From Macrocybe gigantea (Eukaryota > Basidiomycota > Agaricomycetes > Agaricales > Callistosporiaceae), in contig SJRY01000225.1 of NCBI GenBank assembly GCA_011319805.1, forward strand, positions 124,001 through 188,000: a stretch of 64,000 nucleotides of DNA, written 5' to 3'. The position numbers and the translations under genes were made by a program. Below the pieces are notes generated by a model. It made no database searches, had not been told where the DNA came from, and worked only from the letters and a program-made list of their open reading frames with translations. Shown here piece after piece: positions 1-64,000 of this stretch (position 1 is the stretch's first letter; the number at the start of each line of letters is the position of its first letter).

Positions 1-395
1 TTCTTGGTGGTGGAGCTATTGGATGGTCATCCAAACTGCAGCCTTTTGTCACGCTTTCTACAACTGAAGCGGAGTATATTGCTGCAGTAGAAGCTGGAAA
101 GGAGATCTTATGGATGCACAACATTATGCAGGAGATGGGATACCCTGTGTTGCAAGCATCACCACTCAAGATTGACAATCAGTCTGCACTGAGTGTTACA
201 AAGAATCCAGAGCATCATGGGCGTATGAAACAGCTGGATTTGCGATACTTCTGGCTTAGGGATACAGTGGAGCAGAAAAGGACATGGCCTGAGTTTATTC
301 CAGGAACTGAACAAGTTGCAGACTTGTTAACCAAACCACTTACTGTACCAAAGGTTGAATTCTATAGACAGAAAATGGGACTTGTAGGTACATAG
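1..395 (+). CDS. Ty1/copia Pol C-terminus (RNase H), partial at window edge
   Basis: The frame is open from base 3 and ends with TAG at 393-395. The product matches the last 131 or so residues of the intact copia polyprotein encoded on the minus strand at 38132-42361, with only a few substitutions. Visible RNase H landmarks are WSSKLQPFVTLSTTEAEY, KIDNQSALSVTKN and the tail EQVADLLTKPL, typical of Ty1/copia RNase H, which removes the RNA strand during reverse transcription. A polypurine tract and an LTR follow directly, so this is the 3' end of a copia element whose body lies upstream of the window. No stop or frameshift is seen in the visible part. Confidence 0.95.
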   Translation, partial: LGGGAIGWSSKLQPFVTLSTTEAEYIAAVEAGKEILWMHNIMQEMGYPVLQASPLKIDNQSALSVTKNPEHHGRMKQLDLRYFWLRDTVEQKRTWPEFIPGTEQVADLLTKPLTVPKVEFYRQKMGLVGT

Positions 396-407
396 TTTAG
401 ACAGTTC

Positions 408-421
408 AGGTCAGGGGGAGG
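408..421 (+). other. Polypurine tract of copia element
   Basis: AGGTCAGGGGGAGG lies immediately 5' of the LTR start TGTTAG. In LTR retrotransposons this purine run primes plus-strand DNA synthesis. The same tract, reverse-complemented, borders the 3' LTR of the intact copia element at 38106-38119. Confidence 0.85.
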
Positions 422-824
422 TGTTAGAAATGCCCCTTCTGTCCGGACTTGTGCATAGGACAGGACCCAGGCTATGCACCTAGCAATGCACACAGCCTAT
501 GGCTGTGTGCGCAGCAATGCACAGCCTGTGGCTGCGTCCGCAGCAATGCACAGCACAAGCTGTGCACGCAGTAATGCGCAGTAAATGGCTGTGTCCGCAG
601 CAGTGCACAGCCTACAGCTGTGCCCGCAGCAATGCGCAGCCATAGGCTGCGCACACAGCCTTCTACACGTATATATAGATAGCACAGAGCACCTTGAAGT
701 CCCCAGTGTTCTCACTCAGGACTTCTAGGCAAGTACTTGTACATAACTCAATTACTAGTGTTCTCACTCAGGACTTCTAGGTTCTAAGGCTCGTTCAGAG
801 TGTTCCCTGTGCCTAGTTTTAACA
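422..824 (+). mobile_element. Copia 3' LTR, full length (403 bp)
   Basis: The LTR begins TGTTAGAAATG and ends CTAGTTTTAACA, the same termini as the two identical 403-bp LTRs at 37703-38105 and 42853-43255 (reverse orientation there). It contains an array of about five imperfect 37-bp units at roughly 475-655, a TATA-like TATATATAG near 670, and two direct copies of TTCTCACTCAGGACTTCTAG further on. It inserted into LINE-A sequence: the next base starts the minus-strand LINE at 825. The matching 5' LTR is outside the window. Confidence 0.93.
475..660 (+). repeat. Tandem palindromic array inside copia LTR U3
   Basis: About five units of roughly 37 bp carry the core GCAGCAATGC(G/A)CAGCC followed by its near-complement GGCTGYGY. 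Each unit can therefore fold back, and neighbouring units can pair. The array lies upstream of the TATA-like box, where enhancers of LTR promoters sit. It recurs in every copia LTR here (3950-4100, 29060-29210, 37865-38055, 43018-43205). ORFs over it (Cys/Ala/Leu-rich) are repeat artefacts. Confidence 0.75.
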
Positions 825-1213
825 GATTTCTCACTGTAGATGGGTCGCCCCCAGCTGAAGCGGGCGTACTGATTGATCTGAGAGCATGTCTTAGATTGGA
901 ATTGGCGAGGCGGGCAGAGGACCCGACTTTCAACCTTTTGATGAACCCGCCGATAGGTTCGACACAGGCCATTGTCTCAGCCGCACCCTCGGGAGTGGTG
1001 CAAAACTGTCCATTGATCCAAATGCAAGCTTTACGCTGCATCTGGTGTAATTGTTTCAACAGTGCGACGTTATGCATGCCATTGAAGTTCCATAATAAAC
1101 AGCCATACGTTGCGATCAGACACGCGCATGACAGGTAGAGGATGCGCTTCTGTTGAGGGGATAAGCCTCGGACAGAGTTGCCTAACATCTGAAAGGCTCT
1201 GGCCGTAGTCAGG
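825..1213 (-). pseudogene. LINE-A ORF2 fragment, RT thumb/connector region
   Basis: The minus strand encodes MLGNSVRGLSPQQKRILYL and continues through WNFNGMHNVALLKQL and TPEGAAETMACVEPIGGF, matching the region after the RT palm in the longer LINE-A copies (for example 6790-7165 on the minus strand). The high-coordinate end is fused to the T-element end at 1214, and the low-coordinate end is cut by the copia LTR at 825. It is the LINE part of a T-element/LINE chimera whose poly(A) end lies outside the window. Confidence 0.85.
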
Positions 1214-2143
1214 CGAAGTTTAGCCCCCCCCTTGCGGGGGAGGCTACTAGCCCAGGCCCAGTCCTGTGATCGGACCGTTTAGCCCAGGAGCTTCGCACTC
1301 CGGCTTCAACTTAAGCAGTTACCTGGTTGTATTAGTCCAGGGTCTACCGACAGAGGAGTTAGGTCTCTCGAGCCAAGGACTGGAGACTGTCCAGCCTCGC
1401 TACAGCCCAGCGGTGTCCGGGTCACTACTCCGTGCCTGCCTTCCCATCCCTCAGCAGATGGTTCGCAGATGCATCATCCCCATCTGTCCAAGGTCTCTGT
1501 CTTGCCACATGCCTCCCACACTGGCATCCGATATCACAGCAAGGTCCATGGTCCTCCCATGACAGGTTCCCACAGGGAAAGCCCTTACTGAACGGGTCTG
1601 GATCTGCTTCCGCCTTTGGCGTACTGCACGTGACTAACCATCTTGTGATCATTGCCAATGGCTCCCACTTAGACCGGGTACCCTGTTGGCTCAAACGCCA
1701 TCGGGTGGTTATCAGGTCCTTCCCGGTATGGTCCCTTATCCTTTCGGCCCCTACCTTTTAAGATCGGGGATCACGTGTGGTCTGCCGGATTAAGGCATTG
1801 TCCGGCACTTACATTCCAAGGCCATCCACGCCAAGGGAAACCCGGTCACGTGAGTTAGGGTCATGTGACACTTGACCCACATGGTGGGGTAAGTCACATG
1901 TGTGACGCATAACCTAGCTTACATCACGTGCCAGTTGCTTAGTCATATGACCAAGTCACCTCCCTCATGGGAACAACTGTCACAGGGTCATGATACTTCC
2001 TGCCCACGTCACGTGGAACCAGCTCCGGACACTTCCGGATGCAAACCTGAAGATGCCACCTCCAGGACTAGAACTCGTGGCTTCGTGGCTTGCCACAGCC
2101 ACAGGACTACCTGACTCGCATTTACCGCTATGCCAACCAGCCC
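1214..2143 (-). mobile_element. T-element (tRNA-headed non-coding repeat), short variant
   Basis: On the minus strand it starts with GGGCTGGTTGGCATAGCGG (2143 downward), which contains a match to the tRNA A box, followed by a B-box-like GGTTCTAGTCC. It ends with a GC hairpin and CTAAACTTCG at 1214. It lacks about 270 bp present in the 1.2-kb copies at 8628 and 24972. No credible ORF is conserved between copies. Its 3' end is joined in the same orientation to LINE-A at 1213. Its head abuts LINE-B at 2144. Confidence 0.8.
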
Positions 2144-3852
2144 CCAGATCAAAGAAGGTGTGCTTGGCATCTTTAATAGCTCGGCACCAGATGCGATGGT
2201 CCTCTTCAGACCGGGTCTGTCTGAAGGTGTCCAAAGTTTTGGAACAATGCTAATTCCACCAGCCTTTGCTCTGCTTCGATAGCTTGCACTCCTTAGAGTG
2301 GAGATCCCAAGCATGGTCAACTGATTTGGAGAGAGTCTGGAGAATGCTCTCTAGATCATCTAGTGACTCGATTGGCACCAGGTCCATACCGAGCAGATTG
2401 CCAGCAATGTCAGAGATAAACTCGGGCACGCTGTCCTTTGGAAGAGTCTGGCGTGGATCAGAGAGATCCAGCAGTGGAATGTCTAAGGAGAGCGACAATG
2501 GACAATGGTCCGAGGTCAATCTCAGGTCATCGTGAATGACTGGTGCCACCCCCATTACATCAACAGGAGTGAACATCAAATCAATAACTGAGGGCCAAAG
2601 CTCCGCGTTATGTGAGATGAAGGTCGGGCCATGGTTGGATGGCTCTGCCCAATCAAGACCAAGGTCGAGTGCTGCATTACACAACATCTCTCCTCGTGTA
2701 TGCTGTGAGGTATGGACTCCATCCCAGAGTTCATAATGACAGTTGAAGTCCCCTCCTAAATAAGATAGGTTTGGAAAGTCAGGTCTTTCTGCACAATTGT
2801 GCAGCAAATGAATAGTGCTTCCATCTATGTTAGAGTAGGCATTGGCGAGGAATAGGGGCTCCCCAGGGTGGAGAAGCTGACAATCATCAGGTCGCGATTA
2901 TCCACAAGATCGCGTCAAAGGGAGGGATGCAACCGCCATAGGCGGTTGTAAATGTAAGTCATCACACGAGGCGGGTCCTCATATGATGAGCGGTGAATGA
3001 TGCAAGTCCAGTCAGGGTGACTGGGACCTCCGATTACTGGCTCGCCATCAGTGCTATGCACTGATGGGGCTTGTCTTAGCAGGTTCCAAGCGGGCTCTTA
3101 GAAGAACAAAATATCATAGTCCTCTCCAAGAGTGGAGAGGAGAACGTCCATATGTACATATTTCCTATTTACATTTTGAGAGAAAATACGAAATGAAGAA
3201 ATCAAAGAGCGTCCGCCCGACCCAGGGACAACAGCCAGGGCTGATCCACTGGAGGTGTCACTCATGATGCGTCGGCCTCCGCATTACACTGTGGGGAGGC
3301 ATTAGAATATTTGGGACTTGACCATGCTCGATCACATACCAGCTAATAGTGTTGTTTGATCCACTCGGGATCAAAGCGATTCTTCCAGAAGGCACACTTC
3401 CGATCATCGGTGGAGTGGTCTTTGCTGCAGCTAAGACACTTTGGAGCATGCGGGCAGGGTTGACCTGCCAGAGTTGCCTCATGAGGAGGGTTGGCCTTGG
3501 GTCTTGCCTTGCAGCAAGACGCGAGTGTGCGATGATGCTCCTTTCTGTGGGATTCCCCACAGATCAGGCAGCGGAGGGATTGCTGGTTACACTTTAAAGC
3601 AGAGTGTCCCCAGCGCCAACAGCATTTGCAGAGAGGAACTCCCGGCGATGAGAGAGCAGCGCGAAAGCGGCATTGCCAGTTCCGCACCATAACAGTGCAG
3701 TTGTCCAGAGCTTTAACGTTCTGGCCAGTGGACGTATCTTCAATATTGAACTACACAGTCACAGTATTAGAATTCTTGGAGTTGCGCATGATGCGAGGAA
3801 CTCCAATGAGGGTGATGAGATCCGAGAATGAAGAGTCTCGGAGAGAGAATGG
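2144..3852 (-). pseudogene. LINE-B fragment: ORF1 zinc knuckles and ORF2 endonuclease
   Basis: The minus strand carries, in order, the C-terminal part of ORF1 with three zinc-knuckle-like clusters (CKCCWRWGHSALKC, CLICGESH, CLSCSKDH) and the ORF2 endonuclease beginning at the ATG near 3265. The APE-type endonuclease keeps YLGGDFNCHYELWD and TSDHCPLSLSLD, motifs that contain metal-binding and catalytic Asp/His residues of LINE endonucleases. Several frameshifts break both ORFs. The copy stops at the T-element head (2143) on one side and at copia sequence (3853) on the other. Subfamily B is recognised by residues shared with 57754-58378, such as DLGLDW and IHDDLRL. Confidence 0.85.
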
Positions 3853-4267
3853 GACTCATAGTTATATAGTTTAGACAGTTCAGGTCAGGGGGAGGTGTTA
3901 GAAGTGCCCCTCCTGTCCGGACTTGTGCATAGGACGGGACACAGGCTGTGCACAGCAATGCGCAGCCTGTGGCTGTGTCCACAGCAATGCGCAGTGCAAG
4001 CTGCGCACACAGTAATGCACAGTATATGCCTGTGTCCACAGCAGTGCACAGCTTACAGCTGTGCCTGCAGCAATGCGCAGCCTATGGCTACTCATACAGC
4101 ATCCTGCGAGTATATATAGGTAGTATAGAGTGCCTTGAAGTCCTCAGTGTTCTCACTCAGGACTTCTAGGCAAGTACTTGTTTATACTCAATTATATTTA
4201 GTGTTCTCACTCAGGACTTCTAGGTTCTAAGGCTTGGCCAGAGTGTTCCCTGTGCCTAGTTTTAATA
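3853..4267 (+). mobile_element. Copia 3' remnant: polypurine tract plus diverged LTR (3896-4267)
   Basis: About 43 bp of copia 3' non-coding sequence with the tract AGGTCAGGGGGAGG precede an LTR that starts TGTTAGAAGTGCC at 3896 and ends CTAGTTTTAATA at 4267. It is about 30 bp shorter than the 403-bp LTR because part of the palindromic array and some neighbouring sequence are missing, and it is more diverged. It separates LINE-B (left) from the Tc1-like fragment (right). No target-site duplication could be recognised. Confidence 0.85.
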
Positions 4268-4593
4268 GGAATCACCAGCACTGGGTAGAGGAAGACTGGA
4301 ACCGAGTTATTTGGACAGATAAATCATCTGTGGAGATTGGGAAGAATTTCAGAGTGGTTTGGGTGTGCAGGAGGCCTGGAGAGAGGTATGATGAAAGGTG
4401 TCTTACTCCCACTTTCAAGTCTAGAAGGCAGAGTTTGATGATTTGGGGTGTATGGCACATAGGAGGCTTGGTCCACTCATTAGAATCCCAAAGGAGGCCA
4501 GAACTGGGGCTGATTATATTGAGTTAGTCCTCAATGGCCCCCTGGGATATCTATGAGGAGCTAAGTGAGCAGAGAGGGCAAGTAGCAGTCATG
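4268..4593 (+). pseudogene. Tc1/mariner-like transposase, N-terminal/central fragment
   Basis: Translation gives HWVEEDWNRVIWTDKSSVEI, the region around the first catalytic Asp of Tc1-type DDE transposases, then VWVCRRPGERYDERC and MIWGVWHIGG, with a frameshift near 4450. The segment ends at AGTAGCAGTCATG (4581-4593). The continuing half of the gene is on the minus strand at 17709-18123 and starts with the same 13 bases. The 5' part of the gene is missing, replaced by the copia LTR at 3896-4267. Confidence 0.8.
4581..4593 (+). other. Target-site duplication TSD1, copy a
   Basis: AGTAGCAGTCATG. Its exact reverse complement is at 18111-18123, where it separates the second Tc1-like fragment from a LINE poly(T). 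This is the duplication expected from one LINE insertion into the Tc1-like gene, but the two copies are now inverted relative to each other. Confidence 0.8.
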
Positions 4594-5286
4594 TGACTTA
4601 CCCCACTATGTGGGTCAAGTGTCACATGACCCTAACTCATGTGACTGGGTTTCCCTTGGCGTGGATGGCCTTGGGATGTAAGTGCCGGACAATGCCTTAA
4701 TCCGGCAGACCACACGTGATCCCCAATCTTAAAAGGTAGGGGCCGAAAGGATAAGGGACCATACTGGGAATTAGGCTGATAACCACCTGATGGCGTTTGA
4801 GCCAACAGGGTACCCGGTCTAAGTGGGAGCCGTTGGCAATGATCACGAGATGGTTAGTCATGTGCAGTATGCCAAAGGCAGAAGCAGATCCAGACCCGTT
4901 CAGTAAGGGCTTCCCCTGTGGGAACCTGTCATGGGAGGACCATGGACCTTGCTGTGATATCGGATGCCAGTCTGGGAGGCACGTGGCAAGACAGAGACCT
5001 TGGACAGATGGGGATCCGCGCCTAAGGGCATCAGCGAACCATCTGCTGGGGGATGGGAAGGCAGGCACGTGGGTAGCGCCCGGACACCGCTGGGCCGTAG
5101 CAAGGCTGGACAGTCTCCAGTCCTTGGCTCGAGAGACCTAACTCCTCTGTCGGTAGACCCTGGACTAATACAACCAGGTAACTGCTTAAGTTGAAGCCGG
5201 AGTGCGAAGCTCCTGGGCTAAACGGTCCGATCACAGGACTGGGCCTGGGCTAGCAGCCTCCCCCGCAAGGGGGGGGCTAAACTTCG
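4594..5286 (+). mobile_element. T-element, 5'-truncated
   Basis: It starts inside the T-element at TGACTTACCCCACTATGTGG and runs to the usual end, with the hairpin CCCCCGCAAGGGGGGG and CTAAACTTCG at 5286. The tRNA-like head is missing. The left junction is TSD1, so this is the 5'-truncated start of an insertion. The next base begins the poly(T) of a LINE-A in opposite orientation. Confidence 0.8.
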
Positions 5287-8200
5287 TTTTTTTTTTTTTT
5301 TTTTTTTTTTAAATCAACAATTTATATAGCGGTGTACGATGGCAGTCCACTTGTAAATACACCCAGGTACCTACTATAAATACGACGAGTCCGATCCAAA
5401 CCAGACTGAAGGAGAATACATAGAGGGCTGCACTGCCCTGCTCTCTCATGCCCGCGCTCGAACCATATGACTCGAGCTCACGCGTACTCACTCGCTCGAG
5501 CACCGTCCCCCAGCCCCAAAGGGCCGGATGTGGTCAGTTCCACGTAAAAGGTCCAAGAGGATCTATAACGGATACTGTCGCGAAGTTTGCGTTTCGCATA
5601 GTGCTCGATCAGCGCTTGGGTCGCTGGTCCGACTGTTTCCACTACAGAACGGCAGTCACCCGCCACCTGGATCCGGAATGAAAGCACCTGCAGCTTTATT
5701 AGATGCGAGATACTTAATGAACCAGTGATGCACAAAGGCGTCAAACTGGCGTTCAGTTGGCCTGTGCCAGTTACGGCATTGAGTCATGATGTGGATGGAG
5801 TCTTCGGGCCCTCGTTCGCAAGAGCATACGTCGCTCTCCACGAAATTAAACCGTGCCCGATACGCATTGATCGGAGCATGGCCACATGCGAGACGTGAAC
5901 AGCGAGCATAAAGCTCGTTCTCTGTCACAAGCTTCATGAAGCCCATTCTCTTCCGAGAGGGGCGTTCATAGGAATTTGGCTTTCCTACTTCGTGAAAACG
6001 AAATGTGGAAGCACCAATGTATTTCTTGTTCCCAGAATTCTGGAACCAAGTGCTATGCATATCATCGTCAGCCTCCTTTCGAAGGCCATCGGTGGTATAG
6101 AGGGAACAACATCCCAGGGGAACATCCAGGCTCCGGGCAAGCTCGTGAGCCTCGACTTGTATTGCCCACTTCCATTTGGAAGGGATGTGCCAGAATTCAA
6201 TCCGGCATTGCTCGGACTCAGAGAGCCAAGCTTTCAGTGATGCACAAAGTGCAATAGAATGCGACTGCACAGAGTGAGGGTTGCAATCGATGATGCGATT
6301 AATTGCATTCATCGAATCCAAAAAGCACATGACAGAATTAACTCTATCTTGTGCGATAGCCTTTTGGATTGCCATTCGCAACCCAATAAGCTCAGCATCG
6401 TCGCTCGTTGATTTACCAACAGGCTGACGAATTTCGAAAACCAGCCTGCCCTCGCGATAAACATGCGAAGCTGACACAGACTGCTTAAATGGCACTTCTG
6501 CTTTCGCAGGCACGGAGCCATCACTACTCACATAAGAGCAATCATGCTGGGTCGAACACTGGGTAAGTGTTTGATCCAGCAATGCGCGATAAGCCTTGAC
6601 CGAGTCCTCGTCTCGGCCAAGTAACTTATGAATCTCAAAGCGACTGTCAAACTCATCGACAAGCCGCCTGCCCGGGTTATTTGCATCCGCAAAATAATCC
6701 GTGGTTAGAAAGAGTGGTGGTTTCAGATCCACCAAATCCTTGAGTGGGGACTTAAGCGCAGCACGCTGTCTGTCTGACAAAGAAGTGAGATTTCTCACTT
6801 TAGATGGGTCGCCCCCAGACGAGGCGGGCGTACTAATTGACCTGAGAGCATGCCTCAGATTGGAATTGGCGAGGCGGGCAGAGGACCCGACCTTCAGCCT
6901 TTGGATGAACCCGCCGATGGGTTCGACGCAGGCCATTGTCTCAGCTGCACCCTCAGGAGTAGTGCGAAACTGTCCATTGATCCAGATGCAAGCTTTGCGC
7001 TGCATCTGGCGTAGTTGTTTCAACAGTGCGACATTATGCATGCCATTGAAGTTCCATAATAAACAGCCGTACGTTGTGATGGGACGCGCGCACGACAAGT
7101 AGAGAATGCGTTTCTGCTGAGGGGATAAGCCCCGAACAGAATTGCCCAACATCTGAAAGGCTCTGGCAGTAGTCAAGGCCTTCGTAGCATAGAATCGAAC
7201 ATGCTCCTTAAAAGAGAGGCGCGCGTCCAAAAAGAAACCAAGGTATCGCCAGACATCCTTGGGTCGGAGCGGGGTATTGCCCGTAAATGGAGCAAAACCC
7301 AAGTCAATAGACGGATGAGGGTCCATACTATTGCGCGAAAAGTGCTGTAATTCAGTCTTGTTGTGTTCTACAACAAGGCCGAAGTCAGTGAAGAGGTTAT
7401 GCACAGAGGCATAGGCCCTCTGCAGTTTCGGAACATTGTCCGATGTGGATCTGGACTGAGCGATGATCAGTCCGTCATCGACGAATGACATGATTACTGG
7501 CATATCACCAGCTTTCTGGTAAAGTTTCAGTACCAGCGCCAAGTAAAGCGCTGACAATACTGGGGAGAGTGCAGAGCCTTGACCAACTCCCACGTCGGCC
7601 TCGAACTCTGGAGAGATGGCACTATGCCAGGCATAAGAAGTTTTGCGCCCAACGAGGTATGATTCAAAGAACTTTGACACCTGTGGTGCAAAGCCTCCGT
7701 GTTGAAGAATCTTCACCAACATACGATGGTTGAGCGAAGGAAAATACTGAGTGACATCGAAAGCGATGACACTCGTTTTAAATCCCTTAGACCACCCCTG
7801 ACGGATAATATGGGTAAGGAAGACCCCAGCATCCTCAGTTGAGTTCTGACGGATGCCGCCGAACTGCTTCGGATCGAAGACAGCAAATTTCGTCGCTTCG
7901 TACTGCATATGTCGCGCTAGCATCTTCTCGACGAGCTTGCCGAGGGTATTCAAAAGCACAATCGGACGAAAGGCTTTCGGGGTATCATATGCAGGTTTGC
8001 CAGGTTTCGGAATGATAACTGACAAACTCTGCTTGAAGTAAGAGGGCCAGTGCCCCAAATCTAGACACGCATTTGCAATGTTCAAGATAAATGCAGCTAT
8101 GTGAGGAAATTTCACCAGCTGTTTGATGTGGTTCCAAAACAGATGGTCTGGTCCTGGTGCCGACATATTGCTACAGGGCTCTAAGGACTCTCGGAGCTCG

Positions 8201-8402
8201 GTAGCAGAGAACGGGACCCAGTCTCGTACTGGATGCGCTTCAAGATCGTTGAGGCGATCCAAATTAAATGTGCGATCAGACGCAGCATTATAAGACTTAT
8301 CAAGCGCATTCCAAAGCGCTTCGATAGAATTACAAGGCTGTCCCTAGAACGAGATAGCTTCGTAATCAGGTAGGGGTCTCTGCTTTGTCCATGCAGCTAG
8401 AT
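5287..8402 (-). mobile_element. LINE-A, 5'-truncated copy with intact RT-RNase H frame
   Basis: On the plus strand it begins with poly(T) (5287-5310), the complement of the LINE poly(A) tail, then the 3' UTR (to about 5655) and the ORF2 part described separately. It ends at 8402 within the linker between endonuclease and RT, where a plus-strand LINE-A 3' UTR begins without a recognisable duplication. It is the least decayed LINE-A RT in the window. Confidence 0.88.
5656..8262 (-). CDS. LINE-A ORF2: reverse transcriptase, RNase H, C-terminal Cys/His region
   Basis: This is an 868-residue open frame without stops, the longest LINE frame in the window. Order of domains: RT fingers/palm, with PGKPAYDTPKAFRPIVLLNT, FDVTQYFPSLNHRM, GVGQGSALSPVLSALYL and the catalytic box FVDDGLI (FxDD variant of YxDD); thumb/connector; RNase H with YVSSDGSVPAKAE, DAELIGLRMAIQKAI and FLDSMNAINRII; and a C-terminal VESDVCSCERGPED cluster. 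This order (RT then RNase H) is that of fungal Tad-like LINEs. The endonuclease is missing because the copy is 5'-truncated, so it cannot be autonomous. The start Met at 8262 is simply the first in frame; the natural ORF starts in the lost endonuclease. Confidence 0.9.
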   Translation of the reverse strand: MDRLNDLEAHPVRDWVPFSATELRESLEPCSNMSAPGPDHLFWNHIKQLVKFPHIAAFILNIANACLDLGHWPSYFKQSLSVIIPKPGKPAYDTPKAFRPIVLLNTLGKLVEKMLARHMQYEATKFAVFDPKQFGGIRQNSTEDAGVFLTHIIRQGWSKGFKTSVIAFDVTQYFPSLNHRMLVKILQHGGFAPQVSKFFESYLVGRKTSYAWHSAISPEFEADVGVGQGSALSPVLSALYLALVLKLYQKAGDMPVIMSFVDDGLIIAQSRSTSDNVPKLQRAYASVHNLFTDFGLVVEHNKTELQHFSRNSMDPHPSIDLGFAPFTGNTPLRPKDVWRYLGFFLDARLSFKEHVRFYATKALTTARAFQMLGNSVRGLSPQQKRILYLSCARPITTYGCLLWNFNGMHNVALLKQLRQMQRKACIWINGQFRTTPEGAAETMACVEPIGGFIQRLKVGSSARLANSNLRHALRSISTPASSGGDPSKVRNLTSLSDRQRAALKSPLKDLVDLKPPLFLTTDYFADANNPGRRLVDEFDSRFEIHKLLGRDEDSVKAYRALLDQTLTQCSTQHDCSYVSSDGSVPAKAEVPFKQSVSASHVYREGRLVFEIRQPVGKSTSDDAELIGLRMAIQKAIAQDRVNSVMCFLDSMNAINRIIDCNPHSVQSHSIALCASLKAWLSESEQCRIEFWHIPSKWKWAIQVEAHELARSLDVPLGCCSLYTTDGLRKEADDDMHSTWFQNSGNKKYIGASTFRFHEVGKPNSYERPSRKRMGFMKLVTENELYARCSRLACGHAPINAYRARFNFVESDVCSCERGPEDSIHIMTQCRNWHRPTERQFDAFVHHWFIKYLASNKAAGAFIPDPGGG

Positions 8403-8627
8403 AGGTGGCGGGTGACTGCCACTCTGTAGCGGAGATTACCCGGGGCAACCTAGGCAATCTTAAAGCAGTAGGACCAGTGACCGAAGCACTGATCGAGTAC
8501 TATGCGAACCGCAAACTTAGCGACAGCATCCGTTATAGGTCCTTTTGGACCTTTTACGTGGAATTGACCACAACCGGCCCCTCGGGGCTGGGGGACGGTG
8601 CTCAAGCAAGCGAGTATGCACGAGCTC
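8403..8627 (+). mobile_element. LINE-A 3' UTR fragment
   Basis: It begins AGGTGGCGGGTGACTGCC, the end of LINE ORF2, and runs through the 3' UTR to CACGAGCTC, where the T-element at 8628 interrupts it. The rest of the 3' UTR and the poly(A) are not adjacent. How it became joined tail-to-head to the minus-strand LINE at 8402 is not resolved. Confidence 0.75.
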
Positions 8628-8629
8628 AA

Positions 8630-8715
8630 GGGCTGGTTGGCATAGCGGTAAACGCGAGTCAGGTAGTCCTGTGGCTGTGGCAAGCCACGAAGCCGCGGGT
8701 TCTAGTCCTGGAGGT
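8630..8715 (+). other. tRNA-like head of T-element with A- and B-box motifs
   Basis: TGGCATAGCGG at about 8637-8647 fits the RNA polymerase III A-box consensus TRGCNNAGYNGG. About 55 bp downstream, GGTTCTAGTCC differs from the B-box consensus GGTTCRANNCC at one position. The spacing fits a tRNA gene. The remaining cloverleaf is not clearly foldable, so this is a tRNA-derived promoter rather than a functional tRNA gene. The same head is present at 24975, 61799 and, on the minus strand, at 2143, 26904 and 29055. Confidence 0.6.
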
Positions 8716-9794
8716 AGCATCTTCAGGTTTGCATTCGGAAGTGTCCGGAGCTGGTTCCACGTGACGCGGGCAGGAAGTATCACGACCCTGTGACAGTTGT
8801 TCCCATGAGGGAGGTGACTTGGTCATGTGACTAAGCAGCTGGCACGTGACGTAAGCTGGGTTATGCGTCACACATGTGACTTACCCCACTATGTGGGTCA
8901 AGTGTCACATGACCCTAACTCACGTGCAAGCACGTGATCCCCGATCTAAAAGTGTAGGGGCCGAAAGGATAAGGGATTATACCGGGAATTGGGCTGATAA
9001 CCACCCGATGGCGTTTGAGCCAACAGGGCACCCGGTACCGTGTGAGCTGCCTGAAGTAGGGGTCCACGGAGGTTAGTCATGGCGCAGTACGCTTTGGCGG
9101 AAGTAGATCCAGACCCGTTCAGCTAAGGGCTTCCCCTGTGGGAACCTGTCATGGGAGGACCATGGACCTTGCTGTGATATCGGAGGCCAGTCTGGCAGGC
9201 ACATGGCAAGACAGAGACCTTGGACAGATGGGGATCCGCGCCCTAAGGGGCATCAGCGAACCATCTGCCAGAGGACGGGAAGGCAGGACTGGGGGTCGCG
9301 CCCCAGACACCGCTGGGCCGTAGCAAGGCTGGACAGTCTCCAGTCCTTGGCTCGAGAGACCTAACTCCTCTGTTGGTGGCCCTGGGATAATACACCCAGG
9401 TTGCCGCTTAAGTTGAATCCGAAGTGCGAACTCCTGGGTTCCGTGGGACTCTGGGGACCCCAGTGTGTAGGTGAAAGTCCATGCCGACCTACTTGGCAGG
9501 CTTAAACGGTTCCCCTTGGCGTGGATGGCCTTGGGGTGCAAGTGTCGGACAAAAAGCCTTAATCCAGCAGACCGCAGCTGAGTAAGACGGTACCATCCCT
9601 GAGTCCACACCCAATTTGGGGAGGCCTCGGCCGTTGGCAAGGGGGGTCCGCAGACCAAATAGGGAGGGCATAAGCCTGACGGATGCACACTGGACCCACA
9701 TAAGGAGTCCTAGGTTAAGGGTTCCCCTGGGCGTGGATGGCCCTGGGGTGAAAGTGCTGGACAATAGCCTTAATCTGGCAGACCCACCTAGGTA

Positions 9795-9828
9795 GCAGCC
9801 TCCCCCGCAAGGGGGGGGCTAAACTTCG
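9795..9828 (+). other. T-element 3' hairpin with GCAA loop, at LINE fusion point
   Basis: AGCCTCCCCCGCAAGGGGGG followed by GGCTAAACTTCG can form a GC-rich stem closed by a GCAA (GNRA-type) tetraloop, with only about ten bases after it. Every T-element copy with an intact 3' end stops at this same CTAAACTTCG (or CTTCA in one copy), and LINE sequence follows. Confidence 0.65.
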
Positions 9829-9895
9829 CCTCTCGACCCCCTGCTCCTTCCCCCTCGGGGACAGGAGCCTTCTCTTCCAAAGCGGCGACGGTCTA

Positions 9896-11612
9896 ATGGA
9901 TACCGACGACGCTGGCCCCTCGAATCGAACTGGGTCTACCGAACCCCCCGTTCCTCCATCTCCGTCGATGCTGTCCACGGAGGCAGCTTATAACGACAAT
10001 TCTATCGGTATTGCGATCTTTCCCAAAGGGCATCGGTTCCTTCATGGTGAAGCGAAGGCCGCCACCGAATCCCTCACCGCCCTTAAGGATTGGATCCTCA
10101 AGGTCGGCAAAGCATCTGTCTCCATCCCGGCGGGCTACCAATATGCCATCGCTGAGGGTATTGCGGCCTTGGTCGCTACTGCTGGCGATGTTAACATGTT
10201 CTCCGTCCCTACTCTTCAGGGACCTCAGCATGAACTCGGAGCACGCTTGCAGAGTATTGTGAATGCGCACCTTCCCTTGCGCGGGAAATCAACTCGCTTT
10301 GCCGATCCCACCACTCATCACTCCCCCTCTGGTACAGTGCGACCGGAGGACTCACGTTCGAATCAGGGCGCCCCGCCGCCGAGACCGGCTCGGAACCCAA
10401 ACTGCCCTCCTCCACCCCCTCGCGTGCGATCTCGTTCCCGGACTCCTGGACGTGGACCGCCTCCTCCGGTCAATAGGGCTACTCGCCCATCTTCCGGTAA
10501 GCGCTCCTATGCGCAAGCTCTGGCCCAACCGGCCAACACTCCTGCCGAGGCTATTGTAGCCCTGGCAAAAACATTCCCACACCTCCCGCAGAGAAGATTG
10601 TCTCCTTGCAAAAGGAAGCAACCGGGGAGCCGTCTGGACCACCTAAGAAGAAGGCAAAGTCCACTTCTCACGGACCGTCCCGTCGTAACGTCCGGGTCAG
10701 TTACTCTTTTCTGGCTGACAACGACTCTGTTGCCGCCGGAGCTCTCCTTAATGCCCTTAATAGGGTGTTGACCACTGGTAAGTCCTGGATTCGATGCGAA
10801 TCTATCCAGGATCATTCTGCCTCCTCGTTCTCTTGCTTGATGACAAGGGTGGCTTCTCCGAAGGACCTCAGCATTTTGCGTGAGGCCGCTCTCCGCTGTG
10901 CTCCGGCAGGATCTACTGTCGAGCTTGCAATCCCGATGAGCGTTTCTTATTTGAAACTGCTCGACGTTCCCTATTTCAATGCCGATGGTAGTATTATCAC
11001 TGCCCGGCAGGCTTACGAGATTCTCCGAGACTCCTCCTTCTCGGATCTCATTACTCTCATTGGGGTACTGCGTGTCATGCGCAACTCCAAGAATTCTGAT
11101 ACTGCAACCGTCTGGTTCAACATCGAAGACACGTCAACTGGCCAGAATGTAAAGGCTCTGGACAATTGTACAGTTATGGTCAGGAATTGGCGTTGCCGAT
11201 TCAAGGCCGCTCTCTCTTCGCCAGGAGTTCCTCTTTGCGAACGCTGCTGGCGCTGGGGGCACTCTGCGTTGAAGTGCAACCAGCAATCTCTCCGCTGTCC
11301 GATCTGTGGGGAATCTCACAGAAAGGAACACCATCGCACCTGGCGTCTTGCTGTAAGGCTCGACCCAAGGCTAACCCTCCTCGTGAGGCTACTCCGGTGG
11401 GCCAGCCCTGCCCTCATCCTCCTAAATGTCTCAGCTGCAGCCGAGACCACTCCACCGACGACCGGAAGTGTCCCTTCTGGAAAAATCGCTTTGATCCAGA
11501 TTGGATCAAGGAACACTATAAGCTGGTACGTGATCGCAAACGATCAGGTAGCAATCATCCTAATGCCTCCCGCAGCGTAATGCGGAGGCCGACGCATCAT
11601 GAGTGTCTCCTC
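9896..11612 (+). pseudogene. LINE-A ORF1 (Gag-like, zinc knuckles), frameshifted
   Basis: The frame from MDTDDAGPSN at 9896 is open to about 10585, then continues in another frame from QKEATGEPSGPPKKKAKS (about 10603) to 11338, and in a third frame afterwards. The protein has a Pro/Arg-rich middle, a basic PKKKAKS stretch that may be a nuclear localisation signal, and three Cys/His clusters (CERCWRWGHSALKC, CPICGESH, CLSCSRDHSTDDRKC). These are typical of RNA-binding ORF1 proteins of Tad/I-like LINEs. The last frame runs past the usual end because of a further indel near 11575. It overlaps ORF2 at 11599. Confidence 0.88.
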
Positions 11613-14600
11613 GGGTAGCACAGCCTCGGCTGTGGTCCCCGGTTCAAGGGGACGCTCATTGATCTCTTCTTTTCGTATTTTCTCTCAGAACGTAAATAGA
11701 AAATATGTACATATGGACATGCTCCTCTCTACTCTTGGGAGGATTATGATATTTTGTTTTTCCAAGAGCCCACTTGGAATCTCATAAGACATGCCCCATC
11801 TGCCCACAATGTTGAGGGCGAGGCAGTAATCGGAGGTCCCACCCATCCGGATTGGACCTGCATCGTTCGCCGATCATCGCTCAGGACCCTCCTCGAGTCA
11901 TGGCCTATGTACATAATAGGCTTCGTCGCCTACGTCCATCCCTTCGTCGCGACTTAGTTGATAGCCGCGATCTTATGATTATCAGCTTCGCCACCCCTGG
12001 TGAGCCACTCTTTCTTGCTAACGCCTACTCTGATGTAGATGCTAGTGCGATTCATCTTTTGCATGATTGTGCTGAGCACCCCGACTTCCCCAACTTAGTT
12101 TATCTTGGAGGGGATTTCAATTGTCATTATGAACTCTGGGATAGGTTCATAATTCGCAGCGGTTCGAGGGGAGATGCTGTGTAATGCAGCTCTTGATCTC
12201 GGTCTGGAATGGTCGGAACCTAGCAATCCTGGGCCGACATTCATTTCACATAACCCCGAGCTTCGGCCCTCGGTTATTGACTTGATGTTCATCCCATTGA
12301 TAGTGGGGATTGCCATCCTCGCATGATTGATGCGCTCAAGCTGACATTGGACCATGTCCCATTGTCACTTGTATTGGATGTTCCTCTGCTGGACCTATCC
12401 GTCCAGCGGCGAACGTTAAGTAAGGACAGCATGCCGGAGTTTATATCCGATATTGCCGGTGATCTTCTCGGAATGGACATTGTCCCTATCGAGACTAATA
12501 ACGACCTCGAGAGCGTCTTGTCGACACTATCAAAGGCCATTGATCGAGCTTGGAATCTCCACTCTAAGGAATGCAAGCTCTCAAAACGGAGCAAGGGTTG
12601 GTGGAACCAACACTGCTCTGAGACTCTTGATACTTTCAGACAAACCCGGTCTGAAAGAGATCATCGCATCTGGTGGCGAGCTGTCAAAGATGCTAAGCGC
12701 GCCTTCTTTGATCAACGGATCAGGGAGGTTGCAGAAAAGTCTCGTCGTCCATGGGATCTAGCTGCATGGACAAAGCAGAGACCCCTACCTGATTACGAAG
12801 CTATCTCGTTCCAGGGACAGCCTTGTAATTCTATCGAAGCGCTTTGGAATGCGCTTGATAAGTCTTATAATGCTGCATCTGATCGCACAGTTAATTTGGA
12901 TCGCCTCAACGATCTTGAAGCGCATCCAGTACAGGACTGGGTCCCGTTCTCTGCTACTGAGCTCCGAGAGTCCTTAGAGCCCTGTAGCAATACGTCGGCA
13001 CCAGGACCAGACCATCTGTCTTGGAGCCACATCAAACAGCTGGTGAAATTTCCTCACATAGCTGCATTCATCTTGAACATTGCAAATGCATGTCTAGATT
13101 TGGGGCACTGGCCCTCTTACTTCAAGCAGAGTTTGTCGGTTATCATTCCGAAACCTGGCAAACCTGCATACGATACCCCGAAAGCCTTTCGTCCGATTGT
13201 GCTTTTGAATACCCTCGGCAAGCTCGTCGAGAAGATGCTGGCGTGACGTATGCAGTACGAAGCGACCAAATTTGCTGTCTTCGATCCGAAGCAGTTCGGC
13301 GGCATCCGTCAGAACTCAACTGAGGATGCTGGGGTCTTCCTTACCCATATTATCCGTCAGGGGTGGTCTAAGGGATTCAAAACGAGTGTCATCGCTTTCG
13401 ATGTCGCTCAGTATTTTCCTTCACTCAACCATCGTATGTTGGTGAAGATTCTTCAACACGGAGGCTTTGCACGACAGGTGTCAAAGTTCTTTGAATCATA
13501 TCTCGTTGGGCGCAAAACTTCCTATGCCTGGCGTAGTGCCATTTCTCCAGAGTTCGATGCCGACGTGGGAGTTGGTCAAGGCTCTGCACTCTCCCCAGTA
13601 TTGTCAGCGCTTTACTTGGTGCCAGTACTGAAACTTTATCAGAAAGCTGGTGATATGCCAGTAATCATGTCATTCGTCGATGACGGACTGATCATCGCTC
13701 AGTCCAAATCCACATCGGACAATGTTCCGAAACTGCAGAGGGCTTATGCCTCTGTGCATAACCTCTTCACTGACTTTGGTCTTGTTCTAGAACACAACAA
13801 GACTGAATTACAGCACTTTTCGCGCAATAGTATGGACCCTCATCCGTCTATTGACTTGGGTTTTGCTCCATTTACAGGCAATACCCCGCTTCGACCCAAG
13901 GATGTCTGGCGATACCTTGGTTTCTTTTTGGACGCGTGCCTTTCTTTTAAGGAGCATGTTCGATTCTATGCTACGAAGGCCTTGACTACCGCCAGGGCCT
14001 TCCAAATGTTGGGCAATTCTGTTCGGGGCTTATCCCCTCAACAAAAACGCATTCTCTACTTGTCGTGCGCACGTCCCATCGCAACGTACAGCTGTTTATT
14101 GTGGAACTTCAATGGCATGCATAATGTCGCACTGTTGAAACAACTACGCCAAATGCAGCATGAAGCATGCATTTGGATTAATGGACAGTTTCGCACCACT
14201 CCTGAGGGTGCAGCTGAGATGATGGCCTGTGTCGAACCTATCGGCGGGTTCATCAAAAGGTTGAAAGTCGGTCCTCTGCCCACCTCGCCAATTCCAATCT
14301 AAGACATGCTCTCAGATTAATCAGTACGCCTGCCTCAGCTGGGGGTGACCCATCTAAAGTGAGAAATCTCACTGCTCTATCAGACAGGCAGTGGTCTGTG
14401 CTCAAGTCCCCTCTCAAGGATCTGGTGGATCTGAAACCACCACTCTTTTTAACCACGGATTATTTTGCTGATGCAAATAACCCGGGCAGGCGGCTTGTCG
14501 ATGAGTTTGGCAGTCGCTTTGAGATCCATAAGTTACTTGGCCGAGACGAGGAATCGGTCAAGGCTTACCGCGCATCGCTGGATCAAACACTTTCCCAGTG

Positions 14601-15501
14601 TTCGATCCAGCATGATTGCTCTTATGTGAGTAGTGATGGCTCCGTGCCTGCGAAAGCAGAAGTGCCACTTAAGCAGTCTGTGTCAGCTTCGCATGTTTAT
14701 CGTGAGGGCAGGCTGGTCTCCGAGATTTGTCAGCCAGTTGGTAAATCAACGAGCGACGATGCTGAGCTCATTGGGTTGCGAATGGCAATCCAAAAGGCTA
14801 TCACACAAGATGGAGTTAATTCTGTTGTGTGCTTTTTGGATTCGATGAATGCAATTAATCGCATCATCGATTGCAACCCTCACTCTGTGCAGTCGCATTC
14901 TATTGCACTTTGTGCATCACTGAAAGCTTGGCTCTCTGAGTCCGAGCAACGCCGGATTGAATTCTGACACATCCCTTCCAAATGGAAGTGGGCAATACAA
15001 GTCGAGGCTCACGAGCTTGCCCGGAGCCTGGATGTTCCCCTGGGACGTCGTCCCCTCTATACCACCGATGGCCTTCGAAAGGAGGCTGACGATGATATGC
15101 ATAGCACTTGGTTCCAGAATTCTGGGAACAAGAAATACATTGGTGCTTCCACATTTCGTTTTCACGAAGCAGGAAAGCCAAATTCCTATGAACGCCCCTC
15201 TCGGAAGAGAACGGGCTTCATGAAGTTAGTGACAGAGAACGAGCTTTTTGCTCGCTGTGCACGACTTGCATGCGGCCACGCCCCGATCAATGCGTATCGG
15301 GCACGGTTTAATTTTGTGGAGAGCGACTTATGCTCTTGCGGACAAGGGCCGGAAGACTCCGTCCACGTCATGACTCAGTGCCGCAACTGGCACAGGCCAA
15401 CCGAATGCCAGTTCAACACATTTGTGTGTCACTGGTTTATTAAGTACCTCGCATCCAACAAGGTGGCAGGAGCTTTTATCCCGGATCCAGGTGGCGAGTG
15501 A
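11599..15501 (+). pseudogene. LINE-A ORF2 (endonuclease, RT, RNase H), multiply broken
   Basis: The ATG at 11599 is followed by the endonuclease (SQNVNRKYVHMDMLLSTLG, YLGGDFNCHYELWD), with a frameshift near 11743 and others later. RT occupies about 12890-14300 (FDVAQYFPSLNHRM, GVGQGSALSP, FVDDGLI), broken by TGA at 13244-13246. RNase H occupies about 14360-14970 (YVSSDGSVPAKAE), ending at a TGA at about 14967, and the C-terminal VESDLCSCGQGPED region ends at 15501. The two TGA codons at 13244 and about 14967 are also present at the matching places of the opposite arm. Confidence 0.9.
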
Positions 15502-15896
15502 CTGCCACTCTGTAGCAGAGATTACCCGGGGCAACCTAGGCAATCTTTAGGCAGTAGGACCAGCGACCGAAGCACTGATCGAGCATTATGCGAACCGCAA
15601 ACTTTGCGACAGCATCCGTTATAGGTCCTTTTGGACCTTTTACGTGGAATTGACCACAACCGGCCCCTCGGGGCTGGGGGACGGTGCTCAAGCAAGCGAG
15701 TATGCACGAGCTCGGGTCTTTTAGCTCGAGCCGGGGCACGAGAGAGCAGGGCACTGTAGCCCTCTATGTATTTTCCTTCAGTCTGGTTTGGATCGGACTC
15801 ATCGTATTTATAGTAGGTACCTGTGTGTATTTACAAGTGGACTGCCAGTGTGCACCGCTATATAAATTGTTGATTTAAAAAAAAAAAAAAAAAAAA

Positions 15897-15911
15897 GCTG
15901 GCACTTGGAAA
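15897..15911 (-). other. Target-site duplication TSD2, copy a (inverted)
   Basis: GCTGGCACTTGGAAA directly after the LINE poly(A) is the exact reverse complement of TTTCCAAGTGCCAGC at 26905-26919. Both lie in LINE-B sequence at the same internal point, so together they mark one former insertion site. Confidence 0.8.
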
Positions 15912-16204
15912 GTGCCTGTTTGAGCAATGTACGATAAGCCTTGACAGAGTCTTCATCTTTGCCAAGAAGCTTATAGATCTCAAGGCAGCTGCTGAACTGG
16001 TCAATGAGCTGCCTGCTCAGATTATTCACATCTGCGAAATAGTCCGTGGGTAGGAAGTTAGGTGGTTTAAGGTCCACCAGATCCTTGAGAGGGGACTTGA
16101 GTGCAGTACGCTGCCTATCCGAGAGGGAGGTCAAGTTCTTCGACCTCAAAGGATCACCCCCTGCTACAGGCAGGGTGGTCAAAGCCCTGAGGGCATGCCT
16201 CACA
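15912..16204 (-). pseudogene. LINE-B ORF2 fragment (region between RT and RNase H)
   Basis: The minus strand reads HALRALTTLPVAGGDP, LSDRQRTALKSPLKDLVDLK, DYFADVNNLSRQLI and EDSVKAYRTLLKQAL, the connector before RNase H. It is the upstream neighbour of the LINE-B piece that continues on the plus strand at 26905, split at TSD2. Its other end meets the 5' end of a second LINE-B, head to head, at 16205. Confidence 0.8.
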
Positions 16205-17708
16205 ACTCCTCCTTTTCTGCAACGCCCATTTGTAAACAAGTGTAAACAACTCACCGTCATCATTTCTATCACTCTACACCGTCATCGATTGGACAGATCT
16301 CATATCAAGTTGCAGACCCGAGTTCCATATACTCTTGAGCACTTTCATCCTTCATATCACGAAAATCGGCTGAAAATCAACCGACCTATCAGAGTTTTCT
16401 ATGAGCGACGACCTGCTCAATATTGTCAGCAGCAGCGGCCATGCACCACTCAACCTGCACCCTGGATGGCCTTCTGCTGGCCCATCCTGTTCCCCCGCTC
16501 CTCCTCCCCTGTTGGAGAATGTGAGCCTCCTCTTCCAAGGTGGTGACGGTCTCATGGATACTGACAACACCAACCCCTCTAATGCAGGAGGGCCCACCGT
16601 ACCCTCTGCTCCTCCCTCTCCATCGATTCTGTCCACTGAGGCAGCATACAATGACAACACCATCAGGATCGCGATCTTCCCTGAAAGGGATCAGTTCCTT
16701 CATGGTGAAGCCAAGGCTGCACTCGATGAATGCAATCAATTGCATCGTTGATTGTAATCCTCACTCTGTACAGTCACATTCTATTGCACTGTGCACTTTA
16801 TTGCAGGCTTGGTTTGCCCAGTCCGAGCTGCACCAGATTACACTCTGGCACATCCCCTCCTCTTGGAAGTGGGCTATTCAAGTTGAAGCACATGAGTCCA
16901 TGCGTGGCCTTCGACATACCTCAGGGACTTCGTCCCTTGTTTACCATGGATGCACTCCATAAGGAGGCGGACGATGAAATGCATGCCTCTTGGTTCCATG
17001 ACTCTGGAGTCAAGAAATATATTGGTGCATCCACGTTTCGGTTTCACAATGCTGGAAAGCCTGAATCCTATGAGCGCACGCTTCGTAAAAGAACGGGGTT
17101 CATGAAGTTGGTGATAGGCAACGAGCTATTTGCTTGCTGCTGTCACGTCGCATGCGGACATGCACTGATCAATGCATATCAGGCGCGGTTTAACTTTGTC
17201 GAGAGCGATGAGTGCTCCTGCGGGTGGGGTCCTGAGGACTCTGTTCACATTATGACTCTGTGCCATAACTGGAACAGACCAACCGAACGCCAGTACGATG
17301 CCTTTGTGTGTTCCTGGTTTGTTAAGTACCTAACATCTAATAAGGCAGCGGGTGCTTTTATCCTAGATCCGGGGGGCGGGTAACTGCCTCTTCGTAGCAG
17401 GGGATACTCAGGGTTATGGCTCCTTGTGGGGCCTTTGCACGGAAGTAACTGCAGCTGGCCTTTGGGCTGGGGGACCCAGAGCATCTATTCAACATGGTGT
17501 TTGATGAAAGCGAACACCGAGCGTTATTGCGTATCGCAGACTCTGTGACACCTGTTGTTATGGGCCCTTTGGGACCCTTTACATGGAATTGACCACGTCT
17601 AGCTCCTAGGAGCTAGGGGATGTGGGTCGAGCGAGCGAGCCAGTACGAGCGCACGCCTCTCAGGTGCGCGCATGGGCAGGAGATAGCAGGGTGAATATGC
17701 CCTCTATG
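16205..17708 (+). mobile_element. LINE-B internal-deletion derivative (5' UTR/ORF1 start fused to RNase H/3' UTR)
   Basis: The 5' UTR starts TTTTCTGCAACGCCC near 16212. ORF1 starts with MSDDLLNIVSSSG at 16401 and runs through LSTEAAYNDNTIRIAIF; within GEAKAALDECN (about 16722) it jumps to the end of RNase H (NCIVDCNPHSVQSHSIALC). The RT, endonuclease and zinc knuckles are gone. The C-terminal frame continues to 17383 (VESDECSCGWGPED) and the 3' UTR to 17708, where a Tc1-like element inserted at a TA. The structure resembles a non-autonomous derivative that could only move with proteins from another copy. Confidence 0.8.
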
Positions 17709-18123
17709 TACAGTACCCTACAATAAGTTTTGCAACATGTAAATAAATAAAAACACATCCTCGAAAGAATTAGTTTCTACACAAGAACAAGTCTATGATA
17801 GTCCAATCTAATACTTAGTAGGCCCTCCTTGGACCTTAAGGACTGCTTCTACTCTGCTAGGCATGTTTCTAACTAAATTATTTACCAATTCCAAGTCCAA
17901 TTTTTGCCACTCCTCCTGAAGTGCCTCCCATAATTCCTCCAGATTTTGAGGTATAACTAGCCTGCTGTTGATCCTACTTTTGAGCAGGATCCAAATATGT
18001 TCAATAGGATTGAGGTCTGGAGACTGTGCTGGATGGGGGAGAATGACCATTTGCTGATTTGTGCACCATTCTTTTGCAGCCTTGCATCGGTGAACTGGAG
18101 CCCCATCTTCCATGACTGCTACT
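17709..18123 (-). pseudogene. Tc1/mariner-like element, 3' half with terminal repeat
   Basis: On the minus strand the frame MEDGAPVHRCKAAKEW (second catalytic Asp) continues to HPAQSPDLNPIEHIWILLK (third acidic residue in the PIE motif) and ends at 17808. A terminal repeat follows, CAGTACCCTACAATAAGTTT at 17711 on the plus strand, next to the TA at 17709-17710. The same terminal repeat starts at 63897. The coding half begins exactly at the 13-base TSD1 and is the continuation of 4268-4593. Confidence 0.85.
18111..18123 (-). other. Target-site duplication TSD1, copy b (inverted)
   Basis: CATGACTGCTACT, exact reverse complement of 4581-4593. It is followed directly by the poly(T) of the minus-strand LINE-A. 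Confidence 0.8.
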
Positions 18124-18518
18124 TTTTTTTTTTTTTTTTTTTAAAATCAACAATTTATATAGCAGTGCACGCTGGCAGTCCGCTTGTAAATACACACCGG
18201 TACCTACTATAAATACGATGAGTCCGATCCAAACCAGACTGAAGGAAAATACATAGAGGGCTACAGTGCCCTGCTCTCTCGTGCCCCGGCTCGAGCTAAA
18301 AGACCCGAGCTCGTGCATACTCGCTTGCTTGAGCACCGTCCCCCAGCCCCGAGGGGCCGGTTGTGGTCAATTCCACGTAAAAGGTCCAAAAGGACCTATA
18401 ACGGATGCTGTCGCAAAGTTTGCGGTTCGCATAATGCTCGATCAGTGCTTCGGTCGCTGGTCCTACTGCCTAAAGATTGCCTAGGTTGCCCCGGGTAATC
18501 TCTGCTACAGAGTGGCAG

Positions 18519-21500
18519 TCACTCGCCACCTGGATCCGGGATAAAAGCTCCTGCCACCTTGTTGGATGCGAGGTACTTAATAAACCAGTGACACACAAAT
18601 GTGTTGAACTGGCATTCGGTTGGCCTGTGCCAGTTGCGGCACTGAGTCATGACGTGGACGGAGTCTTCCGGCCCTTGTCCGCAAGAGCATAAGTCGCTCT
18701 CCACAAAATTAAACCGTGCCCGATACGCATTGATCGGGGCGTGGCCGCATGCAAGTCGTGCACAGCGAGCAAAAAGCTCGTTCTCTGTCACTAACTTCAT
18801 GAAGCCCGTTCTCTTCCGAGAGGGGCGTTCATAGGAATTTGGCTTTCCTGCTTCGTGAAAACGAAATGTGGAAGCACCAATGTATTTCTTGTTCCCAGAA
18901 TTCTGGAACCAAGTGCTATGCATATCATCGTCAGCCTCCTTTCGAAGGCCATCGGTGGTATAGAGGGGACGACGTCCCAGGGGAACATCCAGGCTCCGGG
19001 CAAGCTCGTGAGCCTCGACTTGTATTGCCCACTTCCATTTGGAAGGGATGTGTCAGAATTCAATCCGGCGTTGCTCGGACTCAGAGAGCCAAGCTTTCAG
19101 TGATGCACAAAGTGCAATAGAATGCGACTGCACAGAGTGAGGGTTGCAATCGATGATGCGATTAATTGCATTCATCGAATCCAAAAAGCACACACAGAAT
19201 TAACTCCATCTTGTGTGATAGCCTTTTGGATTGCCATTCGCAACCCAATGAGCTCAGCATCGTCGCTCGTTGATTTACCAACTGGCTGACAAATCTCGGA
19301 GACCAGCCTGCCCTCACGATAAACATGCGAAGCTGACACAGACTGCTTAAGTGGCACTTCTGCTTTCGCAGGCACGGAGCCATCACTACTCACATAAGAG
19401 CAATCATGCTGGATCGAACACTGGGAAAGTGTTTGATCCAGCGATGCGCGGTAAGCCTTGACCGATTCCTCGTCTCGGCCAAGTAACTTATGGATCTCAA
19501 AGCGACTGCCAAACTCATCGACAAGCCGCCTGCCCGGGTTATTTGCATCAGCAAAATAATCCGTGGTTAAAAAGAGTGGTGGTTTCAGATCCACCAGATC
19601 CTTGAGAGGGGACTTGAGCACAGACCACTGCCTGTCTGATAGAGCAGTGAGATTTCTCACTTTAGATGGGTCACCCCCAGCTGAGGCAGGCGTACTGATT
19701 AATCTGAGAGCATGTCTTAGATTGGAATTGGCGAGGTGGGCAGAGGACCCGACTTTCAACCTTTTGATGAACCCGCCGATAGGTTCGACACAGGCCATCA
19801 TCTCAGCTGCACCCTCAGGAGTGGTGCGAAACTGTCCATTAATCCAAATGCATGCTTCATGCTGCATTTGGCGTAGTTGTTTCAACAGTGCGACATTATG
19901 CATGCCATTGAAGTTCCACAATAAACAGCTGTACGTTGCGATGGGACGTGCGCACGACAAGTAGAGAATGCGTTTTTGTTGAGGGGATAAGCCCCGAACA
20001 GAATTGCCCAACATTTGGAAGGCCCTGGCGGTAGTCAAGGCCTTCGTAGCATAGAATCGAACATGCTCCTTAAAAGAAAGGCACGCGTCCAAAAAGAAAC
20101 CAAGGTATCGCCAGACATCCTTGGGTCGAAGCGGGGTATTGCCTGTAAATGGAGCAAAACCCAAGTCAATAGACGGATGAGGGTCCATACTATTGCGCGA
20201 AAAGTGCTGTAATTCAGTCTTGTTGTGTTCTAGAACAAGACCAAAGTCAGTGAAGAGGTTATGCACAGAGGCATAAGCCCTCTGCAGTTTCGGAACATTG
20301 TCCGATGTGGATTTGGACTGAGCGATGATCAGTCCGTCATCGACGAATGACATGATTACTGGCATATCACCAGCTTTCTGATAAAGTTTCAGTACTGGCA
20401 CCAAGTAAAGCGCTGACAATACTGGGGAGAGTGCAGAGCCTTGACCAACTCCCACGTCGGCATCGAACTCTGGAGAAATGGCACTACGCCAGGCATAGGA
20501 AGTTTTGCGCCCAACGAGATATGATTCAAAGAACTTTGACACCTGTCGTGCAAAGCCTCCGTGTTGAAGAATCTTCACCAACATACGATGGTTGAGTGAA
20601 GGAAAATACTGAGCGACATCGAAAGCGATGACACTCGTTTTGAATCCCTTAGACCACCCCTGACGGATAATATGGGTAAGGAAGACCCCAGCATCCTCAG
20701 TTGAGTTCTGACGGATGCCGCCGAACTGCTTCGGATCGAAGACAGCAAATTTGGTCGCTTCGTACTGCATACGTCACGCCAGCATCTTCTCGACGAGCTT
20801 GCCGAGGGTATTCAAAAGCACAATCGGACGAAAGGCTTTCGGGGTATCGTATGCAGGTTTGCCAGGTTTCGGAATGATAACCGACAAACTCTGCTTGAAG
20901 TAAGAGGGCCAGTGCCCCAAATCTAGACATGCATTTGCAATGTTCAAGATGAATGCAGCTATGTGAGGAAATTTCACCAGCTGTTTGATGTGGCTCCAAG
21001 ACAGATGGTCTGGTCCTGGTGCCGACGTATTGCTACAGGGCTCTAAGGACTCTCGGAGCTCAGTAGCAGAGAACGGGACCCAGTCCTGTACTGGATGCGC
21101 TTCAAGATCGTTGAGGCGATCCAAATTAACTGTGCGATCAGATGCAGCATTATAAGACTTATCAAGCACATTCCAAAGCGCTTCGATAGAATTACAAGGC
21201 TGTCCCTGGAACGAGATAGCTTCGTAATCAGGTAGGGGTCTCTGCTTTGTCCATGCAGCTAGATCCCATGGACGACGAGACTTTTCTGCAACCTCCCTGA
21301 TCCGTTGATCAAAGAAGGCGCGCTTAGCATCTTTGACAGCTCGCCACCAGATGCGATGATCTCTTTCAGACCGGGTTTGTCTGAAAGTATCAAGAGTCTC
21401 AGAGCAGTGTTGGTTCCACCAACCCTTGCTCCGTTTTGAGAGCTTGCATTCCTTAGAGTGGAGATTCCAAGCTCGATCAATGGCCTTTGATAGTGTCGAC

Positions 21501-22424
21501 AAGACGCTCTCGAGGTCGTTATTAGTCTCGATAGGGACAATGTCCATTCCGAGAAGATCACCGGCAATATCGGATATAAACTCCGGCATGCTGTCCTTAC
21601 TTAACGTTCGCCGCTGGACGGATAGGTCCAGCAGAGGAACATCCAATACAAGTGACAATGGGACATGGTCCAATGTCAGCTTGAGCGCATCAATCATGCG
21701 AGGATGGCAATCCCCACTATCAATGGGGATGAACATCAAGTCAATAACCGAGGGCCGAAGCTCGGGGTTATGTGAAATGAATGTCGGCCCAGGATTGCTA
21801 GGTTCCGACCATTCCAGACCGAGATCAAGAGCTGCATTACACAGCATCTCCCCTCGAACCGCTGCGAATTATGAACCCTATCCCAGAGTTCATAATGACA
21901 ATTGAAATCCCCTCCAAGATAAACTAAGTTGGGGAAGTCGGGGTGCTCAGCACAATCATGCAAAAGATGAATCGCACTAGCATCTACATCAGAGTAGGCG
22001 TTAGCGAGAAAGAGTGGCTCGCCAGGGGTGGCGAAGCTGATAATCATAAGATCGCGGCTATCAACTAAGTCGCGACGAAGGGATGGACGTAGGCGACGAA
22101 GCCTATTATGTACATAGGCCATGACTCGAGGAGGTCCTCGAGCGATGATCAGCGAACGATGCAGGTCCAATCCGGATGAGTGGGACCTCCGATTACTGCC
22201 TCGCCCTCAACATTGTGGGCAGAAGGGGCATGTCTTATGAGATTCCAAGCGGGCTCTTGGAAAAACAAAATATCATAATCCTCTCCAAGAGTAGAGAGGA
22301 GCATGTCCATATGTACATATTTTCTATTTACATTCTGAGAGAAAATACGAAAAGAAGAAATCAATGAGCGTCCCCTTGAACCGGGGACCACAGCCGAGGC
22401 TGTGCTACCCGAGGAGACACTCAT
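18519..22424 (-). pseudogene. LINE-A ORF2, multiply broken
   Basis: The start is at 22424 (MSVSSGSTASAVVPGSRGRS). The endonuclease is open to about 22150 and continues after a frameshift (YLGGDFNCHYELWD near 21900). The linker/RT is open from 21847 to 20774, stopped by TGA at 20774-20776. RT and most of RNase H are open from 20770 to about 19190 (FVDDGLI, YVSSDGSVPAKAE), where two missing bases relative to the other arm shift the frame. The C-terminal part is open from 18923 to 18519. Shared nonsense codons with the left arm suggest copying between arms. Confidence 0.9.
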
Positions 22425-24273
22425 GATGCGTCGGCCTCCGCATTACGCTGCGGGGAGGCATTAGGATGATTGCTACCTGATCGTTTGCGATCACGTACCA
22501 GCTTATAGTGTTCCTTGATCCAATCTGGATCAAAGCGATTTTTCCAGAAGGGACACTTCCGGTCGTCAGTGGAATGGTCTTGGCTGCAGCTGAGACACTT
22601 AGGAGGATGAGGGCAGGGCTGGCCCGCCGGAGTAGCCTGCGAGGAGGGTTAGCCTTGGGTCGAGCCTTGCAGCAAGACGCCAGGGTGCGATGGTGTTCCT
22701 TTCTGTGAGATTCCCCACAGATCGGGCAGCGGAGAGATTGCTGGTTGCACTTCAATGCAGAGTGCCCCCAGCGCCAGCAGCGTTCACAAAGAGGAACTCC
22801 CGGCGAAGAGAGAGCGGCCTTGAATCGGCAACGCCAATTCCTGACCATAACTGTACAATTGTCCAGAGCCTTTACGTTCTGGCCAGTTGACGTGTCTTCG
22901 ATGTTGAACCAGACGGTTGCAGTATCGGAATTCTTGGAGTTGCGCATGACACGCGGTACCCCAACGAGAGTAATGAGATCTGAGAAGGAAGAGTCTGGAG
23001 AATCTCGTAAGCCTGCCGGGCAGTGATAATGCTACCATCGGCATTGAAATAGGGAACGTCGAGCAGTTTCAAATAAGAAACGCTCGTCGGGATTGCGAGC
23101 TCGACAGTAGATCCTGCCGGAGCACAGCGGAGAGCGGCCTCATGCAAAATGCTGAGATCTTTCGGAGAAGCCACCCTCGTCATCAAGCAAGAGAACGAGG
23201 AGGCGGAATGATCCTGGATAGATTCGCATCGAATCCAGGACTTGCCAGTGGTCAATGCCCTATTAAGGGCATTAAGGAGAGCTCCGGTGGCAACAGAATC
23301 GTTGTCAGCCGGAAAAGAGTAACTGACCCGGACGTTACGACAGGACGGTCCGTGAGACGTGGACTTCGCCTTCTTCTTAGGTGGTCCAGACGGCTCCCCG
23401 GTTGCTTCCTTTTGCAGGAGACAATCTTCTCTGCGGGGAGGTGTGGGAATGTCTTTGCCAGGGCTACAATAGCCTCGGCAGGAGTGTTGGCCGGTTGGGC
23501 CAGAGCTTGCGCATAGGAGCGCTTACCGGAAGATGGGCGAGTAGCCCTATTGACCGGAGGAGGCGGTCCACGTCCAGGAGTCCGGGAACGAGATCGCGCG
23601 CGGGGGTGGAGGAGGGCGGTTTGGGTTCCAAGCCGGTCTCGGAGGCGGGGTGCCCTGGTTCAAACATGAGTCCTCCGGTCGCACTGTACCAGAGGGGGAG
23701 TGATGAGTGGCGGGATCGGCAAAGCGAGTTGATTTCCCGCGCGAGGGAAGGTGCGCATTTACAATACTCTGCAAGCACGCTCCGAGTTCATGCTGAGGTC
23801 CCTGAAGAGTAGGGACAGAGAACATGTTAACATCGCCAGCAGTAGCGAGGCCACAATACCCTCAGCGATGGCATACTGGTAGCCCGCCGGGATGGAGACA
23901 GATGCTTTGCCGACCTTGAGGATCCAATCCTTAAGGGCGGCGAGGGACTCGGTGGCGGCCTTCGCTTCACCATGAAGGAACCGATGCCCTTTGGGAAAGA
24001 TCGCAATACCGATAGAATTGTTGTTATAAGCTGCCTCCGTGGACAGCATCGACGGAGATGGAGGAACGGGGGGTTCGGTAGACCCAGTCCGATTCGAGGG
24101 ACCAGCATTGTCGGTATCCATTAAACTGTCACCGCCTTGGAAGAGAAGGCTCCTGTCCCCCGAGGGGGAGGAGCGGAGGGTCGAGAGGGGCCCGCGGGGG
24201 TCCGCCCAGGGTGCGGATTTAGCGGTGGAGGCCCACCGCTGCCAACAATGTTGAGCGGATCGTCGCTCATTGA
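22421..24273 (-). pseudogene. LINE-A ORF1 (Gag-like, zinc knuckles), frameshifted
   Basis: It begins at about 24273 with MSDDPLNIVGSGGPPPLN. An extra G in a G-run near 24160 shifts the frame, and MDTDNAGPSNRTGSTEPP (24121) restarts it. Further shifts lie near 23860, 23600, 23430, 23000 and 22650. The zinc-knuckle region reads CERCWRWGHSALKC and CPICGESH near 22700-22800. Same protein family as 47537-49402. Confidence 0.85.
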
Positions 24274-24462
24274 AAGACTCTAATAAATCGGTGGATTTTC
24301 AGCCGATTTTCGCGATTTTAAGAACGGGGAGTGCTCAAGGATATAGGTATCCGGATCTGCAACCTGATCTAAGATCGTCCCAAGTGTTGTCGCCATAGAA
24401 CGAGGAGTGCGATTTGCGAGAGTTGTTTACAGTTGTTTACAAGTGGGGGTTGTGGAAAGAGA

Positions 24463-24971
24463 CGAAGTTTAGCCCCCCCCTTGCGGGGGAGGCTGCTAGC
24501 CCAGGCCCAGTCCTATGATTGGACCATTTAGCCCAGGAGCTTCACACTCCGGCTTCAACTTAAGCAGTTACCTGGTTGTATTAGTCCAGGGTCCACTGAC
24601 AGAGGAGTTAGGTCTCTCGAGCCAAGGACTGGAGACTGTCCAGCCTTGCTACGGCCCAGCGGTGTCCGGGCGCTACCCACATGCCTGCCTTCCCGTCCTC
24701 CAGCAGATGGTTCGCTGATGCCCTTAGGCGCGGATCCCCATCTGTCCAAAGTCTCTGTCTTGCCACGTGCCTCCCAGACTGGCATCCGATATCACAGCAA
24801 GGTCCATGGTCCTCCCATGACAGGTTCCCACAGGGGAAGCCCTTACTGAACGGGTCTGGATCTGCTTCTGCCTTTGGCATACTGCACATGACTAACCATC
24901 TCGTGATCATTGCCAACAGCTCCCACTTAGACTGGGTACCCTGTTGGCTCAAACGCCATCAGGTGGTTATC
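24463..24971 (-). mobile_element. T-element 3' part, split by a later insertion
   Basis: Minus-strand T-element from GATAACCACCTGA (24971-24959) to CTAAACTTCG at 24463, joined to the 5' end of the minus-strand LINE-A. Its head half lies at 26461-26904. The break is the insertion of the 24972-26460 unit, flanked by the 13-bp duplication TCAGGTGGTTATC. Confidence 0.88.
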
Positions 24972-26460
24972 TAAGGGCTGGTTGGCATAGCGGTAAACGC
25001 GAGTCAGGTAGTCCTGTGGCTGTGGCAAGCCACGAAGCCGCGGGTTCTAGTCCTGGAGGTAGCATCTTCAGGTTTGCATTCGGAAGTGTCCGGAGCTGGT
25101 TCCACGTGACGCGGGCAGGAAGTATCACGACCCTGTGACAGTTGTTCCCACGAGGGAGGTGACTTGGTCATGTGACTAAGCAGCTGGCACGTGACGTAAG
25201 CTGGGTTATGCGTCACACATGTGACTTACCCCACTATGTGGGTCAAGTGTCACATGACCCTAACTCACGTGCAAGCACGTGATCCCCGATCTAAAAGTGT
25301 AGGGGCCGAAAGGATAAGGGATTATACCGGGAATTGGGCTGATAACCACCCGATGGCATTTGAGCCAACAGGGCACCCGGTACCGTGTGAGCTGCCTGAA
25401 GTAGGGGTCCACGGAGGTTAGTCATGGCGCAGTATGCTTTGGCGGAAGTAGATCCAGACCCGTTCAGCTAAGGGCTTCCCCTGTGGGAACCTGTCATGGG
25501 AGGACCATGGACCTTGCTGTGATATCGGAGGCCAGTCTGGCAGGCACATGGCAAGACAGAGACCTTGGACAGATGGGGATCCGCGCCCTAAGGGGCATCA
25601 GCGAACCATCTGCCAGAGGACGGGAAGGCAGGACTGGGGGTCGCGCCCCAGACACCGCTGGGCCGTAGCAAGGCTGGACAGTCTCCAGTCCTTGGCTCGA
25701 GAGACCTAACTCCTCTGTCGGTGGCCCTGGGATAATACACCCAGGTTGCCGCTTAAGTTGAATCCGAAGTGCGAACTCCTGGGTTCCGTGGGACTCTGGG
25801 GACCCCAGTGTGTAGGTGAAAGTCCATGCCGACCTACTTGGCAGGCTTAAACGGTTCCCCTTGGCGTGGATGGCCTTGGGGTGCAAGTGTCGGACAAAAA
25901 GCCTTAATCCGGCAGACCGCAGCTGAGTAAGATGGTACCATCCCTGAGTCCACACCCAATTTGGGGAGGCCTCGGCCGTTGGCAAGGGGGGGTCCGCAGA
26001 CCAAATAGAGAGGGCGTAAGCCCGACGGATGCACACTGGACCCACATAAGGAGTCCTAGGTTAAGGGTTCCCCTGGGCGTGGATGGCCCTGGGGTGAAAG
26101 TGCTGGACAATAGCCTTAATCTGGCAGACCCACCTAGGTAGCAGCCTCCCCTGCAAGGGGGGGGCTAAACTTCGTCCGTTATAGGTCCTTTTGGACCTTT
26201 TACGTGGAATTGACCACAACCGGCCCCTCGGGGCTGGGGGACGGTGCTCAAGCAAGCGAGTATGCACGAGCTCGGGTCTTTTAGCTCGAGCCGGGGCACG
26301 AGAGAGCAGGGCACTGTAGCCCTCTATGTATTTTCCTTCAGTCTGGTTTGGATCGGACTCGTCGTATTTATAGTAGGTACCCGTGTGTATTTACAAGCGG
26401 ACTGCCACCGTGCACCGCTATATAAATTGTTGATTTAAAAAAAAAAAAAAAAAAAAAAAA
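24972..26460 (+). mobile_element. T-element/LINE-A chimeric retrocopy with 13-bp target-site duplication
   Basis: The unit consists of a full T-element (24972-26174) joined directly to the last 286 bp of LINE-A (26175-26460: TCCGTTATAGG through the 3' UTR to poly(A)). TCAGGTGGTTATC occurs at 24959-24971 and again at 26461-26473, a perfect 13-bp duplication, so T-element and LINE tail entered as one molecule. There is no coding capacity. The tail supplies the sequence a LINE protein would recognise; the head supplies A/B-box motifs. Confidence 0.9.
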
Positions 26461-26904
26461 TCAGGTGGTTATCAGCCTAATTCCCGGTATGGTCCCTTAT
26501 CCTTTTGGCCCCTACCTTTTAAGATCGGGGATCACATGTGGTCTGCCGGATTAAGGCATTGTCCAGCACTTACATCCCAAGGCCATCCACGCCAAGGGAA
26601 ACCCGGTCACGTGAGTTAGGGTCATGTGACACTTGACCCACATAGTGGGGTAAGTCACATGTGTGACGCATAACCCAGCTTACGTCACATGCCAGCTGCT
26701 TAGTCACATGACCAAGTCACCTCCCTCGTGGGAACAACTGTCACAGGGTCGTAATACTTTCTGCCCGCGTCACGTGGAACCAGCTCCGGACACTTCCGGA
26801 TGCAAACCTGAAGATACCACCTCCAGGACTAGAACCCACGGCTTCGTGGCTTGCCACAGCCACAGGACTACCTGACTTGCGTTTACCGCTATGCCAACCA
26901 GCCC
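26461..26904 (-). mobile_element. T-element head half (split copy)
   Basis: Minus-strand continuation of 24463-24971. The tRNA-like head GGGCTGGTTGGCATAGCGG starts at 26904, next to TSD2 at 26905-26919. Together with 24463-24971 and LINE-A 18124-24462 it forms one original insertion. Confidence 0.85.
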
Positions 26905-28265
26905 TTTCCAAGTGCCAGCTTGAGCCCAACTGTGTATACACCAGTAGTGATGGCGCCGTGCCCACGAAAGTGGATGCACTTAGACAATCCGTATATTCGT
27001 CCTGGGTCTACCGAGGCAATACGCTTGTATTTGAAACTCGCCAGCCTGTCGGCAAAGCAACAAGCAATGACTCTGAGCTGATTGGATTGCGTATGTCAAT
27101 CCAAAAGGCTATTGCACAGGATGGAGCTACATCCATCGTATGCTTCCTCGATTCAATGACTGCAATCAATCACATTATCGATTGCAATCCTCACTCTGTG
27201 CAGTCGCATTCTATTGCACTGTGCACCTCATTGCAGGCTTGGTTTGCCCAGTCCGAGCTGCACCAGATTACATTCTGGCACGTCCCCTCCTCTTGGAAGT
27301 GGGCTATCCAAGTTGAAGCGCACAAGTCAGCACGTGGCCTCGACATTCCTCAGGAACTTCATCCCTTCTATACCACTGATGCACTCCATAAAGAGGCGGA
27401 TGATGATATGCATGCCTCTTAGTTCCACAACTCTGGAATCAAGAAATACATTAGCACTTCCACATTTCGATTCCATGATGCTGGAAAGCCTGAGTCCTAT
27501 GAGCACCTGCTTCATAAAAGAACGGGTTTCATGAAGTTGGTGACAGGTAACGAGCTGTTCACTCGCTGCTGTCACGTCGCATGCAGGCATGTGCCGATCA
27601 ATGCATATCGAGCACGGTTCAACTTCGCTGAGAGTGATCAATGCTCATGCAGACGGGGTCCTGAGGACTCTGTCCACACTATGACTCTGTGCTGTAACTG
27701 GAACAGACCAACCGAACACCAGTATGATGCCTTTGTGCATTCCTGGTTTGTTAAGTACCTAACATCGAATAAGGCAGCAGGTGCTTTTATCCTGGATCTG
27801 GGGGGCGGGTAACTGCCTCTTTGCAGTGGGGGATACTTAGGGTTATGGCTCCTTGCGGGCCTTTGCGCAGAAGCAACTGCAGCTGGCCTTCAGGCTGGGG
27901 GATCCAGAGCATCAATTCAATATGGTGTTGGATGAAAGCAAACACTGAGCTTTATTGCAGATCGCAGACTCTGTGATACCTGTCGTTATGGGCCCTTTTG
28001 GACCCTTTGCATAGAACTGACCATGTCCGGCTCCTAGGAGTTGGGGGACACAGGCCGAATGGGCAAGTCAGCGCAGGTGTGAGCATGAGTAGCTCAGGCA
28101 CGGGCACGAGAGAACAGGGTTAGTATGCCCTCCATGTACATCTCCTCAGTCTGGGCTTTTTGGACTAGTTGTATTTATTGTAGATATCTGTGTGTACTTA
28201 CAAGCGGACTGCCATTGAGCACCGCTATATAAATTGTTGATTTAAAAAAAAAAAAAAAAAAAAAA
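26905..28265 (+). pseudogene. LINE-B RNase H/C-terminal part, 3' UTR and poly(A)
   Basis: It starts at TSD2 (26905-26919). The open frame reads through VYTSSDGAVPTKVDALRQSV, SELIGLRMSIQKAIAQDG and FLDSMTAINHIIDCN (RNase H) to a TAG at 27420-27422, where related copies have Trp. The next frame, 27531-27812, holds the C-terminal AESDQCSCRRGPED region. The 3' UTR follows, ending with CCGCTATATAAATTGTTGAT and poly(A) (28243-28265), an end shared with LINE-A. Its upstream neighbour is the inverted piece at 15912-16204. Confidence 0.87.
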
Positions 28266-29055
28266 GCCCAGGACTGGAGACTGTCCAGCCTTGCTACAGC
28301 CTAGTGGTATCCGGATTGCTACTCCATGCCTGCCTTCCTATCCCTTAGCAGATGGTTTGCAGATGCATCACACACATTGATCCCCATCTGTCCAAGGTCT
28401 CTGTCTTGCCACGTGCCTCCCAGACTGGCATCCGATATCACAGCAAGGTCCATGGTCCTCCCATGACAGGTTCCCATAGAGGAAGCCCTTTACTGAACGG
28501 GTCTGGATCTGCTTCTGCCAACTTAAGCAGGTGACATACTGCAGGTGACTAACCAGTTCATGATCATTACCAATGGCTCCCACTTTACCAGGTACCTTGT
28601 TGGCTCAAACACCATCGGGTGGTTATCAGCCTAATTCCTAGTATAGTCCCTTATCCTTTCAGCCCCTACCTTTTAAGATCGGAGATCACATGTAGTCTGC
28701 CAGATTAAGGCATTGTCCGGCACTTACATCCCAAGGCCATCCACGCCAAGGAAAACCTGGTCACATGAGTTAGGGTCATGTGACACTTGATCCACATTGT
28801 GGGGTAAGTCATGTGTGATGCATAACCCAGCTTACATCACGTGCCAGTTGCTTAGTCACATGACCAAGTCACCTGCCTCGTGGGAACAACTATCACAAGG
28901 TCATGATACTTCCTGCCCATGTCACGTGGAACCAGCTCTGGACACTTCTGAATGCAAACCTGAAGATGCCACCTCCAGGACTAGAACCTGCAGCTTCATA
29001 GATTGCCACATCCACAGGACTACCTGACTGCATTTACCACTATGCCAACCAGCCC
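28266..29055 (-). mobile_element. T-element, head present, 3' end missing
   Basis: Minus-strand T-element from the head (GGGCTGGTTGGCATAGTGG at 29055) down to CTCCAGTCCTGGGC at 28266, where the LINE-B poly(A) abuts. It is more diverged than the other copies. A copia LTR fragment begins at 29056. Confidence 0.78.
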
Positions 29056-29210
29056 CTTCTAGGCTATGCGCCTAGCAATGCACACAGCATATGGCTATAT
29101 GTGCGGCAATGCGCAGCCTGTGGCTGCATCCACAGCAATGCACAGCACAAGCTGTGTGTGCAGTAATGCACAGTAAATGGCTGTGTCCACAGCAGTGCAC
29201 AGCCTACAGC
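29056..29210 (+). mobile_element. Copia LTR remnant, left piece (LTR split by gypsy and KDZ elements)
   Basis: Part of the palindromic array of the copia LTR, up to ACAGC at 29206-29210. The LTR resumes at 35726 (starting ACAGC) after the gypsy element, is broken again at 35924 by the KDZ element, and its last bases CTAGTTTTAACA are at 57742-57753. One LTR of about 400 bp has thus been spread over 28.7 kb. Its own left end is truncated. Confidence 0.85.
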
Positions 29211-29530
29211 TATTACAGACATCGCCCAAAGGACCATTCATTTTCTTATCTTATCTTTCCCACATCCCTTATCTCCCCTGTCATGCTGCGCAGCACGCAG
29301 CCATCGAGTCATCCCACTTCCCTAGTCATCCTGAGTCATCTCCTTCCAGTCTTACTCATCCGTAGTCTACAGCATTGCGCAGCCCATGGTCTGTGCTCGA
29401 GTACTGTAATGTATATAAGGACTCCCAGATGTACCAGTAGCGCTAGGCTTAATATTCCTTTTGCCATCATCTCAAGACCACTCTCGCACTTAGTCTGCCC
29501 GAGTCCTTCTGAGATTTGTCTAGCCTAACA
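29211..29530 (+). repeat. Gypsy 5' LTR (320 bp)
   Basis: It starts TATTACAGAC (TGTTACAGAC in the other LTR) and ends TCTAGCCTAACA. It contains GTATATAAGG, a TATA-like box, near 29411. The second base of this copy has changed G to A, so the usual TG terminus is lost on this side. Confidence 0.92.
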
Positions 29531-30210
29531 AGATATTAAGCCTTGTCAAAACTCGCTCAGACTCACACACACACCACGTCATGCTTTATCAAAGACTTGA
29601 TCAACATTCGATGACAAGCGGTCACCGACCTAGCGAGCACTAGCATGAGCGACGAGAGCACTTGGCTCAGAGAAGTAGACCAGGCATTGCATTCCACACC
29701 ATTTGCAGAGACAGTCCACGCTACCTGCAGAGACACTAGCAATCCAAACAAATGAAAGAGAGAGCGCACGCCTACACCAAGTAGCAATGACGAAGAGCAG
29801 GCATTTCTGAGAGAGTTTGCCTTCACCGCCACAGACGAGCCCGCTGAGATCCTCAGCAAAGGAGCAGCACAACTCATTGCAGAACTCTTCCTAGAAGGAG
29901 AATACGGGATAAGCCCAGAAGAGCTGTGGTCAGACCAGAATCTTCTTGCCGAAGAAGATGATGAACCCATCTGCAAGAAAATGAGAAAAGAACGAACACA
30001 AGCTCGAGACTTTAGGTGACAACAGATCGAGAACTATAATTGCTGAACACAGGAGGAAGACATACTGATACAGAGAGGACATGATGCACAGAGCATATGA
30101 CAGAACCAACGAGAATGACACCAGAGTCAAGGACACACAGGAACGAAACCGCCAAACCCCTTAGAGGACCAATCCGCCGAAGCACTGTATAAGGAAAGAA
30201 TCACACCACT
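29531..30210 (+). other. Gypsy 5' leader with remnants of an upstream ORF
   Basis: About 680 bp between LTR and the first clear ORF. A candidate reading frame starts with ATG at about 29646 (MSDESTWLREVDQALHS), is stopped by TGA after about 36 codons and then stays mostly open to about 30018. It is acidic and Gln/Glu-rich, and I do not recognise a domain. No primer-binding site of the common TGG type is seen directly after the LTR (AGATATTAAGCC). Confidence 0.5.
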
Positions 30211-30498
30211 ATGGTGAAAGTAAGCAACAGTGACTGGGATGAATACTATTGGTGGAGGGAGCGAAAAGGATTACCAAAGACAAATGGACCGACCGCCGCA
30301 GAGTGGGCCAATTTTGAACAAGCTTGTAGAATCGCAGGAGTCAACCTAGACTACTGGAAAGAACAGAGAGAGGAGCGAAGACAGAAACAGCTCCAAGAAC
30401 AGCAAGCCCAAGTACAAGTACAGCAGATCCAAGAACAACAGATCCAGGAACAGGAAAACCAAGACCAAGAGAACGACGAAGAAACCCCCAAAGGATGA
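30211..30498 (+). CDS. Gypsy small ORF upstream of Gag (95 aa), unknown function
   Basis: Intact frame MVKVSNSDWDEYYWWRERKG to a Gln/Glu-rich tail (QQAQVQVQQIQEQQIQEQE) that could form a coiled coil. It contains TNGPTAAEWANFEQACRI. The stop TGA (30496-30498) overlaps the start ATG of the next frame as ATGA. A similar GPTAAE motif recurs in the small ORF after Pol (34970-35245). It may be a Gag N-terminal domain or a separate accessory protein. Confidence 0.65.
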   Translation: MVKVSNSDWDEYYWWRERKGLPKTNGPTAAEWANFEQACRIAGVNLDYWKEQREERRQKQLQEQQAQVQVQQIQEQQIQEQENQDQENDEETPKG

Positions 30499-33400
30499 CG
30501 ACAGAATACAAGGGAATCATTGCTGATCCGAAATCCTTTACAGGAGATCGAACGTCCTTTGATATTTGGTGGAGGAAGATGAAACTCTACATAACTGCAC
30601 ATGGAGACCTCACGGACACACAGAAGATCAGAGTGGTCCTGTCTAGAATGACCGACGGACCCGGAGCCCACTGGGCGTCAAAGAAGATTGACACCACTAC
30701 CAACTAAAGCACATGGGCCGACTTCATAACCGAGATAGAGACACGATTCAGCAACGTCATATCGCCATCACAAGCAGGAAGCAAACTATTCAATATCAGA
30801 CAGGGAAACCGACCCATCGACGAATTTCTGGATGAATTTGTAGACCTCGCAGGGAAAGCAGGAATGACAGGAACAGCCCCTCGTTTCCTACTCGAGAAGA
30901 GCTTAAACTGAAGGACAGCAGAAGCCGTACACTCAATCTCCACACTTCCAACAGATGGAGATAAATATATCAAGACAGTTTGAGCAATTGGACGAAACAT
31001 CGATGAGCACAGAAATGTGATGAGAGGAGAATTCACAAGCAATCAGTGCAAGACTGGAAATCCAAGCCGAGGAGCAGGACAGGCCATGGAAGTCGACAAA
31101 GTATGAAGCAACAACTGCTTCAACTGCAATAAACTAGGACACCTCTCATGAAACTGCCTGGAACCACGAAAAGGAGCAGCAAATGTCACATGTTTCAATT
31201 GTGGCTTAAAGGGACACTATGCACGAAACTGCAAGAAGAAGAAGAAAGGAAAATCCCGGGTCAGAGAAGTGAAAGAAGAAGAAGGAGAGGACGAAGAAGA
31301 CAAGGATGAAGAAAGCTCTGACAAAGAGGGTTTTGCCGAAGGGTCCGACTAGGAGGTGCTAAATCACGACCCATACAACTGAAACAGACTCGCTTCGATA
31401 CCGGATGTAGATCATCCCATACTCTGAAATACACCATTCCCGCCAAGCGATCTGAAGCACCAAGGAAAACCATCCAAGGGGACAAACCACCAAAGAGGAA
31501 AGAACTCACAGTACCAGCAAGAATACGAACGCGAAAAGGAATCACAATGATAACACCGGAAGTTGATAGCGGAGCGGATAGGACCTGCATCAACACCGCG
31601 ATAGTAGCAAAAACAGGACTCAAGACATGACGAATCAAGAAGATTCCCATCATAAATGCAGACGGATCACCCAACCGCCAGAAAACAGCAGACCGAGTAG
31701 CAGAGGTCCACATCGACATTAAAGGACACAAGGAGCACATGGAAGCCATCATACTCAATATTGGAAACTGACATGCTACTAGGACATGACTAGCTTGTCT
31801 ACCACAACCCAACAATCAAATGGAGGACAGGAGAAATTGTCTTTGACAGATGCCCTAAAACATGCAAAATAAACCACCAGACGATTAAGATACAGAAGGT
31901 GGCTGAATCAGCGAAAACCACAGCCAGCGACAAGACAGGAATCCAGATACCCCTATATCTGATCAGATTCAAACACCTCTTCAAGGAGAAGAACTTTGAT
32001 CGCTTACCAGACCACAAAGAATGGGACCATGAAATAAACTTAATGAAGGATGCACCCAAAACGATACCGAGCAAGGTCTATCCGATGACATAGAAAGAAC
32101 TAGAGGAACTAGATGCCTTTGTTGAAGAAGGATTACGAACAGGAAAAATACTCCCATCGAAATCGCCTTACACAGCACCCTGCTTCTTTCGCAACAAGAA
32201 GGATGGAAGCAAACGACTCATCCAAGACTACCGGAAGATAAACAAATATATGGTCAAAGACAAGTTCCCACTACCACGCATCAGTGAGCTCCTCGATGTA
32301 CTACAAGGAGCAAAGTACTTTAGCAAGATTGATATTATCTGGGGATACAATAACGTGCGCATCTGGAAAGGGGACGAATGGAAGGCAGCCTTCCTAACAG
32401 CAAGAGGACTCTTCGAACTGACAGTCATGTACTTTGGGCAGTGCAATGCACCAGGCACTTTTAGCCGAATGATGGCAAGCTTCCAAGACCAAATACGAAG
32501 GAGAGTGTGCATAATCTATATGGATGATATCATAATCATCGGATGAACACAAGAGGAACTCCAAAAGAACACCATAGAAGTCATGGAAAGACTGAACAAG
32601 AACGACCTGTTCATCAAAGGACCGAAATGCATCTGGGAATCATCAAAAGTCCCAGTACTAGGATACATCATAGGAGAAGGGAAGGTAGAAATGGAACCAG
32701 AAAAGATCACAGCTATACAATCCTGGCCAATCCCAAAGACGAAGAAAGAACTACAAAAGTTCTTGGGATTCATGAACTTTTACCGACGATTCATCAAGGG
32801 ATATGCAAAGGTTGCTAAACCCCTAATGGAGTTGACTGGAAACAAAGCATTCCAGTGGACAGACAAGCAACAGAACGCCTTCAAAGAGCTGATCTGACAT
32901 ATAACCTCAGCACCCATTCTAGCACTACCACAAACAGAAGGAAAATTCTGAGTCGAAACGGATGCCTCAGGATATGCTATTGGAGCAGTACTATCACAAC
33001 AGCAGAAAGGACTATGGCATCTGATCGCATTCATTTCGAGATGCATGACCCCAGCAGAACAGAACTACGAAATCTATGACAAAGAACTTCTTGCGATAAT
33101 GGTCGCATTAAAGACATGGAGACAATACCTCCTCGAAGCTCGAGAGAAGTTCGAAATATTGACAGATCACAAAAACCTATCATACTTCCGGAAGCCAAAG
33201 CGACTCAATTCGAGACAGATTGGCTGGTACCTGAAATTACAGGAATATGACTACGAACTATGACACATACCAGGAAAGGCGAATGGAAAAGCGGATGTCC
33301 TGTCACAGATGGCAGGATATGAAGAAAACCTAGCAGAGAAGGATGACATACAAATGATCAAAGAAGCAGCATTCATTCGACATCTGGAAGAGAATAATGA

Positions 33401-34973
33401 ATGAGACTTCGAATTTATGATGTTCGAGAATGAACACCCACGAAAAGAAGAAGCAGAAAATAACGAAACAATACAAACAAGAGGAATTACGATGATCGAA
33501 TCCTCAAGGATAGAACAAATTTGACAATGCACACGAAGGGAGATGATCGTAACAACAGGACTGAAGGAAAAACCACACTGGTTCACAGAAGATGACCACA
33601 TCGTATATGTAGGAGGAAAAATCTATGTTCCTCCAGACAACAAACTGAAGGAAAACATCATGTTTGAACACCATGACACACCCATCGGAGGACACCCAGG
33701 GCAATACCGCATGCACGAGCTCATAAGCCGCATCTATTGGTGGCCATCAATGCTAATGGACATCAAGAAGTATGTCAATGGATGCGAAACATGTCAGCGA
33801 AACAAAATCATCTGACAAAAGAAACATGCACCCCTGCACCCACACGAAGTCCCACAGCAACCATGGGAAGATATTGGAGTAGATCTCATAGAACTGCTAC
33901 CCAGCTTGAATGGCCTTAATGCCATTGCTGCAGTCACAGACCGCCTGACCAAGATGATCCACCTAGTTCCCACAAAGACTGAACTCACAGCAGAAGGTCT
34001 CACATGACTATACTGAGACAACGTGTGGCAGCTTCATGGAATCCCACGAAAGATCATCAGTGATCGAGGACCCCAGTTCGCAGCGCGATTCATGACAGCA
34101 CTTCTAAAATTACTCGGAACAAAGCAAAATCTATCAACGGCCTATCACCCACAGACAGATGGACAGGTGGAACGATCCCACCAAGAAATGGAAGCCTTCC
34201 TCAGAAGCTTCACAAACAACTTACAGGACGATTGGGCAGAATGGATAGCAATCGCAGAGTACCAGTACAATGACAAAGCACACCAGGAAACGAAGGAAAC
34301 ACCATTCTACCTCAACTATGGAATGCACCCCTGGAAGGGAGAGCCACAGATGACAGAAGGGAATAACCCTGCAGCAAAGGACTTTATCAAAAGAATGAAC
34401 CAAATATGAAAGGAAGCAAATGCTGCGCTGCAGTATGCACAAACATGAGCCAAAGACAATTACAATGCGAGGCGAAGACCAGCCTGTGAATACAAGAAAG
34501 GGGATAGAGTATGGCTAGAAGCTACCAATATCACAGTCAATCGACCATCAAAGAAGTTATCAGCACTCCGATATGGACCGTTCAAGGTGGTTGAAAAGAA
34601 AGGAGCCTTGGTATATCGCCTGGAACTCCCAGCATCATGGCAGCTGATACACCCCGTGTTCAATGAAACACTACTCATGCCTTACAAAGGACCCTGTTTC
34701 AAGATACAAGAGTGACCATCACCACCACCTCCTGAAATCATAAATGATGAAGAAGAGTACGAGATAGAAGAAATCCTAAAAAGGAAGAAACAAGGGAGGG
34801 GGATGCTATTCCTGGTCAAATGGAAAGGATACGGACACGAAGAGAATACATGGATCAAAGAGAAGAAACTGGGGAATGTGCAGCAAGCTCTAGACCACTT
34901 CCTAAAGAAGACTGCGAACCAGGATAAAAGGATCATGACAAGAGGGAAGAAGACCAAAAATCGCACTTCATGA
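30495..34973 (+). pseudogene. Gypsy Gag-Pol with C-terminal chromodomain, many stops
   Basis: Starts MTTEYKGIIADPKSFTGDRT at 30495. Gag core: FDIWWRKMKLY, SKLFNIRQG. Zinc knuckles: CFNCNKLGHLS and CFNCGLKGHYARNC (about 31115-31240). Protease: DSGADRTCINTA (about 31565). RT: YPMT, FFRNKKDGSKRLIQDYRKIN, YFSKIDI and the catalytic YMDDIIII (about 32518). RNase H: VETDASGYAIGAVL (32952). Integrase: HHDTPIGGHPGQYR, CETCQRNK zinc finger (33670-33810), and core SDRGPQFAARF and YHPQTDGQVERSH. Chromodomain: FLVKWKGYGHEENTWI (34809-34860). In-frame stops, mostly TGA or TAG where Trp is expected, occur for example at 30909, 30981, 31149, 31350, 32091, 32949, 33261, 33402, 33522 and 34004, with a frameshift near 31768. 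Confidence 0.92.
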
Positions 34974-35245
34974 CCACCAACACCCCCATCAGCATTGACA
35001 GCAGCGACAACAGCCGCGCACCTACCCCCAACTGCCCAAACGACCATGAGAATCTAGCAAGGATTCTCAATGGCAGTGACTACATGGACCCCCTCGCCAT
35101 CACACTTGGCGCGTATATGCACTATGTTATGACCGTCTGCACGCATCTCTGGACTGGGCGAACCCCTGATGGGACCGGTCCCACTGCAGCTGAATGTATC
35201 ATGCTTCGCAAGGCGATGGAAATGCTTCGCACAGAAAACCAGTGA
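34970..35245 (+). CDS. Gypsy small ORF downstream of Pol (91 aa), unknown function
   Basis: Intact frame MTTNTPISIDSSDNSRAPTP to TAAECIMLRKAMEMLRTENQ. Its ATG overlaps the Pol stop (ATGA at 34970-34973). It lies between the chromodomain and the 3' LTR. No domain is recognised, but GTGPTAAECIMLRKAMEML resembles TNGPTAAEWANFEQACRI of the small ORF before Gag. It might be an accessory protein or a duplicated terminal domain. Confidence 0.6.
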   Translation: MTTNTPISIDSSDNSRAPTPNCPNDHENLARILNGSDYMDPLAITLGAYMHYVMTVCTHLWTGRTPDGTGPTAAECIMLRKAMEMLRTENQ

Positions 35246-35405
35246 CTTAAACTCCTCACCACTACACTCCATCACATCTGCACCTACAATAAAGAGCTCA
35301 TTCATACATGGGCCCCATGCACTGTGACTGCCTGGGAGACCAATACTGAGTGAGGACAGCTGGACTAAGGTTTTTCATGAGGACGCGAATCTACAGAGAG
35401 GGTGA

Positions 35406-35725
35406 TGTTACAGACATTGCCCAAAGGACCATTCATTTTCTTATCTTATCTTTCCCACATCCCTTATCTCCCCCGTCATGCTGCGCAGCACGCAGCCATT
35501 GAGTCATCCCACTTCCCTAGTCATCCTGAGTCATCTCCTTCCAGTCTTACTCATCCGCAGTCTACAGCATTGCGCAGCCCATGGTCCGTGCTCGAGTACT
35601 GTAATGTATATAAGGACTCCCAGATGTACCAGTAGCGCTAGGCTTAATATTCCTTTTGCCATCATCTCAAGACCACTCTCGCACTTAGTCTGCCCGAGTC
35701 CTTCTGAGATTCGTCTAGCCTAACA
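35406..35725 (+). repeat. Gypsy 3' LTR (320 bp), preceded by polypurine tract
   Basis: It starts TGTTACAGAC and ends TCTAGCCTAACA. The purine run ACAGAGAGGGTGA directly before it is the candidate polypurine tract. Seven transitions separate it from the 5' LTR. Confidence 0.92.
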
Positions 35726-35924
35726 ACAGCTATGCCCACAGCAATGTGCAGCTATAGGCTGCACACACAGCCTTCTACACATATATATAGGTAGCACAGA
35801 GCATCTTGAAGTCCCCAGTATTCTCACTCAGGACTTCTAGGCAAGTACTTGTACATAACTCAATTACTAGTGTTCTCACTCAGGACTTCTAGATTCTAAG
35901 GCTCGTCCAGAGTGTTCTCTGTGC
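35726..35924 (+). mobile_element. Copia LTR remnant, middle piece
   Basis: It continues the LTR of 29056-29210 after the gypsy insertion, with the TATA-like ATATATATAG and the two TTCTCACTCAGGACTTCTAG copies, and stops at CTCTGTGC (35917-35924). The intact LTRs read CCCTGTGCCTAG here, and the continuation is at 57742. Confidence 0.85.
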
Positions 35925-36046
35925 ACTCGTAGCTCGTACTTTTGTTAACAATACCAGGGCAAGTGCTGACAGGCCATTGTGTATAATGCCGATGACTTTA
36001 TGATAATAACAATTGTAATATATGCCAGACAGATAGAGAAGGAGAT
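35925..36046 (+). repeat. KDZ element left terminal inverted repeat
   Basis: About 120 bp matching the reverse complement of 57612-57733 with scattered substitutions. Conserved blocks include TAATGCCGATGACTTTATGA and TAACAATTGTAAT. Confidence 0.85.
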
Positions 36047-36575
36047 TGTAAATGATCTGGAGAGGGATTGTTAATGATTGTAAATGATGTGGGAGGGGAT
36101 TGTAAATGATTGTAAATGCTCTAGAAAGTTATTGTTAATGATTGTAAATGGTCTGGAAAGGGATTGTTAATGATTGTAAATCATCTGGAAAGGCATTGTT
36201 AATGATTGTAAATGGTTTGGGAGGGGATTGTAAATGATTGTAAATGGTCTGGAAACTTATTGTTAATGATTGTAAATGCTCTAGAAAGTGATTGTAAATG
36301 ATTGTAAATGGTTTGGGAGGGGATTGTAAATGATTGTAAATGGTTGGAAAGTGATTGTTAATGATTGTAAATGCTCTGGACAGTTATTATTAATAATTGT
36401 AAATGGTTGGAAACTTATTGTAAATGATTATAAATGGTCTAGGAGGGGATTGTCAATGATTGTAAATGATCTGGGAGGGGATTGTAAATGATTGTGAATG
36501 GTTGAAAAGTATTGTTAATGATTGTAAATGCTCTGGAGAGGGATTGTTAATGATTGTTAATAATTCTCACTTGAC
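36040..36575 (+). repeat. KDZ element left subterminal repeat array
   Basis: More than a dozen units built from ATTGTAAATG or ATTGTTAATG pairs spaced by GTCTGGAAAG, GTTTGGGAGGGG or CTCTAGAAAG, with a period of about 30-45 bp. The right end has the same array in reverse orientation (57070-57615). Such subterminal arrays are usually transposase binding sites, and their mirror arrangement fits that role. Confidence 0.8.
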
Positions 36576-37702
36576 TCAGGGTGATCATCAATCATTGTCA
36601 ATGGTGAGCCAACAACATCATCAAAATTTCCTTTGCATAATCAAAGGTTGAAACATATATCACATAATAGTACAATGGAATATGAAACAGCTTTATTCCT
36701 ATATCAGTATTAGCATGGAAATGATTGGCAGCTATGGAGACACCAACCTTCCTACTCAGATGTCACAGCAGTTAAAGCATCACTTAGCTGCAGCAAAGTC
36801 CAAGAAACATCATCGATCGCAGCTTTGATGTGATTGATATCAGCACCACCAGCATCAGATTGGATCCACCAGGCTAAAGCCAAGATAATAAGTAGAATGC
36901 CATTCATACCACCTGACAGAAGACCCAACCAGTCAGGATCATCTGGTAGATCTCGTGAAAGCTCTGCACTATGCCAATCAGGTTGCAATCCTTGCCACCA
37001 TGCCTTTTAGGCATTTCCATAATCCACTGCATTCTTGATGACTGGCATTTTCTCTGCTTGTGATGGACGTCCACGTTTCAACCAAATGCCTACTTCAGCT
37101 GGGTGAGAAGCTGTAGACAGGCGCTATGATAAACTTATAAATATAATGTTCTGTTGATAATAATTACACTTACTGTGGTGGATGGTTTTTTGAGCTCAAA
37201 TGAGATCCAGTTTACGAGCAAGCCAATCCAATCACTATCTGTCAAAACATTTTTAAGAAAAGGCAAGATATCTGCGATTGCTTTGTTATCAGGTATAATA
37301 GTTGGAAAGCCTAATAATACAAGCAGGGAATATTAGCATGGATGCTGAAATCCTAGGCAAACCTTACTTATGGGAGCTTTTGGCTTGGTGGAGGCAGTTG
37401 CTTCAGTGGGGTTCATAGGTTCAGTGGGTTCAGTGGGCTTGGTGGGGTTGGTGGGGTCAGTGGGTTCGGTGGGTTCAGTGGGCTCAGTGGGTTCAGTGGG
37501 CTCAGTGGGGTCAGTGAGATTAATGGAACTAGTTGCAGCTGGTTTGGTTGGACCAGCCTCCTTTTCAACCAATGCATCAGGTTCAGTTCCAGCCCTTGGT
37601 GCAAGATCAGATGTGGTTTGACACAGATAACTATAAAATACCTTGCTTTTTCCTTGCCCTTGCCCTTTCCCTTCTTTGTTGGACCCTCAACAAGTTGCGA
37701 GG

Positions 37703-38105
37703 TGTTGAAACTAGGCACAGGGAACACTCTGGACGAGCCTTAGAACCTAGAAGTCCTGAGTGAGAACACTAGTAATTGAGTTATGTACAAGTACTTGCCT
37801 AGAAGTCCTGAGTGAGAACACTGGGGACTTCAAGGCGCTCTGTGCTACCTATATATACGTGTAAAAGGCTGTGTGCGCAGCCATAGGCTGCGCATTGCTG
37901 TGGGCACAGCTGTAGGCTGTGCACTGCTGCGGACACAGCCATTTACTGCGCATTACTGCGCGCACAGCTTGTGCTGTGCATTGCTGCGGACGCAGCCACA
38001 GGCTGCGCATTGCTGCGCACACAGCCATAGGCTGTGTGCATTGCTAGGCGCATAGCCTGGGTCCTGTCCTATGCACAAGTCCGGACAGGAGGGGCATTTC
38101 TAACA
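37703..38105 (-). repeat. Copia 3' LTR
   Basis: 403 bp. It ends with CATTTCTAACA at 38105 and starts TGTTGAAACTAG on the plus strand. Identical to 42853-43255. TATA-like TATATATA near 37850 and the palindromic array at about 37865-38055. Confidence 0.97.
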
Positions 38106-38119
38106 CCTCCCCCTGACCT
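38106..38119 (-). other. Copia polypurine tract
   Basis: CCTCCCCCTGACCT on the plus strand (AGGTCAGGGGGAGG on the element's strand), immediately inside the 3' LTR and 12 bp after the Gag-Pol stop codon. Confidence 0.88.
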
Positions 38120-38131
38120 GAACTGTCTAAA

Positions 38132-41100
38132 CTATGTACCTACAAGTCCCATTTTCTGTCTACAGAATTCGACCTTTGGTACAGTAAGTGGTTTGGTTAA
38201 CAAGTCTGCAACTTGTTCAGTTCCTGGAATAAACTCAGGCCATATCCTCTTCTGCTCCACTGTATCCCTAAGCCAGAAGTATCGCAAATCCAGCTGTTTC
38301 ATACGCCCATGATGCTCTGGATTCTTTGTGACACTCAGTGCAGACTGATTGTCAATCTTGAGTGGTGATGGTTGCAACACAGGGTATCCCATCTCCTGCA
38401 TAATATTGCGCATCCATAAGATCTCCTTTCCAGCTTCAACTGCAGCAATGTACTCCGCTTCAGTAGTGGAAAGCGTGACAAAAGGCTGCAGTTTGGATGA
38501 CCATCCAATAGCTCCACCACCAAGAATTGTTACATATCCACCAGTAGAGCGTCCAGAGTCCGGGCAATCACCATGGGAAGCATCACAGAATGAGGTAAAC
38601 ATCTCTGGACCAAGATCTCCAGAGTATGTCAGCTTGAGGTCCAAAGTCCCTTTGCAGTATCTCAGCAAATGCTTGACTGCATTCCAATGCTGTGGACCAG
38701 GATTCGAGTTGAAGCGTCCTAGGCATGACACAGCAGCTGCTATGTCCGGTCTGGTCATAGTGGCCAAATACTGGAGTGATCCAACAGCACTGAGGTATGG
38801 GATGTTCTGCATAAAGTCCGCTTCCTCTGAAGTCTGAGGTGCCATTGCTTTGGAAAGGTTAAGACCTGTCATCATAGGAGTTTTGACAGGCTTGCAATCT
38901 GCCATCCCATAGCGCTCCAGTGTGTTTAAGATGTACTGCTTCTGGGAGAGCGCAATGGTCCGCTTCTGCCTATCCCTAATAATCTCCACACCCAACAAGA
39001 AGGTGCTTGGTCCCAAATCCCTGATCTTGAAGTGCCTAGACAGCTCTGCAACCACTTTGTCAATGGCAGCAGTGTTCTTTGAAGCCAATGTAATGTCATC
39101 AATGTAAATGGGAACAATGACCTTTACCTCCCCCTTGACATAGAGGTAGATAGAGCGGTCAGATTCGAGTCGTTTGAATCCCATAGACAATAAGACGGAG
39201 TGTAGCTTCTTGTTCCACTGTCTGGCAGACTGTTTAAGACCATAAAGCGATTTGTAGAGTTTGCAGACTTGGTTTGGACCACCTTGGTGAAACCCCTCTG
39301 GTTGAACCATATAAATCTCCTCCTCCAAATCACCATTAGGAAAGGCAGAGGTAACATCCACAGAACGAAGTTCCATGTCCTCAATACCAGCCATGGCTAG
39401 GATAAGTCTCAAAGCAGCAGGGCGAAATGTGGGGGCAAAGACTTCAGTATAGTCAATGCCAGGTCTTTGACTGAAACCTTTAGCAACACATCGAGCTTTG
39501 TAGCGCTCAATCGAGCCATCTGCATTGCGTTTAACCTTGAAAACCCATCCACAACCAATAGCCTTCTTTCCTGGAGGCAAGTCCACAATCTCCCATGTCC
39601 TATGTCCCATAAGAGACATAATCTCTTCATTACACGCTTCCTGCCACTTGTGAGCATCCAGACATTGCATAGCTTGCTTGTATGTACTCGGATTGGCACC
39701 CTCAGCTAGACCAGCAAATTGGACATCCACAAAACCAGCCTCTTCATCAGGATTAGGATCAGGATTCTCATGGATTGAGTCATCCGAATCAGAATCATCT
39801 CGAACTGGTGGAGGAGCAGGTCTGATGACCCACCAATTACCAGGTGGTTTGACATTTCTGACTGGTTTCCTGACAGCAATGGGCGGAGTTTTGGGAAGAG
39901 GTGGTGGGGTTGGTACTCTGTGTCTAACAGGAGGTGTGTGGGGGAGGTTATCATCCTGGTGAATAGCAGGAGGTGTTCTAGGACGAAGATTTGGACTCTG
40001 TGGAGGGGTAGGCTCTGGATCAGGAGCAGAGGGAGCTGTTTGCACAATAGGATTTGGTGCATCAAAGCCTCCCCCTAACTCCAGCACAGCTAAGTCTTGG
40101 GAAACTGGTTGCAAGGCAGGTGGATCCAAAGGAAGGATAAGTGAAGGTTGAGTGCTGTAATGTTTCTGAGAGGTACCAGGGAAGTATCTCTCGTCAAATT
40201 CAGCCCTTTCCGCGATAATGGTCTTCTTGGTAGTAGGATTGTAAAACTTCCAACCCTTATAACCATCAGGATAGCCAATAAAGACGCATTTCTGGTAGTG
40301 TGGTTGCAGTTTCTTCCTCTGATCCTTCTGCACAAAGACATATGCAGTGCATCCCCAGATTCTGAGATGACTGACATCTGGTTTCTTCCCAAACCAAGCC
40401 TGATAAGGTGTAGTCCCAGACAGAGCAGAAGTAGGTACTCTGTTCCAAATGTGCACCATAGAAGCAAGACCATCTCCCCAGAATGAAGCAGGCAGCTTGG
40501 ATTCAGACAGCATAGCAGTTAACTCTTCTGCCATAGTCCGATTAGCTCTTTCTGCAACTCCATTCTGTTGAGGCCTATTCCTGACAGTATGTCTCCGGAT
40601 AATGCCACAATCATTGGTGAATTTGATAAAGGCATTGGACATGTACTCTCCACCCTTGTCATCTTGTAAAGCTTTGATCTTTAAGCCAAGTTGGTTTTCA
40701 GCATAGGCCTTAAACTGTCTAAAGGCATCAAATGCATCACTCTTCTGTTTAAGGGGTATCACCACTCTGAATCTGGTACAATCATCAATGAAAGTAATCC
40801 AATACTTGAATCCAGAGTGGGATTTAACAGGAAGAGGGCCATAAAGATCAGAATGGACGAGTTCTAGGGGTTGAGAAGCATGACTGTCTGAGGAGGGGAA
40901 TGGGTTTGAAGACATTTTGCCTGCAAGACATGGTTCACAGATGGGGTCTGGCTTGTCCGAGGTTTTGAGATCCAATCCAGTTACCAAGTTATCCTTGGCC
41001 ATCAGTTTGACAGTGTCATAACTGAAATGAGCCAATCTCCTATGCCATAAGCTAAGGTCCAAAGGAAGTGTACTAGCAAGGTTTGCAAACTCCGAAATTG

Positions 41101-42361
41101 CCTCTGTTACACCATCCAACTGAGCAGTATTGTTGGGAGTGATGTGAGCAGAGAAGAGTGTCCTGTTAAGTGATTTGGAATGAAAGTCTATGCAGGAATC
41201 ATCAATGACAATCCTGAAAGCTTTGTGTTTGGAGAGATATAGACAGGACAATAGATTGTTTCGGAGTTCTGGCACATGCAAGACCCTGGTAAACTCTACA
41301 GATTGGGCTGGTTTGCCTCTAATGACTGGATTGAAAATCACAGTCCCAACTCCAGCTGAATAAATAATGGAACTATCTGCCAACTTGATTGGAATCTTGA
41401 GGGGGGTATAGTTTCTGACCCAATGTTTATGAGGGGTCATATGAGAAGTGGCCCCTGTGTCTGCGATCCAATCAAAGTCAGCATCCAGTTGGAGTGGATG
41501 AGAGAGTTTGGCACTTGCATTGCCTGCAAATTCGGTTACTTCGGACTCTGTAGCCTTGTTGGCTTGCTCCTGCCCTTTAGTCTTTTGCCTAGCCACCTTT
41601 TGAGCCTCCTTGTAAAGTTGGCAATTCCTCCAGAAGTGATCCAGACCACAGAATCCGCATGTTTTGTCCTTTTTCTGTGATGTATTGGAGTTTGAGTTCT
41701 TCTGTTTAGATGAATTGGAGGAATGGGAGGAAGTGGTAGCCTTTAAGGCAGATTCTGCAGCATCAGCAGATCTTCTAGTCCTTTGAATCTCTTCAGTGAC
41801 AAAGGCTTGTTTGATAGTGTCTTTGTCAAGCTTGTCATGAAGAAGAAGGGAGGAGACAAAAGAGTTGTACTCCTCAGGAAGAGCTCTGATCAAGGCCATG
41901 GAAGCAAGTTCACTATCCAGGCTAGATAGAGTGAAGTCTGCTGGGCGAAGATTTTGGATTTTGACCAGACAGTCCTCAACTCTGTTCATAAGGGATTGCA
42001 GAGTTTCATCCTCCTTCTTTCTGATAGAGAAGAGATCATCATAGGCATTGAACCTGGAGCCAGGCTTCTTTTGAAGATGGACCTTTTCCAAAGCAGCCCA
42101 CATCTTCACAGGATCATCTTTAATCCCATGAAAATGAATTCTCTGTTCCTGCTCCACCATAAGATAGAGCTGGCCAGCTGCTTTGTCTGACTTTAGGTCC
42201 CATGCTTCAGCAGAAGTGGAGTCTACTGGTCTTGGATTTGAACCAGAGACAATCCTCCAAAGGCCACAAGCTCTGAGCCAAGCCTCCATTTCTCCAGACC
42301 AAGTAGGATAGTTGGTGGAGTTGAGTTTGGTGAATGAAGGCATGGAGGTAGAGGAAGACAT
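38132..42361 (-). CDS. Copia Gag-Pol polyprotein (1409 aa), intact
   Basis: The single ORF starts at ATG 42361. Residues 1-200 are Gag (TWSGEMEAWLRACGLW, LQSLMNRVEDCLVKIQNL). A CCHC zinc knuckle lies at 235-247 (CGFCGLDHFWRNC). Protease has DTGATSHM at 301-308. The pre-integrase/HHCC region has LWHRRLAHFS near 438 and CEPCLAGKM near 475. The integrase core has HSDLYGPL (504), QDDKGGEYMS (566) and NGVAERANRTM (600). RT spans about 925-1150 with KARCVAKGFSQRPGIDYTE, VDVTSAFPNG and the catalytic YIDD at 1086-1089. RNase H covers about 1256-1395 (SFCDASHGD, STTEAEYIAA, KIDNQSALS). The order protease-integrase-RT-RNase H is diagnostic of Ty1/copia. No stop or frameshift. It would give a cytoplasmic virus-like particle and integrate cDNA in the nucleus. 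Confidence 0.97.
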   Translation of the reverse strand: MSSSTSMPSFTKLNSTNYPTWSGEMEAWLRACGLWRIVSGSNPRPVDSTSAEAWDLKSDKAAGQLYLMVEQEQRIHFHGIKDDPVKMWAALEKVHLQKKPGSRFNAYDDLFSIRKKEDETLQSLMNRVEDCLVKIQNLRPADFTLSSLDSELASMALIRALPEEYNSFVSSLLLHDKLDKDTIKQAFVTEEIQRTRRSADAAESALKATTSSHSSNSSKQKNSNSNTSQKKDKTCGFCGLDHFWRNCQLYKEAQKVARQKTKGQEQANKATESEVTEFAGNASAKLSHPLQLDADFDWIADTGATSHMTPHKHWVRNYTPLKIPIKLADSSIIYSAGVGTVIFNPVIRGKPAQSVEFTRVLHVPELRNNLLSCLYLSKHKAFRIVIDDSCIDFHSKSLNRTLFSAHITPNNTAQLDGVTEAISEFANLASTLPLDLSLWHRRLAHFSYDTVKLMAKDNLVTGLDLKTSDKPDPICEPCLAGKMSSNPFPSSDSHASQPLELVHSDLYGPLPVKSHSGFKYWITFIDDCTRFRVVIPLKQKSDAFDAFRQFKAYAENQLGLKIKALQDDKGGEYMSNAFIKFTNDCGIIRRHTVRNRPQQNGVAERANRTMAEELTAMLSESKLPASFWGDGLASMVHIWNRVPTSALSGTTPYQAWFGKKPDVSHLRIWGCTAYVFVQKDQRKKLQPHYQKCVFIGYPDGYKGWKFYNPTTKKTIIAERAEFDERYFPGTSQKHYSTQPSLILPLDPPALQPVSQDLAVLELGGGFDAPNPIVQTAPSAPDPEPTPPQSPNLRPRTPPAIHQDDNLPHTPPVRHRVPTPPPLPKTPPIAVRKPVRNVKPPGNWWVIRPAPPPVRDDSDSDDSIHENPDPNPDEEAGFVDVQFAGLAEGANPSTYKQAMQCLDAHKWQEACNEEIMSLMGHRTWEIVDLPPGKKAIGCGWVFKVKRNADGSIERYKARCVAKGFSQRPGIDYTEVFAPTFRPAALRLILAMAGIEDMELRSVDVTSAFPNGDLEEEIYMVQPEGFHQGGPNQVCKLYKSLYGLKQSARQWNKKLHSVLLSMGFKRLESDRSIYLYVKGEVKVIVPIYIDDITLASKNTAAIDKVVAELSRHFKIRDLGPSTFLLGVEIIRDRQKRTIALSQKQYILNTLERYGMADCKPVKTPMMTGLNLSKAMAPQTSEEADFMQNIPYLSAVGSLQYLATMTRPDIAAAVSCLGRFNSNPGPQHWNAVKHLLRYCKGTLDLKLTYSGDLGPEMFTSFCDASHGDCPDSGRSTGGYVTILGGGAIGWSSKLQPFVTLSTTEAEYIAAVEAGKEILWMRNIMQEMGYPVLQPSPLKIDNQSALSVTKNPEHHGRMKQLDLRYFWLRDTVEQKRIWPEFIPGTEQVADLLTKPLTVPKVEFCRQKMGLVGT

Positions 42362-42834
42362 GATGGCAAGATGCTAGAGGCAGGGAGATGGCAAAGGGAT
42401 AGAGGCAAGGAGATGGAATGGAATGGAATGATAGGAGGTTGGGAATACAACCACAATCCTCTTGCTTGGGCAGGGTTCCACAACAGAGAGAGAGACTGTG
42501 CTACTGGCCTTGCCCTCAGGAGAGTGTGTGTCAAGAAAGGTCTAGCTACTGAAAGTGCCCTTGGTCTACTTAAGTAAATAAAAAGGCTATCTACTGAGCA
42601 CCCAGTTGTCAGCACAAAGGCCTAACCCCAGAGTCACAGGAATGACTACCTGGTTTTCTACTGGTGGAGTAAAGACTGCTTCAAATGAAGACCAGTCCCA
42701 ACAGTTGGTGCTCCTATCTACTAAACTTAGACACACACCCTATAAGGACAGTGAACTCCAGGCTAGTACAGTCAAGGAAGGGGAAAGATGGAGGAAAATC
42801 CGGACTCTTGGTGTATGTCTGATAAGGCTGTTAG
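42362..42834 (-). other. Copia 5' untranslated leader
   Basis: About 470 bp between the primer-binding site and the Gag-Pol start. On the element's strand it contains a pyrimidine-rich stretch near 42540-42380 (CTCTCTCTCTG, CTTGCCTCTATCCC). Diverged copies of this leader are at 60545-60908. Confidence 0.7.
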
Positions 42835-42852
42835 AGGCCGGGGCCCATAACC
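42835..42852 (-). other. Copia-type primer-binding site (initiator tRNA-Met half)
   Basis: On the element's strand GGTTATGGGCCCCGGCC follows the 5' LTR directly. Drosophila copia starts its internal region with GGTTATGGGCCC, which pairs with the internal (anticodon-side) part of initiator tRNA-Met. The match of the first twelve bases suggests the same half-tRNA priming here. Confidence 0.7.
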
Positions 42853-43255
42853 TGTTGAAACTAGGCACAGGGAACACTCTGGACGAGCCTTAGAACCTAG
42901 AAGTCCTGAGTGAGAACACTAGTAATTGAGTTATGTACAAGTACTTGCCTAGAAGTCCTGAGTGAGAACACTGGGGACTTCAAGGCGCTCTGTGCTACCT
43001 ATATATACGTGTAAAAGGCTGTGTGCGCAGCCATAGGCTGCGCATTGCTGTGGGCACAGCTGTAGGCTGTGCACTGCTGCGGACACAGCCATTTACTGCG
43101 CATTACTGCGCGCACAGCTTGTGCTGTGCATTGCTGCGGACGCAGCCACAGGCTGCGCATTGCTGCGCACACAGCCATAGGCTGTGTGCATTGCTAGGCG
43201 CATAGCCTGGGTCCTGTCCTATGCACAAGTCCGGACAGGAGGGGCATTTCTAACA
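42853..43255 (-). repeat. Copia 5' LTR
   Basis: 403 bp, identical to 37703-38105, followed on the plus strand by the duplication CGAGG. Confidence 0.97.
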
Positions 43256-44587
43256 CGAGGCACCTTCTCTGAGACCAAGTGAGGCTAATAGTTCATTATT
43301 CCTTGCTATATTTGCCTCTCATTGAATCTCATATTCTGAGGGGCCTTTCTTCTTCTTTGCAGGCTTGGATGGTCCAGTCTCTGGCTGAGGGGTTGCTGAC
43401 TGGGGAGTTGTTGAATGTGGAGTGGTCAGCTGTAGAGTTGTCACAGATTCAGAGGGCTCTTTCTTTGCCCTCTTCTTCTTTGTAGGATTAGATGGTCCAG
43501 TCTCTAACTGGGGAGTTGCAGCAGGTGTGGATAATGAATGAGAGTCCTTGATTTTCTTATCTGTCACATATTGTCAATTATAACTGTTCTCTTTGTGCAA
43601 TTAGAAACTTTACCAAATGCTGCATCCAGAAATCTGTCAAAATGAGGCATAAATTGTTTATCGTAAGCCTTCCCCAGGTATTGATCAAGTCTCTACTCCT
43701 TTGGAGTCTCTCCTACATGATATCTGGACACATGTTAACCAGTGGATATTCAGAGATGAATGATTACTACACTAGGGTTTGAATTGCTCCTTTGAGTCAG
43801 GGCATTGGCCCTCCAACGATGATTGTGCAGGCCTAGCCTGTCAGGTGAAGTATTCTATTTGCAGCTTCCTCGATAGTGCGAGGCAGCATATCAATATTCC
43901 TGCATTTCAAGTAATTTGAATTATGGATAGACTTGACCTTGAAATTACTTGCTCCTGGTATATCGCATTGGGCAATTGCCCTTCCTCACCCTCGACAAGC
44001 CCATCCTTCTGTTGTTGGTGATACTCCTCAACCTTCTGCTTGACCTCAGCATCTGATACCTCATACCAGTCTTGCATTGTCTTGTTGTAGAGTTGGAAGC
44101 GATCCTGGCTGCTGTGTTGCTTGTCAGGTTCACCTTTCTTATGTTCCTCCCAAATCGCCTCAAACTCTTCTTTCCGATCTTTGCCAAAGAGCTTGGCGAA
44201 AGCTTGCCAGAGCTGGAGCATGCGAGATAAACTCTTGAGATTCAAGACCCCTCGGGCCCCAGTGCCTGAAGTTGTAGGCCTACTCCTGTTGTAGACCCAG
44301 GTGTGGATTCGCTGCCAAGGATCGATTAAATCAGATCATGATATTGGAGATTACTGCCTTACATCTTTATGAGCCTTTCTCTGTTTTTCCTTTGCCTTCT
44401 CTTCACTGCCAGCTGCTGCAATTTCCTGCTGGGATGGAGGCCCAAGAGGCCATCTGGCAAAGAACTCTGTATACAGATTTGCAAACCAGACTGAGGTTGT
44501 CTTATCCTATTGAGCCTGGCAAAAATCTGCAAGCCTCTCTGCAAGCCAGGTTTCATATTCATCTGTGGTTCAACCAGGCCTTGGCAT

Positions 44588-45992
44588 GATGGTATGAAGA
44601 AAGCAACAAGGGGGTGATTGCAGTGGTGATGAAGAGATTTGATAGGGCAAACACAGAAAGGCAGCAGTGAGTCACACCAGTATCAAACTTGGCAAGGAAA
44701 TTTTTTTTCCTTTTTATGCAATTACATTCAGGCAATTAACCATACAGTAAAGCATTAGACAACCTAAGGAAAAGATAATAAATGACAAGGGATATGATTC
44801 ATACTGTAAACTATTATGGAACCTAAGAAGTAGAAGGGAAAAGTATGTGGGAGGTGACAGACAGGGGAATAGCATCAGAGGGCATTGGCACATGGGAGCA
44901 GGTGGTGGAGTGAGATGAGCCCCTGCACTGGTCATTGGACGAGGCAGCGGCGGCAGCGGTGGGTGGTGGGATGGGACAGGGACCCACTGCGCTCGTCGTT
45001 GGACGAGGCAGCGGCGGCAGCAGTGGGTAGTGTAGTGGATGGGCTGCTGCACTCGTTGGATGAGGCAGCAGTGACAGTGGGTGGTGGGATAGGGCGAGGA
45101 GCTGCTGCGCTCATCGTTGGATGAGGCAGCGGCGGCAGCGGTGGGTGGTGTGGCGGACGGGCCGCTGTGCTCATTGTTGGACGAGGCAGCGGGTGGTGGG
45201 ACGGGACAAGGAGCTGCTGCACTCATCGTTGGATGAGGCAGCAGCAGTGGCAGTAGGTGGTGTGGCAGACAGGCCGCTGCACTCGTTGTTGGATGAGGCA
45301 GCAGCAGCAGCAGCAGTGGTGGGGAATAGCATGGGTGGCAGCAGTCCACACATGCCACTCAGGCCATGTTTGGCCATGTTGACATGTGGGCTGTGGGAGG
45401 GTGCACGTGTGTGCAGCGGGCGTACTTGGATGACATTGTGCAGCCGCAGCATGCAGGCGGGGGTGGAAGGGGTAGCAAGCATCCTTGCTTGCCCTTGGAC
45501 ATGGCGGCAGTATGCAGCGGGGAATAGGGGAAGGCGCGTAGTTGGGCAGGCAGGAGCGGGAGCGGTGCTGGGGCCCACACCAGTATTGGGCAGTCGCGGG
45601 CATGTAGGCATGGGCAACGACCTTGCACCCGTGGCAGCATTGGGTTGGGGGTATGTTGTGGAAAGCAGTACAAAGAACTCTAAAAAAAAAATACAGAACT
45701 GCAAAAAAGAAAGGCAGCAGTGCTCACCCCATTGCAGGTAGGTTGCTGTGCAGCTGGGGAGCAGACATCCAGCAGGTGTGACCTCTGCCATGAGCGAAAC
45801 CCAGCACATGCCAGGGAATTGCTTGGGCCATGTGCAGAGGGCTGCCGGTCACTGTGGTGGTGGTTCTGCTGGAAGGGGGCCTGCGGGGCTCATGCCCATT
45901 TTCCCACCCATGTATCACATGACAAAATGGCGGCGCGACCTTGGTTGCTGAAAAGATCATGATCGCAATAAGGAAAAAAAACCTCTTCAGCC
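44588..45992. other. Region between divergent KDZ accessory and TET/JBP-like genes
   Basis: The two genes start at 44587 (minus) and 45993 (plus), so this 1.4 kb would hold both promoters. It contains a T-run near 44701, a GC-rich 60-bp tandem array (44935-45335) and CpG-containing sequence to about 45660. The long ORFs here on both strands are Pro/Ser/Cys-rich readings of the repeat, not conserved proteins. Confidence 0.55.
44935..45335 (+). repeat. GC-rich tandem repeat, about 60-bp period, 6-7 units
   Basis: Units begin TTGGAYGAGGCAGCRGCRGC and continue with GTGGGTGGTG and GCTGCTGCACTCRT. Starts lie near 44936, 44999, 45056, 45117, 45177, 45229 and 45289. The units alternate between two sub-types, one with GGGACAGGGA-like and one with GGCGGACGGGC-like middles. 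Confidence 0.8.
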
Positions 45993-46696
45993 ATGACGAA
46001 GCAATCCCAGTCTTACCAGCAGAAGGCCCAGACATTTCAGATATTTGAGGCCATCGAGAAATCAGCCTTTCTGCAAGATCTTCTTATTTCTGCCACCTCC
46101 CCATCCTAAAAAGACTTCTTTATCACCAAACTCATCGCCATACTTCCCGATGCTTTTGCTGGACATTCCAAGCAGCCCCAGCAGTTGTTTGATATTATGA
46201 CAACTTGGTTCGGCAAATTTGAGGATGCTTCTTCCAAATTCACTTCAGTTGGTGAAGCCCTCAAGCAAAGGCGAGAGTATTTTCTCCATAATCGCAAAGC
46301 AAAACTCGCTTTCATAGACAGGATTGGCCTTAATTGGTCTCCTGTTGACAGGGACCAGTATTTGGGCTCCATCCAAAGAGTCTATTTACGAAAGCACAAC
46401 ACACCATATCCCCTAGAGACCTTTGGATTTGCGAATCACAGGAGATAGATAATAAATGGTGAAAGCATCTCAAGAAGCATCAACCTGATAAACGACAAGG
46501 ACCAAAGAAGATCCACCATGTTGATCTCAGCCAACTTGCTCTTGACATTGGCCCCAATGAGAGTGTTCTTATCTATGATGAGGATACTGGCAAGCTCGTC
46601 ATGGTCATCCTTCGCAATTTCTGTGGCAATGCTGGTTTATTGCACCACATCTTGAAAGTTATTCTAGAGGCTGTCCAATATCGCAAGAGTATCTGA

Positions 46697-46747
46697 GTAA
46701 GTGTTTGAAAACCCTTTTTATCCAAAAAGCTCATTAAGTTCTGTTAG
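46697..46747 (+). other. Intron in TET/JBP-like gene
   Basis: GTAAGTGTTTG to CTGTTAG, 51 bp. Removing it joins the conserved RRS-type block to LEDTGKLIQISYS. A TGA just before the donor sits where related proteins have Arg. Confidence 0.65.
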
Positions 46748-47124
46748 CTTGAAGATACAGGCAAGCTCATTCAGATCAGTTATTCAGCTAGGGCCCTTAG
46801 CAGACCTTCTATTGCTTGGGCTAAAAACCTTCTTTCCAAATGACTCTCACCTGATTTGATTGATCACTTAGATTGTGAATCAGCCCACATTTTCTCCCTC
46901 TTTTGGATGCTCATTCGCAAGAGACTCCCTTCTGAGATGTCAGATAATATCGTGTCTTGGCTCGCAAAAACTTCAATTCCCTGAATGAACAAGGATGCTT
47001 TACTGCAGTTTGGGGAGGACAATAGTGTGGGAGAGATAGAGCTCGATATCGCTGGAAGGCTTTTCAAGTTTTGGGAAGCAGAGTTTGCTCCTCCTGCTGG
47101 AGGTATGGCTACTAATTATGCTAG

Positions 47125-47176
47125 GTGTGATTTCCTAGTGCTATCTTCAGTTAGCTCTACTAAACCAATTATGCAG
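47125..47176 (+). other. Intron in TET/JBP-like gene
   Basis: GTGTGATTTCC to ATTATGCAG, 52 bp. Splicing joins TNYAR to HVHHEHQPHKFAISW in frame, the continuity expected for the family. Confidence 0.7.
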
Positions 47177-47337
47177 GCATGTGCATCATGAACATCAGCC
47201 CCACAAATTTGCTATCTCTTGGATGATAGGCCAATCACTTCCAAGCAATGGGGGTGGCCACTTCTACAATGCAAGCTATCGGATATGAGTTCAGGCCAGT
47301 CCTGACCTTGTGGTGGCTTGGCAGCCTAATCATTGGC

Positions 47338-47536
47338 CGGCGCTTCTCTTTCCACAACCCCCACTTGTAAACAACTGTAAACAACTCTCACAAATCGCAC
47401 TCCTCGTTCTACGGTGATGACACTTGGGACGATCTTTGATCAGGTTGCAGATCTGGATACCTATATCCTTGAGCACTCCCCGTTTTTAAAATCGCGAAAA
47501 TCGGCTGAAAATCCACCGATTTATTAGAGTTTTTCG
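47338..47536 (+). other. LINE-A 5' UTR
   Basis: About 200 bp, including CACTTGTAAACAACTGTAAACAACTC, a short direct repeat of GTAAACAACT, and AAAATCGGCTGAAAATCCAC. The same sequence is at 24290-24462 (minus), and a diverged version is in LINE-B at 16215-16400. It presumably holds an internal promoter, but no motif proves it. Confidence 0.65.
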
Positions 47537-49402
47537 ATGAGCGACGATCCGCTCAATATTGTCGGCAGTGGTGGACCTCCACCACTAAATCCCCACCCGG
47601 GTCAGACCCCCTCTGGTCCTTCTTGATCCCCTGCTCCACTCCCAGCTCGCTCTGGAGACAGGAGCCTCCTCTTTCAAGGCGGCGACGGCCTTATGGACAC
47701 CGATGATGCTGGCCCTTCTAATACTGGCGGGTCTGCCAAACCCACTGTGCCCCCCTCTCCATCGATGCTGTCCACTGAGGCAGCTTACAATGACAATTCT
47801 ATCGGGATAGCGATCTTTCCAGAAGGACATCGGTTCCTTCACGGTGAAGCGAAGGCCACTACCGAGTGCCTCGCTGCCCTCAAGGATTGGATCCTTAAGG
47901 TCGGCAAAGCCTCTGTCTCCATTCCGGCGGGCTACCAGTTTGCCATTGCTGAGGGTATTGCGGCCCTGGTCACCACTGCTGGCGATGTCAACATATTTTC
48001 CGTCCCTACATTGGAGGGACCTCAGCATCAACTTGGTGCGCACTTGCAGAGTATTGTGAACGCGCACCTTCCCTCTCGCGGGAAGTCGACCCACTTTGCC
48101 GACCCTGCCACTCACCACTCTCCTTCTGGTACTGTGCGACCGGAGGACTCTCATTCGAATCAGGGCGCTCCTCCCCCGAAACCGGCTCAGAACCCGAACC
48201 GCCCTCCTCCACCCCCTCGCGCACAATCTCGTTCCCGGACCCCTGGACGTGGACTGCCCCCCCCGGTCAATAGGGCTACTCGCCCATCTTCCGGCAAGCG
48301 CTCTTATGCGCAAGCCTTGGCCCAACCAGCCAATACTCCTGCCGAGGCTATTGTAGCCCTGGCAAAAACATTTCCACACCTCCCTGCTGAGAAGATTGTC
48401 TCCTTGCAAAAGGAAGCAACCGGAGAGCCATCGGGACCACCCAAGAAGAAGGCGAAGTCCACCTCTCATGGACCGTCCCGGCGTAATGTCCGGGTCAGTT
48501 ATTCTTTCCCAGGCGACAATGACTCCGTTGCTGCTGGAGCTCTCCTGAATGCCCTTAATAGGGCATTGACTACTGGCAAGTCCTGGATTCGCTGCGAATC
48601 CATCCAGGATCACTCTGCCTCCTCATTCTCCTGTTTGATGACGAGGGTGGCTTCTCTGAAAGACCTTGGCATTTTGCGCGAGGCTGCTCTCCGCTGTGCT
48701 CCGGCAGGTTCTACTGTCGAGCTAGCTATTCCGATGAGCATTTCCTATTTGAAACTGCTTGACGTGCCCTACTTCAACACTAATGGCAGTATTATCACTG
48801 CTTGGCAAGCTTATGAGATTCTCCGAGATTCTTCATTCTCGGATCTCATTACTCTCATTGGAGTTCCACGTGTTATGCGCAACTCTAAAAATTCTGATAC
48901 TGCAACCGTCTGGTTCAATATCGAAGACACGTCAACTGGCCAGAATGTTAAAGTTCTGGACAATTGCACCGTCATGGTCAGGAACTGGCGCTGCCGATTC
49001 AAGGCCACTCTCTCTTCGCTGGGAGTTCCTCTCTGTGAACGCTGTTGGCGCTGGGGGCACTCAGCTCTTAAGTGCAACCAGCAGTCCCTTCGCTGTCCGC
49101 TCTGTGGGGAATCCCACAGAAAAGAACACCACCGCACCCTGGCGTCCTGCTGTAAGGCACGACCCAAGGCCAACCCTCCTCGTGAGGGCACGCCGGCAGG
49201 TCAACCCTGCCCCCATCCTCCGAAGTGTCTCAGCTGTAGCCGAGACCACTCCACTGATGACCGGAAGTGCCCCTTCTGGAAGAACTGCTTTGATCCCGAG
49301 TGGATCAAACAACACTATCAGCTGGTACGTGATCGAACACGATCAAGTCCCAAATGTTCTAATGCCTCCCTGCAGCATAATGCAGAGGCCGATGCATCAT
49401 GA
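47537..49402 (+). pseudogene. LINE-A ORF1 (Gag-like with three zinc knuckles), one N-terminal stop
   Basis: From ATG 47537 (MSDDPLNIVGSGG) a TGA at 47624-47626 (codon 30) interrupts the frame; another ATG at 47693 starts a 569-residue open frame. The protein has PSMLSTEAAYNDNSIGIAIF, a Pro/Arg-rich central part (RPPPPPRAQSRSRTPGRG), PPKKKAKSTSH as a possible nuclear signal, and C-terminal clusters CERCWRWGHSALKC, CPLCGESHRKEHH and CLSCSRDHSTDDRKC. It would bind LINE RNA. The stop TGA at 49400-49402 overlaps the ORF2 ATG at 49399. Confidence 0.9.
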
Positions 49403-52400
49403 GCGACACCTCCAGTGGATCAGCCCCGGCTATTGTCCCTGGGCCAGGCGGACGCTCTTTGATTTCTTCGTTTCGTATTTTCTCTCAAAATGTAAATAGG
49501 AAATATGTACATATGGACATGCTCCTCTCTACTCTTGGAGAGGATTATGATATTTTGTTTTTCCAAGAGCCCGCTTGGAATCTCATAAGACATGCTCCAT
49601 CTGCCCACAATGTTGAGGGTGAGGCAGTAATTGGTGGTCCCACTCATCCGGATTGGACCTGCATTGTCTGCCGATCATCTCTCGAGGATCCTCCTCGGGT
49701 TATGGCCTATGTACATAACAGGCTTCGTCGCCTGCATCCATCTCTCCATCGTGACCTAGTTGATAGTCGCGATCTTATGATTGTTAGCTTTGCCACCCCT
49801 GGCGAGCCTCTCTTTCTCACTAATGCCTACTCTGATGTGGACGCTAGCACCATCCGTCTCCTGCATGATTGTGCGGAGCGTCCCGATTTCCCCAACTTGA
49901 GTTACCTCGGAGGGGACTTCAATTGTCATTATGAACTCTGGGATGGAGTCCATAATTCGCAGTGCTCTCGAGGAGAGATGCTGTGTAATACAGCTCTTGA
50001 TCTTGGTCTAGAATGGTCAGAACCCAGCAATCCTGGGCCGACATTCATTTCACATAATCCCGAGCTCCGGCCCTCGGTTATTGATTTGATGTTTATTCCC
50101 ATTGATAGTGTGGATTGTCATCCTCGCATTGTCGATGCGCTCAAGTTGACATCAGACCATGTTCCGCTGTCGCTTGTGTTAGATGTTCCCCTGCTTGACT
50201 TATCTGTCCGGCATCGAACGCTAAACAAAGACAGTGTGCCGGAGTTTATCTCTGACATTGCTGCTGATCTTCTTGGGATGGACATAGTCCCTATCGATAC
50301 TAACAACGACCTCGAACGTGTCTTGGTGACACTCTCGAAGGCCATTGACCGAGCTTGGAACCTTCATTCTAAGGAATGCAAGCTTTCGAAACAGAGCAAA
50401 GGTTGGTGGAACTAGCATTGCTCTGAGACCCTTGATACTTTCAGGCAAACCCATACTGAAAGGGATCATCGCATCTGGCAGCGAGCTGTCAAAGATGCTA
50501 AACGTGCCTTCTTTGATCAGCGGATCAAAGAGGTTGCCGAGAAATCTCGTCATCCATGGGACCTAGCTGCATGGACAAAGCAGAGACCCCTACCTGATTA
50601 TGAAGCTATCTCGTTCCAGGGACAGCCTTGTAATTCTATCGAAGCACTTTGGAATGCGCTTGATAAGTCTTATAATGCTGCGTCTGATCGCACAGTTAAT
50701 TTGGATCGCCTCAACGATCTTGAAGCGCATCCAGTACAGGACTGGGTCCCGTTCTCTGCTACTGAGCTCCGAGAGTCCTTAGAGCCCTGTAGCAATACGT
50801 CGGCACCAGGACTAGACCATCTGTCTTGGAACCACATCAAACAGCTGGTGAAATTTCCTCACATAGCTGCATTTATCTTGAACATTGCAAATGCATGTTT
50901 AGATCTGGGGCATTGGCCCTCTTACTTCAAGCAGAGCTTGTCGGTTATCATTCCGAAACCTGGCAAACCTGCATATGATACCCCAAAAGCTTTTCGTCCG
51001 ATTGTGCTTTTGAATACCCTCGGCAAGCTTGTCGAGAAGATGCTGGCGTGGCGTATGTAGTACGAAGCAACCAAATTTGCTGTTTTCAATCTGAAACAGT
51101 TCAGCGGTATCCATCAGAATTCAACTGAGGATGCCGGAGTCTTCCTTACCCACATTATCTGTCAAGGATGGTCTAGGGGCTTCAAAACGAGTGTCATCGC
51201 TTTTGATGTTGCTCAATATTTCCCCTCACTTAACCACCGTATGTTAGTGAGGATTCTTCAACATGGAGGCTTTGCACGACAGGTGTCAAAGTTCTTTGAA
51301 TCATATCTCGTTGGGCGCAAGACTTCCTATGCCTGGCGCAGCGCTATCTCTCCAGACTTCAATGCTGATGTTGGGGTTGGTCAAGGCTCTGCTCTCTCTC
51401 CAGTATTGTCAGTGCTTTACTTAGCGCCGGTGCTGAAATTATATCAGAAAGCTGGTGACATGCCAGTTATCATGTGATTCGTCGATGATGGACTGATTAT
51501 TGCTCAGTCCAAATCCACAGTGGACAATGTCCCGAAACTGCAGAGGGCGTATGCACTTGTGCACAACCTCTTCATTGACTTTGGCCTTGTTGTAGAACAC
51601 AACAAAACTGAACTACAGCATTTTTCGTGCAATAGTGCAGACCCTCGTCCGTCTATTGACTTGGGATTTGCTCCGTTCACGGGCAATACCCCCCTTCGAC
51701 CCAAGGAGGTCTGGTGATACCTTGGTTTCTTTTTGGACGCCCGCCTCTCGTTTAAGGAGCACATTCACTTCTATGCTACAAAGGCCCTGACTACGGCCAG
51801 AGCCTTTCAGATGTTAGGCAACTCTGTCCGAGGCTTATTCCCTCAACAGAAACACATCCTTTACCTGTCGTGCACGCGTCCAATCACAATGTATGGCTGT
51901 TTATTATGGAACTTCAATGGCATGTGTAACATTGCACTGTTGAAACAACTACGCCAGATGCAGCGTAAAGCTTGCATCTGGATTAATGGACAGTTCCGCA
52001 CCACTCCCGAGGGTGCGGCTGAGATGATGGCCTGTGTCGAACCTATCGGCGGGTTCATCAAAAGGTTGAAAGTCGGGTCCTCTGCCCACCTCGCCAATTC
52101 CAATCTAAGACATGCTCTCAGATTAATCAGTACGCCTGCCTCAGCTGGGGGTGACCCATCTAAAGTGAGAAATCTCACTGCTCTATCAGACAGGCAGTGG
52201 TCTGTGCTCAAGTCCCCTCTCAAGGATCTGGTGGATCTGAAACCACCACTCTTTTTAACCACGGATTATTTTGCTGATGCAAATAACCCAGGCAGGTGGC
52301 TTGTCGACGAGTTTGGCAGTCACTTTGAGATCCATAAGCTACTTGGCTGAGACGAGGACTCGGTAAAAGCTTATCGTGCATCGCTGGATCAGACACTTGC

Positions 52401-53307
52401 TCAGTGTTCAATCCAACATGATTGCTCTTATGTGAGTAGTGATGGCTCCGTGCCCACGAAAGCGGAAGTGCCCTTCAAGCAGTCTGTTGCTGCTTCACAT
52501 GTGTATCGTGAGGGCAGACTGGTCTCTGAAATTTGTCAGCTGGTTGGCAAAGCAACGAGTGACAATGCTGAGCTTATTGGATTGCGAATGGCAATCCAAA
52601 AGGCCATCACACAAGATGGAGTTAATTCTGTCGTGTGTTTTTTGGACTCGATGAATGCAATCAATCGCATCATCGATTGTAATCCTCACTCTGTGCAGTC
52701 GCATTCTATTGCACTGTGCAGATCATTGAAAGCTTGGCTCTCAGAAACTGAGCAGCGCCGGATTAACTTCTGGCACGTCCCTTCTAAATGGAAGTGGATA
52801 ATACAAGCCGAAGCTCACGAGTTTGCTCGGAGCCTCGACGTCCCCCTGGGGATCCGTCCCCTCTTTACCACCGATGGCCTTCAAAAGGAGGCTGATGATG
52901 ATATGCATAACACTTGGTTCCAGAATTCTGGGAACAAGAAATATATTGGTGCTTCCACGTTTCGTTTTCATGAAGCAGGAAAGCCAAATTCCTATGAACG
53001 ACCCTCTCGGAAGAGAATGGGCTTCATGAAGCTTGTGACAGACAATGGGCTTTATGCTCACTGTGCACGACTTGCATGCGGCCATGCCCCGATCAATGCG
53101 TATCGGGCACGGTTTAATTTTGTGGAGAGCGACTTATGCTCTTGCGGACGAGGGCCCGAAGACTCCGTCCATGTCATGACTCAGTGCTGCAACTGGCACA
53201 GGCCAACTGAACGCCAGTTCGATGCATTTGTGCATCACTGGTTTATTAAGTATCTCGCGTCCAACAAGGCAGTGGGAGCTTTTATCCCGGATCCAGGCAG
53301 CGGGTGA
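49399..53307 (+). pseudogene. LINE-A ORF2 (endonuclease, RT, RNase H), five in-frame stops
   Basis: The frame is collinear throughout, so the domains can be read: endonuclease 49399-50200 (SQNVNRKYVHMDMLLSTLG, DYDILFFQEPAWN, YLGGDFNCHYELWD, TSDHVPLSLVLD); RT about 50700-51760 (PGKPAYDTPKAFRPIVLLNT, FDVAQYFPSLNHRM, GVGQGSALSP, FVDDGLI); RNase H about 52430-52750 (DGSVPTKAEVPFKQSV, AELIGLRMAIQKAI, FLDSMNAINRII); C-terminal VESDLCSCGRGPED. Stops are TAG near 50413, TAG at about 51058, TGA at about 51475, TGA at about 51715 and TGA at about 52348. Four of the five fit C-to-T changes of CAG or CGA codons. The copy is therefore inactive although structurally complete. Confidence 0.92.
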
Positions 53308-53700
53308 CTGCCATTCTGTAGCGGAGATTGCCTGGGGCAACCTAGGCAATCCTAAAGCAGCAGGACCAGTGACCGAAGCGCTGATCGAGCACTATGTGAA
53401 GCGCAAACTTCACGACAGCATCCGTTATAGGTCCTTTTGGACCTTTTACGTGGAATTGACCACATCCGGCCCTTCAGGGCTGGGGGACGGGGCTCTAGCA
53501 AGTGAGTACACATGAGCTCGAGTTGTGTAGCTCGAGCGCAGGCACGAGAGAGCAGGGCAGTGCAGCCCTCTATGTATTTTCCTTCAGTCTGGTTTGGATC
53601 GGACTCATCGTATTTATAGTAGGTACCGGCATATAGTTACAAGCGGACTGCCATCATGCACCGCTATATAAATTGTTGATTTAAAAAAAAAAAAAAAAAA
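53308..53700 (+). other. LINE-A 3' UTR and poly(A)
   Basis: It contains ATAGGTCCTTTTGGACCTTT, a hairpin (GGTCC TTTT GGACC), and the terminal CCGCTATATAAATTGTTGAT before poly(A). The last block is shared with LINE-B (28217-28242), which suggests both subfamilies keep the 3' sequence recognised by the LINE protein. Confidence 0.75.
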
Positions 53701-54045
53701 AGCCTAATCATTGGCATGGAACAAGCCTTCAGAACTATGACCCAAACACTCTTGCTATTCCCGATATGCACCAGAGTGGTCTAGCGATATTCACTGCCAA
53801 TCGTCTTGAGGGTCTTTGGACAAAATATGTAGAGGAAGAGATGTCTCTTCAGTAGCTGAGGGAAGAATGGGCAGCTTTTTCTGATGCAGAATCTGAACAT
53901 GGTTGTGATGATATATAGTTTTTGCATTGCTCTATATGATACTGATTCATTGAGTCGATATACCTGAGAAGCCCGACAATGCAACATCGTGTCAGTTGAA
54001 TAGTCACATGTTTGTTGCACAGCCACAGGTATTGTGACCTCTCCC

Positions 54046-57000
54046 GATGCCACCGAAGCAAAAGGATACTGGTGTCAACTCTGCTGCTAGTCTTAAGCAG
54101 AAACGAAGCAAACTAACCTTCTGAACACCAACAAATGCTCCTGCAGAGGAGGCTCCTGCTGGACAAGCAAGTTCAAGCAAAAATCGAATCATTACTTTGC
54201 GAACAAGTACATCTGGTCATCGTGGATATCACACTCATGATTCTCCTGCCACCACCAGCTCCAATCCCAGCTCCAATCCTGATTCTCCCAATCCTAGTGC
54301 TAAGTTGGTTACCAGCTCTGAAGATATGCCTCAGTTGGGTGACCCACTTCCAATCAGTGATAATTTGGCACTCTCTGATGGCGATGGTGACTCTCCTCCA
54401 GCAAGTACTTCTGCAGCTAAGTAAAAACAAAAGAATACAACTACTGTAAGTCAATTATATATGATTTATATATTGTAACTGACAATTATAGTCAAAACTT
54501 CTGGATTGGCTTGCTTATCGGCAAACTTGCTTAGATGAGTTATTGCGACATGATGGTCAGGCTGGGTCCCTGAATCAACAAACTTGCTGGAGTTGTAAAA
54601 AAGAGGAGGCAACCTGGAAGTGTCTTGATTGTCTTGATGGAGGATTGCTGCGATGTCAGGCATGCTTAATCACAACACATGCCCACCATCTCCTACACCG
54701 AATCGAGGTGAATCAGGTCCTTTCTTTGTGTTCATCTCTTCTGACTTTTTTTAGTAGAAATGGAATGGATTTTTTTTTCAGAAGTCCTCGCTCCATGATG
54801 TGGGGCTTCGGATTCAGCTTGGTCATGATGGAGACAAATGCATCTCACCTATACCAGGCCCAAGTTCATTTACAGTCATCGACACCTCTGGTATCCATCT
54901 TATTTCCATCAATTTCTGTGATTGTCGGAAAAATGGAATTGTTCCACATCACATCCAGCTTTTACATTCTGCATGGTTTTCTGGGACATTCAAGTGTCCC
55001 AAGGTTGTCTTTACCTTTTGCTGCCTCGATTTCTACCATGAATTAACACTTCAAGGCAAGATCAATGCATATGATTTCTGTCATACCTTGTACCGACTCA
55101 CTGATAGTCTGAAGTTGATGAATATAACTGTGAGTCTGCTAATTTTAAGATAAGGACATATACCAATTTTTGAATATCTAGGCATATGTAAAAGAATTTC
55201 ATCATATTGCGCGCATCTGGCAGCACTTGTTGATGCTCAAGTGCTCTGGCCATGGTCATGATTCCTTGGGTGTTGTTGCTACATCTGAGGGTGAAGTTGT
55301 GATTGAGTGTCCTGCTTGTCCACATGAGGGGCAGAATTTGCCCAATGATTGGGATTTAAATGATGCAAAAAGGTATGTTATTTTTTTTGCCATAGACCAA
55401 GTTTTGACTTGTCTTAATTATAGTAGCTACATATACATCCAATTTTTGGCCATAGATAGCAATTTCAAATTGTGGCTCAAGGAATGGGGCATACAAGATC
55501 CTGAATTGGCTCCAGGATAGGCATATTTCATTGAAGAAGAGAAATATCAAGCATTTATTAAGGATTATATCGATCAACCTGAGGTAATATCTCTAAAACT
55601 TGGATTTCTTTTGTACTAAATATCTTTGCAAAGGTTAATACCTGCCAGTCAGAGCATGATGCATTAGTCTGTGCTGCTGTTCATTCAACACCTGGATACA
55701 AAGTTACTGGTACAATTCTGGTGATATGTCCATGACATGGACTTGTATGCAGAAATGGAGTAGGGGACTTGCAAAAGGGAGAAAGGTAGGTGTTATGTCT
55801 GATTTTGGTTCGAAATCTACCTAACTAGTGCCAATAGATTCTGCAATATTGATTATGTTGTATTGTCATCGATCAAGGGGGAGAAGCTGCGGCGCATTGT
55901 CTTCACATTTGATATCAGCTGCCAATATTCAAAAAAGTTTCAAGAACGCATTAAGAAGCTGCATCGGGAGTTCCAGATCAATGATGATATGATGGTTGAA
56001 TTTGCTATTCCCAGCTGGCATATCAATGCTCATGGTGCCGATTGCTGAGCCAACTTTGGCCTCAGTTATTATGAAGGTATTGGCCGCACTTGTGGTGAAG
56101 AGATTGAAGTTGCATGGGCTGGTACCAATCCATTAGGTGCGAGTACAAGGGAGATGGGTCCTGGTGCATGCCATGACACTCTGAATGGCCAATGGAGTGG
56201 TTTAAATTTCCGGAGGATACTGGTTTTCTGTAATATTGACTTATATTCTTCAAATTCATGTTACTAACAAAGCATGTATGCAGGTCAGGAGTTTCTCCGA
56301 CATTTAAAAGAAGCCTTAGACATGCGCACAAAACATCAGCAACTCTTTGATCAATTCACAGCAACATTTAGTAAAGAAACAACAGCTGCTTGGCAAAATT
56401 TAATTGATTCTTGGAAAAATGGAAAATCCCACACAAATCCATACCTTGAGCCAAATTCATGTAAGAAAATGTTTGTTTTCTAATATTTTATAGTATAACT
56501 GGATTAATTGCAGTAACAACTTTACAAGATGTCCAGTTGGAGCTTGCAAAAGCAGATTTGACATCAGTGTCTCAAGGAGAAGTTTCTGCATATAAAATGA
56601 GTTTGACTGCTTTTCTTACAACAGGTTTGGAACTTGAGGAACAACAGTATGTGCTCTATGCAAAGAATACATCTGATTTCTCATCTCAATATTTAGATGA
56701 TTACTATTATATGAAGTGAATGTTATGAAGAAATATGAAATACAAAAGCAGCTTGCCGATCTTGAAGAAAAGTGGGGAATCCTCTTGCGCCACATTAATC
56801 AATGGTGAGAAGCACAGTTGGCTTATATGCCTGCAACTGGCCCACTTATTGCAAATGCAACTGCTGATTTGCTTGCAGCATCACAATCAGGTGAAGCAAA
56901 TTCAACACTTGCAGAGAATATTCCTCTATTCCTTCCTTCATCTCTCTCCAACCTCCATGCAACTCCTGGAATGGCTGCAGCTATTTCACGTGAAATACGA

Positions 57001-57078
57001 CTCCACATTGCACAAGCCAATGATGCATTGGCTGATGTCCGCCACCAGTTGTGCACTATTTCAGGTCTCTGTCATTAA
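54046..57078 (+). pseudogene. KDZ-family transposase gene with CxC2-type cysteine cluster
   Basis: Start ATG 54046 (MPPKQKDTGVNSAASLKQKR, then TGA). Exon 2 (54492-54707) holds a CxC2-like cluster: CWSCKKEEATWKCLDCLDGG, CQACLITTHAHHLLHRIE. Later exons read VGLRIQLGHDGDKC, DTSGIHLISINFCDC, DFYHELTLQGKINAYDFCHT, VIECPACPHEGQNLPNDW, FLAIDSNFKLWLKEWG, NGVGDLQKGER, FTFDISCQYSKKF, IPSWHINAHGADC, GIGRTCGEEIEVAWAGTNPL and STREMGPGACHDTLNGQWSG, in the order of KDZ transposases. Probable introns of 46-60 bp start at 54446, 54708, 55130, 55373, 55584, 55786, 56223 and 56461. The usual GRTDGE motif reads GRTCGE. Stops replace Trp (about 55517) and Arg (about 55732), and a frameshift lies near 56720. The C-terminal part ends at 57078, where the subterminal repeats begin. 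Confidence 0.88.
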
Positions 57079-57615
57079 CAATAACTTTCTGGAGCATTTA
57101 CAATTATTAACAATGACTTTCCAACCATTTACAATCATTTACAATAAGTTTCCAGATCATTTACAATCATTTACAATAAGTTTCCAGATCATTTACAATC
57201 ATTTACAATAAGTTTCCAGATCATTTACAATCATCTACAATCACCTCCCAGGCCATTTACAATCATTAACAATAAGTTTCCAGAGCATTTACAACCATTT
57301 ACAATTATTAACAATAAGTTTCCAGAGCATTTACAATCATTAACAATCCCTTTCCAGACCATTTACAATCATTTACAATCACCTCCCAGACCATTTACAA
57401 ATATTAACAATCCCTTTCCAGAGCATTTACAATCATTAACAATCCCTTTCCAGACCATTTACAATTATTAACAATCACCTCCCAGACTATTTACAATCAT
57501 TGACAGTCCCCTCCAAGACCATCTACAATCATTTACAATCATTAACAATCCCTTTCCAGAGCATTTACAATCATTAACAATAACTTTCCAGAGCATTTAC
57601 AATCATTTACAATCT
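57070..57615 (-). repeat. KDZ element right subterminal repeat array
   Basis: The reverse-oriented counterpart of 36040-36575: CATTTACAATCATTTACAAT and CATTAACAAT units spaced by AAGTTTCCAGA, CCCTTTCCAGA or CACCTCCCAGA. It begins immediately after the last transposase codons. Confidence 0.82.
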
Positions 57616-57733
57616 CCTTCTCTATCTGTCTGGCATGTATTACAATTGTTATTGTCATAAAGTCATCGGCATTATATACAATGGCCTGTCGGCACTTGCC
57701 CAGGATTGTTAACAAAAGTACAAGCCATGACTC
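57612..57733 (-). repeat. KDZ element right terminal inverted repeat
   Basis: Reverse complement of 35925-36046 with scattered differences, ending GTACAAGCCATGACT. Followed by CCCTATGC, the second copy of the 8-bp duplication. Confidence 0.85.
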
Positions 57734-57741
57734 CCCTATGC

Positions 57742-57753
57742 CTAGTTTTAACA
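57742..57753 (+). mobile_element. Copia LTR remnant, last 12 bases
   Basis: CTAGTTTTAACA after the KDZ duplication CCCTATGC is the end of the LTR interrupted at 35924. It joins LINE-B at 57754, as the LTR ending at 824 joins LINE-A. Confidence 0.8.
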
Positions 57754-59995
57754 GTCCTTTGGAAGAGTGTAGTGTAGATCAGAGAGATCCAGTAATGGAA
57801 TATCTAAGGAGAGTGACAATGGATAGTAGTCCAACATCAATCGCAGGTCATCATGAATGACTGATGCCATCCCAACCACATTGACAGGGATGAATATCAA
57901 ATCAATAACTGAGGGCCACAGCTCTAGGTTATGTGAAATGAAGGTTAGGCCATGATTAGATGGCTCCACCCAATCAAGACCAAGGTCGAGTGCTGCATCA
58001 CACAACATCTCTCCTCATGTACGCTGCAAGGTATGGACTCCATCCCAGAGTTTATAGTGACAGTTGAAATCCCCCCCAGATAAGTTAGATTGGGAAAATC
58101 AGGTCATTCTGCACAATCATGCAGCAAGTGAATGGCACTTCCATCTACATTAGAATAGGCATTTGTGAGAAACAGAGGCTCTTCCAGAGTGGAAAAGCTA
58201 ATAATTATCAGGTCATGACTATTGACAAGATCGCGTCTAAGGGAGGGATGCAACCGACATAAGCAGTTGTGAACATATATGAGCAGCAGATGATACAAGT
58301 CTAGTCAGAGTGACTGGGACCTCCAATTACTAGCTCGCCATCAGTGCTATGTGCTGATGGGGCTTGTCTTAACAGGTTTCAAGGAGCCTTGACGTTCTGG
58401 CCAGTTGACGTGTCCTCGATATTAAACCAAACAGTCACAGTATCAGAATTCTTGGAGTTATACATAACGCGCAGAACTCCAATAAGAGTGATGAGATCTG
58501 AGAATGAAGAGTCTCTGAGGATCTCATAGGCTTGCTGGGCAGTGATAACACTTCTATTGGAGTTGAAGTATGGTACATTGAGCAGTTTCACATAGGAAAT
58601 GCTCGTAGGAATAGCGAGCTCGATGGTAGATTCAGCCAGAGCACACTGGAGAGCAGCCTCATGCAGAATGCCGAGATCCTTAGATGATGCCACCTTCGTC
58701 ATCAAGCAAGAAAATGAGGAGGCAGAGTGATCCTGGATGGATTCGCATCAGATCCAGGATTTGCCAGCAGTCAGCCCTCAATTGAAGGCTGAGAGAAGAG
58801 TTCCAGCGGCAACAGAGGTGTTGTCCACAGGGAAAGTAAAGATCACTCTGACATTACATTGGGATGGGCTATGAGAGGTGGACTTTGCCTTCTTCTTGGG
58901 CAGTCTGGAAGACTCCCCGGTCGCTTCCTTTTGCAAGAAGACGATCTTCTCCACAGAGAGGTGTGGGAAAGTTTTTGCCAAGGCTACAATAGCTTCGGCA
59001 GGGGTATTGGCTGGTTGGGCCAAGGCTTGTGCATAGGAGCGCTTGCCAGCAGCAGGGCAAGTGGCCCTATTGACAGGAGGGGGCGGTCTATGACCTGGGA
59101 TTCAGGAGCGAGATCACGGTTGAGGCAGAGGGGGGTGGTTCAGATTCTGAGGCAGTCTCAGAGGACGAGTGCCCATGTTCGAATGAGAATCTTCCAGGCA
59201 TACAGTACCAGAAGGGGAGGTGTGGGGTCAGCGAACTGAGTCACCTTTCCATGAGAAGGGAGGTGAGCATTGACAATTTCTTGCAAGCACTGACCAAGGG
59301 GTGCTGAGGCCTGTCTAGCATAGAGACAGAGAACATGTTAATATCACTGGCACTGCTGACCAGAGTTGCAATACTCTCAGTGATGGCATATTGATATCCC
59401 ACTGGAATGGAGACAGAGGATGAGCCGACCTTCAGGATCCAAGCCTTGAGAGTGGCGAGAGATTTGGCTGTGGCCTTAGCTTCATCATGAAGGAACCAGT
59501 CCCCTTCAGGGAAGATCGTGATGCCAATACTGTTGTCATTGTATGCTGCCTCAGTGGACAGAATCGATGGAGAGGGGGAAGCAGGGGGTCCTGTAGGCCC
59601 ACCCACATTAGAAGGGTTGGTATCATTGGTGTCCATAAGACTATCACCACCTTGGAAGAGAAGGCTATCATTCCTCGGGGGGGGGGGGGGGGAGGAGCAG
59701 GAGAATGGAATGGGCCAGCAGAGGGCCATCCAGGGTGCGGGTTGAGTAGTGCATGACCACTACTGCCAATGATATTGAGTAGATCATCGCTCATAGAAAA
59801 ACTCTAATAAGTCGGTTGATTTTCAGCTGATTTTCACAATATGAGACGTGAAAGTGCTCAAGAGTTTAGAGAACTCAGGTCTGCAACTTGATTCAAGATC
59901 GGCCTAGTCAATGATGTTGTAGAGTGATGAAGATGATAGAGGAGAGTTATTTACACTTATTTACAAATGAGCATTGCAGAAAGAGAAGCGATCCC
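57754..59995 (-). pseudogene. LINE-B 5' part: 5' UTR, ORF1 without zinc knuckles, endonuclease
   Basis: On the minus strand it starts at the 5' UTR near 59995. ORF1 starts at 59794 (MSDDLLNIIGSSGHALLNPH) and continues through STEAAYNDNSIGITIF, a Pro/Arg-rich part and LPKKKAKSTSHS (58935) to TSTGQNVKAP at 58380. It then jumps into the endonuclease start, deleting the zinc-knuckle region. The endonuclease remnant includes DAALDLGLDWVEPSNHG (57990-57950) and is cut by the copia LTR at 57754. Several stops and frameshifts are present. A run of 14 G near 59680 is part of ORF1. Confidence 0.83.
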
Positions 59996-60908
59996 AATAG
60001 TGTCTTTGTCAAGCTTGTCATGAAGAAGAAGGAAGGAGACAAAGGAGTTGTACTCCTCAGAAAGAGCTCTGATCAAGGCCATGGAAGCAAGTTCACTATC
60101 CAGGCTAGACAGAGTGAAGTCTGCTGGGCAAAGATTTTGAATTTTGACCAGACAGTCCTCAACTCTATTCATAAGGGATTGCAGAGTTTCATCCTCCTTC
60201 TTCCTGATAGAGAAGAGATCATCATAGGCATTGAACCTGGAACCAGGCTTCTTTTGAAGATGGACCTTTTCCAAAGCAGCCCACATTTTCACAGGATCAT
60301 CTTTAATCCCATGAAAATGAATTCTCTGTTCCTGCTCCACCATAAGGTAGAGCTGGCCAGCTGCTTTATCTGACTTTAGGTCCCATGCTTCAGCAGAAGT
60401 GGAGTCTACTGGTCTTGGATTTGAACCAGAGACAATCCTCCAAAGGCCATAGGCTCTAAGCCAAGCCTCTATTTCTCTAGACTAAGTAGAGTAGTTGGTG
60501 GAGTTGAATTTGGTAAAAGAAGGCATGGAGGTAGAGAAAGACATGATGGCAAGATGCTAGAGGCAGGGAGATAGCAAAGGGATAAAGGCAAGGAGATGGA
60601 ATGGAATGGAATGATGGGAGGTTGGAAATACAACCACAACCCTCTTGCTTGGGCAGAGCACAAGAGAAAGAGAGAGACTGTGCTACTGGCCTTGCCCTCA
60701 GGAGAGTGTGTGTCAAGAAAGGTCTAGCTACTGAAAGTGCCCTTGGTCTACTTAAGTAAAGTAAAAGGACTATCTACTGAGCACCCAGTTGTCAGCACAA
60801 AGGCCTAATCCCAGAGTCATAGAAATGACTACCTGGTTTTCTACTGGTGGAGTAAAGACTGCTTCAAATGAAGATCAGTTCCAACAGTTGGTGCTCCTAT
60901 CTACTAAA
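59996..60908 (-). pseudogene. Copia 5' internal fragment: leader and Gag N-terminus
   Basis: Corresponds to 41815-42728 of the intact copia element. The Gag start would be at 60544 (MSFSTSMPSFTKFNSTN), with TAG replacing Trp near codon 21. The open part LYLMVEQEQRIHFHGI to LLLHDKLDKDTI ends where LINE-B 5' UTR begins. No LTR borders either end, so it arrived by rearrangement or as a partial copy. It now lies between two LINE-B pieces in opposite orientations. Confidence 0.85.
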
Positions 60909-61796
60909 CTTGGCCTGTTGGCAAAGCGACAAGTGATGATTCTGAGCTGATTGGATTGTATATGTCAATCCAAATGGCCATCATACAGGATGGAGTTATA
61001 TCCATTGTGTGTTTCCTTGACTCGATGAATGTAATTAACCACATTGTCAATTGCAACCCCCACTCTGCACAGTTGTATTCCATTGCTCTGTGCACTTCAT
61101 TGCATGCTTGGCTCACCCAATCTGAGCAGCACCAGATTACGCTCTGGCATGTCCCTTCCTAGTGGAAGTAGGCTATTCAGGTCGAAGCACACCAATCTGT
61201 GCATAGGCTCAACGTTCCTTAGGGACCTCATCCTCTTTATACCATGGATATACTCTGCAAGGAGGCAGATAATGATATGCATGCCTCTTGATTCCATGAT
61301 TCCAGAATCAAGAAATATATTGGTGCCTCCACATTTCATTTTTATAATGCAGGAAAGCCGGAGTCCTATGAGCACCCCCTTCACAAAAGAACAGGCTTTA
61401 TGAAGTTGGTGACAGGCAATGAGCTATATGCTCAGTGCTGTCGCATTGCTTGCAGCCATGCTCCAATCAATGTGTATCGAGCATGGTTCAATTTTGTAAA
61501 GAGCGATGAGTGCTCATATGGATGAGGTCCTGAAGACTCCATCCATGTTATGACTCTGTACAGTAACTGAAACAGGCCAACTGAACACCAGTATAATGGC
61601 TTTGTACACTCCTGGTTTATTAAGTACCTTACATTGAACAAGATGGCAGGTGCTTTCATCCTGGATCTGGGGGGTGGGTAACTGCCCTTTCATAGTAGGG
61701 GATCCACTGGGTTATGGCTCCTCACAGGGCCTTTGCACGGAAGTAACCACAGCCAGCCTTTGGACTGCAGAACCTAGAGCATCAAGTCAGTAGGGT
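60909..61796 (+). pseudogene. LINE-B RNase H and C-terminal region, degenerate
   Basis: Begins at CCTGTTGGCAAAGCGACAAG (RNase H) and reads DSELIGLYMSIQMAIIQDG, FLDSMNVINHIVNCNPHS and LWHVPS, with stops at 61160 and later. The C-terminal KSDECSYG cluster has lost a Cys. The 3' UTR starts near 61680 and is interrupted at 61796 by the T-element/LINE chimera, resuming at 63126. Confidence 0.8.
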
Positions 61797-63083
61797 AAGG
61801 GCTGGTTGGCATAGCAGTAAAACGTAGTCAGGTAGTCCTGTGGATGTGGCAATCCATGAAGCCGTGGGTTCTAGTCTGGAGGTAGCATCTTTAGGTTTGC
61901 ATTCAGAAGTGTCCGGAGCTGGTTCCATGTGACATGGGCAGGAAGTATCACGACCCTGTGACAGTTGTTCCCACGAGGGAGGTGACTTGGTCATGTGACT
62001 AAGCAGCTGGCACGTGACATAAGCTGGGTTATGCATCACACATGTGACTTACCCCACTATATGGGTCAAGTATCACATGACCCTAACTCACACGCTTGCA
62101 TGTGATCCCCGATCTAAAAGTATAGGGGCTGAAAGGATAAGGGACTATACTGGGAATTGGGCTGATAACCATCTGATAGTGTTTGAGCCAACAGGGCACC
62201 TGGTACCATGTGAGCCACCTGAAGTAGGGGTCCATGGAGGTTAGTCATGACGCAGTATGCTTCGGCGGAAGTAGATCCAGACCCGTTCAGCTAAGGGCTT
62301 CCCCTGTGGGAACCTGTCATGGGAGGACCATGGACCTTGCTGTGATATTGGAAGCCAGTCTGGCAGGCACATGGCAAGACAGAGACCTTGGACAGATGGG
62401 GATCCACACCCTAAGGGGCATCAGCGAACCATCTGCCAGGGGATGGGAAGGCAGGACTGGGGATCGTGCCCTAGACACCGCTGGACCATAGCAAGGCTGA
62501 ACAGTCTCCAGTCTTCAGCTCAAAAGACCTAACTCCTCTGTCAGTGGCCCTAGGATAATACACCCAGGTCGCTGCTTAAGTTGAATCTGAAGTGTGAACT
62601 CCTGGGTTCTGTGGGACTCTGGGGACCCCAGTGTGTAGGTGAAAGTCCATGCTAACCTACTTGACAGGCTTAAATGGTTCCCCTTGGCGTGGATGGCCTT
62701 GGAGTGCAAGTGTTGGACAAAGCCTTAATCCGGCAGACCGCAGCTGAGTAAGACGGTACCATCCCTGAGTCCACACCCAATTTTGGAGAGGCCTCAGCCA
62801 TTGGCAAGGAGGGGTCTGCAGACCAAATAGGGAGGGCATAAGCCTGATGGATGCACACTGGACCCATATAAGGAGTCCTAGGTTAAGAGTTCTCCTGGGC
62901 GTGGATGGCCCTGGGGTGAGAGTGCTGGACAATAGCCTTAATCCGGCAGACCCACCTGGGTAGCAGCCTCTTCCGCAAGGGGGGGCTAAACTTCATGTTT
63001 GTCTTGGACTCATCGTATTTATGGTAGATACCTTGGTGTATTTACGAGCAGACTGCCACTGTGCACCGCTATATAAATTGTTC

Positions 63084-63125
<42 letters not shown>
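61797..63125 (+). mobile_element. T-element/LINE chimeric retrocopy with 11-bp target-site duplication
   Basis: A full T-element (61797-62995, ending CTAAACTTCA) is joined to the last 130 bp of a LINE 3' UTR and a long poly(A) (62996-63125). The flanks GTCAGTAGGGT (61786-61796) and GTCAGTGGGGT (63126-63136) form an 11-bp duplication with one transition. The LINE joint (TGTTTGTCTTGGACTC) is at a different LINE position from that of the 24972-26460 unit, while the T-element joint is the same. It inserted in the LINE-B 3' UTR. Confidence 0.88.
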
Positions 63126-63128
<3 letters not shown>

Positions 63129-63310
63129 AGTGGGGTGTTTGACAAAAGTGAACACCAAGCTTTAATGCACTTCACAGATTCTGCAATGTCCATCATTATA
63201 GGCCCTCTTGGACCCTTTACATGGAATCGACCATATCTGGCTCTTAGGAGCTGGGAGACATGAACCCAACCAATAAGTAAGCATGGATGTGAGCAGTTAG
63301 CAGTTGTGCA
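63126..63310 (+). pseudogene. LINE-B 3' UTR, continuation after chimera insertion
   Basis: GGGTGTTTGACAAAAGTGAACACC and ATAGGCCCTCTTGGACCCTT match the LINE-B 3' UTR at 17490-17590. The end of the UTR and the poly(A) are not recognisable; degenerate repeats follow. Confidence 0.75.
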
Positions 63311-63894
63311 CAGGAGTACATTACATCCCCCACCATTTCCACTGGTATTCTGATGCAGTTCCTGTACAGTACTTGTTGAGTTCTGATAATTCTTGTAGAG
63401 TTCTGGTAAAGTCCTTATCCAGTTCTTGATTTTTGCAATCTATCTATAACAAGAACTCAACAAGGACTTAACAGGAACTTCAGCAGGACTGATGAGTATA
63501 GGAACTCCACAAGAACTCCACCAAAACTTTATAGGGATTACCTATGTATATTCTGAGGACTCTACAAGAAGGAGAACTGTACAAGGAATTCTGAAGGACT
63601 CTACAAGGACATTTTATCAACTATAAAAGAACCATACCAGGACTACAGGAGGACTGCAGGAGGATTCAAGAAGTACTACTTCTTTGAGGATTCTGCCAAG
63701 GAAATATGAAAATCCTAGTGAACCATACCAGGATAATACCAGGAATATAGAAGAACTTCATCAGAACAACATGATAAGGATTTTAGAAGGAATTCTTTTG
63801 TACTGTATCAGAAAAATACCAGGACTCCAGGAGGAATTCTGAAAGACCATAGACAAGGGTTATACTAGGACTGTACAAGGACAATAGTAGAACT
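63311..63894. repeat. Degenerate short repeats rich in AGGACT and AGAACT words
   Basis: Words such as CAAGAACTCCACC, ACTCTACAAGGAC, ACCAGGACTACAGGAGG and ATACCAGGA recur at irregular spacing of about 10-20 bp, first on the complementary strand (63340-63430: AGTTCTGATAATTC, AGTTCTGGTAAAGTCC), then on the plus strand. The two orientations could form a loose inverted repeat. No gene is seen. Confidence 0.55.
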
Positions 63895-64000
63895 GTACAG
63901 TACCCTTGCAAAAGTTTTGCAACATTACATATAAATAATAAACAAAAATTACTCTCTACACCTGCCTATACCCCACCTACCATGCCTAAGACACCTGGAA
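63895..64000 (+). mobile_element. Start of a Tc1-like element (terminal repeat), cut by window end
   Basis: After TA (63895-63896) the terminal repeat CAGTACCCTTGCAAAAGTTT begins, continuing TGCAACATTACATATAAATA, matching the terminal repeat at 17711. Near the window end ATGCCTAAGACACCTGGAA could be the transposase start (MPKTPG), but too little is visible to decide. Confidence 0.65.

Follow-up and report, generated by a model that had tools for sequence, protein, structure and literature searches.

At the locus described here, a 1.2-kb non-coding element that we call T runs directly into the 3' end of a LINE (LINE-A), which raises two questions: did both parts arrive in one insertion, and if so, by which step were they joined? 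The locus lies in a 64,000-nucleotide stretch of genomic DNA, analysed in full and referred to as the window. An earlier reading made from the letters alone (the sequence-only reading) had claimed a perfect 13-bp target-site duplication (TSD) around the unit, and this duplication, TCAGGTGGTTATC, is indeed exact at 24959-24971 and 26461-26473; the chance of an exact 13-mer at one fixed place is ~1.5e-8. The same reading had placed the insertion site inside another T copy whose halves show the uninterrupted target. Consistently, the two halves together with one copy of the TSD align with the T2 copy at 5287-4590 at 97.3% and with 0 gaps (alignment within the window), and with 1211-2143 at 92.8% and 12 gap positions. 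Since an exact TSD surrounds both parts and the rejoined target is gapless, T and the LINE tail were inserted together, as had been proposed. The described LINE tail of 286 bp plus poly(A) was right as to its direct joint with T, but these 286 bp (26175-26460) already contain the A-run. The target is a T2 variant, whose body resembles that of T1 at ~87%. This T2 copy runs in turn into a near-full-length LINE-A (24462 down to 18123), which was used unchanged as the reference copy and is without the GCT found at the start of seven T-less full-length copies. The features concerned are collected in Table 1.

Table 1. Positions of the T-LINE-A chimera, of its target and of related units in the window
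Feature	Position	Strand	Remark
5' copy of the 13-bp TSD	24959..24971	.	exact match to 26461-26473
T element (T1), complete 1203-bp non-coding unit	24972..26174	+	near-identical full copies elsewhere in the genome
A-box-like TGGCATAGCGG, T head	24983..24993	+	by eye; no tRNA call by ARAGORN or Rfam
B-box-like GGTTCTAGTCC, T head	25043..25053	+	by eye; 1 base off the consensus
Conserved T 3' end: hairpin, then short single-stranded tail ending CUUCG	26143..26174	+	common to T1 and T3
LINE-A 3' end, from reference-copy position 6058	26175..26436	+	
Poly(A)	26437..26460	+	
3' copy of the TSD	26461..26473	.	directly after poly(A)
Target: antisense T2 copy, 3' half, one TSD copy included	24463..24971	-	
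Target: 5' half of the same antisense T2 copy	26461..26906	-	
LINE-A copy joined to the target T2	18123..24462	-	used unchanged as LINE-A reference
Second T1-LINE-A chimera	8628..15896	+	T 8628-9828; LINE from reference position 275 (L005)
Third T-LINE-A chimera, older	61796..63111	+	T 61796-62994; LINE from ~reference position 6228
T2-LINE chimera	824..2143	-	T2 2143 down to 1213, then LINE-A (~position 4424) to 824

Elsewhere in the window, at 5286/5287, the poly(T) of an antisense LINE-A begins exactly at a T2 3' end, and no duplication was seen there; beyond that antisense LINE-A (8402/8403), a sense LINE picks up at 8403, at ~reference position 5932. A Copia-type LTR element (37703-43256) is apparently a recent insertion; its two 404-bp LTRs (37703-38106, 42853-43256) are identical, and a single open frame of 1413 codons holds gag, integrase and reverse transcriptase domains. 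Furthermore, two related short-tandem-repeat blocks, at 36044-36564 and 57072-57621, lie in opposite orientation.

When T copies were tabulated through the genome (41.2 Mb, 333 contigs), as the sequence-only reading had suggested, all 30 near-complete copies, taken as the best matches to the T query and fetched with their flanks, were found to run directly and in sense into LINE-A, with LINE starts from 141 to 6231 of the 6340-bp reference copy. T itself was complete in nearly every case: the start lies in the first 5 bases in 29 of the 30 and at base 35 in the remaining one, all reach base 1199-1203, and all end in CTAAACTTCG, with the last bases altered in four. A search with 15 bases of this 3' end, allowing at most one mismatch, gave 87 places, and the reversed control gave 2; collapsing the near-duplicates L073 and L093 left 85 distinct junctions, 84 of which lead straight into a sense LINE or into a separate element, U. 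The single exception is split by an antisense LINE-A; the partners of the 84 are LINE-A (61, namely 60 by best hit plus one with a later best hit whose first 110 bases are sense LINE-A), LINE-B-type elements (14, of which two show only 38 bp of LINE and then other sequence including an LTR element) and U (nine). A T that ends alone at CTTCG with its own TSD, named by the sequence-only reading as a refuting outcome, was not found, and none of the 85 distinct T 3' ends is free-standing. One-base differences are present in 28 of the 87 T 3' ends, mostly CTTCG to CTTCA or CTTTG, a change expected from CpG decay by methylation or RIP-like mutation.

As the 85 junctions were baited by the T 3' end, they cannot alone demonstrate the constancy of that end. 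A view independent of it is given by 40 T heads (first 300 bases as query), for 38 of which a T 3' end lies on the same strand within 1.4 kb; the other two are the interrupted target copy of the window and one that was not fetched. Seen from the LINE side, 16 of 40 LINE-A tails examined are preceded by a T 3' end on the same strand, at most 6.4 kb upstream, from 14 different T ends, two of which each serve two LINE-A tails (script count).

These data bear on a competing explanation, in which T serves LINE-A as a 5' UTR or promoter and the short copies are internal deletions. Such a role would account for the T2 copy standing before a near-full-length LINE-A (24463/24462), but seven full-length LINE-A copies begin at the same base without T, the 71 junctions mappable on LINE-A form 56 position groups rather than one complete LINE 5' end, and T3 joins U as well. 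The varied LINE starts and the T-less full-length LINEs refute this explanation, which we consider very improbable.

If T is joined to LINEs at many positions, are these positions arbitrary? For each junction, the bases lost before the joint were read from the closest relative extending upstream, and the motif count omits five of the 85 (two lacking a donor, one whose donor is itself a junction, one antisense poly(T) and one at the LINE start). The lost triplet was G-Y-Y (GYY) in 48 of the 80 usable joints (GCC 20, GCT 17, GTC 10, GTT 1), and a G stood at -3 in 66; the remaining triplets include GGC (8) and GGA (5). Restricting the count to high-confidence joints (donor identity of at least 90% and exact start, n=49) gave GYY in 34 and G at -3 in 45, with 0-7 of 49 at other offsets. 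At unique sites among them, GYY amounts to 31/46 vs a LINE-A background of 6.3% (p=1e-26), under a definition of GYY that was set after viewing the data and covers the triplets of the 2007 Magnaporthe table except one (AGC). Furthermore, the seven full-length T-less LINE-A copies all begin GCT-TCTCTTTCC, at the same base, and the T2 copy at 24463 joins directly after that GCT; thus, even at a distance of 3-4 bases from the LINE start, the rule is obeyed. More than one hit was counted in eleven position groups, in some of them from LINEs that differ widely in their identity to LINE-A, for instance at 4939 (70 and 96%) and at 4670/4671 (74 to 94%). Near-copies of one chimera may explain some of these recurrent sites.

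Several other candidate rules were tried and rejected. Codon phase is not reflected, as the 26 joints inside 2595-5290 split 10, 9 and 7 over the three phases; a spliceosomal acceptor would leave AG before the joint (0/80), and end bases shared with T would leave CG there (1/80). Group I-like reverse splicing, for which T ends in a suitable G and a GGGC near the T 5' end might pair with GYY, found no support in Rfam, and the lack of any pairing-like signal beyond -3, except for a mild T excess at -4 (33/80), speaks against it.

The same triplets might simply be places where the LINE reverse transcriptase stalls, with any stall leading to capture of T. This is the explanation, together with hairpins, given by Gogvadze et al. 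(2007), who described the junction rule in one fungus, attributed it to pausing of the enzyme, and, in the text available to us, refer to mammalian truncation sites as random (PMC2104539). The occurrence of the same triplets in two different fungal LINEs is in line with stalling, as is the recurrence of some sites even in LINEs just 70-76% like LINE-A. LINE-A copies truncated without T provide a control. From 40 LINE-A tails, 14 of which were first judged T-linked by eye, 20 of the other 26 were fetched; eight of these begin outside the fetched sequence, one carries T (L121) and one a T head (L119), leaving ten. The latter two are T copies joined to a LINE without the T 3' end and also without GYY, L119 retaining T head ~1-300 at 649-975 and L121 a T3 that is ~36 bases short, on the antisense strand, at 1-122. 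In the ten T-less copies, the triplets before the LINE start are AGT, TTT, AGT, GGC, ATT, ATC, CAC, GCA, TTC and GAA. GYY is therefore present in 0/10 and G at -3 in 3/10, vs 34 and 45 of the 49 high-confidence joints (Fisher p=5e-5 for GYY), in a control of n=10 whose ends are perhaps shaped or re-selected by target pairing and some of which are perhaps later rearrangements. Partial TSDs were recognized by eye in five of the ten (L110, L111, L126, L127, L128), three of which a script found as well. In addition, predicted pairing at 43 joint sites was no different from that at 120 control GYY sites (lowest p 0.06), which also counts against stalling at hairpins. Small as it is, the T-less control weakens the pausing view, and because GYY is absent from its ten truncations, the G-Y-Y rule seems tied more to joining than to a general pausing of the reverse transcriptase. 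We consider stalling as the sole explanation improbable.

Chimeric retroelements of this kind have a precedent in the MINEs, of which Fudal et al. (2005) is reportedly the first account. As described in the accessible parts of the 2007 paper, the WEIRD-MGL MINEs of Magnaporthe grisea share with the T chimeras a full-length non-coding 5' part of ~1.1-1.2 kb, a 5'-truncated LINE 3' part in the same orientation, TSDs, a lost triplet GCC/GCT/GTC (with GCC as the consensus before the switch), recurrent sites and the lack of a solo 5' part (PMC2104539). Even the third partner corresponds, being a SINE there (Mg-SINE) and the SINE-like U here, so that the WEIRD-MgSINE chimera (PMC2104539) has its parallel in the nine T-U fusions. 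Given the same architecture and the lost-triplet rule, the comparison with WEIRD/MGL drawn by the sequence-only reading holds, and the T-LINE chimeras are a counterpart of the MINEs in an Agaricales-like genome, WEIRD and T being likened by architecture. The two systems nevertheless differ in several respects. First, another LINE is involved, as 13/13 published MGL junction strings are absent from LINE-A (PMC2104539) and an identity of LINE-A with MGL is thus not supported. Second, T occurs in several variants with a possibly tRNA-like head and a shared 3' tail, whereas the portions of the 2007 paper at hand mention no tRNA. Third, the base after the joint is A/U in Magnaporthe (PMC2104539), a preference that is not seen here, where this base is mixed (T 30, C 25, A 13, G 12; n=80). 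Our literature search for a basidiomycete counterpart or for fungal SINE/LINE chimeras, with most subscription papers outside its scope, returned only the Magnaporthe papers and animal work. Among the latter, the mammalian U6/LINE-1 chimeras likewise consist of a non-coding RNA in full length followed by a truncated LINE of the same orientation, with TSDs (PMC13174262, PMC4476161). U6 is a cellular snRNA, however, and against the random truncation sites described for mammals (PMC2104539), the T chimeras follow a three-base rule.

We therefore read the window unit as a MINE-type chimeric retroelement made by the LINE machinery, with a probability of roughly 0.9 that does not include the joining sub-step. 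LINE-A copies encode an Exo_endo_phos_2 endonuclease and an RVT_1 reverse transcriptase, with an RVT_3 match below the cut-off; among protein relatives with a source name, those of Candolleomyces efflorescens (44% over 96%) and C. aberdarensis come closest, and a Pol-like protein of Tricholoma matsutake shows 57% over 57%, on which grounds we call the genome Agaricales-like. Poly(A) and TSDs in several copies, not in all, mark the insertions as LINE-type. The LINE 3' end could be seen in 14 T-LINE copies. Four of these have exact TSDs of at least 11 bp, namely L001 (13 bp, the window chimera), L015 (15), L018 (16, counting one A adjoining the poly(A)) and L020 (11), and two have imperfect ones (L028, 15 with two mismatches; L009, TSD-like with one indel, by eye). 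L013 is ambiguous, its candidate lying in poly(A), and no clear TSD was seen in L004, L011, L012, L017, L021, L026 and L029. TSDs within the 10-20 bp typical of MINEs are thus present, and the eight of 14 copies in which they are ambiguous or absent count against a chimera made by the LINE machinery, as do L119 and L121 with their LINE joints that lack both the T 3' end and GYY.

In our model, a T RNA whose 3' end is defined by a hairpin and the following UAAACUUCG would be joined head to tail to a 5'-truncated LINE-A RNA. The LINE machinery would copy the product from the poly(A) and insert it by target-primed reverse transcription. A T RNA ending at CUUCG presumably exists, and the LINE protein would be the actor that captures it. 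The joining itself may occur when the LINE reverse transcriptase jumps end to end, just before G-Y-Y, onto the 3' end of the T RNA; such a template jump, to which we give about even odds, is favoured by the T2 joint that lies 3-4 bases from the LINE start and by the absence of known ribozymes or nucleases. Of the template switching named by the sequence-only reading, the LINE-type insertion stands, and the switch is one of two candidate joining steps, the other being a joining of the RNAs before reverse transcription. In the latter case, a cut in the LINE (or U) RNA, or an attack on it, after G-Y-Y would set free a 3' piece, ligation or trans-esterification would link this piece to the T 3' end, and the LINE machinery would then copy the fused RNA. 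The absence of GYY from the ten T-less truncations fits such an order of events, as does the exactness of the joints, since 64 of the 80 usable ones align from the first base and no clear case of extra inserted bases was recognized by eye at the others. Moreover, jumping of the R2 reverse transcriptase needs non-templated addition and chimeras in human LINE-1 assays stem from pre-ligation, according to the part of that work available to us (PMC8857657), and RNA ligation is listed beside template switching for U6/LINE-1 in the passages seen (PMC13174262). However, no known ribozyme or intron was matched by Rfam in 24972-26500 up to E=10, and the T2 joint so close to the LINE start would be odd for an endonuclease. 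Folding of the T body is no better than that of shuffles (z=-0.8), that of the T head is somewhat better (z=-2.6), and covariation in T is weak and stems partly from unrelated aligned stretches. We regard joining before reverse transcription as the main alternative to a jump, possible rather than probable.

The T variants share a 3' tail. T2 has its body arranged differently and T3 carries another 3' module, and over the last ~36 bases T1 agrees with T2 at 97% and with the T3 copy L129 at 89%. Among 20 listed T3 copies, four (L129, L132, L139, L150) differ from the others upstream and look 5'-cut by eye. U is a separate element of ~1.1 kb, whose head carries the A/B-box-like TAGCCTAGTGG and GGTTCGATTCC, the latter at the place matching the B-box-like stretch of T. 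The resemblance in T was noticed by eye, with no tRNA call by ARAGORN or Rfam, and the tRNA-like head of U is cleaner, although ARAGORN found no tRNA in U and Rfam gave only a sub-threshold tmRNA/tRNA-clan match at the B-box arm. The Pol III-like head of T named by the sequence-only reading is therefore a candidate feature, based on this box resemblance and on the cleaner head of U. U and T share a ~80-bp stretch (T 578-655, ~80%), and T3 is among the T forms to which U is joined. The 3' end of U consists of a hairpin with a sequence unlike that of T, followed by the same TAAACTTCG, after which both copies read there (L030, L131; ~90% alike) show an identical LINE-A joint; a further copy, L046, is partial. 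By its sequence, U looks like a SINE with a LINE tail, in keeping with tRNA-derived SINEs, which combine a tRNA-like head with a LINE-derived 3' end. T differs from these in its length of 1.2 kb and in having no fixed 3' tail of its own for retrotransposition, the LINE part differing from copy to copy.

As a wider and rather doubtful hypothesis, the T-family 3' end (hairpin and UAAACUUCG) might be joined to LINE-type RNAs at G-Y-Y by a sequence-specific RNA-RNA reaction resembling trans-splicing. The same reaction would then make the Magnaporthe MINEs, would predate the split of Ascomycota and Basidiomycota, and would provide tRNA-headed RNAs with the LINE tails that turn them into SINEs, as U suggests. 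Irrespective of this, the recurrence of these triplets in an Agaricales-like genome, and there in another LINE, suggests that a biochemical step is shared, and the small T-less control favours joining over stalling. With 84 natural joints, two LINE subfamilies and U at hand, the origin of the LINE tails of SINEs becomes directly testable.
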